Below the pieces are notes generated by a model. The model made no database searches, had not been told where the DNA came from, and was given only the letters and a program-made list of their open reading frames with translations. From an uncultured Eubacteriales bacterium (lineage in GTDB: Bacteria; Bacillota; Clostridia; Christensenellales; Aristaeellaceae): a stretch of 44,781 bases of DNA. The position numbers were made by a program, and so were the translations under genes. Of the stretch, positions 1 to 44,781 are shown in pieces. Positions within the stretch are counted from its first letter, which is position 1, and the number at the start of each line of letters is the position of its first letter. The stretch lies in the NCBI GenBank assembly GCA_902790495.1, contig CADASK010000033.1, positions 1 through 44,781 on the forward strand, read 5' to 3'.

Positions 1-171
1 CTTGGCCCGCTGGCTGAGGTGAACTACCGCCGCGGCATGATCCGCACCCAGGGCAACTTTGTCCCGTTCCTGACCAGCCCCATCAGCGCGATCTTCCTGC
101 TCATCGCCATCGCCGTGCTGGTGCTCTACGCCACCAAGCCCATGCGCCAGAAGCGGAAGGCTGCAAAGTAA
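1..171 (+). CDS. TctA-type tripartite tricarboxylate transporter permease, C-terminal fragment
   Basis: The open frame enters from the left edge and ends with TAA at 169-171, giving the last 56 residues of a membrane protein. The visible part reads LGPLAEVNYRRGMIRTQGNF followed by a Pro-containing turn, one hydrophobic helix (about residues 29-45) and a basic tail ending RQKRKAAK. The order 'G-EN-RR-M--S-G----F--RP-S' before the last helix is what I know from the C-terminus of TctA permeases, the large membrane subunit of tripartite tricarboxylate transporters that take up citrate-like acids with a periplasmic or lipoprotein binding protein. Partner genes (tctB, tctC) would lie outside the window. 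The assignment rests on 56 residues only, so another multi-helix permease is possible. Confidence 0.6.
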   Translation, partial: LGPLAEVNYRRGMIRTQGNFVPFLTSPISAIFLLIAIAVLVLYATKPMRQKRKAAK

Positions 172-208
172 CGCATCCTCCATCCTAACCTGCATATCCA
201 TGGAGGAG

Positions 209-274
209 GCGAAGGTTTGCAAAGGGCGATCGCAAAGCCCTTTGCCCGCGCCCGCAGGCGCGGAACCCCTGCTG
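209..274 (+). repeat. Dispersed modular hairpin repeat, copy R1
   Basis: Two adjacent hairpins: GCAAAGGG/CCCTTTGC around CGATCGCAAAG, then CCGCGCC/GGCGCGG around CGCA, preceded by GCGAAGG and followed by AACCCCTG. The 66 bases are identical to those at 17141-17206. It sits between the permease stop and the ABC-operon terminator. The same modules recur at 12241, 17141, 21980, 33250, 33500, 38054, 41163 and 42481. Confidence 0.85.
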
Positions 275-292
275 CCATAATCAATATGAAAA

Positions 293-338
293 GCCCGTGC
301 GGCTTCCTATCATCAGGGAGAGAATCCGCACGGGTTTT
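293..338 (-). terminator. Rho-independent terminator, probably bidirectional
   Basis: Inverted repeat CCCGTGCGG (294-302) / CCGCACGGG (326-334) flanked by AAAA on the left and TTTT on the right, so it can work both ways. It closes the ABC operon on the minus strand and may also end the permease transcript. Confidence 0.75.
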
Positions 339-352
339 CTTTGCCTTGCAGG

Positions 353-1096
353 TCACACGCTCAGATGCCGATCCATCAGGAACGCCGTGGCGGCGTACAT
401 CACCGCGGCGCACGCCAGGGCGATCACCGCGTCCCAGATCAGCATCGGCTGCCAGGCCATGCCCTTGGTGATCGCCTGTTGCAGGGCAGACATGGCTCCG
501 CTGATCACCAGGAACAGCAGCAGACCGATCCAGCCGTTGTGCTTTTTGCCGCTGAGCAGGCAGGTGGCCACCACGTCCGCCAGGTAGGCGGTGTTGACCA
601 CGTTCAGCCAGGTGCACAGGAAGTTCAGCGCCAGCAGACCGAAGAACTCCGCGTTCAGCGGCAGCTCCATGGAGAGCTGCTTCGCGAAGCTGTTCACAAC
701 GTTGATCAGCTCCTGGAGCTGGCCGAGATGCGCCACCAGCAGCGTGACATCCAGCGCGCCCAGGGCGAAGAAGAAGGCGCCGGCCGCGAAGATGGACAGG
801 CCGTTTTCCAGCACCTTGCCGCCGAGGATCTTGAAGCAGGAATTGGGCGTCATGTAGAGCATGTAGCCCTGGCGGGTGTTCATGTCCTGGTGCATGGTCA
901 GCACGCTCTGGATGCCGATGAACATTACCCCGCCGAAGGCCAGCATGGTCAGCGCGAAGATGGACAGGCCGTTGATCTCCTCCAGGTTGAGGTAGAGGCT
1001 CACGAGGAACGCCACCTCGGCGAAGGCGGCGATGCCCAGGATGATCATTTTGGTGTTCCAGGTTTTCCGGAATTCATATTTGATGAGGTTTTTCAT
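353..1096 (-). CDS. ABC transporter permease, YtrA-operon type
   Basis: This 247-residue integral membrane protein has about six hydrophobic segments: residues ~18-37, 47-66, 101-121, 150-172, 188-207 and 220-240. It begins MKNLIKYEFRKTW, the usual cytoplasmic start of ABC-2 type permeases. It overlaps the upstream ATPase gene by four bases (ATGA arrangement), so the two are translationally coupled and should form one ABC system. With the GntR gene this makes a regulator-ATPase-permease operon like ytrAB-type loci, which commonly answer to cell-envelope stress or antibiotics. The substrate cannot be read from the sequence. It ends just before the terminator at 293-338. Confidence 0.8.
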   Translation of the reverse strand: MKNLIKYEFRKTWNTKMIILGIAAFAEVAFLVSLYLNLEEINGLSIFALTMLAFGGVMFIGIQSVLTMHQDMNTRQGYMLYMTPNSCFKILGGKVLENGLSIFAAGAFFFALGALDVTLLVAHLGQLQELINVVNSFAKQLSMELPLNAEFFGLLALNFLCTWLNVVNTAYLADVVATCLLSGKKHNGWIGLLLFLVISGAMSALQQAITKGMAWQPMLIWDAVIALACAAVMYAATAFLMDRHLSV

Positions 1097-1806
1097 GCGT
1101 CTTCCTCCTCCTGGCCTCCGTAGATGCGGCGGTATTCGTCCGCGATGGAGCAGCCGGTCTCGGCCCGCTCCGTGTCGATGTCCACTTCCTTGATGAGCTT
1201 GCCCTTGCGCAGGAACACCGCGCGGTCGGCGATGCTCTCCATCTCTTCCACCAGGTGGCTGGACATCAGCAGCAGCTTGTCCGGCGCGGCGGCAGAGATA
1301 ATAGCTTCCTTGATGCGGTCGCGGGCCACCAGGTCGATGCCGTTGAAGGGCTCGTCCAGCATCCAGACCTTCGCGTCCCGCGCGAGGGTCACGGCGATCT
1401 TGGCCTTGGCCATCATGCCGGAGGAGAGGGTCTTCGTCTTCAGGCCCTCCTCCAGTTCAAAGCGGTCCAGCAGCTCGCGGTAGCGCTCAGCGGAGTAGTC
1501 GGCGAAGAAGTCCCCGTAGTACCGGCCCACGTCCTTCAGCGTCATCCAGGTGTAGAAGTAGGGCTCGGTGGACATGTAGGCGATGGAGGCGCGGCTGTTC
1601 ACACCCACCGGCTCACCCTCGAAATACACCGTGCCGCTGGTGGGCTTGCACAGGCCCGCGGCCATCTTCATCCACGTGGTCTTGCCGCTGCCGTTGGGGC
1701 CCAGCATCGCGCAGATGTGGCCGGCCTCCAGGCGGAGGTTCACGTGATCCACGGCGGTCTTCGCGCCGAAAGCCTTGGTCAATTCTTCACTCCTGAGCAT
1801 GTTCAT
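1093..1806 (-). CDS. ABC transporter ATP-binding protein
   Basis: The 237-residue nucleotide-binding subunit has Walker A GPNGSGKT (~residues 38-45), a degenerate signature LSSGMMAKAKI (~127-137) and Walker B VWMLDEPFNG (~147-156), followed by a switch His in MSSHLVEEM. It belongs to the ABC-2 exporter/regulator-linked class and pairs with the permease encoded directly downstream (4-base overlap). Its start lies inside the 3' end of the GntR gene, so all three genes form a tightly packed operon. The signature reads LSSGM instead of the commoner LSGGQ, as often seen in this subfamily. Length is normal. Confidence 0.93.
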   Translation of the reverse strand: MNMLRSEELTKAFGAKTAVDHVNLRLEAGHICAMLGPNGSGKTTWMKMAAGLCKPTSGTVYFEGEPVGVNSRASIAYMSTEPYFYTWMTLKDVGRYYGDFFADYSAERYRELLDRFELEEGLKTKTLSSGMMAKAKIAVTLARDAKVWMLDEPFNGIDLVARDRIKEAIISAAAPDKLLLMSSHLVEEMESIADRAVFLRKGKLIKEVDIDTERAETGCSIADEYRRIYGGQEEEDA

Positions 1807-2152
1807 CCTCCTGACTGATCCGCGTGATGGCCTCCGCCCGGCTGAAGCCGAGGGCCGCCATCCGCTCCAGGTAATCCTCCATGGCCTCGCAGGCCATCTC
1901 GCTGCGCAGCGCCTCCAGGCGCTCCGGCGTTTCCGTCACATAGGTGCCCATGCCGCGGCGGATCTCCACGAGCCCTTCCTTTTCCAGCTCCTGGTAGACC
2001 CGGGCGGCGGTGTTGGGGTTGATGGTATACTGCAGCGCCAGATCCCGTCCGCCGGGCAGCTTGGCCCCGGGCGGCAGCCTGCCGGTCACCATGTCCGTCT
2101 TGATGCGGGTGGTCACCTGCATCCAGATGGGCGACGACGCGTTGAATTCCAC
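1787..2152 (-). CDS. GntR-family (YtrA subfamily) transcriptional regulator
   Basis: A short (about 121 aa) GntR protein: an N-terminal winged helix (SPIWMQVTTRI ... PGAKLPGGRDLALQYTINP) and a short C-terminal helical dimerisation tail, the YtrA pattern. The longest frame opens with GTG at 2161, but the GGAGG ribosome site touches that codon directly. The GTG at 2150-2152 lies eight bases after GGAGG and starts VEFNASSPIW, which fits the family, so I place the start there. The gene overlaps the downstream ATPase gene by 20 bases. A near-perfect palindrome over its own -10 suggests autorepression of the whole operon, relieved by an unknown ligand. Confidence 0.88.
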   Translation of the reverse strand: MEFNASSPIWMQVTTRIKTDMVTGRLPPGAKLPGGRDLALQYTINPNTAARVYQELEKEGLVEIRRGMGTYVTETPERLEALRSEMACEAMEDYLERMAALGFSRAEAITRISQEDEHAQE

Positions 2153-2173
2153 CCGTCTCACCTCCAGTGGCTT

Positions 2174-2216
2174 AGTGCACTATGTGTATAGTACACTGTT
2201 TTGACGGAGTTGTCAA
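2174..2216 (-). promoter_or_regulatory. ABC/GntR operon promoter with palindromic operator
   Basis: On the minus strand TTGACA (2211-2216), 17-base spacer, TACTAT (2188-2193). The -10 lies inside an inverted repeat AGTGTACTAT-ACAC-ATAGTGCACT (2174-2197), 10-base arms with one mismatch. This is the layout expected for a GntR/YtrA operator that blocks RNA polymerase. Confidence 0.88.
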
Positions 2217-2272
2217 GGGGGCAGATGAACTTTTTTTCGTCCGCTGGTTGGATGGGGTGACCAACAGGTGGA

Positions 2273-2399
2273 TCGGCCAAACCTCGGAATGAAATCCAGC
2301 CAAATCGCGGATGAAAAATCGGCCAAATGACGGAATAAAACTCGGCCAAACCTCGGATTAAAAATCGGCCAAATATCGGAATGAGATGATACACAGACA
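2273..2399. repeat. Five ~23-bp tandem repeats, IS21-like element end (inferred relic)
   Basis: Five imperfect units start at 2273, 2295, 2319, 2342 and 2365 with consensus TCGGCCAAA-N2-TCGGAATGAAAA. They are followed by GATACACAGACA ending in CA at 2398-2399. Multiple subterminal repeats next to a TG...CA terminus are typical of IS21-family ends, where they bind transposase. No istA or istB frame is present, so this would be a stranded end. The assignment is inference; the repeats themselves are plain. Confidence 0.55.
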
Positions 2400-2423
2400 A
2401 TGAAACGGTTGTTCTAAACTACA

Positions 2424-2460
2424 AAGAAGACGCACACCGGCAGTGGGTGTGCGCCTTTGA
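2424..2460 (-). terminator. Terminator of the GltD-like gene
   Basis: Stem CGCACACC (2431-2438) / GGTGTGCG (2446-2453). On the minus strand it is followed by TCTTCTTTG. It lies 28 bases beyond the stop of the flavoprotein gene. Confidence 0.7.
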
Positions 2461-2487
2461 AAACTTTTTATAATGAAGAAATAGGGT

Positions 2488-3705
2488 TTACTTTTCTTCC
2501 ATATATTTGATCATCGCCGCTGCGGCGGTCTTGGCCTCGGCGGCGGCGTCCACCACGGTGTGGGAGCCGTGCACCACGTCGCCGGCGGCGAACACGCCGG
2601 GCACGGTGGTCATGCAGTTCTCGTCCGTCACCAGGAGGCCGCGCTCGTTGGCCTGCAGGCCCTCGGTGGTCAGCAGCAGGCGGTTCTTCGGGGCCTGGCT
2701 CACGGCGAGGATGGTGGCGTCGGCCGGCACCAGCTCCGGCTCGGGCTTGTAGCCGGTGACCTGGTCGTTCTCGTCAAACTCGGCGATCTTGAAGACCGGG
2801 CCCTCCTGGGTGATCTCCTGGATCGCGTAGCCGAAGGCGAACTCCGCGCCGTCCAGCCGGGCGTATTCCATTTCATGCTGGCTGGCCGCGATGCGCTTGG
2901 AGCGGGCGTAGAGCGTCACCTGCTGCGCGCCGTGGCGCAGGGCGGTGCGCGCCACGTCCATGGCCACGTTGCCCATGCCGATGATGGCCACGCGCTCGCC
3001 CAGCTCGTAGGCCGAAGGGTTGGCCAGGTAGCTCACGCCGAAGTGGACATTCGCCAGGCTCTCGCCCTTGATGCCCAGGGTCTTCGGACGCCACACGCCT
3101 GTGCCGATGAACACGGAGAGGTAATTGTCCCGGAAGAGGTCGGAGATGCGCAGGGCCTCGCCGAAGGAGGTGTTCGGGCGGAACTGGATGCCCATCTCCT
3201 CCATCACGCGCTGGTACTTCGCCAGCACGGTCTTGGGCAGGCGGAAATCGGGGATGCCGTAGTAGAGCATGCCGCCGATGTGGTCGTTGTCGTCGAAGAG
3301 GGTGACGTCGTAGCCGGCCTTGGCCAGCTCGATGGCGGCGGTGATGCCGGCGGGGCCCGCGCCGATCACGGCGGTCTTTTTGCCGTTCTTCGGGGCGGTC
3401 TCCACCTTCATGCGGTCGAGATACGCTTCGGACACAAAGCGCTCAATGTGGTAGAACGTGACCGGGCTGCCCTTGCGCCCCAGCACGCAGTGGCCGGCGC
3501 ACTGGGCCTCGTGGTCGCAGACCACGGAGCACACCGCGGACATGGGGTTGTTCTCAAAGAGCATCCTGCCGGCCTCCATCAGCCGGTTTTCGCGGAAGGC
3601 GAGGATTGCCTTCGGGATGGGGGTATGGATCGGGCAGCCTTCCTGGCACATGGGTTTTTTGCACTGCAGGCACCGGTTGGCCTCGGAGATGATGCGCAGG
3701 GCCAT
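2488..3705 (-). CDS. GltD-like NAD(P)/FAD-dependent oxidoreductase (glutamate synthase small-subunit family)
   Basis: A 405-residue flavoprotein. The N-terminus has two cysteine groups for iron-sulphur clusters (C12, C15, C20, C24 in RCLQCKKPMCQEGCP; C59, C63, C69, C73). Next comes the FAD dinucleotide fold GAGPAG (115-120) and a second NADPH-type fold IIGMGNVAMD, and the C-terminal FAD motif VPGVFAAGDVV. These are the domains of the GltD/NfnB/SudA family, which passes electrons from NAD(P)H. ATG at 3705 is chosen because AAGGAGG lies nine bases upstream; the frame is open further but without a ribosome site. No glutamate synthase large subunit or Nfn partner is in the window, so the electron acceptor is unknown. 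It is divergent from secreted copy 1. Confidence 0.88.
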   Translation of the reverse strand: MALRIISEANRCLQCKKPMCQEGCPIHTPIPKAILAFRENRLMEAGRMLFENNPMSAVCSVVCDHEAQCAGHCVLGRKGSPVTFYHIERFVSEAYLDRMKVETAPKNGKKTAVIGAGPAGITAAIELAKAGYDVTLFDDNDHIGGMLYYGIPDFRLPKTVLAKYQRVMEEMGIQFRPNTSFGEALRISDLFRDNYLSVFIGTGVWRPKTLGIKGESLANVHFGVSYLANPSAYELGERVAIIGMGNVAMDVARTALRHGAQQVTLYARSKRIAASQHEMEYARLDGAEFAFGYAIQEITQEGPVFKIAEFDENDQVTGYKPEPELVPADATILAVSQAPKNRLLLTTEGLQANERGLLVTDENCMTTVPGVFAAGDVVHGSHTVVDAAAEAKTAAAAMIKYMEEK

Positions 3706-3897
3706 GGAAACGCCTCCTTCTTGGTGTTCGGTGGGTATTTCGACAGGCAGGGGCGGTTTTCCTTCCATTTCTATAGGGATGCGGCGCGATTTGTTTTCCG
3801 GCTCGAATTCAGCCGCTCCGGGACAAATCCAGCGCAAAATCCGGAAAAAGGCGTCTGTGCAAGCGATGTGTTAACGAATTGTAACAGAATATTCATA

Positions 3898-3945
3898 TTC
3901 ACAATCTATTCACATATTGACTACAATCTGTTCACGAGCTATAAT
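3898..3945 (+). promoter_or_regulatory. Promoter of secreted copy 1 with four 11-bp-spaced hexamers (Pho-box-like)
   Basis: Hexamers TTCACA (3898), TTCACA (3909), ACTACA (3920) and TTCACG (3931) repeat at exactly 11 bp. TTGACT (3917-3922), 17-base spacer, TATAAT (3940-3945). The array covers the -35 and stops three bases before the -10. Repeats at 11-bp phasing are bound head-to-tail by PhoP/PhoB-type regulators. Confidence 0.75.
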
Positions 3946-4003
3946 GGAACCAGCCGATAGCAGATCGGCTAACCGGAAACCTACCGGAAAAGGAGAGATT
4001 ACG

Positions 4004-5554
4004 ATGAAGAAGAATCTGTCTCGCGTCCTGGCCCTCGCGCTGGTTCTGGCCAGCCTGCTGAGCCTGACCGTCGGCGCCTTCGCCGATGGCACCACGGTCG
4101 TTATCCCCAACAAGATTTCCCGCCTGGAGGCGCAGCTGCCTGAGCGCGAGGCTCAGCCCACCGTGCGCACCAAGACCAAGAACGGCGAAATCATGGTCCG
4201 CGTGAACGGCGATCCCGACACGGTCTATGCCAACTGGCTGGGCTATGGCGAGGAACCCGAAGAGGTCGAGCTGGAGAACGGCCTGGGCTATGTGGAGCTG
4301 GAAGGCCACAAGTATCAGCTGGGCGCCAAGTGGAGCAAGAAGGTTGTCCGCTCCTACTTCGCCTATGATCCCGATGAAGAAGCCTGGGTTCCCGTGAATT
4401 ACAAGGGCACCGTCAAGGTCGGCAACACCGAGATGAAGCTCTATGACTATGACGAGAACGTTGGCGCGAAGGGCATCAACGACATGACCTATGAGAAGCC
4501 CTGGGTGTGGGTGTATGACTACATCAACACCGATACCGCCGAGGAGGGCAAGAAAGTTTCTGATCCCAACGGCGTTGTCGATACCGGCAATGAAGTCATC
4601 GTGGCTGGTCTGCCCAAGCAGCCCAAGGAAGCTGGCTCCAACTCCAACACCAACGGTCTGACCGAAGGCACCATCAAGTACAATGATGGCAAGGATGTTG
4701 TGGATGGCAAGAAGAATGTCGAGTATCTGAACGACGCCATCTTCGATGCCAACGATCTGATGATCGCCAACAACATGTACGCGAACAACCTCCTGACTGG
4801 CAACGAAGCCGAGACTCGCGGCTGGGATTACATGGTCCCCTACTATCAGTTCTATGTCGAGAACACCGGTAAGGACAGCTCCGGCGCTCCCAACCATGCC
4901 TGGATCGTGGAGAAGGGCCCCTGGACTGCCACCTACACCCGCGCTGGCAAGCTGGAGATCGTCGAGAAGGACGAGGAAAACACCGACTACTTCAAGACCG
5001 GTCTGGCCGGCAGCAAGGGCCACGTGATCTGGAATCATCGCAAGACCGACGGCGGCACCCAGTGGTACGTCGCGGCTGTGACCGAGGAGTATGCCGAGGG
5101 CGATATCGCGAAGGCTGAGGCCGTGTACAATGTGAACGGCAAGCTGGTTCGCTACTTCATCACCTATCGCACCGCCGAGGACGAGACCTACAAGATCAAG
5201 TACACCACCGACAACAAGCCCGCCAACGGCTGGTACACCGGTGTGGACTTCGACGGCAACAAGATCACCGCGACCGCCAACAGCCTGAAGACCTGGCGCG
5301 ACGACAAGACCGGCAAGCTGACCAACCAGGTCGAGCTCGACTGGGGTCTGACCGCTCTGAAGGATTGGACCGGTCGAGCTCGACTGGGGTCTGACCGCTC
5401 TGAAGGATTGGACCAATCCTCCGCGTCTGGCCAAGTAATCAGACAAATCACAGGTAAACAGATCCCCGCCGCAAGGCGGGGATTTTTGTGTGTTCCTAAA
5501 GCCTTCCCCCTCTGGGGGAAGGTGTCATCGAGCCATGGGCTCGATGACGGATGA
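4004..5554 (+). CDS. Secreted paralogue family, copy 1 (C-terminus frameshifted by a tandem duplication)
   Basis: I do not recognise this family. The ATG at 4004 follows AAAGGAGAG and opens a Sec signal peptide (Lys-rich start, hydrophobic core, cleavage after AFA at about residue 27). The mature protein has a conserved N-terminal block (to EMKL, nt 4441), a variable centre (4442-4831, rich in N, D, T) and a conserved Trp/Tyr-rich C-terminal block from MVPYYQFY. No LPXTG, SLH, lipobox or enzyme motif is visible, so it is probably released or loosely bound outside the cell. A 43-bp tandem duplication (5329-5414) shifts the frame 14 residues from the end. The product loses NPPRLAK, reads through the terminator stem and ends at 5554 (516 aa against ~460). 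Codon use is strongly biased, suggesting high expression. Confidence 0.8.
   Translation: MKKNLSRVLALALVLASLLSLTVGAFADGTTVVIPNKISRLEAQLPEREAQPTVRTKTKNGEIMVRVNGDPDTVYANWLGYGEEPEEVELENGLGYVELEGHKYQLGAKWSKKVVRSYFAYDPDEEAWVPVNYKGTVKVGNTEMKLYDYDENVGAKGINDMTYEKPWVWVYDYINTDTAEEGKKVSDPNGVVDTGNEVIVAGLPKQPKEAGSNSNTNGLTEGTIKYNDGKDVVDGKKNVEYLNDAIFDANDLMIANNMYANNLLTGNEAETRGWDYMVPYYQFYVENTGKDSSGAPNHAWIVEKGPWTATYTRAGKLEIVEKDEENTDYFKTGLAGSKGHVIWNHRKTDGGTQWYVAAVTEEYAEGDIAKAEAVYNVNGKLVRYFITYRTAEDETYKIKYTTDNKPANGWYTGVDFDGNKITATANSLKTWRDDKTGKLTNQVELDWGLTALKDWTGRARLGSDRSEGLDQSSASGQVIRQITGKQIPAARRGFLCVPKAFPLWGKVSSSHGLDDG
5329..5414 (+). repeat. Perfect 43-bp tandem duplication inside copy 1
   Basis: Bases 5329-5371 and 5372-5414 are identical, beginning GGTCGAGCTCGACTGG and ending GGATTGGACC. 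Since 43 is not a multiple of three, the second copy shifts the frame. Removing one copy restores the family C-terminus, with TAA at 5436-5438. Confidence 0.95.
5462..5486 (+). terminator. Terminator of secreted copy 1
   Basis: ATCCCCGCC-GCAA-GGCGGGGAT followed by TTTTGTG. Nearly the same hairpin follows all six copies. Because of the frameshift, the copy 1 frame is translated through this stem. Confidence 0.85.
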
Positions 5555-5558
5555 GGGC
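5507..5558 (+). repeat. Short intergenic repeat, CCTTCCCCC...GATGAGG type
   Basis: CCTTCCCCC-TCT-GGGGGAAGG hairpin, then ATCGAGCC/GGCTCGAT hairpin, then GACGGATGAGG. The same order is seen at 8894-8953 and 22231-22273 with changed inner stems, so arms co-vary while ends are kept. Confidence 0.75.
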
Positions 5559-5654
5559 ATGAGGCCGTCATGAGTTAAAAAATGACGATTCCATGAACGT
5601 CTTTCCCCAAAACGAATTGTTACAACTGTAAAACGTTTTCAGGCCTGAAAAGCA

Positions 5655-5683
5655 TTGATTTTACCCTGTCGGCTTCCTATAAT
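5655..5683 (+). promoter_or_regulatory. Promoter of secreted copy 2 (without the hexamer array)
   Basis: TTGATT (5655-5660), 17-base spacer, TATAAT (5678-5683). No 11-bp hexamer series is found here, unlike the other five copies, so copy 2 is likely under different control. Confidence 0.75.
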
Positions 5684-5731
5684 ATGAGGTACCGATCCTG
5701 GATCGGATTACAGAGTTAAGGAGAGATTTCT

Positions 5732-7114
5732 ATGAAGAAGAATCTGTCCCGCGTTCTGGCTCTGGCGCTGGTTCTGGCCAGCCTGCTGAGCCTGACCGCC
5801 GGCGCCTTCGCCGATGGCACGAAGGTTGTCATCCCCAACAAGTTCTCCCGTCTGGAGAGCCAGCTGCCTGAGCGCGAAGCTCAGCCCACTGTGCGCACCA
5901 AGACCGAGAAGGGCGAGATCATGGTCCGCGTGGCCGGCGATCCCGACAATGTCTATGCCAACTGGCTGGGCTACGGCGAGGAGAAGGAAGAGGTCAACCT
6001 GGACAACGGTCTGGGCTATGTGGAGCTGGAAGGCCACAAGTACCAGCTGGGCGCCAAGTGGAACAACAAGCAGTACCGCAGCTACTTCGCCTTTGATCCC
6101 GACCTGGAAGAGTGGGTGCCTGTGGAGTACAAGGGCACCGTGAAGGTCGGCAACCGTGAGATGAAGCTGATCGAGGACATGCGCAAGCCCATCGTCGACA
6201 TCCTCGAGGATAAAGCCTGGGCCTGGGTGTATGACTACAAGAACACCGACACCGTCGAGGCTGAGCGCGAGGTTTCCGATCCCGTGAAGCCCACCTCCTA
6301 CGCCGACGGCCTGCTGATCGCCGGTCTGCCCAAGCAGCCCAAGGAAGCCGGTTCCAACGACAACAGCTACGGCCTGACCGAGGGCACCGAGTGGATCTCC
6401 GACAAGGACGTCGACATCAAGAACGGCAAGTACCAGAACGAGTACTGGACCGACGAGCTCTATGATGCCAACGGCCTGCTGATCGCCTCCAACATCTACG
6501 CCACCAACGACAAGGGCGACGCGGCTGAGAAGATCGGCTGGACCTACATGGTTCCCTTCTATCAGTTCTACGAGGAGATCACCGGCCTGGAGAGCAACGG
6601 CGCTCCCAACTATGCCTGGATCGTGGAGAAGGGCCCCTGGACTGCCACCTACACCCGCGCTGGCAAGCTGGTGATCGTCGAGAAGGACGAGGAGAACACC
6701 GACTACTTCAAGACCGGCCTGGCCGGCAATAAGGGCCATGTGACCTGGCAGTTCCGTCAGACCGACGGCGGCACCAAGTGGTATGTGTCCTCCGCCACCG
6801 AGGAGTATGCCGAGGGCGATATCGCCAAGGCTGAGGCTGTGTACAACGTCCGCGGCGAGCTGGTGCGCTATTTCCTGACCTATCGCACCGGTGAGGACGA
6901 GACCTACAAGATCAAGTACACCCCCGACAACAAGCCCGGCTACGGCTGGTACACCGGCGTGGACGCCATCACCGGCGACACCAACAAGGCTGAGACCGCT
7001 TCCTCCAAGAAGTGGGTGGATCAGAAGACCGGCAAGCTGACCGACATGGTCGAGCTGGACTGGGGTCTGACCGCGCTGAAGGATTGGACCAATCCTCCGC
7101 GTCTGGCCAAGTAA
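5732..7114 (+). CDS. Secreted paralogue family, copy 2 (intact, 460 aa)
   Basis: Full-length member of the unrecognised family: signal peptide ending GAFA, conserved N block, variable centre with the DMRKPI...WAWVYDYKNTDT form shared with copy 3, then the conserved block from MVPFYQFY to the family C-terminus DWTNPPRLAK. ATG at 5732 follows AAGGAGAG with normal spacing. Charged Lys/Glu-rich surface, many aromatic residues and absence of cysteine in the mature part suggest an extracellular beta-rich protein; that is inference. It is a monocistronic cassette with its own promoter and terminator. It is the only copy whose promoter lacks the 11-bp hexamer array. Confidence 0.8.
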   Translation: MKKNLSRVLALALVLASLLSLTAGAFADGTKVVIPNKFSRLESQLPEREAQPTVRTKTEKGEIMVRVAGDPDNVYANWLGYGEEKEEVNLDNGLGYVELEGHKYQLGAKWNNKQYRSYFAFDPDLEEWVPVEYKGTVKVGNREMKLIEDMRKPIVDILEDKAWAWVYDYKNTDTVEAEREVSDPVKPTSYADGLLIAGLPKQPKEAGSNDNSYGLTEGTEWISDKDVDIKNGKYQNEYWTDELYDANGLLIASNIYATNDKGDAAEKIGWTYMVPFYQFYEEITGLESNGAPNYAWIVEKGPWTATYTRAGKLVIVEKDEENTDYFKTGLAGNKGHVTWQFRQTDGGTKWYVSSATEEYAEGDIAKAEAVYNVRGELVRYFLTYRTGEDETYKIKYTPDNKPGYGWYTGVDAITGDTNKAETASSKKWVDQKTGKLTDMVELDWGLTALKDWTNPPRLAK

Positions 7115-7131
7115 TCAACCCAACCCATCCT

Positions 7132-7157
7132 ATCCCCGCCACGTGGCGGGGATTTTT
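7132..7157 (+). terminator. Terminator of secreted copy 2
   Basis: ATCCCCGCC-ACGT-GGCGGGGAT followed by TTTTATG, 17 bases after the stop codon. Confidence 0.88.
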
Positions 7158-7162
7158 ATGTG

Positions 7163-7288
7163 CTCTCTCAGTTAGTGCTTACGCACTGCCAGCTCTCCCA
7201 GAGGGAGAGCCAAGATAGACCATTACGGCCCTCTTGGCGGTTCAGCAATGTGAAGCACAGGAGAAAGCCGAAAGGATGAGGGTTTCCT
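7163..7288 (+). repeat. Intergenic repeat with CTCTCCC/GGGAGAG hairpin
   Basis: Contains CAGTTAGTGCTTACGCACTG, then CCAGCTCTCCCAGAGGGAGAG followed by CCAAG, ending near GGATGAGGG. A related block is at 33388-33440 (CCCCTCAGTCA ... CAGCTCCCCTCAAAGGGAG then CCAAG). It fills most of the 380-base gap between copies 2 and 3. No gene is seen in it. Confidence 0.6.
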
Positions 7289-7404
7289 GAAATTTACACA
7301 ATTGACGGAAGCGTGTGCAAAAAACTACGAAAAAAGTCAAGCTGAAAACAACGAATTACGCTGATTTACAAATATGTTTTACGAATTGTAACAGAAGAGC
7401 AACA

Positions 7405-7452
7405 TTCACAGTCTGTTCACATATTGACTACATTCTGTTCACGAGTTATAAT
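7405..7452 (+). promoter_or_regulatory. Promoter of secreted copy 3 with hexamer array
   Basis: TTCACA (7405), TTCACA (7416), ACTACA (7427), TTCACG (7438), all 11 bp apart; TTGACT (7424-7429), 17-base spacer, TATAAT (7447-7452). Same register as copy 1. Confidence 0.75.
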
Positions 7453-7495
7453 ACAGATACCGGTTCAACCGGATTACATCAAAGGAGATACTACC

Positions 7496-8944
7496 ATGAA
7501 GAAGAATCTGTCCCGGATTCTGGCTCTGGCGCTGGTCGTGGCCAGCCTGCTGAGCCTGACCGTTGGCGCCTTTGCTGATGGCACCAAGGTCGTCATCCCC
7601 AACAAGTTCTCCCGCATCGAGGGCCAGCTCCCCGAGCGTGAGGCTGCTCCCACTGTCCGCACCAAGACCAAGAACGGTGAGATCATGGTCCGCGTGAACG
7701 GCGAGGCCGACACGGTCTATGCCAACTGGCTGGGCTATGGCGAGGAGAAGGAAGAGGTTGCTCTGGAGAACGGTCTGGGCTACGTCGAGACCGAGGGCCA
7801 CAAGTATCAGCTGGGCACCAAGTACAGCAAGAAGGTTGTCCGCTCCTACTTCGCCTATGATCCGGAGCTCAAAGAGTGGGTGCCCGTGAAGTACAAGGGC
7901 ACTGTCAAGGTCGGCACCACCGAGATGAAGCTGATCGACGACATGCGCAAGCCCATCAACGACATCGCCTATGATCAGCCCTGGGCGTGGGTGTATGACT
8001 ACAAGAACACCGACACCGTCAAGGCTGAGGACGAGGTCTCCGATCCTGTTGATCCTTCCGACTACGCTGATGGCCTGATCGTGGCTGGCCTGCCCAAGCA
8101 GCCCAAGGAAGCCGGCAGCAACGAGAACACCAACGGCCTGGCCACTGGTGTTGAGAAGATCTCCGACAAGGACATCGACATCAAGGACGGCAAGTATCAG
8201 AACGAGTACTGGACTGATGAGCTCTTTGACGGCAATGGCCTGCTGATCGCCTCCAACATCTATGCCAACAACGACAAGGGCGACACCGGTGTGGAAATCG
8301 GCTGGACCTACATGGTTCCCTTCTATCAGTTCTACGAGCAGAACACCGGCAAGGACAGCTCCGGCGCTCCCAACTATGCCTGGATCGTGGAGAGCGGCGC
8401 CTGGACCAACACCTACACCCGTGCGGGCAAGCTGGTCAAGTCTGTGAAGACTGAGGAGAATACCGACTACTTCAAGACTGGCCTGGCTGGCAACAAGGGC
8501 AAGGTGACCTGGCAGTCCCGCAAGACCGACGGCGGCACCAAGTGGTATGTCTCCTCCGTGGTTGAGGACTATGCCGAGGGCGACATCGCCGAGGCCGTGG
8601 CGTACTACAATGTGAACGGCGCTCTGACCGGCTACGATATCACCTATCGCACCGCCGAGGACGAGACCTACACCATCGCCTATGATCCCTCCAACAAGCC
8701 CATCGCTGGCTCCTACGAGGGCAAGGACTTTGACGGCAACGACATCACCGCTACCGCCAACAGCCTGAAGACCTGGCGCGACGACAAGACCGGCAAGCTG
8801 ACCAACCAGGTCGAGCTCGACTGGGGTCTGACCGCTCTGAAGGATTGGACCACGCAACCCCATCCCCGCCGCAAGGCGGGGATTTTTCTGTGGTTCAGCC
8901 TTCCTCCTCCGGGGGAAGGTGGCATCGAGCCTGGGGCTCGATGA
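7496..8944 (+). CDS. Secreted paralogue family, copy 3 (stop codon lost)
   Basis: Signal peptide, N block and variable centre are of the copy 2 type, and the C-terminal block is intact up to LKDWT. At 8852 the family ending NPPRLAK-stop is missing. The gap between GGATTGGACC and the terminator is only nine bases (ACGCAACCC) instead of about fifty, so the frame runs through the terminator stem and ends at 8944 (482 aa, tail PHPRRKAGIFLWFSLPPPGE and on). ATG at 7496 follows AAAGGAGATACTACC. The last ~90 coding bases are identical to copy 1 (8761-8851 against 5281-5371), pointing to gene conversion. Function unknown. Confidence 0.8.
   Translation: MKKNLSRILALALVVASLLSLTVGAFADGTKVVIPNKFSRIEGQLPEREAAPTVRTKTKNGEIMVRVNGEADTVYANWLGYGEEKEEVALENGLGYVETEGHKYQLGTKYSKKVVRSYFAYDPELKEWVPVKYKGTVKVGTTEMKLIDDMRKPINDIAYDQPWAWVYDYKNTDTVKAEDEVSDPVDPSDYADGLIVAGLPKQPKEAGSNENTNGLATGVEKISDKDIDIKDGKYQNEYWTDELFDGNGLLIASNIYANNDKGDTGVEIGWTYMVPFYQFYEQNTGKDSSGAPNYAWIVESGAWTNTYTRAGKLVKSVKTEENTDYFKTGLAGNKGKVTWQSRKTDGGTKWYVSSVVEDYAEGDIAEAVAYYNVNGALTGYDITYRTAEDETYTIAYDPSNKPIAGSYEGKDFDGNDITATANSLKTWRDDKTGKLTNQVELDWGLTALKDWTTQPHPRRKAGIFLWFSLPPPGEGGIEPGAR
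8862..8888 (+). terminator. Terminator of secreted copy 3, inside the extended frame
   Basis: ATCCCCGCC-GCAA-GGCGGGGAT followed by TTTTCTG. The lost stop codon places this hairpin inside the translated region, where ribosomes could weaken termination. Confidence 0.85.
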
Positions 8945-8953
8945 CGGATGAGG
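8894..8953 (+). repeat. Short intergenic repeat, CCTTCC...GATGAGG type
   Basis: CCTTCCTCCTCCGGGGGAAGG, then GCATCGAGCC/GGCTCGATG hairpin, then ACGGATGAGGG. Same family as 5507-5558 and 22231-22273. It lies partly in the extended frame of copy 3. Confidence 0.75.
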
Positions 8954-9074
8954 GTCAGTGCAGCGCCTGAAGCTGCCGTTTTAGCGCTGCAGATCCTTTC
9001 TTTCATCACAGATCAGACCGATAAGATCCGTTTTGACCCGACCACCCCCAATTATGACACAGAAGAAAATATCC

Positions 9075-9122
9075 GTAACACTATCTTAACATATTGACAA
9101 CAAATTCTTCATGATATATAAT
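9075..9122 (+). promoter_or_regulatory. Promoter of secreted copy 4 with hexamer array
   Basis: GTAACA (9075), TTAACA (9086), ACAACA (9097), TTCATG (9108), 11 bp apart; TTGACA (9094-9099), 17-base spacer, TATAAT (9117-9122). TTAACA is the Bacillus PhoP consensus hexamer. Confidence 0.75.
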
Positions 9123-9168
9123 GGCTCCACCGATCCCTATCGGCGAATGAAAAGAAGGAGAGAGTACC

Positions 9169-10563
9169 ATGAAGAAGAATCTGTCCCGGATTCTGGCTTT
9201 GGCGCTGGTCGTGACCAGCCTGCTGAGCCTGACCGCCGGCGCCTTTGCCGACGGCACCAAGGTCGTCATCCCCAATAGAATCTCCCGCCTGGAGCCCCAG
9301 CTGCCCGAGCGCGAGGCTTCCCCCACCATCCGCACCAAGACCAAGAACGGTGAGATCATGGTCCGCGTGAACGGCGAGGCCGACGCGGTCTATGCCAACT
9401 GGCTGGGCTACGGTGAGAGCAAGGAAGAGGTTGCCCTGGAGAACGGTCTGGGCTATGTGGAGACCGAGGGCCACAAGTACCAGCTGGGCGCCAAGTGGAG
9501 CAACAAGGTCGTCCGCAGCTACTTCGCCTATGATCCCAGCTCCGGCGAGTGGGTGCCCGTGAACTATGAGGGCACCGTGACGGTCGGCAAGACTGAGATG
9601 AAGCTGGTCTCGCCCACCAAGGCCAAGGAGAGCCATGTGCCCGCCGACATGACCTATGGCAACTACTGGGCCTGGGTCAAGGACTACATCAACACCGACA
9701 AGGTGGAAGCCGGCGACGAGGACGAGCTGGCGGACGCTGAGGCTGCCCTGGCGGAAGCCGAGGAGCTCCAGCAGAACATCGTGGCGGCCGGTCTGCCCTC
9801 CCAGCCCAAGGAAGCCGGCGCGAACTCCAACTCCAACGGTCTGACCGCCGCGACCCAGAAGATGTACACCCAGGAGATCGACGGCGTGACCTACCTGGTG
9901 AGCGGCCTGTTCGACGAGAACGGCCTGCTGATTGCTGAGAACAGCTTCGGCGCGGACCTGCAGAAGGGCAATTCCGGCCTGTCCGAGGGCTGGGTCGGCA
10001 TGGTTCCCTTCTATCAGTTCATGGAGCAGAACACCGGCAAGGACAGCTCCGGCGCGCCCAACTACGCCTGGATCGTGGAGAGCGGCTCCTGGACCAACAC
10101 CTACACCCGTGCGGGCAAGCTGGTGAAGGTCGTCAAGAACGAGGAGAACACCGACTACTTCAAGACCGGTCTGGCCGGCAGCACCGGCAAGGTGACCTGG
10201 CAGTTCCGTAAGACGGCCGGCGGCACCACCTGGTATGTGGCCAACGTGGTGGAGAACTATGCCGAGGGCGATATCGCCAAGGCCGAGGCCGATTACAACG
10301 TGAAGGGCGAGCTGGTTCGCTACTACATCACCTATCGCACCAGCGAGAACGAGAACTACGAGATCCAGTATGGCACTGACAACAAGCCCGCCTACGGCTG
10401 GTACGAGGGCAAGGATTTCGAGGGCAACGATATCAAGGCTGAGACCGCTTCCAACAAGAAGTGGGTGGACGTGGCCTCCGGCAAGCTGACCGACATGGTG
10501 GAGCTGGACTGGGGTCTGACCGCCCTGAAGGATTGGAGCAATCCTCCTCGCGCGACCAAGTAA
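9169..10563 (+). CDS. Secreted paralogue family, copy 4 (intact, 464 aa)
   Basis: Full-length member. ATG at 9169 follows GAAGGAGAG. The signal peptide ends GAFA, and the centre is of a second type (TYGNYWAWVKDYINTD followed by an Ala/Glu-rich helix, about residues 183-205) shared with copies 5 and 6. The C-terminal block runs to DWSNPPRATK. The Glu/Ala-rich stretch (ADAEAALAEAEELQQN) looks helical, in contrast to the beta-like flanks. It has its own promoter and terminator. No recognised domain, anchor or catalytic motif was found. An extracellular binding or structural role is a guess from abundance and secretion only. Confidence 0.8.
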   Translation: MKKNLSRILALALVVTSLLSLTAGAFADGTKVVIPNRISRLEPQLPEREASPTIRTKTKNGEIMVRVNGEADAVYANWLGYGESKEEVALENGLGYVETEGHKYQLGAKWSNKVVRSYFAYDPSSGEWVPVNYEGTVTVGKTEMKLVSPTKAKESHVPADMTYGNYWAWVKDYINTDKVEAGDEDELADAEAALAEAEELQQNIVAAGLPSQPKEAGANSNSNGLTAATQKMYTQEIDGVTYLVSGLFDENGLLIAENSFGADLQKGNSGLSEGWVGMVPFYQFMEQNTGKDSSGAPNYAWIVESGSWTNTYTRAGKLVKVVKNEENTDYFKTGLAGSTGKVTWQFRKTAGGTTWYVANVVENYAEGDIAKAEADYNVKGELVRYYITYRTSENENYEIQYGTDNKPAYGWYEGKDFEGNDIKAETASNKKWVDVASGKLTDMVELDWGLTALKDWSNPPRATK

Positions 10564-10580
10564 ACCCGGAAACGCACCAG

Positions 10581-10607
10581 ATCCCCGCCTCACGGCGGGG
10601 ATTTTCC
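10581..10607 (+). terminator. Terminator of secreted copy 4
   Basis: ATCCCCGCC-TCAC-GGCGGGGAT followed by TTTCCT, 17 bases after the stop codon. Confidence 0.87.
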
Positions 10608-10667
10608 TATCTTTTCGGAAGTGAGGAAAAGAAGCCCAGATTGAAATTTTATTACAAATTTTTTTCA

Positions 10668-10715
10668 TTCACAGTCTCTTAACATATTGACAACAGAAAA
10701 TTCATGGGTTATAAT
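10668..10715 (+). promoter_or_regulatory. Promoter of secreted copy 5 with hexamer array
   Basis: TTCACA (10668), TTAACA (10679), ACAACA (10690), TTCATG (10701), 11 bp apart; TTGACA (10687-10692), 17-base spacer, TATAAT (10710-10715). Confidence 0.75.
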
Positions 10716-10759
10716 AACCTCACCGATGAGAAATCGGATACTGAAAAGGAGAGATCACG

Positions 10760-12154
10760 ATGAAGAAGAATCTGTCCCGTCTTCTGGCTCTGGCCCTGGT
10801 CGTCGCCAGCCTGCTGAGCCTGACCGTCGGCGCTTTCGCCGATGGCACCAAGGTCGTTATCCCGAATAAGATTTCCCGCCTGGAAGCGCAGCTGCCTGAG
10901 CGCGAGGCTCAGCCCACCGTGCGCACCAAGACCAAGAACGGCGAAATCATGGTCCGTGTGAACGGCGATCCCGACACGGTCTATGCCAACTGGCTGGGCT
11001 ATGGCGAGGAACCTGAAGAGGTCGAGCTGGAGAACGGCCTGGGCTATGTGGAGCTGGAAGGCCACAAGTACCAGCTGGGCGCCAAGTGGAACAACACGGT
11101 GTACCGCTCCTACTTCGCCTATGATCCCGAGACCGAGGACTGGGTGCCTGTGGATTACAAGGGCACCGTGAAGGTCGGCAACACTGAGATGAAGCTGGTT
11201 CTGCCCACCGGTGAGAAGGACAGCTACGTCCCCGCTGACATGACCTATGGCAACTACTGGGCCTGGATCAAGAACTATGTCAACACCGACACCGTGAAGG
11301 CCGGTGACGACAAGGCTGTCGCCGCTGCCGAGGAAGCCATGGGCGAAGCCACCGAGCTCGTGTCCGGCATCGTCGCCGCGGGCCTGCCCAAGCAGCCCAA
11401 GGAAGCCGGCTCCAACTCCAACAGCTACGGCCAGACCGCCGCGACCGAGTATGTCTACGGCCAGAACATCGGCAAGGCCACCTACATGGTGGACAGCCTG
11501 GTGGACGAGAACGGCCTGGAGATTGCCTCCAACGTCTACGCTGTGGATCAGAAGGGCAACGAAGGCGAGACCATCAACTGGTACGGCATGGTGCCCTACT
11601 ATCAGTTCTATGCTGACATCCACGGCAAGGAGAGCAACGGTGCTCCCAACCACGCCTGGATCGTGGAGAAGGGCCCCTGGACTGCCACCTACACCCGCGC
11701 CGGCAAGCTGGAGATCGTCGAGAAGGTGGAGGAGAACACCGACTACTTCAAGACCGGTCTGGCTGGCAGCAAGGGCGACGTAATCTGGCATCATCGCAAG
11801 ACCGCCGGCGGCACCAAGTGGTACGTCGCGGCTGTGACCGAGGAGTATGCCGAGGGCGACATCGCCAAGGCTGAGGCCGTGTACAATGTGAACGGCGAGC
11901 TGGTGCGCTACTTCATCACCTATCGCACTGGTGAGGACGAGACCTACCGCATCCGTTACACCCCCGCCAACAAGCCCGCCTATGGCAACTATGTGGGCGT
12001 CGACGCCTTCACCGGCGAGACCATCAAGGCCTACACCGCTTCCACCAAGAAGTGGGCCGATTCCAAGACCGGCAAGCTGACCGACACCGTCGAGCTCGAC
12101 TGGGGTCTGACCGCTCTGAAGGATTGGACCAATCCTCCGCGCCTGACCAAGTAA
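10760..12154 (+). CDS. Secreted paralogue family, copy 5 (intact, 464 aa)
   Basis: Full-length member with ATG at 10760 after AAAGGAGAG. The N block is almost the same as in copy 1 (RLEAQLPEREAQPTVRTKTK), while the centre is of the copy 4/6 type (TYGNYWAWIKNYVNTDTVKA, then an Ala/Glu-rich helix). The C-terminal block is closest to copy 6 (FTGETIKAYTAS ... NPPRLTK). So this copy combines segments from different relatives. Signal peptide cleavage is expected after GAFA. Own promoter and terminator. Function unknown; the family has neither a wall anchor nor a transmembrane segment beyond the signal. Confidence 0.8.
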   Translation: MKKNLSRLLALALVVASLLSLTVGAFADGTKVVIPNKISRLEAQLPEREAQPTVRTKTKNGEIMVRVNGDPDTVYANWLGYGEEPEEVELENGLGYVELEGHKYQLGAKWNNTVYRSYFAYDPETEDWVPVDYKGTVKVGNTEMKLVLPTGEKDSYVPADMTYGNYWAWIKNYVNTDTVKAGDDKAVAAAEEAMGEATELVSGIVAAGLPKQPKEAGSNSNSYGQTAATEYVYGQNIGKATYMVDSLVDENGLEIASNVYAVDQKGNEGETINWYGMVPYYQFYADIHGKESNGAPNHAWIVEKGPWTATYTRAGKLEIVEKVEENTDYFKTGLAGSKGDVIWHHRKTAGGTKWYVAAVTEEYAEGDIAKAEAVYNVNGELVRYFITYRTGEDETYRIRYTPANKPAYGNYVGVDAFTGETIKAYTASTKKWADSKTGKLTDTVELDWGLTALKDWTNPPRLTK

Positions 12155-12177
12155 TCAGGTCAACCACAAAAACAAAA

Positions 12178-12203
12178 GTCCCCGCCGCAAGGCGGGGATT
12201 TTC
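12178..12203 (+). terminator. Terminator of secreted copy 5
   Basis: TCCCCGCC-GCAA-GGCGGGGA followed by TTTTCG, about 25 bases after the stop codon. Confidence 0.87.
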
Positions 12204-12240
12204 GTATTGGCATCAATAACCTGCAGGCGAATGGAATGCG

Positions 12241-12435
12241 GCGAAGGGGTGGAGGGGGCTCGGAGCGCCCGGAAAACGCCATGTTATGGCGTTTTCAGCG
12301 GAGAGCGGGCGGCAGCCCCGGACCGATCGCAAAGCCGGAAAACGCCATGTTATGGCGTTTTCAGCGGAGAGCGGGCGGCAGCCCCGGACCGATCGCAAAG
12401 CCCCTGACCCGCGCCCGCAGGCGCGGAACCCCTGC
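12241..12435 (+). repeat. Dispersed modular hairpin repeat R2 with internal 66-bp tandem duplication
   Basis: GCGAAGGGGTGGAGGGGGCT, then a 66-bp unit present twice (12270-12335 and 12336-12401), then CCCGCGCCCGCAGGCGCGGA. Each unit carries the hairpin GAAAACGCCAT-GTT-ATGGCGTTTTC (perfect 11-bp stem) and CGATCGCAAAGC. It separates the secreted array from mutS. No gene in it. Confidence 0.9.
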
Positions 12436-12451
12436 TAAACTCAGAAGGGGA

Positions 12452-15106
12452 TCACAGATTCCTTGCCTTTTCCCTCAGGAGAAACAATTTATTGATGGCA
12501 TCCATCGGCGTCAGCGCCATGACATCAAGTGTCTGCAGCTCATTGATGATCTCATCCTTCTTGTAGTCGAAGAGATTCATCTGCTCATCCGGCTTCGGCT
12601 CCGCGTCCTCGCCGAGGATGCTCTGCCCGATGGCGCCGCTGGTGTCCGCCACCTCCAGCCGCGCCTGGATCTCGTGGGCGCGCACCAGCACCGGGTGCGG
12701 CACGCCCGCCAGGCGCGCGACGTGGATGCCGAAGGACTTGTCCGCGCCGCCGGGCACAATCTTGCGCAGGAAGATCACGTCCTCGCCGTGCTCGCGCACA
12801 GAGACGCAGTAATTCTGCACGCCGTCCAGGTGACCCTGCAGCTCGCTCAGCTCGTGGTAGTGGGTGGCGAAGAGGGTCTTCGCGCCGCCGGTCTTCCTGT
12901 CGCACAGATACTCCACCACTGCCCAGGCGATGGCCAGGCCGTCGAAGGTGGAGGTGCCGCGGCCGATCTCGTCCAGGATCACCAGGGACTTGCGGGTCGC
13001 GTTGCGCAGGATGTTGGCGGTCTCGGTCATCTCCACCATGAAGGTGGACTGGCCGCTGGCCAGGTCGTCCGATGCGCCGACGCGGGTGAAGATGCGGTCA
13101 ATCAGCGGGATCTTCGCCTCCCGCGCGGGCACGAAGGAGCCGATGTGGGCCATCAGCGCGATGAGGGCGACCTGCCGCATGTAGGTGCTCTTGCCGGCCA
13201 TGTTCGGCCCGGTGATGATGAGCATCCGCTGGCTGTCGCCGTCCATGTGGGTGTCGTTGGGCACAAAGCCCTCGTCCTGCAGGGTCTGCTCCACCACGGG
13301 ATGGCGGCCGTCGAGGATGTCGAGGGTGCCGTCCTCGGTGATGGCGGGCCGCACGTAGTGGTTCTCCATGGCGGCCTGGGCGAGGGAGAGCAGGGCGTCC
13401 AGCTCCTTCAGGGCTGCCGCCGTGGCCTGGATATCGCTGATTTTCTCCGCGATGCGGTCGCGCACCTCGGCGAAGAGCTGGCTCTCCAGCCGCACACCCT
13501 GCTCCTGGGCGCCGACGATGCGCTGCTCGATCTCCTTCAGCTCGGGGGTCGTGAAGCGCTCGGCGTTGGCCAGGGTCTGGCGGCGCAGGTAGCTTTCGGG
13601 CACCATGTCCAGGTAGGACTTGGTCACCTCGATCACGTAGCCGAACACGCGGTTGAAGCTGACCCGCAGGTTGCGGATGCCGGTCTTCTCGCGCTCGCGC
13701 TGCTCCAGGTCCAGGATCCACTGCTTGCCGTTCTGGGCAGCGGCGCGGAACTCGTCGAGCATGGGGCTGTAGCCGTCGCGGATGATGCCGCCCTCGGTGA
13801 TGACCACCGGCGCGTCCGGGTGAATCGCCCGCTCCAGCAGATCGGTGAGGGCCTCCAGGCGGGACGGGTCGAGGCGGTCGCGCAGGGCCTGCACCGGGGC
13901 GCTTTGGGCCTCGGAGAGCAGGCTGCGGATGCCGGGCACCCGCTTGAGGGAGTCGCACAGCGCGAGGCAGTCCCGCGCGTTGAGGCTGCGGTAGCTGACC
14001 TTCGAGAGCAGGCGCTCCAGGTCGTACACGCCGCGCAGCTCCTCCGAGAGGCGGCCGGAGAGCACCCGCTCGCGGGTGAACTCCTCCACGGCGCTCAGGC
14101 GCGCCTCGATGGTGTCCTTGCGTTGCAGGGGCTGCTCGATCCACGCGCGCAGCAGCCGTCCGCCCATGGCCGTGGAGGTCTTGTCCAGCAGCCAGAGCAG
14201 GGAACCCTTGCGCGAATGGCTGCGGTAGCTCTCGGTCAGCTCGAGGTTGCGGCGCGTGCCGCGGTCGAGGAGCATGGCGTCCTGCCCCTGGTCGATGGCG
14301 ATGTGGGTGATGTGCTCCAGGGCGTTCTTCTGGGTCTCCAGCAGGTAGCGCATCAGCGCGCCCGCCGCGCAGGCCGCCTGCTTCAGCTCCTCGCCCAGGC
14401 CGAGCCCGTCCAGGCTGGCCAGGCCGAAGTGGGCGCAGAGGGCCTCGGCGGCGCTGGCGTACTGGTACCAGCCGCGGGGCTGCTCGCCCATGGGGATGTC
14501 CTCGCGCCCCAGGCACCCGCGCAGCCGCACCGGATCGTGGGTGATGATCTCCCGGGGCTGGATGCGGGCGCACTCGTCCGCGAGGGCGCTCTCCGGCGCG
14601 GTGATCTGCCGCACGGTCATCTCGCCCGTGGACACGTCCACGAAGGCCAGGCCGCAGACCTCCCCGGCGAAGCACACCGACAGCAGGTAGGCGTTGCTCT
14701 TTTCATCCAGCAGGGAGGGCTCCGTCACCGTGCCGGGGGTCACCACGCGGATCACATCGCGGCTGACCAGCCCCTTGGCCAGGGCGGGGTCCTCCATCTG
14801 CTCGCAGATGGCGACCTTAAAGCCGCGCTCCACGAGCTTCTCCACGTAGGTATCCACCGCGTGATGGGGCACGCCGGCCATGGGTGCACGCTCCTTCAGC
14901 CCGCACTCCTTGCCGGTCAGCGTCAGCTCCAGCTCCTGGGACACGGTCACCGCGTCGTCAAAGAACATCTCATAAAAATCCCCCACGCGGTAGAAGAGCA
15001 GGCAGCCGGGATACTTCTCCTTCATCTCGAAGTAGTGCTGCATCATGGGGGACAGCTGCTTCATCTCCAGGGGCGTCAGCGGTGCGGTGGATGCGGACTT
15101 GGCCAT
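12452..15106 (-). CDS. mutS: DNA mismatch repair protein MutS
   Basis: An 884-residue MutS. The mismatch-reading Phe-x-Glu is present as F44-Y45-E46 in GDFYEMF. The lever/clamp region follows, then the ATPase with Walker A GPNMAGKST (about residue 632) and Walker B LVILDEIGRGTSTFDG. MutS dimers recognise mispairs and slipped loops after replication and recruit MutL. The frame is open to a TTG at 15127, but the ATG at 15106 (MAKSAST) matches family starts and has AGAGGA about 12 bases upstream, so I prefer it. It lies downstream of ricA on the same strand, as in Bacillus where ymcA and mutS are neighbours. No mutL is in the window. Confidence 0.97.
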   Translation of the reverse strand: MAKSASTAPLTPLEMKQLSPMMQHYFEMKEKYPGCLLFYRVGDFYEMFFDDAVTVSQELELTLTGKECGLKERAPMAGVPHHAVDTYVEKLVERGFKVAICEQMEDPALAKGLVSRDVIRVVTPGTVTEPSLLDEKSNAYLLSVCFAGEVCGLAFVDVSTGEMTVRQITAPESALADECARIQPREIITHDPVRLRGCLGREDIPMGEQPRGWYQYASAAEALCAHFGLASLDGLGLGEELKQAACAAGALMRYLLETQKNALEHITHIAIDQGQDAMLLDRGTRRNLELTESYRSHSRKGSLLWLLDKTSTAMGGRLLRAWIEQPLQRKDTIEARLSAVEEFTRERVLSGRLSEELRGVYDLERLLSKVSYRSLNARDCLALCDSLKRVPGIRSLLSEAQSAPVQALRDRLDPSRLEALTDLLERAIHPDAPVVITEGGIIRDGYSPMLDEFRAAAQNGKQWILDLEQREREKTGIRNLRVSFNRVFGYVIEVTKSYLDMVPESYLRRQTLANAERFTTPELKEIEQRIVGAQEQGVRLESQLFAEVRDRIAEKISDIQATAAALKELDALLSLAQAAMENHYVRPAITEDGTLDILDGRHPVVEQTLQDEGFVPNDTHMDGDSQRMLIITGPNMAGKSTYMRQVALIALMAHIGSFVPAREAKIPLIDRIFTRVGASDDLASGQSTFMVEMTETANILRNATRKSLVILDEIGRGTSTFDGLAIAWAVVEYLCDRKTGGAKTLFATHYHELSELQGHLDGVQNYCVSVREHGEDVIFLRKIVPGGADKSFGIHVARLAGVPHPVLVRAHEIQARLEVADTSGAIGQSILGEDAEPKPDEQMNLFDYKKDEIINELQTLDVMALTPMDAINKLFLLREKARNL

Positions 15107-15225
15107 AGGCGGAATCGTTCCTCTCAAACTCTCGGTTGCACAGTGATCAGGAGCAGGCGCGGAACCCCGCGGCTCCCATCGTCATGATAGGCAGGACAAA
15201 GGGAAATGTCAAGCGGGGAAAGCCT

Positions 15226-15540
15226 TCATCGTCTTGCGCAGCCGCCGCAGTCCCCGCTCCTCCCGCGGCCCTGGCACCCGGCACAGCCCGCGCACCGGGC
15301 GGGGGCCTCTTCCTCGCCGCCGGGGTCGCCGTTGATGGTCAGGCGGAGGATGCGGTTGATGTTCTCCATCATGTCGTCGAAGCGCTGGCGCGCGGCCCGG
15401 AACCGCTCCAGCTCCGGGAAGTCCTCGCGGTCCTCCGCGATGTGCTCTAAGGCGTTCTTCGCGTCCTTCATCTCGCCGTAGACCTCGCTTGCGAGAATCG
15501 CGTCGGCCAGGGCCTGGGCGCACTGATACACCTGCTCCAT
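15226..15540 (-). CDS. ricA: YlbF/YmcA-family protein (RicA-like) with Cys-rich tail
   Basis: This 104-residue helical protein matches the Com_YlbF family (MEQVYQCAQALADAILAS...). Its C-terminal tail has several cysteines (CAGCAGCQG ... CGGCARR). In Bacillus, RicA (YmcA), RicF (YlbF) and RicT form a complex that carries iron-sulphur clusters and guides RNase Y and developmental switches. The cysteines fit that, although this tail is longer and richer in Cys than I expect. ATG at 15540 follows AAAGGAGG with seven bases between. Upstream of mutS on the same strand, which favours YmcA over YlbF. The precise subfamily is not certain. Confidence 0.75.
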   Translation of the reverse strand: MEQVYQCAQALADAILASEVYGEMKDAKNALEHIAEDREDFPELERFRAARQRFDDMMENINRILRLTINGDPGGEEEAPARCAGCAGCQGRGRSGDCGGCARR

Positions 15541-15651
15541 GATCTGAACCTCCTTTGACACGGGAAATTCACAATAAAACCATTATGCCGTCAAAAATGG
15601 TCAATATTTTGCCCTTCATTCCCACTGAAAAGCCACAGAATTGCCAAAAAC

Positions 15652-15681
15652 TTGACATAACCCCCATCTTCGTGATAGGAT
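15652..15681 (+). promoter_or_regulatory. Promoter of the DEAD-box helicase gene
   Basis: TTGACA (15652-15657), 18-base spacer, TAGGAT (15676-15681), about 50 bases before the start codon. Confidence 0.7.
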
Positions 15682-15731
15682 GCAGGTGGAACAGCAACGG
15701 CTGTTCGATTTGGAAGGAATGAAGGCAACGC

Positions 15732-17123
15732 ATGACATTTGATTCCCTTGGTTTGACGCCCAGGCTTCTGGGCAATGTACGCGCCAGCGGCTACACGGCG
15801 CCGACACCGATCCAGGCCGCGACCATCCCCCACGTGCTGCGGGGCAGCGACGTGCTGGGCTGCGCCCAGACCGGCACCGGCAAGACGGCGGCCTTCGCGC
15901 TGCCGATGCTGCAGCGCCTGGCGGAGAAGCCCGTCTACGCGGGCGAGGCACGGCGGGTGCGCGGGCTGATCCTGACCCCGACCCGCGAACTGGCCCAGCA
16001 GATTGACGACTGCTTTGTGATGTATGGCAAGGGCGTGCCGGTGACCCACACCGTGCTCATCGGCGGCGTGAACCAGAACGGGCAGGTGGAGGCCCTGCGG
16101 CGCGGCGTGGACGTGATCATCGCCTGCCCGGGCCGCCTGCTGGACCTGATGGGCCAGGGCTTTGTGAAGCTGGACAGCATCGACATCTTCGTGCTGGACG
16201 AGGCTGACCGGATGCTGGACATGGGCTTTATCCATGACGTCCGCCGCGTGGTGAACGCGCTGACCTGCCCGCACCAGACCCTGATGTTCTCCGCCACCAT
16301 GCCCGCCGAGGTGGAGAAGCTGGCGATGGACATCTTGCACGACCCCGAGAGCGTGAAGGTGGACCCGGTCTCCAGCCCGGTGGAGCGCATCAACCAGAGC
16401 CTCTACTATGTGGACAAGGCCAACAAGAAGCACCTGCTGGCGGACATCCTCCGCCGGGAGGACGTGGAGAACTGCCTCGTGTTCAGCCGCACCAAGCACG
16501 GCGCGGACCGCATCGTGCGGGAGCTGAAGCGCGCGGGCATCGACAGCGTCGCCATCCACGGCGACAAGAGCCAGAACGCGCGGCAGACGGCCCTGAACCG
16601 CTTCAAGAGCGGCGACTGCAAGGTGCTCGTCGCCACGGACATCGCGGCGCGGGGCCTGGACATCGAGGGCCTCTCCCACGTGGTCAATTACGACCTGCCC
16701 ATGGAGCCGGAGAGCTACATCCACCGCATCGGCCGCACGGGCCGCGCGGGCAGGGACGGCACCGCGATCTCCTTCTGCTGCATCGACGAGATGAAACAGC
16801 TGGGCCAGGTGGAGAAGCTGATCGGCCGGCGTCTTCCGCTGAAGGAGAGCGACTGGCCGATGGAGATCACCACGCCCTCCGAGCCCAAGCCGCGTCTTCC
16901 GCGGGGCGAGCGCCCGGCGAAGCTCGACCGTCAGGGCAATCCCGCCCAGCCGCGTCCCAAGCCCCGTGACCGCGAGGCCGCGCCGGCTGTGAAGCCCGCA
17001 CTGCCAAGGGGCGGCCAGGTCATCACCATCGGCCGGGACGGCAAGGTGCGCCGCGACAGCCCCGCCGCAGGCAAGCCCGCCATCGGCAAGCCGGTGCAGC
17101 GCGTGAACCGCGGCAAAAGATGA
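15732..17123 (+). CDS. DEAD-box ATP-dependent RNA helicase
   Basis: A 463-residue protein with all core motifs: Q motif (YTAPTPIQ, 21-28), Walker A AQTGTGKT (45-52), PTRELA (83-88), VLDEADRMLDMGF (motif II, ~155), SATMP (motif III), then the second RecA domain with ATDIAARGLDIEG and HRIGRTGRAGRDG. The last ~95 residues form a Pro/Arg/Lys-rich disordered tail ending NRGKR, typical of RhlE/CshA-like helicases that use basic tails to hold RNA. It unwinds RNA in ribosome assembly or mRNA decay. ATG at 15732 has GAAGG six bases upstream. Followed directly by repeat R3. Confidence 0.95.
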   Translation: MTFDSLGLTPRLLGNVRASGYTAPTPIQAATIPHVLRGSDVLGCAQTGTGKTAAFALPMLQRLAEKPVYAGEARRVRGLILTPTRELAQQIDDCFVMYGKGVPVTHTVLIGGVNQNGQVEALRRGVDVIIACPGRLLDLMGQGFVKLDSIDIFVLDEADRMLDMGFIHDVRRVVNALTCPHQTLMFSATMPAEVEKLAMDILHDPESVKVDPVSSPVERINQSLYYVDKANKKHLLADILRREDVENCLVFSRTKHGADRIVRELKRAGIDSVAIHGDKSQNARQTALNRFKSGDCKVLVATDIAARGLDIEGLSHVVNYDLPMEPESYIHRIGRTGRAGRDGTAISFCCIDEMKQLGQVEKLIGRRLPLKESDWPMEITTPSEPKPRLPRGERPAKLDRQGNPAQPRPKPRDREAAPAVKPALPRGGQVITIGRDGKVRRDSPAAGKPAIGKPVQRVNRGKR

Positions 17124-17140
17124 GACGAAGAGATGGCAGG

Positions 17141-17206
17141 GCGAAGGTTTGCAAAGGGCGATCGCAAAGCCCTTTGCCCGCGCCCGCAGGCGCGGAACCC
17201 CTGCTG
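17141..17206 (+). repeat. Dispersed modular hairpin repeat, copy R3
   Basis: Identical over 66 bases to R1 (209-274): GCAAAGGG/CCCTTTGC hairpin then CCGCGCC/GGCGCGG hairpin. It lies 17 bases after the helicase stop codon. Confidence 0.9.
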
Positions 17207-17260
17207 GCTGGCTGATGGTTAGCCATGTCATCTCACACACTTCTTGAGGGAGGTGTTTCC

Positions 17261-17743
17261 ATGAATCGGTATTCCAGCCGACGCAGCCGCGTCTCCGTCG
17301 GCGACTCCAACCGCGGAGGCGGGCGATGGCAGGGCGCGGTGGCGCTGCTGCTGCTCATCGCCCTGATCGTCACCGTGGTGGTGGCGCTTCCGGCTGTCCG
17401 CTACCAGCGGGAGGCCCACGCCTTCTTCGCCGAGCGGATGCTCAACGAGTGCAACGAAGCCAAGACCCGCACCGCCTCGCTCAGCCGCACGGGCGGCACC
17501 TCGCAGGCCTCCCTGGCGCTGATCCGCTCCAAGGTCTACGCGATGCAGCTACTCAACCAGGCCGATGCCTCGCTGGCCGGCACCGGCACCATGATCCCCG
17601 AGAGCACCTTCACCACGCTGATGGCGACGGTGGAGAATTACATCAGCCGCACCACCCTGGGCGCGGCGGACACGGGCGATCTGCAGACCGAGCTCTCCAC
17701 CGAGCTGGACGCCCTGGAGGTGCAGCTCAGCGCGCTGCAATGA
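17261..17743 (+). CDS. Small single-pass membrane protein of unknown function
   Basis: A 160-residue protein: short basic cytoplasmic N-terminus (NRYSSRRSRVSVG), one transmembrane helix (about residues 25-44, GAVALLLLIALIVTVVVALP), then an extracellular helical domain with Thr/Ser/Leu-rich segments. The frame opens earlier, but ATG at 17261 has GGGAGG eight bases upstream. The topology (positively charged start, one helix, helical outside part) recalls envelope-anchored adaptor or pilin-like proteins, but there is no prepilin cleavage motif. I do not recognise it. Monocistronic, with a terminator right behind it. Confidence 0.7.
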   Translation: MNRYSSRRSRVSVGDSNRGGGRWQGAVALLLLIALIVTVVVALPAVRYQREAHAFFAERMLNECNEAKTRTASLSRTGGTSQASLALIRSKVYAMQLLNQADASLAGTGTMIPESTFTTLMATVENYISRTTLGAADTGDLQTELSTELDALEVQLSALQ

Positions 17744-17747
17744 TGAG

Positions 17748-17776
17748 AAACCCTTCCGATGCGGGAGGGTTTTCCT
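17748..17776 (+). terminator. Terminator of the small membrane protein gene
   Basis: AAACCCTTCC-GATGC-GGGAGGGTTT followed by TCCTTT, a few bases after the stop codon. Confidence 0.75.
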
Positions 17777-17813
17777 TTGCGCTGCGGGATAGGCTCAAAT
17801 GATGCGGAAAGAC

Positions 17814-17842
17814 TTGTCTTTACCGTCTTGATGGTATATAAT
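17814..17842 (+). promoter_or_regulatory. Promoter of the toxin-antitoxin operon
   Basis: TTGTCT (17814-17819), 17-base spacer, TATAAT (17837-17842), 26 bases before the antitoxin start. Confidence 0.78.
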
Positions 17843-17868
17843 CTACATACACCAGGGAGGTGGGAAGC

Positions 17869-18138
17869 ATGGCAACCAAGGCGGTCAATTTCAAAACCGA
17901 CGAAAGGCGTATTGACGATATGAAGGCCATCGCGGCAGTGTTTAACCTGACGATGACGGACATGTTCAATGAAGCGATGGATGCCTATCTGAGCAAGCTC
18001 AAGGCAGATCCCTTCTACCGTCTTTCTGTGGGCATTCCGGAGGCTTCCGAGGAGGAGTCCGCGGAAATCCTGGGTGCGCTGGATGCGATGACGGACGATG
18101 ATCTGGAAATCACGACCGTCCGGCATCTGGCGGTGTGA
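17869..18138 (+). CDS. RelB/ribbon-helix-helix antitoxin
   Basis: An 89-residue acidic protein starting MATKAVNFKTDERRIDDMKA. The short N-terminal strand followed by two helices is a ribbon-helix-helix DNA-binding fold, and the C-terminal part is acidic and probably wraps the toxin. ATG at 17869 has GGGAGGTGG just upstream; a GTG three codons earlier overlaps the ribosome site. The toxin gene begins 15 bases after its stop. By analogy with RelBE/ParDE modules it neutralises the toxin and represses its own promoter. Name is by fold and context, not by close match. Confidence 0.78.
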   Translation: MATKAVNFKTDERRIDDMKAIAAVFNLTMTDMFNEAMDAYLSKLKADPFYRLSVGIPEASEEESAEILGALDAMTDDDLEITTVRHLAV

Positions 18139-18153
18139 TCGGAGGCGAAGGCT

Positions 18154-18459
18154 TTGCCGGATACAGCGCGCCGGGATGTGGAGATCCGTTATACGAAGGC
18201 AGCGGACAAGTTTCTGAAAACACATGAAGATGTGCGGACGCGATACGAGGAAAATCTTCTCGAATTCATCAGGGGCGAGCATCCCGAGCGCATCGATCTG
18301 AAACGGCTCAAGGGAATGCGGGGCAACCAGTATTATCGCATGCGCATCGGCGACTGCCGGATCGTCTTTACGGTCATCCGTGGTGTCTTTGTGGTGGTTG
18401 AGACCTTGCTGGCCGGCCATCGCGGAGACGTCTACAAAAAGATGTCCGGTCTGAACTGA
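18154..18459 (+). CDS. RelE/ParE-superfamily toxin
   Basis: A 101-residue basic protein with the RelE/ParE order: strand DVEIRYTKAADKFLK, helical hairpin, then LKGMRGNQYYRMRIGDCRIV and FVVVETLLAGHRGDVYK. The R-x-R-I-G-D-x-R-I core and the terminal H-R-x-D-x-Y are classical for this superfamily, whose members are ribosome-dependent mRNA endonucleases (RelE) or gyrase poisons (ParE). It begins with TTG at 18154; GGAGG lies eight bases upstream, and no ATG fits. The weak start codon would keep toxin synthesis below antitoxin. Which target it hits cannot be decided here. Confidence 0.85.
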   Translation: MPDTARRDVEIRYTKAADKFLKTHEDVRTRYEENLLEFIRGEHPERIDLKRLKGMRGNQYYRMRIGDCRIVFTVIRGVFVVVETLLAGHRGDVYKKMSGLN

Positions 18460-18466
18460 ACAGAGA

Positions 18467-18500
18467 AGCAGAACGGTTACGGTGCCGTTCTGCTTTTTTG
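18467..18500 (+). terminator. Terminator between toxin gene and mrfB
   Basis: AGCAGAACGG (18467-18476) / CCGTTCTGCT (18485-18494) followed by TTTTTT. It overlaps the stop codon of the convergent mrfB. Confidence 0.85.
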
Positions 18501-19640
18501 CGCCTGCGTTTTGCGTTTCAGGCGTTCATAGCGTATGCGCAGTGCGTCCCGCTGCGCTTCGGTCTCGGCTGTGTCCGTCAGCCTCGGCTCGGCCAGGCGC
18601 AGCATGGCCTGGCGGGTCATTTCGAGGGCGCGGGGCAGATCCCGCTCGTGATGCTCCAGGTGCTTGGCCAGCTCAACGTAGGGTGTAACGCCGCCCTCGC
18701 CCCGGGCGATCATCTCCTCCCAGAGGCGGGCGGCCTCCCGGCGGCTGCCCTCGCGGCGGTAGCCGGCGGCCATGCGCAGCTGTCCCTGGGCGTGCAGGGC
18801 CCCGCTGGGCAGCAGGCGGTAGCAGCGCCGGGCCTCCTCCAGATGGCTCGCGCGCTCGAGCGCCACGCCCATGGCGAAGAGATCCTCGCTGTGGCCGATG
18901 CGTTCCGGGTGCTCGTAGAGCCAGGTCATGCGGCTGAGCAGCACGCACAGGCTCGCGATGTCCTGCTCGTTGTGGCGCAGCACGTCCTCCAGCAGGGCGA
19001 ACTCACCGGTGCGCAGATAGCGGAAGAAGCGCTCCGGCACCTCGGCGCCGGGCAAGTCGTTTTCGCGGGGGATGCCCAGCACCTGCTCCTCTAAATGGCC
19101 CAGGTTGCAGCGCTTCAGCCGCAGCTTGAACACGCGCCGCGCGATGTGCAGCAGGTCGATGTGCGGCAGCTCGAGGGCCTCCGGGTCCATGCGGTTCATC
19201 AGGAACCGGGAGCGCAGCAGGGGCACGTCGAAGGTGCGGCCGTTGAAGGTGCACAGCACGTCCGCCTGCTCCAGGGCGGTCTGCACCTCCCGCAGCAGGT
19301 AGCGCTCCTCGGGATAATCCCGCATCACCAGCTGGCGCACGTGAAAGCCGTCCTCCCGCAGAAAGCCCAGCCCCACCTGAAAGGCCACCGTGCCCGCGCC
19401 GCCGCTCAGCCCGGTGGTCTCGGTGTCGAGGTAGAGGATGCGCGTGGGGTCGAGGGGCACCGGCAGCTCCTCCTGCTGCATCAGCATCAGTGTGGCGCGG
19501 CTGAGGTCGAAGGCGCCGGGAAACTCGTCCAGGGGCCGTGTGACCTCCTTACGCCAGCAGTCGCCGGCGGCGGGCTCCGGGCGCGGCGCGGGCCTGGGCG
19601 CGGGGGCGCTCACAGCCCGCAGCTTGTCGCGCAGGTTCAT
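18477..19640 (-). CDS. mrfB: DEDD-type exonuclease MrfB (YprB)
   Basis: A 387-residue protein with an RNase H-like exonuclease domain: D72-x-E74 (YLDTETTGLSGG), D138 (NGRTFDVPLL) and H223-x3-D227 (HNEQDI), the DEDDh set. The C-terminal ~130 residues are TPR-like helices. In Bacillus subtilis, MrfA and MrfB act together in a UvrABC-independent excision pathway for mitomycin C lesions, MrfB as the metal-dependent exonuclease. The start overlaps the stop of mrfA by four bases, so the two are one operon. The proline-rich linker near residues 12-25 is low complexity. Naming rests on motif, gene order and partner. Confidence 0.88.
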   Translation of the reverse strand: MNLRDKLRAVSAPAPRPAPRPEPAAGDCWRKEVTRPLDEFPGAFDLSRATLMLMQQEELPVPLDPTRILYLDTETTGLSGGAGTVAFQVGLGFLREDGFHVRQLVMRDYPEERYLLREVQTALEQADVLCTFNGRTFDVPLLRSRFLMNRMDPEALELPHIDLLHIARRVFKLRLKRCNLGHLEEQVLGIPRENDLPGAEVPERFFRYLRTGEFALLEDVLRHNEQDIASLCVLLSRMTWLYEHPERIGHSEDLFAMGVALERASHLEEARRCYRLLPSGALHAQGQLRMAAGYRREGSRREAARLWEEMIARGEGGVTPYVELAKHLEHHERDLPRALEMTRQAMLRLAEPRLTDTAETEAQRDALRIRYERLKRKTQAQKSRTAP

Positions 19641-21928
19641 GGCTTCCTCGCCTCCGATGCCGGGTCGACCCAGGCGCGCAGCACGGCCAGGGCGGTCTTC
19701 TTGCCGTCGGTGCCGACCTCACCCACCGGGCCCACACAGGAGGGACAGCCGTGGGTGCAGGTGCACTGGCTCACGATGTCCAGGCATTTCTCCAGCAGCA
19801 GGCCCTGCATCGCGTAGGCCTTTTGGGCCAGGCCCACGCCGCCGGGACAGTTGTCGTAGAGGATGATGGTGGGCTTGTCGGTGATGGGGGAGCGCACCTG
19901 GTAGATCACCGCGATGTCCTGGGGCGAGCACATGAGGTACAGCGGGGCGACGATGCGCAGCAGGTTTGCGATGCCCAGCATGCCGCCCTGCAGGGCGTCC
20001 GCCTCGAAGCGGGCGCACAGGCTGTCCGGCAGCGTCCACCAGCAGGCCGTGGTGTGCATGTCCATCTCCGGCAGGCGCACGTGGCCGAAGCCCAGGGTCT
20101 CGTGGGTGTCGAACTTGATCTTCTTGAACATGGTGACCAGGGCGGTCACCTTCACCTCGCCGAAGGTGCGGGTGAAGCCGGCCTCCTCCGCGCTGTCCTC
20201 GATGTCCAGCAGGCTCAGGCTGATGTTGAGGTCGGCGTCGGTGTAGTAGTCCACGTCCACCTGGCGGATGTAGGCCTTGCAGGCGTCGAAGTCCAGCTTC
20301 TCCACCTGGTACTGCCGGCCCTCGTGCATGTAGATGGCGTTCTCGTGCAGCAGCATGGGCACGGTGTAGCGGTCCATCTCGCCGATGACCCGGTGATGGC
20401 CCGCGTCCGTGATGTCGATGATGATGAAGTTCTCCGACGCGGCGGAGCGCAGGCTGATCTCGCTGGCCGGGAAATCCTCGGCCGACCAGTGCCAGCGGCC
20501 CTCCGCGTGGTGGAGGATGTGGCTCTCCTCCAAAAAGCCCAGGTATTCCTCCGGCGCGGGCGCGTTGCCGAAGCTGTCGCCATCCTCGAAGGGCAGCTCG
20601 AAGGCCGCGCACTTGAAGTGGCTGAGGAGGATGTAGAGGTTGTCCGGGTTGAGCAGGGCGTTCTCCGGGCTCTGCTTGAGGAAATAGTCCGGGTGATTGA
20701 CGATGTACTGGTCGATGGCGGCGGAGGAGGCCACGAAGAACACGATGCTGGTGGACTTGCGACGGCCCGCGCGGCCCGCCTGCTGCCAGGCGCTGGCGAT
20801 GGTGCCCGGGTAGCCGCAGAGCACGCAGGCGTCCAGCGCGCCGATGTCGATGCCCAGCTCCAGGGCGTTGGTGGAGATCACCGCGTCGATCTGCCCGGCG
20901 CGCAGGCCGCGCTCGATCTCGCGGCGCTGGGTCGGCAGGTAGCCGCCGCGGTAGCCGCGCACCCGGCCCGCGTTGCCCATGGGGTCGCGCACCATGTCCT
21001 TCAGGTAGCGGGTCAGCACCTCCACCACCAGGCGAGAGCGGGCGAAGGTGATGGCCTGGATGCCGTTCTTCAGCAGCATGCCGGAGATGGCCCGCACCTC
21101 GGGCACCACGCCCTTGCGGATGCCCAGCTGGCGGTTGACCACGGGCGGATTGTAGAACACGAAGTGGCGCTCGCCCATGGGTGCGCCGTTGTCGTCGATC
21201 AGGGTCACGGGCCGACCGGTCAGGGTCTCGGCCAGCTCCCGCGGGTTGGCGATGGTGGCGCTGCACAGGATGAACTGCGGATGGCTGCCGTAGAAGGCGC
21301 ACAGGCGCATCAGCCGCCGCAGCACGTTGGCCAGGTTGGAGCCGAACACGCCGCGGTAGGTGTGGATCTCGTCGATGACGATGTAGCGCAGGTTTTCAAA
21401 CAGCTTGACCCACTTGGTGTGGTGGGGCAGAATGCCGCTGTGGAGCATGTCCGGGTTGGTCACCACGATGTGCCCGGCCTGCCGCACGGCCCGCCGCGCC
21501 GCCGCCGGGGTGTCCCCGTCATAGGTGAAGGTCTTGATGTCCACGCCGGCCTGCTCGATCATCTCGTACAGCTCGCTGACCTGGTCGGCGGAGAGGGCCT
21601 TGGTGGGGAAGAGGTACAGGGCCCGGGCGTCCGGATTCTTCAGGATGGCGGAGAGCACGGGCAGGTTGTAGCACATGGTTTTGCCGGAGGCCGTGGGTGT
21701 CACCACCACCACATCCTCGCCCGCTAGCACGCGGGAAACCGCCTGAGCCTGGTGGGTGTAGAGCTGGTGAATGCCCCGCTTGTGCAGCACCTCCCGCAGG
21801 CGGTCGTCCAGCCCCTCGGGGTAGTCTGCGTAGCGCGCGGGCCGCGCCGGCATGACCTCCCAGCGCGTCACGTTTTCCATAAAGTCCTGGTCTGTGCGCA
21901 GCACCTGCGCCAGCTGATCTACATTCAT
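19637..21928 (-). CDS. mrfA: DEAD/DEAH-box helicase MrfA (YprA) with C-terminal zinc-binding domain
   Basis: A 763-residue superfamily 2 helicase: Walker A TPTASGKT (77-84), motif II VIDEIHTYRG, motif III SATIANP, second RecA domain with STNALELGIDIG and QQAGRAGRR. The C-terminal DUF1998-type domain ends in a cysteine group CTCTHGCPSCVG, known in MrfA to bind zinc. MrfA is a DNA-dependent ATPase that with MrfB repairs mitomycin-type damage. The frame is open 64 codons further upstream but that part is repeat R4; ATG at 21928 (MNVDQLAQ) is the sensible start. A transcript would pass from here into mrfB. Confidence 0.92.
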   Translation of the reverse strand: MNVDQLAQVLRTDQDFMENVTRWEVMPARPARYADYPEGLDDRLREVLHKRGIHQLYTHQAQAVSRVLAGEDVVVVTPTASGKTMCYNLPVLSAILKNPDARALYLFPTKALSADQVSELYEMIEQAGVDIKTFTYDGDTPAAARRAVRQAGHIVVTNPDMLHSGILPHHTKWVKLFENLRYIVIDEIHTYRGVFGSNLANVLRRLMRLCAFYGSHPQFILCSATIANPRELAETLTGRPVTLIDDNGAPMGERHFVFYNPPVVNRQLGIRKGVVPEVRAISGMLLKNGIQAITFARSRLVVEVLTRYLKDMVRDPMGNAGRVRGYRGGYLPTQRREIERGLRAGQIDAVISTNALELGIDIGALDACVLCGYPGTIASAWQQAGRAGRRKSTSIVFFVASSAAIDQYIVNHPDYFLKQSPENALLNPDNLYILLSHFKCAAFELPFEDGDSFGNAPAPEEYLGFLEESHILHHAEGRWHWSAEDFPASEISLRSAASENFIIIDITDAGHHRVIGEMDRYTVPMLLHENAIYMHEGRQYQVEKLDFDACKAYIRQVDVDYYTDADLNISLSLLDIEDSAEEAGFTRTFGEVKVTALVTMFKKIKFDTHETLGFGHVRLPEMDMHTTACWWTLPDSLCARFEADALQGGMLGIANLLRIVAPLYLMCSPQDIAVIYQVRSPITDKPTIILYDNCPGGVGLAQKAYAMQGLLLEKCLDIVSQCTCTHGCPSCVGPVGEVGTDGKKTALAVLRAWVDPASEARKP

Positions 21929-21979
21929 GATGGAACACCCCCGGAGAAAACCAGTTATCCTCTCTGATTTGCCAATCAG

Positions 21980-22192
21980 GAGGCGGGCGAAGGTTTCCAA
22001 AGGGCGATCGCAAAGCCCTTTGGTCGCCGCCGAAGGCGGCGAAAGATTCCGCGCCTGCGGGCGCGGGGAGGGGGCTTTGCGATCCTGTCGCTGCCGCTTT
22101 CGCCTCACTGAAAACTCCACACTGTGGAGTTTTCCGGGCGTTCGGTGGAGTTTTCCGGGCGTTCGGCGCCCCCTCCACCCCTTCGCGCGCCG
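21980..22192. repeat. Composite dispersed hairpin repeat R4 (plus- and minus-oriented modules)
   Basis: A forward CAAAGGGCGATCGCAAAGCCCTTTG module, then an inverted CCGCGCCTGCGGGCGCGG module, then GAAAACTCCAC-ACT-GTGGAGTTTTC (11-bp stem), with a partial second copy of GGTGGAGTTTTCCGGGCG. Bases 22086-22130 are identical to 42480-42524. It lies just upstream of mrfA. Confidence 0.88.
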
Positions 22193-22230
22193 CTTCTAAG
22201 ATGAAGCGTTCTTATTCAAAGAAGAACGAA

Positions 22231-22273
22231 AGCCTTCCCCTATGGGGAAGGTGGCCCGAAGGGCCGGATGAGG
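22231..22273 (+). repeat. Short intergenic repeat, CCTTCCCC...GATGAGG type
   Basis: CCTTCCCC-TAT-GGGGAAGG, GGCCC-GAA-GGGCC, then GGATGAGG. It directly abuts the parE stop codon (22276). Related to 5507-5558 and 8894-8953. Confidence 0.75.
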
Positions 22274-22275
22274 TC

Positions 22276-24240
22276 TTACTCCGCTTCCTTGCGGCCCTCA
22301 AAATGATCCTGCCGGTTGAAGTCGGCGTACAGACTGATGTAATCCCGCCGCGGCTCCACCTTGTCGCCCATCAGGATGGTCACCATCCGGTCGGCCTCGG
22401 CGGCGTCCTCGATGGTCACCTGCATCAGCTTGCGCTGGCTGGGATCCATGGTGGTCTCCCAGAGCTGGGAGGGGTTCATCTCGCCCAGGCCCTTGTAGCG
22501 CTGCAGGGTGTAGCCCTTGCCGACCTTCTTGACGGTCTTCTCCAGCTCCTTGTCGTCGTAGGCGTAGATCACGGTGCTGCCCTTGGCCACGCGGTAGAGC
22601 GGCGGCATGCCGATGTAGACGTGGCCGGCGGTGATCAGCTCCTTCATGTAGCGGAAGAAGAAGGTCAGCAGGATCGCGCGGATGTGCGCGCCGTCCTGGT
22701 CGGCATCGGAGAGGATGATGACCTTGTAGTATTTCAGGCTCTTGAGGGTGAACGAATCGTCGATGGAGGTGCCCAGGGCGGTGATCAGGCTGCGGAACTC
22801 CTCGTTGGCCAGCACCTGATCCAGGCGCTTCTTCTCCGCGTTGAGGGGCTTGCCGCGCAGGGGCAGGATGGCCTGGAACCGGCTGTCGCGGCCCTGCTTG
22901 GCGCTGCCGCCTGCGGAATCGCCCTCCACGATGAACAGCTCGTTGTCCTCCGGCTTGTGGCCGCGGGCGGCGGCCAGCTTGCCCACCAGGGGCGCGGCCT
23001 CCAGCTTGTTGGCGGCGCGGGCGTTGTCGCGGGCCTTGCGGGCGGCCTCCCGGGCCTGGTGGGCCTTGGCGGCCTTGCCCACGATGGAGGCGGCCAGCTC
23101 CTGGTTCTTGAGGTTGTCCAGCCAGTCTGCCAGGGCGTCGCCGATGATGGCCTCCACCGCGGGGCGCACCTCGCTGTTGCCCAGGCGGCCCTTGGTCTGG
23201 CCCTCGAACTGGGGATCCTTCACCAGCACGGTCAGCACGCAGGTCAGGCCCTCGCGGAAGTCCTCGCCCGCCAGGTTGTTGTCCTTCTCCTTGAGCACGC
23301 CCACCTTGCGGGCGTAGTCGTTGAAGGCCTTGGTGAAGGCGGCTTTGAAGCCGGTCTCGTGGGAGCCGCCCTCGCCGGTGGGGATGTTGTTGGCGTAGGA
23401 GAACATGTTCTCCGCGTAGTCCGTGGTGTACTGGATGGCGGCGCGGCAGATGGTCGTGTCGCGCTTGCCCTCCAGGTAGATCACGTCCTCGGTCAGCGGG
23501 GTCTTGTTCTCGTTCATGTACTTCACATAGTCGATGATGCCGCCCTCGTGGTAGAAGACCTGCTCCCGCTCCTCGGGATTCTTCGCGCGCTCGTCGACCA
23601 GGGAGATGTACAGACCCTGGTTGAGGAAGGACAGCTCCTGCAGCCGCCGCGCCACCTGGGAGGTGTGGAACTCGGTGTCCTCAAAGATGCGATCATCCGG
23701 CAAAAAGCGCACGAGGGTGCCGCGCTTGCGGGTGTTGCCAACCTTCTCCAGCGGGCCGTCGGGCTTGCCGGCGTCGATCTTGCCGGTGAGCGGGTTCTCC
23801 TCGGAGGTGAAGCGCATGCGGTAGTGGCCCCAGTCGCGGTAGGAATCCACGGTCATCCACCGGGAGAGGGCGTTGACCACCGACGCGCCCACGCCGTGCA
23901 GGCCGCCGGAATAGTTATAGTTGTCGCTGTTGAACTTGCCGCCCGCGTGCAGGCGCGTGTAGATGACCTCCACGCCGGAGATGTGCAGGGTCGGGTGCTC
24001 GTCCACGGGCACGCCGCGCCCGTTGTCAAAGACGCTGGCCGAGCCGTCGCTGTGCAGGGTGACGATCACGCGGTCGGCGTAGCCGTTGCTGGCCTCGTCG
24101 ATGGCGTTGTCGACGATCTCCCACAGCAGGTGGTGCAGGCCCCGGCTGGAGGTGGTGCCGATGTACATGCCGGGCCGCATCCGGACGGCCTCCAGCCCCT
24201 CCAGCACCTGGATATTCCCCGCGTCATAGGTATTGGACAT
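22276..24240 (-). CDS. parE: Type IIA topoisomerase subunit B (ParE/GyrB family)
   Basis: A 654-residue ATPase subunit. GHKL ATP site: EIVDNAIDEASNG, DNGRGVPVD, YSGGLHGVGASVVNALS. Transducer domain with Lys in the ATP-contact QTKGRLGN. TOPRIM: EGDSAGGSAKQG and DADQDGAHIR, with PLRGKPLN between. It ends YISLYADFNRQDHFEGR. Together with the subunit A gene at 35299 it would make a complete enzyme that relaxes or decatenates DNA. I call it ParE because the partner resembles ParC and no recF/dnaN context exists, but GyrB is not excluded. ATG at 24240 follows AAAGGAG. Confidence 0.88.
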   Translation of the reverse strand: MSNTYDAGNIQVLEGLEAVRMRPGMYIGTTSSRGLHHLLWEIVDNAIDEASNGYADRVIVTLHSDGSASVFDNGRGVPVDEHPTLHISGVEVIYTRLHAGGKFNSDNYNYSGGLHGVGASVVNALSRWMTVDSYRDWGHYRMRFTSEENPLTGKIDAGKPDGPLEKVGNTRKRGTLVRFLPDDRIFEDTEFHTSQVARRLQELSFLNQGLYISLVDERAKNPEEREQVFYHEGGIIDYVKYMNENKTPLTEDVIYLEGKRDTTICRAAIQYTTDYAENMFSYANNIPTGEGGSHETGFKAAFTKAFNDYARKVGVLKEKDNNLAGEDFREGLTCVLTVLVKDPQFEGQTKGRLGNSEVRPAVEAIIGDALADWLDNLKNQELAASIVGKAAKAHQAREAARKARDNARAANKLEAAPLVGKLAAARGHKPEDNELFIVEGDSAGGSAKQGRDSRFQAILPLRGKPLNAEKKRLDQVLANEEFRSLITALGTSIDDSFTLKSLKYYKVIILSDADQDGAHIRAILLTFFFRYMKELITAGHVYIGMPPLYRVAKGSTVIYAYDDKELEKTVKKVGKGYTLQRYKGLGEMNPSQLWETTMDPSQRKLMQVTIEDAAEADRMVTILMGDKVEPRRDYISLYADFNRQDHFEGRKEAE

Positions 24241-24304
24241 AGACGGATACTCCTTTATCGCGCATCATACGCGCGGCTCGTTGCGTTGATGGGGTTTCCG
24301 TGGA

Positions 24305-24333
24305 ATTGTACCATAAATTTTACAGATGTTCAA
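24305..24333 (-). promoter_or_regulatory. Promoter of the topoisomerase subunit B gene
   Basis: On the minus strand TTGAAC (24328-24333), 17-base spacer, TACAAT (24305-24310), 65 bases before the start codon. Confidence 0.78.
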
Positions 24334-24367
24334 GAGGGAGGCAAATGGATGTTCGCGTTTTTCCGGG

Positions 24368-24405
24368 TAGAAAAAAGAGCAGCCGCGCCTGCGGACTGCT
24401 CTGGC
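24368..24405 (-). terminator. Terminator of rdgB
   Basis: AGAGCAG (24376-24382) / CTGCTCT (24396-24402) with an inner CCGC/GCGG pairing, followed on the minus strand by TTTTTTC. Confidence 0.85.
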
Positions 24406-24422
24406 TGAATCAAGGCCTGCCG

Positions 24423-25019
24423 TCATGCGCGCACGGCATCCGCCCCGCGCAGATAGGCCATGAGCATCGCCACCGCCTTCGCCCTGTGCGAGTAGGTCTC
24501 CTTGAAGGAGATGGGCAGGGAGGCGGTGGTGCGGCCGGCTCCGTCCTCGGAGACAAAGATGGGATCGTAGCCGAAGCCGTTGGCGCCGTCCTCCTCCCGG
24601 GCGATGACGCCCTTCCAGATCCCCTTGAAGAGATGCTGCGCGCCGTCGGGGCTGATGAGGCAGATGCAGCAGACAAAGCGCGCGCTGCGGTCGTCCTGAC
24701 CCTCCAGGGCGTCAAGGATAGCGCGGCGGCGCTCGGCCTCGGTCTGCAGGCCCTTGTAGCGGGCGGAATAGATGCCCGGCTCGCCGCCGAGGGCTGTCAC
24801 CTCCAGCCCGCTGTCGTCGGAGAGCACCCAGCCGCGGCAAAGGTCGTAGACGGCCCGGGCCTTCAGGGCGGCGTTTTCCTCGAAGGTCGCGCCGGTCTCC
24901 TCCACGTCGATGGAGATGCCCTTCTCGGCCTGGGAGAAGACCTCGAAGCCCAGCGGCGCGAGGATGTCCCTGTACTCCCGAACCTTGCCCTTGTTGTTTG
25001 TCGCGATGACAATCTCCAT
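24423..25019 (-). CDS. rdgB: XTP/dITP pyrophosphatase (RdgB/HAM1)
   Basis: A 198-residue protein with the HAM1 pattern: substrate-binding IVIATNNKGKVREY at the start, metal and catalytic residues in VEETGATFEENAALKA, LSDDSGLEVTALGGEPGIYS, and NGFGYDPIFV near the C-terminus, followed by SHRAKA. The enzyme hydrolyses inosine and xanthosine triphosphates to monophosphates, keeping deaminated purines out of DNA and RNA. ATG at 25019 is preceded by AAAGGGGG; an ATG seven codons upstream has no ribosome site and would add a non-family leader. Its own promoter lies at 25052-25080. Confidence 0.96.
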   Translation of the reverse strand: MEIVIATNNKGKVREYRDILAPLGFEVFSQAEKGISIDVEETGATFEENAALKARAVYDLCRGWVLSDDSGLEVTALGGEPGIYSARYKGLQTEAERRRAILDALEGQDDRSARFVCCICLISPDGAQHLFKGIWKGVIAREEDGANGFGYDPIFVSEDGAGRTTASLPISFKETYSHRAKAVAMLMAYLRGADAVRA

Positions 25020-25051
25020 GCGGAGTGCCCCCTTTGTAGCCATTTGATGCG

Positions 25052-25080
25052 AGTATAGCACAGGTCGGCGGGGATGACAA
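25052..25080 (-). promoter_or_regulatory. Promoter of rdgB
   Basis: On the minus strand TTGTCA (25075-25080), 17-base spacer, TATACT (25052-25057). Confidence 0.78.
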
Positions 25081-25154
25081 CGGGCTGTGTGGGAACGTTT
25101 TTCACCGTATTTGCACACAAAATACAGGAAAAAAACGGCGAGAGCGGGCACATT

Positions 25155-25217
25155 GATACAACTTGTTTACAAAAAATTCACGAAAGCCCTTGCAATTCAG
25201 GAGAAACGTGCTATAAT
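25155..25217 (+). promoter_or_regulatory. Promoter of the small secreted protein with three 11-bp-spaced hexamers
   Basis: GATACA (25155), TTTACA (25166), TTCACG (25177), 11 bp apart, ending just before TTGCAA (25190-25195), 16-base spacer, TATAAT (25212-25217). The array resembles those before the secreted paralogues but stands upstream of the -35 instead of over it. Confidence 0.6.
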
Positions 25218-25330
25218 GCTCCATGAAGTTGGAAATCCAGCTTCAGTTGGATAGGGTTTCTTCACGCCTGGTGGCTGACGAAGCAAGGATCAGAGCGTGT
25301 TGAAAAGAAAAAGAAAGGAAGTAGATTCCC

Positions 25331-25876
25331 ATGAAGAAGGTAATGTCCCTGATCCTGGCTGCCATGATGGTTCTGTCTGCTGTGGTCGCTCTGGCTGCTG
25401 CTCCCAGCCCCTCCGTCGAGGATCTGGTCAAGCCCGCTCCCGTCGATCTGACCAAGGAAGCTCAGGCCGCCCATGACGCTTTCGCGCCCGGCCTGCCCTC
25501 CGAGGGTGAGACCGCCGAGCCTGCCGATGCTTTCACTGCCAGCGCCAACGCCGATCCTGAGGCCGCTGTTGCTCAGCTGACCGAAGAGACCACCGCTGCC
25601 ATCAACGAGGTGCTGGGCACTGACAACGCCGTCGTGAACGAGGTTGTCGACATCAAGCTGGCTGAGGCCGGTGAGGTCACCATCAAGCTGCAGGTTGCCT
25701 CCGTTTATGAGGAAGGCACCAAGCTGGCCATCGCTCTGATCGTGGGCGACGCGCAGTATGTGTTTGAGGGCACCGTGGACGCTGAGGGTTATGTGACCTT
25801 CACCATCCCCGCTGAGGTTGCCGAAGAGATCGTTAACAACAATGGCGCGACCGTCGTGATCGCCAACGCCCAGTAA
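25331..25876 (+). CDS. Small secreted protein of unknown function
   Basis: A 181-residue protein with a Sec signal peptide (MKKVMSLILAAMMVLSAVVALA, cleavage near residue 23). The mature part is acidic and Ala/Glu/Val-rich, with almost no aromatic residues. The C-terminal ~80 residues alternate charged and Val/Ile residues and look beta-stranded (EVTIKLQVASVYEEGTKLAI ... YVTFTIPAEVAEEIV). No anchor or enzymatic motif. ATG at 25331 follows GAAAGGAAG. The ~113-base leader from the -10 is long. Codon bias resembles the secreted paralogues, suggesting high expression. It is followed by a strong terminator, so it is monocistronic. Confidence 0.75.
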   Translation: MKKVMSLILAAMMVLSAVVALAAAPSPSVEDLVKPAPVDLTKEAQAAHDAFAPGLPSEGETAEPADAFTASANADPEAAVAQLTEETTAAINEVLGTDNAVVNEVVDIKLAEAGEVTIKLQVASVYEEGTKLAIALIVGDAQYVFEGTVDAEGYVTFTIPAEVAEEIVNNNGATVVIANAQ

Positions 25877-25910
25877 TCGGTCACTCGATCCGATATTCCC
25901 AAGGTTTAAG

Positions 25911-25936
25911 AAGCGGCTTCTTCGGAAGCCGCTTTT
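25911..25936 (+). terminator. Terminator of the small secreted protein gene
   Basis: AAGCGGCTTC-TTCG-GAAGCCGCTT followed by TTCC: a 10-bp stem with a stable UUCG loop. Confidence 0.87.
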
Positions 25937-26059
25937 CCTGTGCCTGCAGGTAAAGAACCCGCGCCCAGCTTCGCGCAAAAAACAGGATTTTCGGAACTTG
26001 CGTGGAATAGATAGAATTTGTGGAACTATGTTCAAATCCGATCAACCGGGAGACAGGCC

Positions 26060-28150
26060 ATGATTCAGCGATATGTTTACGGCAAGCCTTATGACACGGG
26101 CGCGGTGGTGCGCCCCGTGCGCGCGCAGGATGGAGCCATCCCTTATTTTTCGGTGACCCAGCGCGGCGACACGATCACCTGGAGCCTCACCCTGCACCCG
26201 GACGAGATGATCTTCGGTCTGGGCGAGCAGGTGGGCGGCATCAACCGGCGCGGTCAGCTCCTGCGCAGCTGGAACGAGGATCAGCCCGTCCACACCGAGG
26301 ATCAGCCGAACCTGTACGCCTCCCACAACCTGCTGCTCTTCACCTCGCCGGAGCGGCTCTTTGGCGTGTATTTCGATGATCCCGGGGAGATGACCTTCGA
26401 CCTGGGGTGGACGGACCTCGACCGCGCGGTGATCACCTCGGTGGGCGGCAACCTGAACGTGTACGTGCTCACCGCGGAGAGCCTGACCGCCATCTGCCGG
26501 GAGTTCCGCGGGCTGACGGGCCGCAGCTACATGGCGCCCAGATGGGCCTTCGGCTACATCCAGAGCCGCTGGGGCTACGCCAGCGACGAGGACGCGCGCC
26601 AGGTCGCCCGGGAACACCGCAAGCGCGGCATCCCGCTGGACGGCATCTGCATGGACATCGACTACATGGACGGCTTCCGGGACTTCACCTGGAACCGGGA
26701 GCTGATGCCCGACCTGCCGAAGCTCACCGCCGACCTGAGGGAGGATCACGTTCACCTGATCCCCATCATGGACGCGGCGGTCAAGGAGGACCCGGAGTCC
26801 CCGGTCTACGCCGAGGGCCATGAGAAGGGCTTCTTCTGCAAGCGCAAGGATGGGCGCGATTTTGTCGGCGCGGTGTGGCCGGGCCGCAGCGCCCTGCCGG
26901 ACTTCCTGAACAGCGAGGCCCGGCGCTGGTTCGGCGAGCAATACCGCCCGCTGCTGGACGCGGGCATCGACGCCTTCTGGAACGACATGAACGAGCCCGC
27001 CCTGTTCTACTCCGAGGACGGTCTGCGCCACGCCTGGGAGATGGCGGATAAGCTGCGCAGCGACAACCCGGAGGTGGAGGACTGCTTCCGCCTGCGGGGT
27101 GTCTTCATGGGCATGGCGAACGACCCGGAGGATTACCGCCACTTCTATCACCGCATGGACGGCGCGGACGGCGAGACGGTGCGCCACGACCGCGTGCACA
27201 ACCTCTACGGCGCGATGATGACCCTCGCCACGGCGGACGCCCTGCGCCAGTATGACCCGTCCCGGCGGCACCTGCTGTTCTCCCGCTCGTCCTTCATCGG
27301 CGCGCACCGCTACGGCGGCGTGTGGCAGGGGGACAACTACTCCTGGTGGAGCCACATCCTGCTGGAAGTGCATGAGCTGGCCTCGCTGAACATGTGCGGC
27401 TTCCTCTACAGCGGCGCGGATCTGGGCGGCTTTGGCAAGAACACCCAGCCGGAGCTGCTGCTGCGGTGGCTTCAGCTGGGCGTGTTCACCCCGCTGATGC
27501 GCAACCACTCGGCCCAGCACACCCGTGACCAGGAGATCTACCGCTTCACCAACTGGCAGGACATGCGGGCGATTCTCACCGTGCGCTACGCCCTGATCCC
27601 CTACCTCTACAGCGAATACATGAAGGCGGCCCTGAACGACGGCATGCTCTTCCGCCCGCTGGCCTTCGACTATCCCCAGGACGCGGACGCCTGCCGCACC
27701 GAGGATCAGCTGATGTGGGGCGAGGACTGCATGATCGCCCCGGTCTACACGCCCAACGCGCGGGGCCGCCACGTCTACCTGCCGGAGGACATGGCCTTCA
27801 TCCGCTTCCGCTCCGCGGAGGACTATGACGTCAGCACCCTGCGCAAGGGCCACCGCTGGGTGGAGCTGAAGGCCAACGAGATGGCCCTGTTCATCCGCCG
27901 CGGCCATGTGATCCCGCTGGCGACGAAGCCCGCCGAGTACGTGGACGCCATCGACACCCGCGAGCTGCGCCTCCTGGGCTGGCTGGACAAGGACACCGCC
28001 GTCACCCTCTACGAGGACGACGGCTTCACCCCGTCGCCCAAGCTGGACGCCGGTCTGCGCGAGATCCAGGTCTGGGCCAAGGGCAAGCGCGCCGAGGCTG
28101 CCTCCCGCGGCATGCCGGTGGAGGCTGCGGACGTGGTGATTGGGGGATAA
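26060..28150 (+). CDS. Glycoside hydrolase family 31 (alpha-glucosidase-like)
   Basis: A 696-residue enzyme. The N-terminal beta-sandwich contains FGLGEQVGG. The barrel holds PRWAFGYIQSRWGY, the substrate-contact DIDYMDGFRDFTW, the catalytic nucleophile D309 in FWNDMNEP and the likely acid/base D425 in WQGDNYSWW, then MCGFLYSGADLGGFG and LMRNHS. These are GH31 hallmarks, usual for alpha-glucosidases. No signal peptide is present, so it works inside the cell on imported alpha-glucosides; exact linkage is unknown. ATG at 26060 has GGGAGA nine bases upstream; the frame opens 14 codons earlier without a ribosome site. A slightly small member of the family. Confidence 0.93.
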   Translation: MIQRYVYGKPYDTGAVVRPVRAQDGAIPYFSVTQRGDTITWSLTLHPDEMIFGLGEQVGGINRRGQLLRSWNEDQPVHTEDQPNLYASHNLLLFTSPERLFGVYFDDPGEMTFDLGWTDLDRAVITSVGGNLNVYVLTAESLTAICREFRGLTGRSYMAPRWAFGYIQSRWGYASDEDARQVAREHRKRGIPLDGICMDIDYMDGFRDFTWNRELMPDLPKLTADLREDHVHLIPIMDAAVKEDPESPVYAEGHEKGFFCKRKDGRDFVGAVWPGRSALPDFLNSEARRWFGEQYRPLLDAGIDAFWNDMNEPALFYSEDGLRHAWEMADKLRSDNPEVEDCFRLRGVFMGMANDPEDYRHFYHRMDGADGETVRHDRVHNLYGAMMTLATADALRQYDPSRRHLLFSRSSFIGAHRYGGVWQGDNYSWWSHILLEVHELASLNMCGFLYSGADLGGFGKNTQPELLLRWLQLGVFTPLMRNHSAQHTRDQEIYRFTNWQDMRAILTVRYALIPYLYSEYMKAALNDGMLFRPLAFDYPQDADACRTEDQLMWGEDCMIAPVYTPNARGRHVYLPEDMAFIRFRSAEDYDVSTLRKGHRWVELKANEMALFIRRGHVIPLATKPAEYVDAIDTRELRLLGWLDKDTAVTLYEDDGFTPSPKLDAGLREIQVWAKGKRAEAASRGMPVEAADVVIGG

Positions 28151-28190
28151 GCATTTTCACAATATTTTAGAATAAAGGAGAGAAATCCCT

Positions 28191-29669
28191 ATGCCCTGCA
28201 CAACCCTTCTTGTCGGCAAGAAAGCCAGCTATGACGGTTCGACCCTGATGGCGCGCAACGAGGACTCCGGCGCGGGCCAGTTCACACCGAAAAAGTTCAT
28301 CGTGGTGCGGCCGGAGGATCAGCCGCGGCACTATGTCTCTGTCATCTCCAAGGTGGAGATCGACCTGCCGGACAACCCCATGCGCTACACCGCCGTGCCC
28401 AACGCCCTGCCGGACGAGGGCATCTGGGGCGAGGCCGGCATCAACGAGGCCAACGTCGCCATGAGCGAGACCGAGACCATCACCAGCAACGGCCGCGTCC
28501 TCGGCGCGGATCCCCTGGTGAAGGGCGGCATCGGCGAGGAGGACATGCTGACCCTGGTGCTGCCCTACATCCGCTCGGCCCGCGAGGGCGTGCTGCGCCT
28601 GGGCGGCCTGCTGGAGACCTACGGCACCTATGAGATGAACGGCATCGGCTTCCAGGATGTGGACGAGATCTGGTGGCTGGAGTCCATCGGCGGCCATCAC
28701 TGGATCGCCAAGCGCGTGCCGGACGACAGCTATGTGGTGATGCCGAACCAGCAGGGCATCGACTGGTTTGACCTGGCGGACGCCTTCGGCGAGCAGCGGG
28801 AGCACCTGTGCTCGGCGGATCTGATCGACTTCATCGCGGACAACCACCTCGACCTGATGATGGACGGGGCGGACAGCCGCGAGGCCCTGCGCGGGGTGAA
28901 GGAGTTCGACGCCCGCGCGGCCTTCGGCTCCCACGACGACGCGGATCACGCCTACAACACCGCCCGCGCCTGGCACATGGGGCGCACCCTGAACCCGCGC
29001 AGCTATGTGTGGGACGGCCCCGACGCGGACTTCCGCCCGGAGTCCAACGACATTCCGTGGAGCTTCGTGCCGGAGAAGAAGATCACGGTGGAGGATGTGA
29101 AGTACGTCCTCTCGGCCCACTACCAGGACACGCCCTTCGACCCCTACGGGCGCTTCGGCGACCCGGCCCAGCGCGGCCGCTACCGCTCCATCGGCATCAA
29201 CCGCAACAACTTCGTCGCCGTGACGCAGATTCGCCCCTACCTGCCCGAGGGCTTCCGCTGCCTGCAGTGGATCGCCATGGCCTCCAACGTGTTCAACGAG
29301 CTGGTGCCCTTCTACGCCAACGTGAACACCACGCCCGCCTACCTCTCCAACACCGGCGACACGGTGAGCACGGAGAATTTCTACTGGGCCAACCGGCTGA
29401 TCGGCGCGCTGAGCGACGCCCACTTCGGCGCCACCGCCTCGCCCATCGAGCGCTACCAGAAGGCGATGCAGGCCAAGGGCCACGAGCTGGTCAACGGCTT
29501 TGACGCCGAGGCCGCGAATAAGGACGCGGACGCGCTGCCCGCCTTCCTGGAGGGCTGCAACCAGGCGCTGGCCGACATGGCCCGCCGCGAGACCGACAGC
29601 CTCCTCGGCAAGGTGCTCTACGAGGCCAGCATGCGGATGAAGAACGGCTTCTCCCGGTCGGATGCGTAA
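28191..29669 (+). CDS. C69-family dipeptidase (PepD-like)
   Basis: A 492-residue protein starting MPCTTLLVGKKASYDGSTLM. C69 peptidases are N-terminal nucleophile hydrolases whose cysteine near residue 2 becomes the catalytic N-terminus; here it is C3 after a proline. The internal NEDSGAG, WGEAGINEANVAMSETETI and GIWGEAG segments fit the family, which cleaves dipeptides in the cytoplasm. There is no signal peptide. It starts 40 bases after the glucosidase stop, with its own strong AAAGGAGAG site. No terminator lies between, so co-transcription is likely though the functions are not linked. Normal length. Confidence 0.93.
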   Translation: MPCTTLLVGKKASYDGSTLMARNEDSGAGQFTPKKFIVVRPEDQPRHYVSVISKVEIDLPDNPMRYTAVPNALPDEGIWGEAGINEANVAMSETETITSNGRVLGADPLVKGGIGEEDMLTLVLPYIRSAREGVLRLGGLLETYGTYEMNGIGFQDVDEIWWLESIGGHHWIAKRVPDDSYVVMPNQQGIDWFDLADAFGEQREHLCSADLIDFIADNHLDLMMDGADSREALRGVKEFDARAAFGSHDDADHAYNTARAWHMGRTLNPRSYVWDGPDADFRPESNDIPWSFVPEKKITVEDVKYVLSAHYQDTPFDPYGRFGDPAQRGRYRSIGINRNNFVAVTQIRPYLPEGFRCLQWIAMASNVFNELVPFYANVNTTPAYLSNTGDTVSTENFYWANRLIGALSDAHFGATASPIERYQKAMQAKGHELVNGFDAEAANKDADALPAFLEGCNQALADMARRETDSLLGKVLYEASMRMKNGFSRSDA

Positions 29670-29693
29670 GAAAAGGAACCCCGGAGGCTCAAT

Positions 29694-30878
29694 GTGAAAA
29701 GACAATTTCCCCTCCTGCGCCGCGCGCTCTGCCTGCTGCTGGCGCTGTGCGCGCTGCCCCTGGCGTCCCTGGGCGAGTATGGCCGCGTCGCCACGCCGAA
29801 GGGGCCGGTCAAGGTGCGCAAATCCGCCAGCGCCAAGTCCAAGCTCGTGTGCGAGATCCCCAACAACACGATCCTCGAGATCGACGAGGTGGGCGACGAG
29901 TGGTGCCACGTGGTCTACGGCGGCAAGGACGGGTATGTGATGACGAAATTCCTCTCCATCCCGTCGATGGGTGCCCAGGGTGTTGCGATCCGCCTGAGCG
30001 CGGACGAGCTGACCCTGGGGGAGACCCTGGAGGTCACCGTCGGCGAGGCGGAGGCGGATGAAGCGGCAGGCTATACCTACCACCTGCTGACCGGCGCGAA
30101 AAAGCGCGCCAAGGCGGAGGCTGTGCCCTACGCCACGGTGTACGCCAGGCCGGAGGAGGAAGGCCTCTACAGCGTGGAGGTCACCGCCCGCGCCGCGGAC
30201 GGCAGCGAGACCACGGGCGAGGCCTTCTTCCGCGTGACGGCGGGGAAGGAAGAGCCGGAAGAGATCGGCAGGGCGGACGGGCTGACCGTCTACAGCCAGC
30301 GGGATGGCTGGTGGATCGATAAGCGCTACGGCGAGAGCGACCTGTCCACCTCCGGCTGCGCGATCTTCACCCTGTCCCACGCCCTGCAGCTGCTGGGCTA
30401 TCAGGGCGAGGAGATCCTGCCCGAAACCCTGGCGAAGCGCTACGCCTTCTGCCTGGTGGACGGCGGCACCCTCAACGAGACCCTGATCGGCCGCTCCGGC
30501 AAGAATTTCGGCTTCGCTACCCGCTCCGAGCTCATCGAGGACAAGGGTCGCATCCTGCAGGAGTTTGCCGAGGGCGCGGTGTTCACCTTCTCCATCGTGA
30601 AGAGCCACATCGCCCTGGCGGCGGGCGTCAGCGAGGACGGCGCCATGGTGCGCATCGTGGACTCCGCGCCCTCTGTGACCCTGGAGCGCATCAAGAACGA
30701 GCAGATATGGATCGAGGACACGGAGAAGGGCGGCTTCAGGCCGGTGACGGATCTGAGCGAGGTGCCCGGCGCGCGGTACTACTTTGACACCGCGTCCTTC
30801 GGCGGGCTGGTCTACTACCTGCCGATGGACTATGTGGCCAAGCGCGGCGTGCGGCTGATCAAGCCGAAAGGAAGATGA
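29694..30878 (+). CDS. Secreted SH3b / C39-like cysteine peptidase domain protein
   Basis: A 394-residue exported protein. Signal peptide residues 1-27; then a bacterial SH3 domain (VKVRKSASAKSKLVCEIPNN ... WCHVVYGGKDGYVMTKFL), a beta-rich Ig-like middle, and a papain-like C39-type domain. That domain has Cys in STSGCAIFTLSHAL, His in IVKSHIALAAG and Asp in RIVDSAP. SH3b domains usually hold cell-wall peptides, so a wall-associated peptidase is the best inference. It starts with GTG at 29694 seven bases after GGAGG; the ATG one base earlier is immediately closed by TGA. Its stop overlaps the ATG nearest the next gene, hinting at coupling. Confidence 0.82.
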   Translation: MKRQFPLLRRALCLLLALCALPLASLGEYGRVATPKGPVKVRKSASAKSKLVCEIPNNTILEIDEVGDEWCHVVYGGKDGYVMTKFLSIPSMGAQGVAIRLSADELTLGETLEVTVGEAEADEAAGYTYHLLTGAKKRAKAEAVPYATVYARPEEEGLYSVEVTARAADGSETTGEAFFRVTAGKEEPEEIGRADGLTVYSQRDGWWIDKRYGESDLSTSGCAIFTLSHALQLLGYQGEEILPETLAKRYAFCLVDGGTLNETLIGRSGKNFGFATRSELIEDKGRILQEFAEGAVFTFSIVKSHIALAAGVSEDGAMVRIVDSAPSVTLERIKNEQIWIEDTEKGGFRPVTDLSEVPGARYYFDTASFGGLVYYLPMDYVAKRGVRLIKPKGR

Positions 30879-30883
30879 ACGCC

Positions 30884-31399
30884 ATGTCCCTGGAGAGTGA
30901 AACCCTGACCGAGCTGCGTGCGGGTGAGCTGGTGCCCAAGGATCACCCGCGCATTCTTCTGCGCGGCAGGCTGGATACCCTGGCGGCGGAGATTCTGCTG
31001 CTGATGACCGAGGGCCCCGATGGCTTTCGCGAAGACCTGGCGGACGCGCTGCGCCTCGTCCACGCCATCCTCGCCGCCGAGGCGCTGGAAAAGCCCCTCG
31101 GCCCGTGGACGCTGGGCGGCATGGCGGCGGACGCCCTGCGGGAGGCCTCCCATCACCCGGAGCGGTACGGCTTTCCTGGACACAGGCCGCCCGCGCCGGA
31201 GCACGGACGGACGGCGGCGGCGCTGAACCGGCTCCGGGCCATCTCCCGCGAGACCGAGATCGCGGCGGTGACCGCCTTCCGCCGGGAGGACGGCAGCTTC
31301 AGCCATGAGGACTGCATCCTCGCGCTGAACCGGCTGTCCAGCTTTTTCTATGTCCTGCAGCTGCGGGCCGCCCAGAGCGCCCTCGAAGCGAAACGATAA
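30884..31399 (+). CDS. Cobalamin adenosyltransferase-like domain protein (EutT C-domain type)
   Basis: A 171-residue all-helical protein with the sequence landmarks of the EutT/ethanolamine-type corrinoid adenosyltransferase: LVPKDHPRILLRGRLDTLAA, then a long helical middle, LNRLRAISRETEIAAVTAF and DCILALNRLSSFFYVLQL. Such enzymes move the adenosyl group of ATP onto cob(I)alamin. Known Firmicutes relatives carry an additional ~90-residue N-terminal part that is missing here, so only the catalytic helical domain is present. ATG at 30884 is nine bases after GGAAG; the ATG at 30875 has no spacing. No ethanolamine or propanediol genes are near, so the user of the cofactor is unknown. Confidence 0.78.
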   Translation: MSLESETLTELRAGELVPKDHPRILLRGRLDTLAAEILLLMTEGPDGFREDLADALRLVHAILAAEALEKPLGPWTLGGMAADALREASHHPERYGFPGHRPPAPEHGRTAAALNRLRAISRETEIAAVTAFRREDGSFSHEDCILALNRLSSFFYVLQLRAAQSALEAKR

Positions 31400-31430
31400 C
31401 CCGGCAGCAAACAAGAAAGGATCTGTTTTC

Positions 31431-32066
31431 ATGAACCAGCCCGATCGCCGCGACAGCGGCATGGTCTACATCGCCGACGAGGCCTGCTTTGCGCAGATGA
31501 TGCGCGCCCGACGTATCACCGGCGAGATGAACCGCCACGATCCCACCGACATCAAGGGCCTGATGGATCTGGCGCAGGAGCTGCTGCAGACCGATGAGCA
31601 GCCTATTATCAACCCGCCCTTCTTCTGCGACTACGGCAACCACATCCACGTGGGGAAGAATTTCTTCGCCAACTACAACTGCACGATCCTGGACGTGGGC
31701 ACGGTGACCATCGGCGACAACTGCCAGATGGCCCCCAACGTGGCCATCTACACGGCCGGCCATCCCCTGCACCCCGACACCCGCCGCACGGCCTGGGAGT
31801 ACGGCATCCCGGTGACCATCGGCCATGACGTGTGGCTCGGCGGCAGCGTGGTGGTGTGCCCCGGCGTGACCATCGGGGACAACGTGGTCATCGGCGCGGG
31901 CAGCGTGGTGACGAAGGACATCCCGTCCAACTGCGTCGCGGCGGGGAATCCGTGCCGGGTGATCCGGGAGATCACGGATGAGGATCGGCGGTTCTATTTC
32001 AGGCGGCAGGAGATCGATGACGAGGCGTGGGAGGATGTCTGCAACAAGAATAGGTGGCAGAGATAA
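31431..32066 (+). CDS. Maltose/galactoside O-acetyltransferase family protein (left-handed beta helix)
   Basis: A 211-residue hexapeptide-repeat acetyltransferase. The N-terminal helical cap (DDACF-type start, RRITGEMNRHDP) is followed by the beta-helix repeats IGDNCQMAPNVAIYTAGHPL, IGHDVWLGGSVVVCPGVTIG and NVVIGAGSVVTKDIPSNCVA. The catalytic His is in YTAGHPLHP. These enzymes acetylate sugars with acetyl-CoA as trimers. ATG at 31431 has AAAGGA ten bases upstream; the frame extends into the previous gene but without a start signal. The C-terminus (RRQEIDDEAWEDVC) is normal for the group. The sugar is not predictable. Confidence 0.92.
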   Translation: MNQPDRRDSGMVYIADEACFAQMMRARRITGEMNRHDPTDIKGLMDLAQELLQTDEQPIINPPFFCDYGNHIHVGKNFFANYNCTILDVGTVTIGDNCQMAPNVAIYTAGHPLHPDTRRTAWEYGIPVTIGHDVWLGGSVVVCPGVTIGDNVVIGAGSVVTKDIPSNCVAAGNPCRVIREITDEDRRFYFRRQEIDDEAWEDVCNKNRWQR

Positions 32067-32103
32067 CGGCCTATCACACTTGTCAATTTCCTGTCAAAAC
32101 CTC

Positions 32104-32132
32104 TTCCAAACACCCGGTTTCCGTGCTATAAT
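32104..32132 (+). promoter_or_regulatory. Promoter of the class II aldolase gene
   Basis: TTCCAA (32104-32109), 17-base spacer, TATAAT (32127-32132). The -35 is weak. TGTCAA occurs at 32081 and 32092, also 11 bp apart, just upstream. Confidence 0.65.
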
Positions 32133-32165
32133 GAGGCCATTGAACGAACTAAGGAGGGATCCCCC

Positions 32166-33134
32166 ATGGCGATCGTAACCACCACCGAAATGTTCCGCAA
32201 GGCTTATGACGGCCACTATGCCATCGGCGCCTTCAATGTCAACAACATGGAGATCATCCAGGGCATCACCGAGGCCGCCAAGGCCGAGAACGCTCCCCTG
32301 ATCCTGCAGGTTTCCGCCGGCGCCCGCAAGTACGCCAAGCACGTCTACCTGATGAAGATGATCGAGGCCGCCGTGGCGGACACCGATCTGCCCATCGCCG
32401 TGCATCTGGACCACGGCCCCGACTTCGAGACCTGCAAGAGCTGCATCGACGGCGGCTTCTCCTCCGTGATGATCGACAAGAGCAGCCTGCCCTTCGAGGA
32501 GAACATCCGCGAGACCCGCAAGGTCGTCGAGTATGCCCACGACCACGGTGTGGTGGTCGAGGCTGAGCTGGGCACTCTGGCCGGCGTCGAGGACGACGTG
32601 AAGGTCTCCGCCGAGGACAGCTCCTACACCCATCCCGAGGAAGTGGAAGAGTTCGTCTCCCGCACGGGCTGCGACTCCCTGGCCATCGCCATCGGCACCT
32701 CCCACGGCGCTTACAAGTTCACCGCCGCGCAGTGCACCCGCAACGCGGACGGCATCCTGGTGCCCCCGCCCCTGCGATTCGACGTGCTGGAGGAGGTCTC
32801 CAAGCGTCTGCCCGGCTTCCCGATCGTGCTCCACGGCGCTTCCTCTGTGCCGCAGGAGTTCGTGAAGATCATCAACGAGAACGGCGGCAGGCTGCCTGAC
32901 GCCGTGGGCATCCCCGAGGAGCAGCTGCGTAAGGCCGCAACCATGGCCGTGTGCAAGATCAACATCGACAGCGACCTGCGCCTGGCCTTCACCGCCGCGG
33001 TGCGCAAGCACTTCAACGAGCATCCCGATCACTTCGATCCCCGCCAGTACCTCACCGAGGCCCGCGACGCCATCCGCAAGATGGTTCAGCACAAGATCGT
33101 GGACGTGCTGGGCTGCAACGGCGCGGCGCTGTAA
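32166..33134 (+). CDS. fba: Class II fructose-bisphosphate aldolase
   Basis: A 322-residue class II aldolase: IGAFNVNNMEIIQGITEAA at the start, D82 and H83 in VHLDHG (catalytic Asp and zinc ligand), EAELGTLAGVED, the second zinc His in IGTSHGAYKF, and HGASSVPQE with the third zinc ligand, followed by KINIDSDLR. It splits fructose 1,6-bisphosphate into two triose phosphates in glycolysis and works in reverse in gluconeogenesis; the tagatose-bisphosphate version cannot be ruled out. ATG at 32166 follows AAGGAGGG. Strong codon bias suggests high expression. Ends with a clear terminator. Confidence 0.95.
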   Translation: MAIVTTTEMFRKAYDGHYAIGAFNVNNMEIIQGITEAAKAENAPLILQVSAGARKYAKHVYLMKMIEAAVADTDLPIAVHLDHGPDFETCKSCIDGGFSSVMIDKSSLPFEENIRETRKVVEYAHDHGVVVEAELGTLAGVEDDVKVSAEDSSYTHPEEVEEFVSRTGCDSLAIAIGTSHGAYKFTAAQCTRNADGILVPPPLRFDVLEEVSKRLPGFPIVLHGASSVPQEFVKIINENGGRLPDAVGIPEEQLRKAATMAVCKINIDSDLRLAFTAAVRKHFNEHPDHFDPRQYLTEARDAIRKMVQHKIVDVLGCNGAAL

Positions 33135-33159
33135 GCGAAACGGAACAAATGGTTTTTGT

Positions 33160-33197
33160 CAGGGAGTTCTCCGGCTGGAGGGCTCCCTGGTTTTTTT
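33160..33197 (+). terminator. Terminator of the aldolase gene
   Basis: CAGGGAG (33160-33166) / CTCCCTG (33183-33189) followed by GTTTTTTT. A second small hairpin ACGGAGC-TTTA-GCTCCGT follows at 33205-33222. Confidence 0.8.
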
Positions 33198-33249
33198 GCG
33201 AAAAAACGGAGCTTTAGCTCCGTAAAATATTGCTCAACAAACATGAAGG

Positions 33250-33375
33250 GGCGAAGGGGTGCAGGGGGCTCGGAGCGTCCGGAAAACGCCATGTTATGGA
33301 GTTTTCAGCGGAGAGCGGGCGGCAGCCCCGGGCCGATCGCAAAGCCCCCTGCCCGCGCTCGCAGGCGTGGAACCC
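33250..33375 (+). repeat. Dispersed modular hairpin repeat, copy R5
   Basis: GCGAAGGGGTGCAGGGGGCT, then GGAAAACGCCAT-GTT-ATGGAGTTTTC (one mismatch to the perfect stem in R2), CCGATCGCAAAGCCCCCTGC and CCGCGCTCGCAGGCGTGG. One copy of the unit that is doubled in R2. Confidence 0.87.
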
Positions 33376-33387
33376 TTATCGATTGCG

Positions 33388-33440
33388 AGGACAACCCCTC
33401 AGTCATCGCTGGCGCGATGACAGCTCCCCTCAAAGGGAGC
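33388..33440 (+). repeat. Intergenic repeat with CTCCC/GGGAG hairpin
   Basis: CCCCTCAGTCATCGCTGGCG, then CAGCTCCCCTCAAAGGGAG followed by CCAAG. Related to the block at 7163-7288. It lies between R5 and R6; the ~450 bases from 33135 to 33584 hold only repeats and a terminator. Confidence 0.55.
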
Positions 33441-33499
33441 CAAGCTGATACTGCCTACAGACGCGCTAAGCCTATACAATAGCTGCCTAAACAACGGAG

Positions 33500-33563
33500 G
33501 CGGGCGAAGGTTTCCAAAGGGCGATCGCAAAGCCCTTTGGCCGCGCCCGCAGGCGCGGAACCC
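33500..33563 (+). repeat. Dispersed modular hairpin repeat, copy R6
   Basis: CGGGCGAAGG, CCAAAGGG-CGATCGCAAAG-CCCTTTGG, then CCGCGCCCGCAGGCGCGG. It ends 21 bases from the 3' end of tRNA-Glu. Confidence 0.88.
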
Positions 33564-33584
33564 CCAAAAAGACAAAAGAAAAAG

Positions 33585-33657
33585 CACCTCCGACCGGATT
33601 CGAACCGGTGTCGCCGCCTTGAGAGGGCGGTGTGCTAGGCCACTACACAACGGAGGC
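33585..33657 (-). tRNA. tRNA-Glu (anticodon CTC)
   Basis: On the minus strand the 73-nt cloverleaf has acceptor GCCTCCG/CGGAGGT (one G-U closing pair), D stem GTGT/GCAC, anticodon stem CCGCC/GGCGG with loop CTCTCAA (anticodon CTC, codon GAG), and T arm ACCGG-TTCGAAT-CCGGT, discriminator G. The 3' CCA is not encoded. It follows tRNA-Gln by six bases in one transcript. Confidence 0.95.
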
Positions 33658-33663
33658 ACAAAG

Positions 33664-33734
33664 CTGGGGAACTAGGATTCGAACCTAGACAATACGAGTC
33701 AGAGTCGCAGGTGCTGCCGTTACACCATTCCCCA
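33664..33734 (-). tRNA. tRNA-Gln (anticodon CTG)
   Basis: A 71-nt cloverleaf: acceptor TGGGGAA/TTCCCCA, anticodon stem TGCGA/TCGTA with loop CTCTGAC (anticodon CTG, codon CAG), T arm CTAGG-TTCGAAT-CCTAG, discriminator G, CCA not encoded. The first gene of the two-tRNA unit, 20 bases after the -10. Confidence 0.95.
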
Positions 33735-33754
33735 TCAGCATTGGCTGCTTGACT

Positions 33755-33783
33755 ATATTATCAAATTTCCGTAGGATTGTCAA
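33755..33783 (-). promoter_or_regulatory. Promoter of the tRNA-Gln/tRNA-Glu unit
   Basis: On the minus strand TTGACA (33778-33783), 17-base spacer, TAATAT (33755-33760). Confidence 0.85.
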
Positions 33784-33896
33784 GTGTTTTATGATGGTAA
33801 TTTGTGGATTCTTCAATGAGAGGAGTCCCGGCGGATGACTGCGCGGGCTTTCGCGGGAAAGGCGGCTATCTGGCAAGGTGGGATACATATGGGTTT

Positions 33897-33944
33897 GTCG
33901 AGTACAGTCGACAAGAAAGGGGCTTTTTGTCGAGTGTACTCGAC
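33897..33944. repeat. 18-bp inverted repeat (long hairpin) upstream of the DUF4143 ATPase gene
   Basis: GTCGAGTACAGTCGACAA (33897-33914) pairs with TTGTCGAGTGTACTCGAC (33927-33944), one mismatch, 12-base loop. GTCGA occurs four times. It ends 28 bases before the -35 of the next gene and could be an operator or a small mobile repeat. Confidence 0.75.
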
Positions 33945-33972
33945 AGGAAAAGGCGAACCGCAGCGCTGGGTC

Positions 33973-34001
33973 TTGACGGACGCCTCGATCTCGGCTAAAA
34001 T
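33973..34001 (+). promoter_or_regulatory. Promoter of the DUF4143 ATPase gene
   Basis: TTGACG (33973-33978), 17-base spacer, TAAAAT (33996-34001), 33 bases before the start codon. Confidence 0.75.
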
Positions 34002-34034
34002 ACGATTGAATCTTATTTTGGCCGAGGTGAGAGC

Positions 34035-35261
34035 ATGACCTACATTCATCGGACGCTGGAGCCGGTTATTCAGGCCATCAATCGGGACTATGGATGCCTG
34101 CTGCTCATCGGCCCCAGGCAGGTGGGCAAGACCACCATGCTGGAGCACCTCATGGCGGGAAGCAAGCGAACCAAGGTTACGCTGGACGATACGGAAAACC
34201 GCCGGCTGGCCAGAAGTGATCCGGATCTGTTTTTGCAGCTGCACCCGGCGCCTGTGCTGATCGACGAGGTGCAGTACGCCCCCGAGCTCTTCTCAGCCAT
34301 CAAGATCCGGATAGACAACGGAGCGCCAGCCGGCTCCTATTGGCTGACCGGTTCCCAGGCGTTTCAGCTGATGGATCTGGCGCAGGAGTCCCTGGCGGGC
34401 CGGGCGGCCATCGTGCATATGTCAGCCCTCTCCCAGGCGGAGATGGAAGGCGATACGGCGGCGGAACCCTTCGAGCTGCATGCGGATGCGCTGAAACGCC
34501 GGACGGAAAACCGCCGTCCCGCCTCGGTCGCCGAGGTCTATGAGCGCATCTGGCGCGGCTCCATGCCGGGCTACAGAAGCGGCCGGTATACGGACCGCGA
34601 CGTGTTCTACAGTTCTTATGTCCAGACATACATCAACCGGGACGTCGTGGACATGATCTCAGGGGTCGACAGGCTGCTGTTTACGGATTTCGTGCGCGCC
34701 GCGGCGTGCCGTGTCGGTCAGCTGCTGAACGCGCACGACATCGCCCAGGATGTGGGTGTTTCGGATGACACGGCCCGCAGATGGCTGCTGGTGCTGGAAA
34801 AGTCGGAGATCATCTTCTATCTGCGTCCATACGCCAATAACCTGCTCAAGCGCACCCTCAAGACACCCAAGATGTATTTCTTCGACACAGGCCTTGTGGC
34901 CTACCTCACACGCTATTCCAGCCCCGAGATCCTGATGAACGGCGCGATCAACGGCGCGATCCTGGAAAATTATGCCGTCGCCGAGATCAGGAAGAGCTGG
35001 CTGAATCACGCCAAAGAGAGTCTCTGCTGGTATTATCGGGACAAGGACAGCAACGAGATCGACCTGGTGATGGAGGCCGATGGCAAGCTCCATCCCCTGG
35101 AAATCAAAAAGAGCGTCAATCCGCCGACACAGATCGCGTCCACCTTCACCATCCTCGACAAGGGCTCTGTCCCGCGCGGGGAAGGCGCGATCCTCTGCCT
35201 GCGCGACGCACTCTCCGCCGTGGATCGGCAAACCTGGATCGTGCCGATCTGGATGATCTAA
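34035..35261 (+). CDS. AAA-type ATPase with DUF4143 C-terminal domain
   Basis: A 408-residue protein: Walker A GPRQVGKT (26-33), Walker B PVLIDEVQYAPELF, sensor WLTGSQAF, then a winged-helix region (LLNAHDIAQDVGVSDDTARR) and the DUF4143 domain with FFDTGLVAYL and the nuclease-like WYYRDKDSNEIDLVMEADGK ... EIKKS. The D/E...E-x-K arrangement at the end recalls a PD-(D/E)XK fold. Such proteins are widespread in gut Clostridia; their function is not established, and defence or mobile-element links have been suggested. ATG at 34035 follows GAGGTGAGAG. Its stop lies 37 bases before the topoisomerase gene, so some read-through is possible. Confidence 0.88.
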   Translation: MTYIHRTLEPVIQAINRDYGCLLLIGPRQVGKTTMLEHLMAGSKRTKVTLDDTENRRLARSDPDLFLQLHPAPVLIDEVQYAPELFSAIKIRIDNGAPAGSYWLTGSQAFQLMDLAQESLAGRAAIVHMSALSQAEMEGDTAAEPFELHADALKRRTENRRPASVAEVYERIWRGSMPGYRSGRYTDRDVFYSSYVQTYINRDVVDMISGVDRLLFTDFVRAAACRVGQLLNAHDIAQDVGVSDDTARRWLLVLEKSEIIFYLRPYANNLLKRTLKTPKMYFFDTGLVAYLTRYSSPEILMNGAINGAILENYAVAEIRKSWLNHAKESLCWYYRDKDSNEIDLVMEADGKLHPLEIKKSVNPPTQIASTFTILDKGSVPRGEGAILCLRDALSAVDRQTWIVPIWMI

Positions 35262-35298
35262 ATCTCAGACCAATCACCCATCAGATAGGAGCCTGACT

Positions 35299-37764
35299 AT
35301 GCCACCGAAAAAGCCACCGAAGGAAAAGCCCATCGCGAAGGATGATCCCTCGCGCATTCTGCCCATCACCATGGAGGATGTGATGCACAACTCCATGATC
35401 CCCTACGCGGAGCATGTCATCATGGACCGCGCGATCCCCCGGGTGGAGGACGGCCTGAAGCCCGTGCAGCGGCGCATCCTCTACACGATGCTGGAGCTGG
35501 GCACCACGCCGGACAAGCCCCACCGCAAGTGCGCCCGCATCGTGGGCGACTGCCTGGGCAAATACCACCCCCACGGGGATTCCTCCGTGTACGACGCCCT
35601 GGTGCGCATGGCCCAGCCCTTTACCATGCGTGTGCCGATGGTGGACGGCCACGGCAACTTCGGCTCCATCGACGGAGACGGAGCCGCCGCCATGCGTTAC
35701 ACCGAGGCCCGCATGGCCGCGCCGGCGATGCTCATGCTGCGGGACATCGAGAAGGACACCGTGCCCTTCCGCCTCAACTTTGACGACACCCTCCATGAGC
35801 CGGATATGCTGCCGGCCCGCTTCCCGAACCTGCTGGTCAACGGCGCGAGCGGCATCGCGGTGGGCCTGGCCACCAACATTCCGCCCCACAACCTGGGCGA
35901 GGCGGTCAGCGCGGCCATCGCGCAGATTGAGAACCCGGACATCACCCTGGATGAGCTGATGAAGATCATCCCCGGCCCGGACTTTCCCACCGGCGGCGTG
36001 CTGGTGCAGAGCGAGGAGATCCGCGCGGGCTATGAGACCGGCCGCGCCAAGCTGCAGGTGCGCGCCCGCGTGCACATCGAGGACGGCAGCGCCGGTCGCA
36101 AACTGATCGTCATCACCGAGGTGCCCTACCAGGTCAACAAGGCGCAGATGCTGGAGAAGATCCTCAAGCTCAGCGAGGAGAAGAAGGCGGCCCTGGGCTG
36201 CATCCACGACATCCGCGACGAGAGCGACCGCGAGGGCCTGCGCGCGGTGATCGAGCTGAAGAAGGAGGCCAACGTCGAGAAGGTGCTGGCCTACCTCTAC
36301 AAGTACAGCGACCTGCAGGTGACCTTCGGCGTCAACATGGTGGCCATCGCCGAGGGCAAGCCGGTGCAGATGGGTCTCAAGCAGATGCTGGGCTACTTCA
36401 TCCAGCACCAGAAGAACGTGGTGACCCGCCGCACCCAGTACGACCTGAAGCAGGCCGAGGCCCGGGCCCACATTTTAGAGGGCCTGATGATCGCGGTGGA
36501 CAACCTCGACGAGGTCATCCGCCTGATCCGCGCCAGCAAGACGCCCAAGGAGGCCCGCGCCGCCCTGATGGCCGCCTTCGACCTGGACGAGGTGCAGGCC
36601 CAGGCCATCCTGGACATGCGCCTGCAGCGCCTGACGAACCTGGAGATCCTGAACCTGCGCAAGGAATACGCCGAGCTGGAGAAGCTGATCAAGAAGCTGA
36701 AGGGCATCCTCGCCAGCGAGAAGAAGCTGCTGCAGGTCATCGCGGAGGAGCTGCGGCAGATCGCCGACGAGTACGCCGACCCGCGCCGCACGTCCATCGA
36801 GGCGATGGGCGAGGTGAAGATCGACAAGGCGGACGAGGCCCCCGTGCCCGACGAGACCGTGGTGGTGGGCACCTGGGGCGGCCAGTTCAAGCGCGTCTGC
36901 CCCGCCCAGCTGCGCAAGACGCCGCTGGCGACCGTGGCGGAAGATGTGAAGGATGCCCCGCGCTTCCTCTTCGAGACGAAGACGGACGAGCTGCTGATGA
37001 TCTTCACGGACAAGGGCTTCTGCTACCAGCTGCCCGTGAGCGCGCTCAATGAGAGCAAGCCCCGCGACCGCGGCCAGCTGCTGTCCGGCCTGCTGGCGAA
37101 CATCGCCGACGGCGAACAGGCCGTGCAGGTGCTCTGCCTGCCGCCGGAGGCCATCGACAGCCAGCCCGACCTGCTCTTCGTGACGCGCCAGGGCATGGTC
37201 AAGCGCGTGGAGGCCAAGGAGCTGAACGTGCGCACCAAACGCTTCGCCGTGATGGGCCTCAAGGATGACGAAGGCCTGCAGAACGTCATCCCCGTGCGCG
37301 GCGGCGACGGCCTGCTGATGGTGACCCGCGGCGGCATGAGCATCCGCTTCCCGCTGGACAACGTGCCCGTGCAGGGCCGCACCGCCGCCGGCGTGAAGGG
37401 CATCACCCTCGCCGCGGGCGACGAGGTGATCCTCTCCGCCCAGCCGGACAAGCGTGAGGAGCTGATCCTCTTCACCGAGCGCGGCTACGGCAAGCGCATC
37501 GCCGCGGGCGATTTCGAGCTGCAGAAGCGCGCCGGCAAGGGCGTGAGCTGCTTCCGCTTTGTGCGCGGCGGCACCAACGGCAAGGAGATCGCCGCGGCCC
37601 TGCTGTGCACCCAGGAGCCCTGCGACATCCTGCTGACCCTGACCCGCTCCCAGCCCGTGCAGCTGCACAAGGCGGAGATTCATTTCCAGACCCGCAGCGA
37701 TTCCGGCAAGCCCTACGCCGTGGCGGTGCTGGACGATGTGGTGAACGGGGCCTATCGCGTGTAA
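35299..37764 (+). CDS. parC: Type IIA topoisomerase subunit A (ParC/GyrA family)
   Basis: An 821-residue DNA-cutting subunit. Breakage-reunion domain with [11 protein letters not shown], quinolone region [20 protein letters not shown] and catalytic Tyr134 in AAMRYTEAR. Ser95 and Asp99, the residues usually changed in quinolone resistance, are unaltered. The C-terminal domain has several blades; a GyrA-box-like QKRAGKG stands at 742-748, far later than in typical GyrA. For this reason I favour ParC, partner of the subunit B at 22276, although GyrA is possible. ATG at 35299 follows TAGGAG. Subunits A and B are 11 kb apart on opposite strands, unlike the usual adjacent pair. Confidence 0.88.
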
Positions 37765-37773
37765 ACAAAATGA

Positions 37774-37812
37774 CAAACAGCGCATCCTGATCTGTGCGGG
37801 ATGCGCTGTTTG
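37774..37812. terminator. Strong hairpin between convergent parC and tatA
   Basis: CAAACAGCGCATCC (37774-37787) pairs perfectly with GGATGCGCTGTTTG (37799-37812). The T-run is short (TGTGCGTTG), but the 14-bp stem between convergent genes fits a bidirectional terminator. Confidence 0.7.
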
Positions 37813-37846
37813 TGCGTTGATAAGGACGCTGGGGCCGGACTCTTGC

Positions 37847-38020
37847 TTACGCCGTCTGCTCTCCGTCCTTCTTTTCCTCCGGTGTGTCCTCCTTCACCTC
37901 GTTCTTGAAGTCCTTGATGCTCTTGCCGAGGGCCTTGCCGACACCGGCCAGCTTGCCGCCGCCGAAGAGCACCAGGGCGAGGATGACGATGAGAACGATT
38001 TCGGTGGTTCCAAGACGCAT
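37847..38020 (-). CDS. tatA: Twin-arginine translocase subunit TatA
   Basis: A 57-residue protein: MRLGTTEIVLIVILALVLFG, one short N-terminal transmembrane helix, then FGGGKLAGVGKALGKSIKDF (the FG-hinge and amphipathic helix of TatA/E) and an acidic/basic tail ending KKDGEQTA. TatA polymerises to form the passage for folded proteins delivered by TatC. ATG at 38020 has AAAGGAG nine bases upstream. No tatC is in the window. Only 1.5 kb away lies a gene whose product has a twin-arginine signal (39485), a likely client. Easily missed because of its size. Confidence 0.93.
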   Translation of the reverse strand: MRLGTTEIVLIVILALVLFGGGKLAGVGKALGKSIKDFKNEVKEDTPEEKKDGEQTA

Positions 38021-38053
38021 ATGAAGATCTCCTTTCAGTTATATCTGTGGACA

Positions 38054-38113
38054 TTCCGCGCCTGCGGGCGCGAGCAAGGGGCTTTGCGATCGCCCCTTGC
38101 AACCCTTCGCCCG
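38054..38113 (-). repeat. Dispersed modular hairpin repeat, copy R7 (inverted)
   Basis: On the minus strand CGGGCGAAGGG, GCAAGGGG-CGATCGCAAAG-CCCCTTGC, then CGCGCCCGCAGGCGCGGAA. It stands between the LysR stop codon and the ribosome site of tatA. Confidence 0.87.
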
Positions 38114-38147
38114 ACGCATGTATATCTGGGCTATTGTATAGGCAGGC

Positions 38148-39062
38148 TCAGCTCTCGCCGTAGACCTGCCGGAGGGTGTCGATGAAGGCGTTCTCGATGG
38201 GGCTGAGCGTGTAGCCCTTGCGGTAGATGACGCCCACGGGGAAGGGCTCCGGCGTGTTCTCCACGCTCAGGTAGGTCACAACCTGCGCGCTGATGGGGCT
38301 CAGCGGGATGTCTGGCAGCAGGGTGACGCCGGCGCCCGCCGCGACTGAGTGGAGCACATCGCGGGTGACGGTCAGGGTGAGGGCGATGGGCGGCTCGATG
38401 CCGCTGGCCTCAAAGAAGCGCTGCGCGACACGCGTGCTGTAGGCGTCCGGCCTGGAGAGCACAAAGGGCGTCTCGCGCAGGTGATGGGTGGAGATCCGCG
38501 GGTATTTCCAGTCCGGGTTCTCGTGCGCCTTCTTCACCAGCGGATGGCCCTTCGGCACGGCCAAAACATAGCGCTCCTCGCCCACCTGCTCGCACCGGAG
38601 AATCTGTTTGAGCTTGTCTGACAGGATCCCAAAGCCCAGGGCGCAGCGGTTGTTGATCACATCCACCGCCATCTTCCCCTGGGGCGTGTGCATGGTGTTG
38701 GCCATCATGCCCGGAAAGCGCTGGCACAGCCGCGGGAACACGCTCTGCATCAGCAGCTCCTCCCGCAGCATGGGCATGCCGATGCTCAGGGAGGGCTGCT
38801 TGCCGCTGGCGCTCTTCAGTTCGCGCTCCATCTGGGCGTTCAGCTCCACCATGCGCTGGGCGTTCTCCAAGTACACCTTGCCGACGTCCGTGGGCGTCAT
38901 GCCCGAGGCCTGCCGCTCGAACAGCGGCGCGCCGATGTCCTCCTCCAGCTTGGTCAGCATCTTGCTCAGCGTCGGCTGGGAGACGTACAGGTGCTGCGCG
39001 GCCTTGCCCATGTTGCCGAACCGCGCGATGGCGAGGATATATTCACATTCCCGAAGCTGCAT
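38148..39062 (-). CDS. LysR-family transcriptional regulator
   Basis: A 304-residue LysR protein: winged helix-turn-helix at the N-terminus (ILAIARFGNMGKAAQHLYVS then QPTLSKMLTKLEEDIGAPLF) and a two-lobe effector domain (SLSIGMPML ... VLAVPKGHPLV ... VAAGAGVTLLPDIPLSP). It is divergent from the Tat-exported metallo-hydrolase with a 422-base gap, the classical arrangement for a LysR regulator and its target. The effector is likely a small molecule linked to that enzyme, but nothing in the sequence names it. ATG at 39062 follows GGAGG (GGAGGCTCATC) on the minus strand. Length is normal. Confidence 0.92.
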   Translation of the reverse strand: MQLRECEYILAIARFGNMGKAAQHLYVSQPTLSKMLTKLEEDIGAPLFERQASGMTPTDVGKVYLENAQRMVELNAQMERELKSASGKQPSLSIGMPMLREELLMQSVFPRLCQRFPGMMANTMHTPQGKMAVDVINNRCALGFGILSDKLKQILRCEQVGEERYVLAVPKGHPLVKKAHENPDWKYPRISTHHLRETPFVLSRPDAYSTRVAQRFFEASGIEPPIALTLTVTRDVLHSVAAGAGVTLLPDIPLSPISAQVVTYLSVENTPEPFPVGVIYRKGYTLSPIENAFIDTLRQVYGES

Positions 39063-39484
39063 GATGAGCCTCCTGCACTCGGTTGGAATGATGCGGTTGA
39101 AGGAGAGGAAACGTCGTCGTTACAGCTTAATCATAGCCGATCGGAAACATCTGTCAAGCTGAGAGAAGAAGAAAAATGCAGGAATTCATGCAGATGCGGC
39201 AACCGCCATATGATAGGAAGAAAGGGGCTATTATGCCTTTTGGTAATCGGGCTGATGAAAAGGCTTCATTTCCATTTTGTCATCGGAGTGGGTATAATAT
39301 GGTCAACAAACAGGCGTCATATACATGTTTGTGGAGGAGGGAGACCGGAAGGCGGAGAGACAGACCGATGCAGAACCAAAGGGAATCAGCTCCATGAATT
39401 GTATCTATTTGCCAGACCGACCGATCGCGTCTTATCATACAGACATGAAAATGCTGCCAAAGGCAGCAAAAAGGAGGAGCAACC
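39063..39484. other. 422-base intergenic region between lysR and the metallo-hydrolase gene
   Basis: No convincing gene is seen; the longest plus frame (39176-39397) has no family features. Two plus-strand promoter candidates: TTTCCA-18-TATAAT (-10 at 39293-39298) and TTGCCA-18-TATCAT near 39408-39437. The ribosome site AAAGGAGGAGC precedes the ATG at 39485. The first candidate would leave a leader of about 180 bases, long enough for regulation. Confidence 0.5.
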
Positions 39485-40624
39485 ATGAAAGAACTGAGCC
39501 GTCGTGAATTCCTGAAGGTTTCCGGTGCCAGCATGCTGGCCGCTGCCGCCGCCACCACCGGCGTCGCCCTGACCGGCCGCGCCGTGGCTGAGACCGTCGA
39601 CCCCAACGAGGGTGAGAAGGTCGAGATCAAGAACAACTTCGAGCCCACCGTGCCCGGCGTCGCCGGCGTGCTGGACCGCAAGAACCTGCCCACCAAGGAC
39701 TGGGACGATCCCGACATCAAGCTGAAGGTTCGCTGGAGCGGTGTCAACTTCTACGAGTTCGTGCTGCCCAACGGCAACACCATCATCATGGATCCCTACT
39801 GGGACGATCCCAACGGCACCCACAACGAGTACAAGTACACCCCCACCGACCTGCCCGGCGGCAAGTGGGTGCACGGCGGCGAATACTGCGTGCTGACCCA
39901 TGGCCATGCCGACCACACCGGCGAGCTCCATTCCGTGCTGGAAGAGTATCCGCTGTGCCAGGTGATCTGCCCCCAGGGCACCCTGCCCTCCGTCGTGTGG
40001 CGTGAGAAGATCAACTATGCCGCCCACTACATCAGCGAAGCCGGCGCCCATGACCTGTTCCAGCTCCACGGCTGCACCCTGGAGACCATCCGCTCCAACC
40101 ACAACTGCTCCAAGCGCCCCGTGTCCGACACCCTGGACGTGGAGAAGTACAGCAATCCCGACGGCACGCCCAACTTCTACAAGCTGTATGCGTGGATCTA
40201 CGAGCGCGAGATCATGAACATGAAGATCACCACCGACGATGGCTTCACCGTTCTGCTCTGGAACTCTGAGATGCAGGGTGACGGCTACGGCTTCGAGACC
40301 CGTCCCTACTTCTATCAGAACAGCAACCCCGACCTGTTCATGTATCAGGTGGCCGGCGCTTCCTTCGACTATGACCGCCGCAACCCCAACTGCAAGCACA
40401 TGGGTGAATGGATCGCCTCCGTGAAGGCCAAGACCGCTCTGCCCGAGCATCAGCAGCACTTCGCCTACTCCGAGCTGGACGCCATGGGCGACAAGTTCGC
40501 TGACATCTGCAACGCCAAGGGCGTGGGCACTTCCTTCCTGACCCCCGAGACCGGCATCTGGTACGGCTACACCAAGGATGCGGACGGCAACGTGGGCGTC
40601 TACCTGCTGGGCAAGCACGACTGA
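39485..40624 (+). CDS. Tat-exported metallo-beta-lactamase-fold hydrolase
   Basis: A 379-residue protein. The N-terminus KELSRREFLKVSGASML is a canonical twin-arginine signal (S-R-R-x-F-L-K) followed by an Ala-rich core, with cleavage near AVAE (~residue 36). The mature part holds the metal site THGHADHTG (H-x-H-x-D-H) and further His such as SNHNC and EHQQHF, so a two-metal MBL fold is probable; the closest known shape is the UlaG-like lactonase group. Tat export fits a cofactor loaded in the cytoplasm. ATG at 39485 follows AAAGGAGG. The divergent LysR gene is its likely regulator. The substrate is unknown. Confidence 0.87.
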   Translation: MKELSRREFLKVSGASMLAAAAATTGVALTGRAVAETVDPNEGEKVEIKNNFEPTVPGVAGVLDRKNLPTKDWDDPDIKLKVRWSGVNFYEFVLPNGNTIIMDPYWDDPNGTHNEYKYTPTDLPGGKWVHGGEYCVLTHGHADHTGELHSVLEEYPLCQVICPQGTLPSVVWREKINYAAHYISEAGAHDLFQLHGCTLETIRSNHNCSKRPVSDTLDVEKYSNPDGTPNFYKLYAWIYEREIMNMKITTDDGFTVLLWNSEMQGDGYGFETRPYFYQNSNPDLFMYQVAGASFDYDRRNPNCKHMGEWIASVKAKTALPEHQQHFAYSELDAMGDKFADICNAKGVGTSFLTPETGIWYGYTKDADGNVGVYLLGKHD

Positions 40625-40658
40625 TCCCAGGCGGAATGACCGCATCCATCAACAGATT

Positions 40659-40697
40659 CCCGGGTGGAGGAGCTTCGGCTCCTTCACCCCGGTTTTC
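40659..40697 (+). terminator. Terminator of the metallo-hydrolase gene
   Basis: CCGGGTGGAGGAGC-TTC-GGCTCCTTCACCCCGG with one bulge, followed by TTTTCGTTTT. Confidence 0.87.
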
Positions 40698-40760
40698 GTT
40701 TTGGGCAGAGGATGAGCGGGGCTGTTGACGCGGGTGCGGTGCTTTCTGGGATTTCAACCA

Positions 40761-40810
40761 AAAAACAGACAGCCGCCCTGATCTCAAGCCGGGATCAGAA
40801 CGGCTGTTTT
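40761..40810 (-). terminator. Terminator of ssrA
   Basis: On the minus strand AACAGCCGTTCTGATC ... GATCAGGGCGGCTGT, then CTGTTTTTTGG, starting directly after the mature tmRNA end. A-run on the other side makes it usable in both directions. Confidence 0.82.
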
Positions 40811-40814
40811 TTCA

Positions 40815-41162
40815 TGGAGATGAGGGGAGTCGAACCCCTGTCCGAAGGCTCAAAAGCCAGATTTTCTCCGAGCGCAGTCTGCGTTTTGGAATTCCCTCAG
40901 CCGGCCGCCCGCAGACGGGCTGTCGGCCTCAGTAGCTTCATGTTACGGACGTGCGGCAAAGCTTAGGCACGCTCGTTCCCCGCGAAAATGGCGCCGGGTA
41001 CCGGACACGCGGGCAATCCGGGCCAGCGTCGCCGCCTAATTAGGCCGCGAAAGCGTAACTGTTGTTGTCAGTTCACTTTAATTTTCCCCGTTGTTGCGCG
41101 GTACAGGGTCCGCGGCTCGCTTATCCAGCCCCCAATACCCCCGTCGAAACCGGATCATCCCC
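40815..41162 (-). ncRNA. ssrA: Transfer-messenger RNA (tmRNA)
   Basis: On the minus strand the 5' end GGGGATG (41162-41156) pairs with the 3' CATCTCC (40822-40816), with 5' GGTTTCGACGGGGGT and 3' T arm AGGGG-TTCGACT-CCCCT. The reading frame inside (41069-41040) encodes DNNSYAFAA and ends TAA. The resume codon is most likely GAC, judged by the upstream bases. It rescues stalled ribosomes and tags their products for proteolysis. CCA is not encoded. smpB is directly upstream on the same strand. Confidence 0.96.
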
Positions 41163-41222
41163 GCGAAGGGGTGGAGGGGGCGATCGCAAAGCCCCCTCCC
41201 CGCGCCCGCAGGCGCGGAATCC
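41163..41222 (+). repeat. Dispersed modular hairpin repeat, copy R8
   Basis: GCGAAGGGGTGGAGGGGG-CGATCGCAAAG-CCCCCTCC, then CCGCGCCCGCAGGCGCGGAA. It fills the whole gap between the smpB stop (41225) and the mature 5' end of ssrA (41162). Confidence 0.9.
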
Positions 41223-41224
41223 TG

Positions 41225-41692
41225 TCACTTGTTGTTTTGCCTCAGCGCCCGGCGGATATCCCTGTCCGCGTCGCGCTTGGCCTCGGAGTCGCGCTTGTCG
41301 TGCGCCTGCTTGCCCTTGCACAGGCCAAGCTGAAGCTTCATGCGTCCCTCCTTGAGATAGATCTCCAGCGGGATCAGCGTGTAGCCCTGGCGGGCCACCA
41401 GGCCGTCCAGCTTGCGGATCTCGCTCTTGTGCAGCAGCAGGCGCTTGGGGCGCAGGGGATCACGGTTGTAGTAGCTGCCCTGGTCGTAGGGGCTGATGTG
41501 CATCCCCTCCACAAAGATCTCGCCGCCGCGCACCGCCGCCCAGCTCTCCTTGAGGCTGACGCGGCCCTGGCGCATGGACTTGACCTCCGTGCCGAACAGC
41601 TCCAGGCCGCACTCGTAGCGCTCCTCCACGAAGTAATCGTGAAAGGCCTTGCGGTTCTGCGCCACCGGCTTGATGCCGCGCTGATGGGGCAT
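41225..41692 (-). CDS. smpB: SsrA-binding protein SmpB
   Basis: A 155-residue SmpB: NRKAFHDYFVEERYECGLEL, FGTEVKSMRQGRVSLKESWA, then EGMHISPY and YYNRDPLRPKRLLLHK, LIPLEIYLKEGRMKLQLGLC, and the basic tail KGKQAHDKRDSEAKRDADRD ending RALRQNNK. It binds the tRNA-like part of tmRNA and its tail probes the empty mRNA channel of stalled ribosomes. ATG at 41692 follows GGAGGTGAAGGGCC. It and ssrA form one transcription unit with only repeat R8 between. Confidence 0.97.
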   Translation of the reverse strand: MPHQRGIKPVAQNRKAFHDYFVEERYECGLELFGTEVKSMRQGRVSLKESWAAVRGGEIFVEGMHISPYDQGSYYNRDPLRPKRLLLHKSEIRKLDGLVARQGYTLIPLEIYLKEGRMKLQLGLCKGKQAHDKRDSEAKRDADRDIRRALRQNNK

Positions 41693-41735
41693 GGCCCTTC
41701 ACCTCCTCCGTGGTCTGGCCTCCTGTGGCAGCACC

Positions 41736-41764
41736 AGTATACCACGTTTGGAGGCGGTTTGCAA
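41736..41764 (-). promoter_or_regulatory. smpB promoter
   Basis: On the minus strand TTGCAA (41759-41764), 17-base spacer, TATACT (41736-41741). The sequence CCAAACGTGGTATA before and in the -10 is repeated on the plus strand at 41850-41863. Confidence 0.8.
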
Positions 41765-41837
41765 CGTTTGAGCCCGGGGAATCAGGCGGCCGCACGGACA
41801 GTTCAGCCCCCGGGGCCGCGTTTTCAGCCGGATCGGA

Positions 41838-41865
41838 TTGCGCCCCGGGCCAAACGTGGTATAAT
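41838..41865 (+). promoter_or_regulatory. Promoter of the coiled-coil membrane protein gene
   Basis: TTGCGC (41838-41843), 16-base spacer, TATAAT (41860-41865), with CCAAACGTGGTATA mirrored from the smpB promoter. Confidence 0.78.
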
Positions 41866-41897
41866 AGCATCAGCAGCAGAGAAAGGAGGCAGATCCC

Positions 41898-42371
41898 ATG
41901 GAAGAGGAAAGGACACAGGCCACGAAGACCGTTGCCGGGCCGCGGAAGCTGCTGGACAACGCGCTCCGGGCTGTCAAAGGGGAGAACACCATGCAGGTGG
42001 TGGAGGATTTCACCGCTGAGATGACGCTGGTGGCGGAGGGCCTGTGCGAGGATCACGGCCGCCTCCGCAAGGCTGTGGAGGACATCGAGGCCGAGCAGGA
42101 TCGTCTCCGCCAGAGGACGGCCAGCGAGCAGGAGGCGATGGAGAACGCCCTGCGCGCCGACCGGGCCGAGGTGGATGAGAAGCTGGCGGCCCTGGCGCGT
42201 CGCGTGGACGCGCTGGAGAAGCGGGAGAAGCAGCTCCTGAGCGAGAAGGAGCATGATAAAGGAAGGAAGGCCCGGCTGAACCAGGGCCTGATGCGGTCGC
42301 TGATCATCCTGGCCGGCATTGTCTGCGGCTCCTGGGTCATTGTCTCGGTGCTGAATTTCTTGAAACCTTAA
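41898..42371 (+). CDS. Coiled-coil protein with C-terminal membrane anchor, unknown function
   Basis: A 157-residue protein. Residues ~45-120 form a long heptad-rich helix (RLRKAVEDIEAEQDRLRQRT ... DEKLAALARRVDALEKREKQ), followed by a basic stretch and one hydrophobic helix at the C-terminus (SLIILAGIVCGSWVIVSVLN). This is a tail-anchored topology with the coiled coil in the cytoplasm. ATG at 41898 follows AAAGGAGG. It is divergent from smpB and shares a mirrored promoter. I do not recognise the family. Confidence 0.75.
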   Translation: MEEERTQATKTVAGPRKLLDNALRAVKGENTMQVVEDFTAEMTLVAEGLCEDHGRLRKAVEDIEAEQDRLRQRTASEQEAMENALRADRAEVDEKLAALARRVDALEKREKQLLSEKEHDKGRKARLNQGLMRSLIILAGIVCGSWVIVSVLNFLKP

Positions 42372-42480
42372 GACCATCCTCGCATCGCATTTAGAAGACA
42401 TGAGGCATTTCATACGAATGCTGGCGCATGGTACCAAAAGCGTGTGCGGGGGGTCCGGGGGACACACGTCGCAACGTGAT

Positions 42481-42602
42481 GTCGCTGCCGCTTTCGCCTC
42501 ACTGAAAACTCCACACTGTGGAGTCTAAGATAGCAGAGATTCCGCGCCTGCGGGCGCGGGCAGGGGGCTTTGCGATCGCCCCCTGCACCCCTTCGCCCGC
42601 CG
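42481..42602 (-). repeat. Dispersed modular hairpin repeat, copy R9 (inverted)
   Basis: GTCGCTGCCGCTTTCGCCTC and GAAAACTCCAC-ACT-GTGGAGTC, then the inverted CCGCGCCTGCGGGCGCGG and GGGGG-CTTTGCGATCG-CCCCC modules. Bases 42480-42524 are identical to 22086-22130 in R4. Confidence 0.88.
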
Positions 42603-42646
42603 TTCATTAAGCGGCAGCATTCATCCCCCGAAAGGAGGTTACCATA

Positions 42647-43165
42647 ATGAAAACCTACGAAGAAATCGTGAAGGGCTACCGCAAGCGCCAGCGCGACACG
42701 TTGGTGGACACGCTGGCCACGGGCCTCACCTACATGGACGAGATCGCCGTGGACAGCGGCCTGCTGGAGGAAACCGGCCTGCTGACCGAGCTGACCGAAT
42801 CCTTCACCATGGCCCTGCCCTTCGTCCTGATCGCCGCGACCGAGGGCGGCAAGGTAATCCTGGGCCGCAAGCCCGGCGTCACCGGCCTCAAGGACGGGGC
42901 GTACCGCATGGCGAAGACCGGCGCGGCCATCGGCGTCGGCGCAGCGGTGGCGACGGCGGCGGGCTTCTGGGCGGCGCTGCCGGTGACCATGGGCGTGCGC
43001 GCTCTGTTTGACAGCTACAAATCGAAGGCCCTGACCGGCGCCCGGGTGGAGCGGCGCACCCAGCGCCTGCGGGAGCTGAACGCGTTCCTGCGACGGGAGG
43101 AGGCGCCTTCAGCCGCCCACACGCCCGCATCGGACGCGGTGAGCGCGGCCGGCTCGGTGATCTGA
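42647..43165 (+). CDS. Small protein with hydrophobic Ala/Gly-rich segment, unknown function
   Basis: A 172-residue protein: charged helical N-terminus (KTYEEIVKGYRKRQRDTL), a moderately hydrophobic helix at ~51-64 (SFTMALPFVLIAAT), an Ala/Gly-rich hydrophobic helix at ~90-115 (GAAIGVGAAVATAAGFWAAL), and a basic then Ala-rich tail. The G/A zipper-like segment could insert in or lie on the membrane. No known motif. ATG at 42647 follows AAAGGAGG. It is monocistronic and ends in a terminator before the last secreted paralogue. Confidence 0.7.
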   Translation: MKTYEEIVKGYRKRQRDTLVDTLATGLTYMDEIAVDSGLLEETGLLTELTESFTMALPFVLIAATEGGKVILGRKPGVTGLKDGAYRMAKTGAAIGVGAAVATAAGFWAALPVTMGVRALFDSYKSKALTGARVERRTQRLRELNAFLRREEAPSAAHTPASDAVSAAGSVI

Positions 43166-43209
43166 AATTGTGACGAAATGTAACAATTTGTAACAGGGCA
43201 AAATCGAAG

Positions 43210-43242
43210 AAAATGGCGGCAAAACACCGTCATTTTTGTTGT
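43210..43242 (+). terminator. Terminator after the Ala/Gly-rich protein gene
   Basis: AATGGCGG (43212-43219) / CCGTCATT (43227-43234) followed by TTTGTTGTTTTT. Confidence 0.75.
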
Positions 43243-43301
43243 TTTTGAAGGATTTACAAGTATTCGGCCGAAAAGGCCCATTGCTTAACCGATTCGTAAT
43301 A

Positions 43302-43349
43302 TTCACAGACTGTTCACATCTTGACAACATTTTATTCACCGATTATACT
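43302..43349 (+). promoter_or_regulatory. Promoter of secreted copy 6 with hexamer array
   Basis: TTCACA (43302), TTCACA (43313), ACAACA (43324), TTCACC (43335), 11 bp apart; TTGACA (43321-43326), 17-base spacer, TATACT (43344-43349). Control signals look intact although the gene is broken. Confidence 0.75.
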
Positions 43350-43394
43350 TAAATTACTGACCACGAGGTCGGAAAAAGAAAAGGAGAGAGTACC

Positions 43395-44637
43395 ATGAAG
43401 AAGAATCTGTCCCGTCTTCTGGCTTTGGCACTCGTGCTCGCGAGTCTGCTGAGCCTGACCGTCGGCGCCACCGCCGATGGCACCAAGGTCGTCATCCCCA
43501 ACAAGATTTCCCGCCTGGAAGCGCAGCTGCCTGAGCGTGAGGCTCAGCCCACCGTGCGCACCAAGACCAAGAACGGCGAGATTATGGTCCGCGTGAACGG
43601 CGACCCCGACACGGTCTATGCCAACTGGCTGGGCTATGACGAGGAAAAGGAAGAGGTTGATCTTGAGAACGGCCTGGGCTATGTGGAGCTGGAAGGCCAC
43701 AAGTATCAGCTGGGCGCCAAGTGGAATAATACCGTGTACCGCAACTACTACGTGCTGGATTCCAAGGGTGACTGGGTGGCCGTGGATTACAAGGGCACCG
43801 TGAAGGTCGGCAACACTGAGATGAAGCTGGTGGACTTCGGCACCGCCGACATCAACACCGGCAACTTCTGGGCCTGGATCTATGACTACATCAACACCGA
43901 CACCACCAAGGCCGGCGATGACAAGGCGGTTGCCGAGGCCATGAAGGCCATGAGCGGCTCCACCGAGATGGCCAGCAACATCGTCGCCGCGGGTCTGCCC
44001 AAGCAGCCCAAGACGCCCGGTGCGAACTCTAACAGCAATGGCCAGACCGCTGTGACTGATGAGTACTTCAAGCAGACCATCGGCAAGGTGGACTACAAGG
44101 TGGAAGGCCTCTTCGACGAGAACGGCCTGCTGGTTTCCGCCAACGTCTATGCCAAGGATCAGAAGGGCAACTCCGGCGTCAAGGAAGGCTGGACAGATCG
44201 TTGAGAAGAACGAGGAGAACACCGACTACTTCAAGACCGGTCTGGCTGGCAGCAAGGGCAACGTGATCTGGCATAATCGCAAGACCGCCGGCGGCACCAA
44301 GTGGTACGTCGCGGCTGTGACCGAAGAGTACGCCGAGGGCGATATCGCCTCCGCCGAGGCCGTGTACAATGTGAACGGCCAGCTGGTGCGCTACTTCATC
44401 ACCTATCGCACTGGTGAGGACGAGACCTATCGCATCCGCTACACCACCGACAACAAGCCCGCGAAGGGCAACTATGTGGGCATCGATCCCTTCACCGGCG
44501 AGACCATCAAGGCCTACACCGCTTCCATGAAGAAGTGGGCCGATTCCAAGACCGGCAAGCTGACCGACACGGTCGAGCTCGACTGGGGTCTGACCCCCCT
44601 GAAGGATTGGACCAATCCTCCGCGCCTGACCAAGTAA
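43395..44637 (+). pseudogene. Secreted paralogue family, copy 6, broken by an internal deletion
   Basis: The first frame (43395-44204, 269 aa) has the signal peptide (GATA instead of GAFA before the cleavage site), N block and a copy 5-like centre, then stops two residues after KEGWT. The second part, in another frame from about 44203, resumes at IVEKNEENTDYFKTG and runs to the family end NPPRLTK at 44637. About 50 residues (the MVPYYQFY ... TYTRAG segment) are missing. The junction is GGCTGGACAGATCG, where GCTGGA occurs at both edges of the lost piece in intact copies, so slipped recombination is likely. The short frame could still be secreted. It is 31 kb from the other five copies. Confidence 0.85.
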
Positions 44638-44659
44638 TCAGGTCAACCACACAAACAAA

Positions 44660-44740
44660 AGTCCCCGCCGCAAGGCGGGGATTCAGACTGTCAACAAACC
44701 CCTGTTTTCGAGAACGGAGACAGGGGTTTTGTAATGCAGG
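44660..44740 (+). terminator. Two hairpins after copy 6
   Basis: TCCCCGCC-GCAA-GGCGGGGA (44662-44681), the family terminator but without a good T-run (TTCAGAC), and then AAACCCCTGT ... ACAGGGGTTTTG (44697-44736), a second terminator. Confidence 0.75.
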
Positions 44741-44781
44741 GAGCCAACGATTGGCCAAAGAAAAAAGGCCATCAGGCAGCC

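Follow-up and report, generated by a model that had tools for sequence, protein, structure and literature searches.

What kind of protein does a bacterium export from five related genes standing head to tail, and how do such copies come to have similar flanks and diverse centres? The question is raised by the window analysed here, a stretch of 44,781 nucleotides from an uncultured Eubacteriales bacterium, and we approached it through the layout of the genes, their expression signals, the predicted structure of their products and the pattern of exchange between copies.

Array layout and distribution

The window carries a row of five genes between positions 4004 and 12154 of the forward strand, and a frame-broken sixth copy away from the array. 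The earlier note had described a five-gene tandem array with one distant copy, and the genes are present where it placed them, likewise with signal peptides and conserved parts; its six-copy picture is nevertheless incomplete, since the genome holds at least ten family genes and three copies (1, 3 and 6) show either damage or faulty assembly at repeats. The copies and their damage are as follows.

4004..5554, forward: copy 1, signal-peptide gene, ORF of 516 aa, frame shifted near the 3' end
5329..5414, forward: perfect 43-bp tandem duplication within copy 1, possibly an assembly artefact
5732..7114, forward: copy 2, intact, 460 aa
7496..8944, forward: copy 3, 482 aa, without the conserved C-terminal tail and stop
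9169..10563, forward: copy 4, intact, 464 aa
10760..12154, forward: copy 5, intact, 464 aa; the long structure model represents its mature part
43395..44204, forward: N-terminal part of copy 6 (269 aa), with a broken frame
44185..44637, forward: C-terminal part of copy 6, read in a different frame, with some 37 codons lost between the parts

The open reading frame of copy 1 passes its terminator and runs to 5554 because the 43-bp duplication shifts the frame, and that of copy 3, whose last codons and stop are missing, reads through its own terminator to 8944. Identity to copy 5 is 67-74% for copies 1-4, and 77% and 91% for the two parts of copy 6.

The family is lineage-restricted: members were found in 26 of 308 genomes and 5 of 50 genera, all of one bacterial family, and no match came from the remaining genomes sampled across the order and class. 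Within the genus, a signal-free profile matched 10 of 12 genomes and the full profile all 12; we relied on the former because many full-profile matches cover the signal peptide alone.

Promoters, leaders and terminators

Every window copy has its own promoter, followed by a hairpin at the expected 5' end of the mRNA, the transcription start being deduced from the promoter.

3917..3945, forward: copy 1 promoter, sigma-A-type, TTGACT-17-TATAAT
5655..5683, forward: copy 2 promoter, TTGATT-17-TATAAT
7424..7452, forward: copy 3 promoter, TTGACT-17-TATAAT
9094..9122, forward: copy 4 promoter, TTGACA-17-TATAAT
10687..10715, forward: copy 5 promoter, TTGACA-17-TATAAT
43321..43349, forward: copy 6 promoter, TTGACA-17-TATACT
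3952..3970, forward: copy 1 leader, 5' hairpin
5692..5706, forward: copy 2 leader, 5' hairpin
7460..7472, forward: copy 3 leader, 5' hairpin
9130..9143, forward: copy 4 leader, 5' hairpin
10723..10737, forward: copy 5 leader, 5' hairpin
43357..43372, forward: copy 6 leader, 5' hairpin
5460..5485, forward: copy 1 terminator, scored by the scan
7132..7153, forward: copy 2 terminator, scored by the scan
8862..8883, forward: copy 3 terminator, scored by the scan
10579..10604, forward: copy 4 terminator, scored by the scan
12180..12203, forward: copy 5 terminator-like stem, T run shorter; the scan of this strand did not score it

The near-consensus promoters that had been claimed for each cassette are borne out, with 10-12 of 12 consensus positions in all six copies and a spacing that is always 17 nt; between 3700 and 12300, promoter-like sites number 9, against 2.9 (s.d. 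1.7) in shuffled sequence. The same region shows no overall excess of terminator-like sites (11 against 8.7, s.d. 3.3, in shuffles), so that the evidence for terminators is the stem common to the copies. The same G/C hairpin terminator had been proposed for each cassette, and this holds behind copies 1-4, but the T run is shorter behind copy 5, and in copy 6 the stem remains but other sequence takes the place of the T run.

In another genus, the 5' hairpin is replaced by a different, equally paired one. This predicted element, which covaries between genera and is new here, resembles by analogy the leaders of stabilised mRNAs. Short stem-loops at or beside the mRNA 5' end and before the Shine-Dalgarno region are described as stabilisers for ompA, papA and the aprE leader in parts of two publications (PMC3997798, PMC7509114), and the window hairpins have a corresponding position. 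They differ in that their stems comprise only 5-7 pairs and the start is placed from the promoter, and a stabilising role here is putative.

Biased codons had been taken as a further sign of abundance. The codon adaptation index of the family genes (0.65-0.75) lies in the range of rpsL, rpsG and fusA (0.66-0.77), which themselves form the reference set, but values are as high outside the family, with 0.74 for gyrA and 0.78 for another window gene, and codon bias is thus not decisive. The proposal that the products are among the most abundant exported proteins of the cell consequently keeps the indirect support of the promoters and the covarying 5' hairpin, with codon bias leaving it undecided.

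Family identity, anchors and predicted structure

Each product begins with a signal peptide, and the description of the family as secreted and unrecognised has held up. A profile search, which the earlier note had proposed, gave nothing above the curated cut-offs of Pfam and NCBIfam, and sequence searches of PHROGs and the PDB returned no credible match to the family. Copy 5 did score E 2.7e-21 against a designed six-fold SAKe protein in phmmer; as the best stretch covers 40 residues and six stretches were counted, the repeated units of the target probably add up. We rejected a Kelch assignment, with natural KEAP1 chains at E 0.09 or worse, no Pfam Kelch match and the strong scores going to designed repeats. 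A phage or plasmid origin was likewise rejected: tblastn of copy 5 against collections of phages and plasmids gave no match, and, as weaker evidence, none of 28 matches to one short peptide pattern in viral contigs encodes a relative.

None of the anchors looked for was detected. The six window products have no lipobox (no L..C within the first 35 residues), no LPxTG-like motif and no later hydrophobic segment (at most 13 hydrophobic residues per 18 after residue 40), and the genome gave only a below-cut-off match to sortase. SLH was absent from the Pfam matches of four window proteins (E<=1) and of 22 members (E<=0.1), CW_binding_2 from all scanned members, and neither domain was found in the genome at E<=0.001. 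The proteins are acidic (pI 4.7-4.9), the mature window products are free of cysteine (five checked), and most members of two genera end in a C-terminal F/W..PR tail that is newly recognised here.

The core model reached pLDDT 90.0 and pTM 0.85, and structure searches listed Ig-like proteins and one beta-meander protein. Two domains are predicted for the constant parts, one Ig-like and one a beta-meander, with the variable centre as a predicted insert in the former. A protein of unknown function from Bacteroides fragilis, BF3112 (PDB 3msw), is among the most similar systems described. A Foldseek comparison, also proposed earlier, yielded no whole-protein match for the long model: its best hit, an Rhs-repeat protein at E 5.8e-4, does not match the whole protein because the TM score is 0.09 and the rmsd 25.5, and was rejected.

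Ig-like folds are frequent in binders and inhibitors, and the family could accordingly consist of freely released extracellular binders of glycans, substrate, peptides or proteases, whose centre sets ligand specificity and which form no coat. The lack of the tested kinds of anchor would fit, as would matches of two of four window proteins to Inhibitor_I42 (chagasin) at E 0.037 and 0.65. These reach only 10.8 and 14.7 bits against a Pfam cut-off of 27.2, however, and we do not assign the family to the chagasins; moreover, most neighbours common to this and a related genome have housekeeping functions (mutS, helicases, RNase H-like) and hint at no ligand. We consider such released binders somewhat unlikely.

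Exchange between copies

The array copies are mosaics, with segments exchanged between tandem paralogues as in a recombining array. The closest partner changes along the genes, and a PHI-type test on 194 informative sites gave 0.456 against a permutation mean of 0.572, a value as low being reached in none of 1000 permutations, nor in any of 1000 for 87 third-position sites. Flanks are similar among the array copies and centres are diverse. A related genome has two pieces that share 504 identical nt reaching to the stop codon, yet their centres are 52% alike in nucleotides and 35% in amino acids; at the protein level, one centre is closer to copies 4-6 (56-61%) than to copies 1-3 (45-50%), and the other is closest to copies 2-3 (52-53%, against 31-38%). 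Most exchanges are old, as matching segments within the window array are not identical but differ at 3-24% of sites. The gene preceding a family gene in the related genome, which we take to be ttcA-like, has an 84% identical counterpart on another contig here; the part of this contig that was read holds no family gene, and we rejected a reciprocal crossover as the cause of the changed neighbours.

Plain amplification for dosage, in which the array raises the output of one abundant exoprotein and a little-constrained centre drifts, would account for the promoter and hairpin on each window copy. It would also agree with dN/dS: the ratio stays below 1 everywhere, giving no sign of positive selection, and in 10 of 12 pairs the centre has a higher value than the N part, as relaxed constraint would produce. 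Dosage alone, however, requires neither that centre types recur in another species while the flanks stay alike, nor that the intact copies 2, 4 and 5 keep their centres in open frame, and we regard it as improbable. We consider it very improbable that the pattern stems largely from chimeric assembly at repeats of a metagenome-assembled genome. Perfect tandem duplications of 43 bp and 66 bp, the loss of one gene end and an internal loss do all lie in or beside repeats, family genes are interrupted by contig ends in the related genome and its two pieces share the 504-nt identity, but the window segments diverge as described, copies 2, 4 and 5 are intact, and tandem groups occur in independent genomes, including those of two other genera.

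Discussion

What we infer from these data concerns the abundance, location and function of the family proteins. Our preferred reading, which we hold tentatively at somewhat under even chances, is an abundant exported scaffold protein without a known anchor, plausibly a surface coat, that is diversified by gene conversion. The family would comprise strongly expressed, exported, beta-rich proteins, whose constant scaffold and C-terminal F/W..PR tail may serve export, assembly or attachment, and whose inserted centre may be the part that faces outside agents, such as phages, predators, the host or a substrate. Tandem duplication and gene conversion would keep the scaffold uniform and reshuffle the centres. 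A role outside the cell is thereby suggested, most likely that of an abundant outer coat or a loosely held surface protein.

Such a system would operate much like recombining S-layer gene arrays. In the Campylobacter fetus sap array, as described in excerpts of one publication (PMC4943207), several copies of an exported S-layer gene share a locus, recombinants arise between types, repeats hamper assembly and the types are thought by the authors to predate the split of host-associated lineages; the present array, whose products would be surface proteins, is similar in these respects. A sequence relation to sap was not found in the searches made, and a scan of 20 window ORFs revealed no cluster like sapCDEF, although a gene for an ABC-type ATPase lies at 1093-1806. 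Promoter use is a further difference: C. fetus relies on a single invertible promoter, whereas here every copy has its own. S-layer and wall proteins anchored by SLH or CW_binding_2 are likewise exported, and passages of a review (PMC8056022) ascribe strong promoters and stable mRNAs to S-layer genes; the near-consensus promoters and predicted 5' hairpins would be the corresponding traits here, although neither anchoring domain was matched.

It is rather doubtful, but conceivable, that the family represents a new type of coat, in which an Ig-like scaffold displays a large hypervariable insert, the F/W..PR tail rather than SLH, CW_binding_2, a lipid or sortase holds the protein outside the cell, all array copies are expressed at once, and gene conversion reshuffles old inserts shared across species while the flanks stay constant.

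If the preferred reading were confirmed, this uncultured lineage would gain a family of exported proteins that is probably dominant and whose architecture, a constant scaffold with an exchangeable insert, can be tested. The lineage would also offer a C-terminal tail that may be a new signal for sorting or assembly, and a simple leader element through which expression is made strong and stable. The array itself would perhaps make several variants simultaneously, unlike antigenic variation, in which variants appear one at a time.

Results

The claim of a five-gene array plus a distant copy is borne out by the gene starts: five family genes follow each other head-to-tail, and a sixth lies apart.

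Family genes of the window
Start 4004: copy 1, perfect 43-bp tandem duplication inside, reading frame extending to 5554
Start 5732: copy 2, intact, 460 aa
Start 7496: copy 3, final codons and stop gone, frame extending to 8944
Start 9169: copy 4, intact, 464 aa
Start 10760: copy 5, intact, 464 aa
Start 43395: copy 6, frame-broken, about 37 codons missing

Directly behind the array, 12269-12402 is a perfect 66-bp tandem duplication; this stretch has a 96% copy at 33250-33346. The window is an entire contig (C33, 44,781 bp) from a 78-contig, 2.47-Mb genome, 94.5% complete, and because the oddities of copies 1, 3 and 6 and the 66-bp duplication sit on repeats, assembly error and real damage are equally likely as their source. 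The window further holds an AAA_14/DUF4143 ATPase gene (34035-35261), an identical 45-nt repeat at 22086-22130 and 42480-42524, 20.4 kb apart, and an interspersed repeat of about 67 nt with a palindrome-like G/C core (by eye), present seven times at ≥70% identity to the reference; two of the seven copies are identical.

Copies of the ~67-nt repeat
208-274
12371-12437
17140-17206
21986-22052
33315-33381
33503-33569
41162-41228

The earlier note had also claimed near-consensus promoters and signal peptides, and both hold: the six promoters match 10-12 of 12 consensus positions, with promoter-like sites in excess across the array region (9 versus 2.9, s.d. 1.7, in shuffles), and every product opens with a signal peptide that closes, by eye, in an A-x-A-type site. 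Two further claims stand in part. A common G/C stem follows the copies, but terminator-like sites as a class do not exceed shuffles in the array region (11 versus 8.7, s.d. 3.3); codon adaptation of the array genes is high, yet not special. The highest value among the window genes measured (CAI 0.78) belongs to an ORF at 39485-40624. With pI 4.7-4.9 the mature window products are acidic; they measure 48-51 kDa, are free of cysteine, and carry no lipobox, no LPxTG-like motif and no hydrophobic segment further on, all three of which were looked for.

The presumed lack of a known domain withstood a profile check, in which four window proteins matched nothing above the curated cut-offs of Pfam and NCBIfam. 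No Pfam, NCBIfam or PHROGs family was matched at E ≤ 0.1 by more than one of the 22 members of a wider alignment (best E 0.006), the C-domain profile drew a single row from the PDB (E 0.29), and phmmer gave rows to designed Kelch proteins. Searches with related wording found no description of the family among open-licence papers. The same genome holds one further full-length member (contig C38, 47% identical), two short ones with N and C parts only (C18, C34) and another on C35. A signal-free profile detected members in 26 of 308 genomes and 5 of 50 genera of the bacterial family; within the genus itself 10 of 12 genomes have them, the own genome included. The own genome was the sole match in an order sample of 396 genomes and, with the C-domain profile, in a class sample of 391, both of which include same-family genomes without a match; phage and plasmid records yielded no relative. 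Same-strand groups also occur in two further genera, g7 (four genes in G279, with one opposite-strand ORF among them, five in G017, two in G280) and g54 (three in G181, two in G183). In two g54 members (L097 6120-7736, 538 aa; L098 8102-9706, 534 aa) the N part is matched twice, a possible internal duplication.

Most members read from genera g1 and g7 close with F/W-x-(S/N/P)-P-R and a handful of further residues. A loose form of this tail fits 26 of 40 family ORFs, fragments and broken copies included; it is absent from the members read in g54, g32 and g10 and from one g1 member (L099 16924-17973). Among 161 signal-peptide-like ORFs (≥100 aa) on the loci read, 26 end in the motif. Of these rows 25 are family, some genes occurring in two loci, and one is not; three of the 25 carried the script's label 'other', their loci being missing from its family list. 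A non-family signal-peptide ORF among g7-group family genes (L095 9201-10445, minus strand) is Thr/Pro-rich near its end and terminates in YWSPRGD, resembling the tail.

The window and the related genome G005 share the order mutS, DEAD-box helicase, RNase H-like gene and MrfA/Hrq1-like helicase; in G005 a lone family gene, G005a, adjoins mutS, and copy 6 and G005c have the same small gene as neighbour (at 42647-43165 in the window). These shared neighbours make the array look like an expansion at a common site. Upstream of copy 1 lie oxidoreductase and ABC-ATPase genes, both of which stand in G005 beside a different family gene, G005b. Judged by gene order, the left-side difference is a rearrangement whose junctions hold family genes, and such genes may serve as rearrangement points. 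In each of the two genomes this oxidoreductase gene has a family gene as neighbour (L016 8373-10001; window 2488-4004), of a different family type in each. An imperfect 23/46-nt tandem repeat occupies 2272-2384, with the ABC-type ATPase gene (1093-1806) to its left and the oxidoreductase gene (2488-3837) to its right.

The array copies are mosaics. Over 194 informative sites, nearby-site incompatibility among the five was 0.456, compared with 0.572 on average in permutations, with 0 of 1000 permutations as low, as was also the case for the 87 third-position sites and when one gene of the related genome was added. Copies 1 and 5 agree at 95-97% over some of the N block and at 90-93% from nt 877 to about 1210, while the end of copy 1 is 87% like copy 3 and only 71% like copy 5; copies 2 and 3 are 76-90% alike in the centre and just 61-70% at the end. 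Two G005 pieces are identical over 504 nt up to the stop codon and diverge immediately beyond it, with centres 52% (nt) and 35% (aa) alike. The G005a centre is closest in protein to copies 4, 5 and 6 (61, 57 and 56% versus 45-50% for copies 1-3), a preference nearly gone in DNA (68-69% versus 66-67% for copies 2-3). The centre of G005e prefers copies 2 and 3 in protein (52 and 53% versus 31-38%) and in DNA (61-62% versus 49-53%); caution is due here, as G005e begins at a contig edge, the first 55 nt of which equal the end of the contig holding G005c. Given this likeness of centres across genomes and identity of flanks within one, the centre types look older than the species split and the flanks homogenised within genomes. 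dN/dS was below 1 in 12 of 12 pairs; in 10 of them the centre had a higher value than the N part, and in the two pairs with G005e a lower one.

Behind the promoter, near the expected transcription start, all six window copies carry a stem of 5-7 pairs, which reaches 10-11 pairs in the C38 and G005b leaders. In genomes G000 and G005 the stem is present in 10 of 10 genes of the copy 1-6/C38 type, counting G005c and G005e, which may be one gene, separately; C35 has none, nor have the short paralogues C18, C34 and G005d. Nine genomes supplied 35 family genes, of which 33 show a recognisable promoter; 19 of the 33 also have a stem. When strong promoters followed by a gene were scanned, stems occurred in 15 of the 26 family leaders and in 4 of the 22 others (Fisher p 0.008); of the latter four, the one on L018 is a family gene truncated by a contig end. 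Comparable stems arose in 296 of 5000 composition-shuffled leaders and at 1031 of 5000 random window positions. Genus g7 has a different sequence at the same place, CCAAC-NNN-GTTGG. In 12 chosen leaders, three of five pairs have changed on both sides, in 12 cells, a number matched by 0 of 500 shuffles; the pair count was matched by 138 and the pair-type count by all 500. Within eight leaders of the own genus alone, two of five pairs show both-side change.

Discussion

Published work describes mRNA-stabilising 5' stem-loops (PMC3997798; PMC7509114) and, for S-layer genes, strong promoters and stable mRNAs (PMC8056022). The evidence is consistent with an exported scaffold protein that the cell would make in quantity, its genes expanded in tandem and subject to gene conversion. 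Since the products carry none of the anchors tested, and profile searches of the genome gave no SLH match, no CW_binding_2 match and no sortase over cut-off, the most likely role of this protein, by inference, is that of a surface coat.
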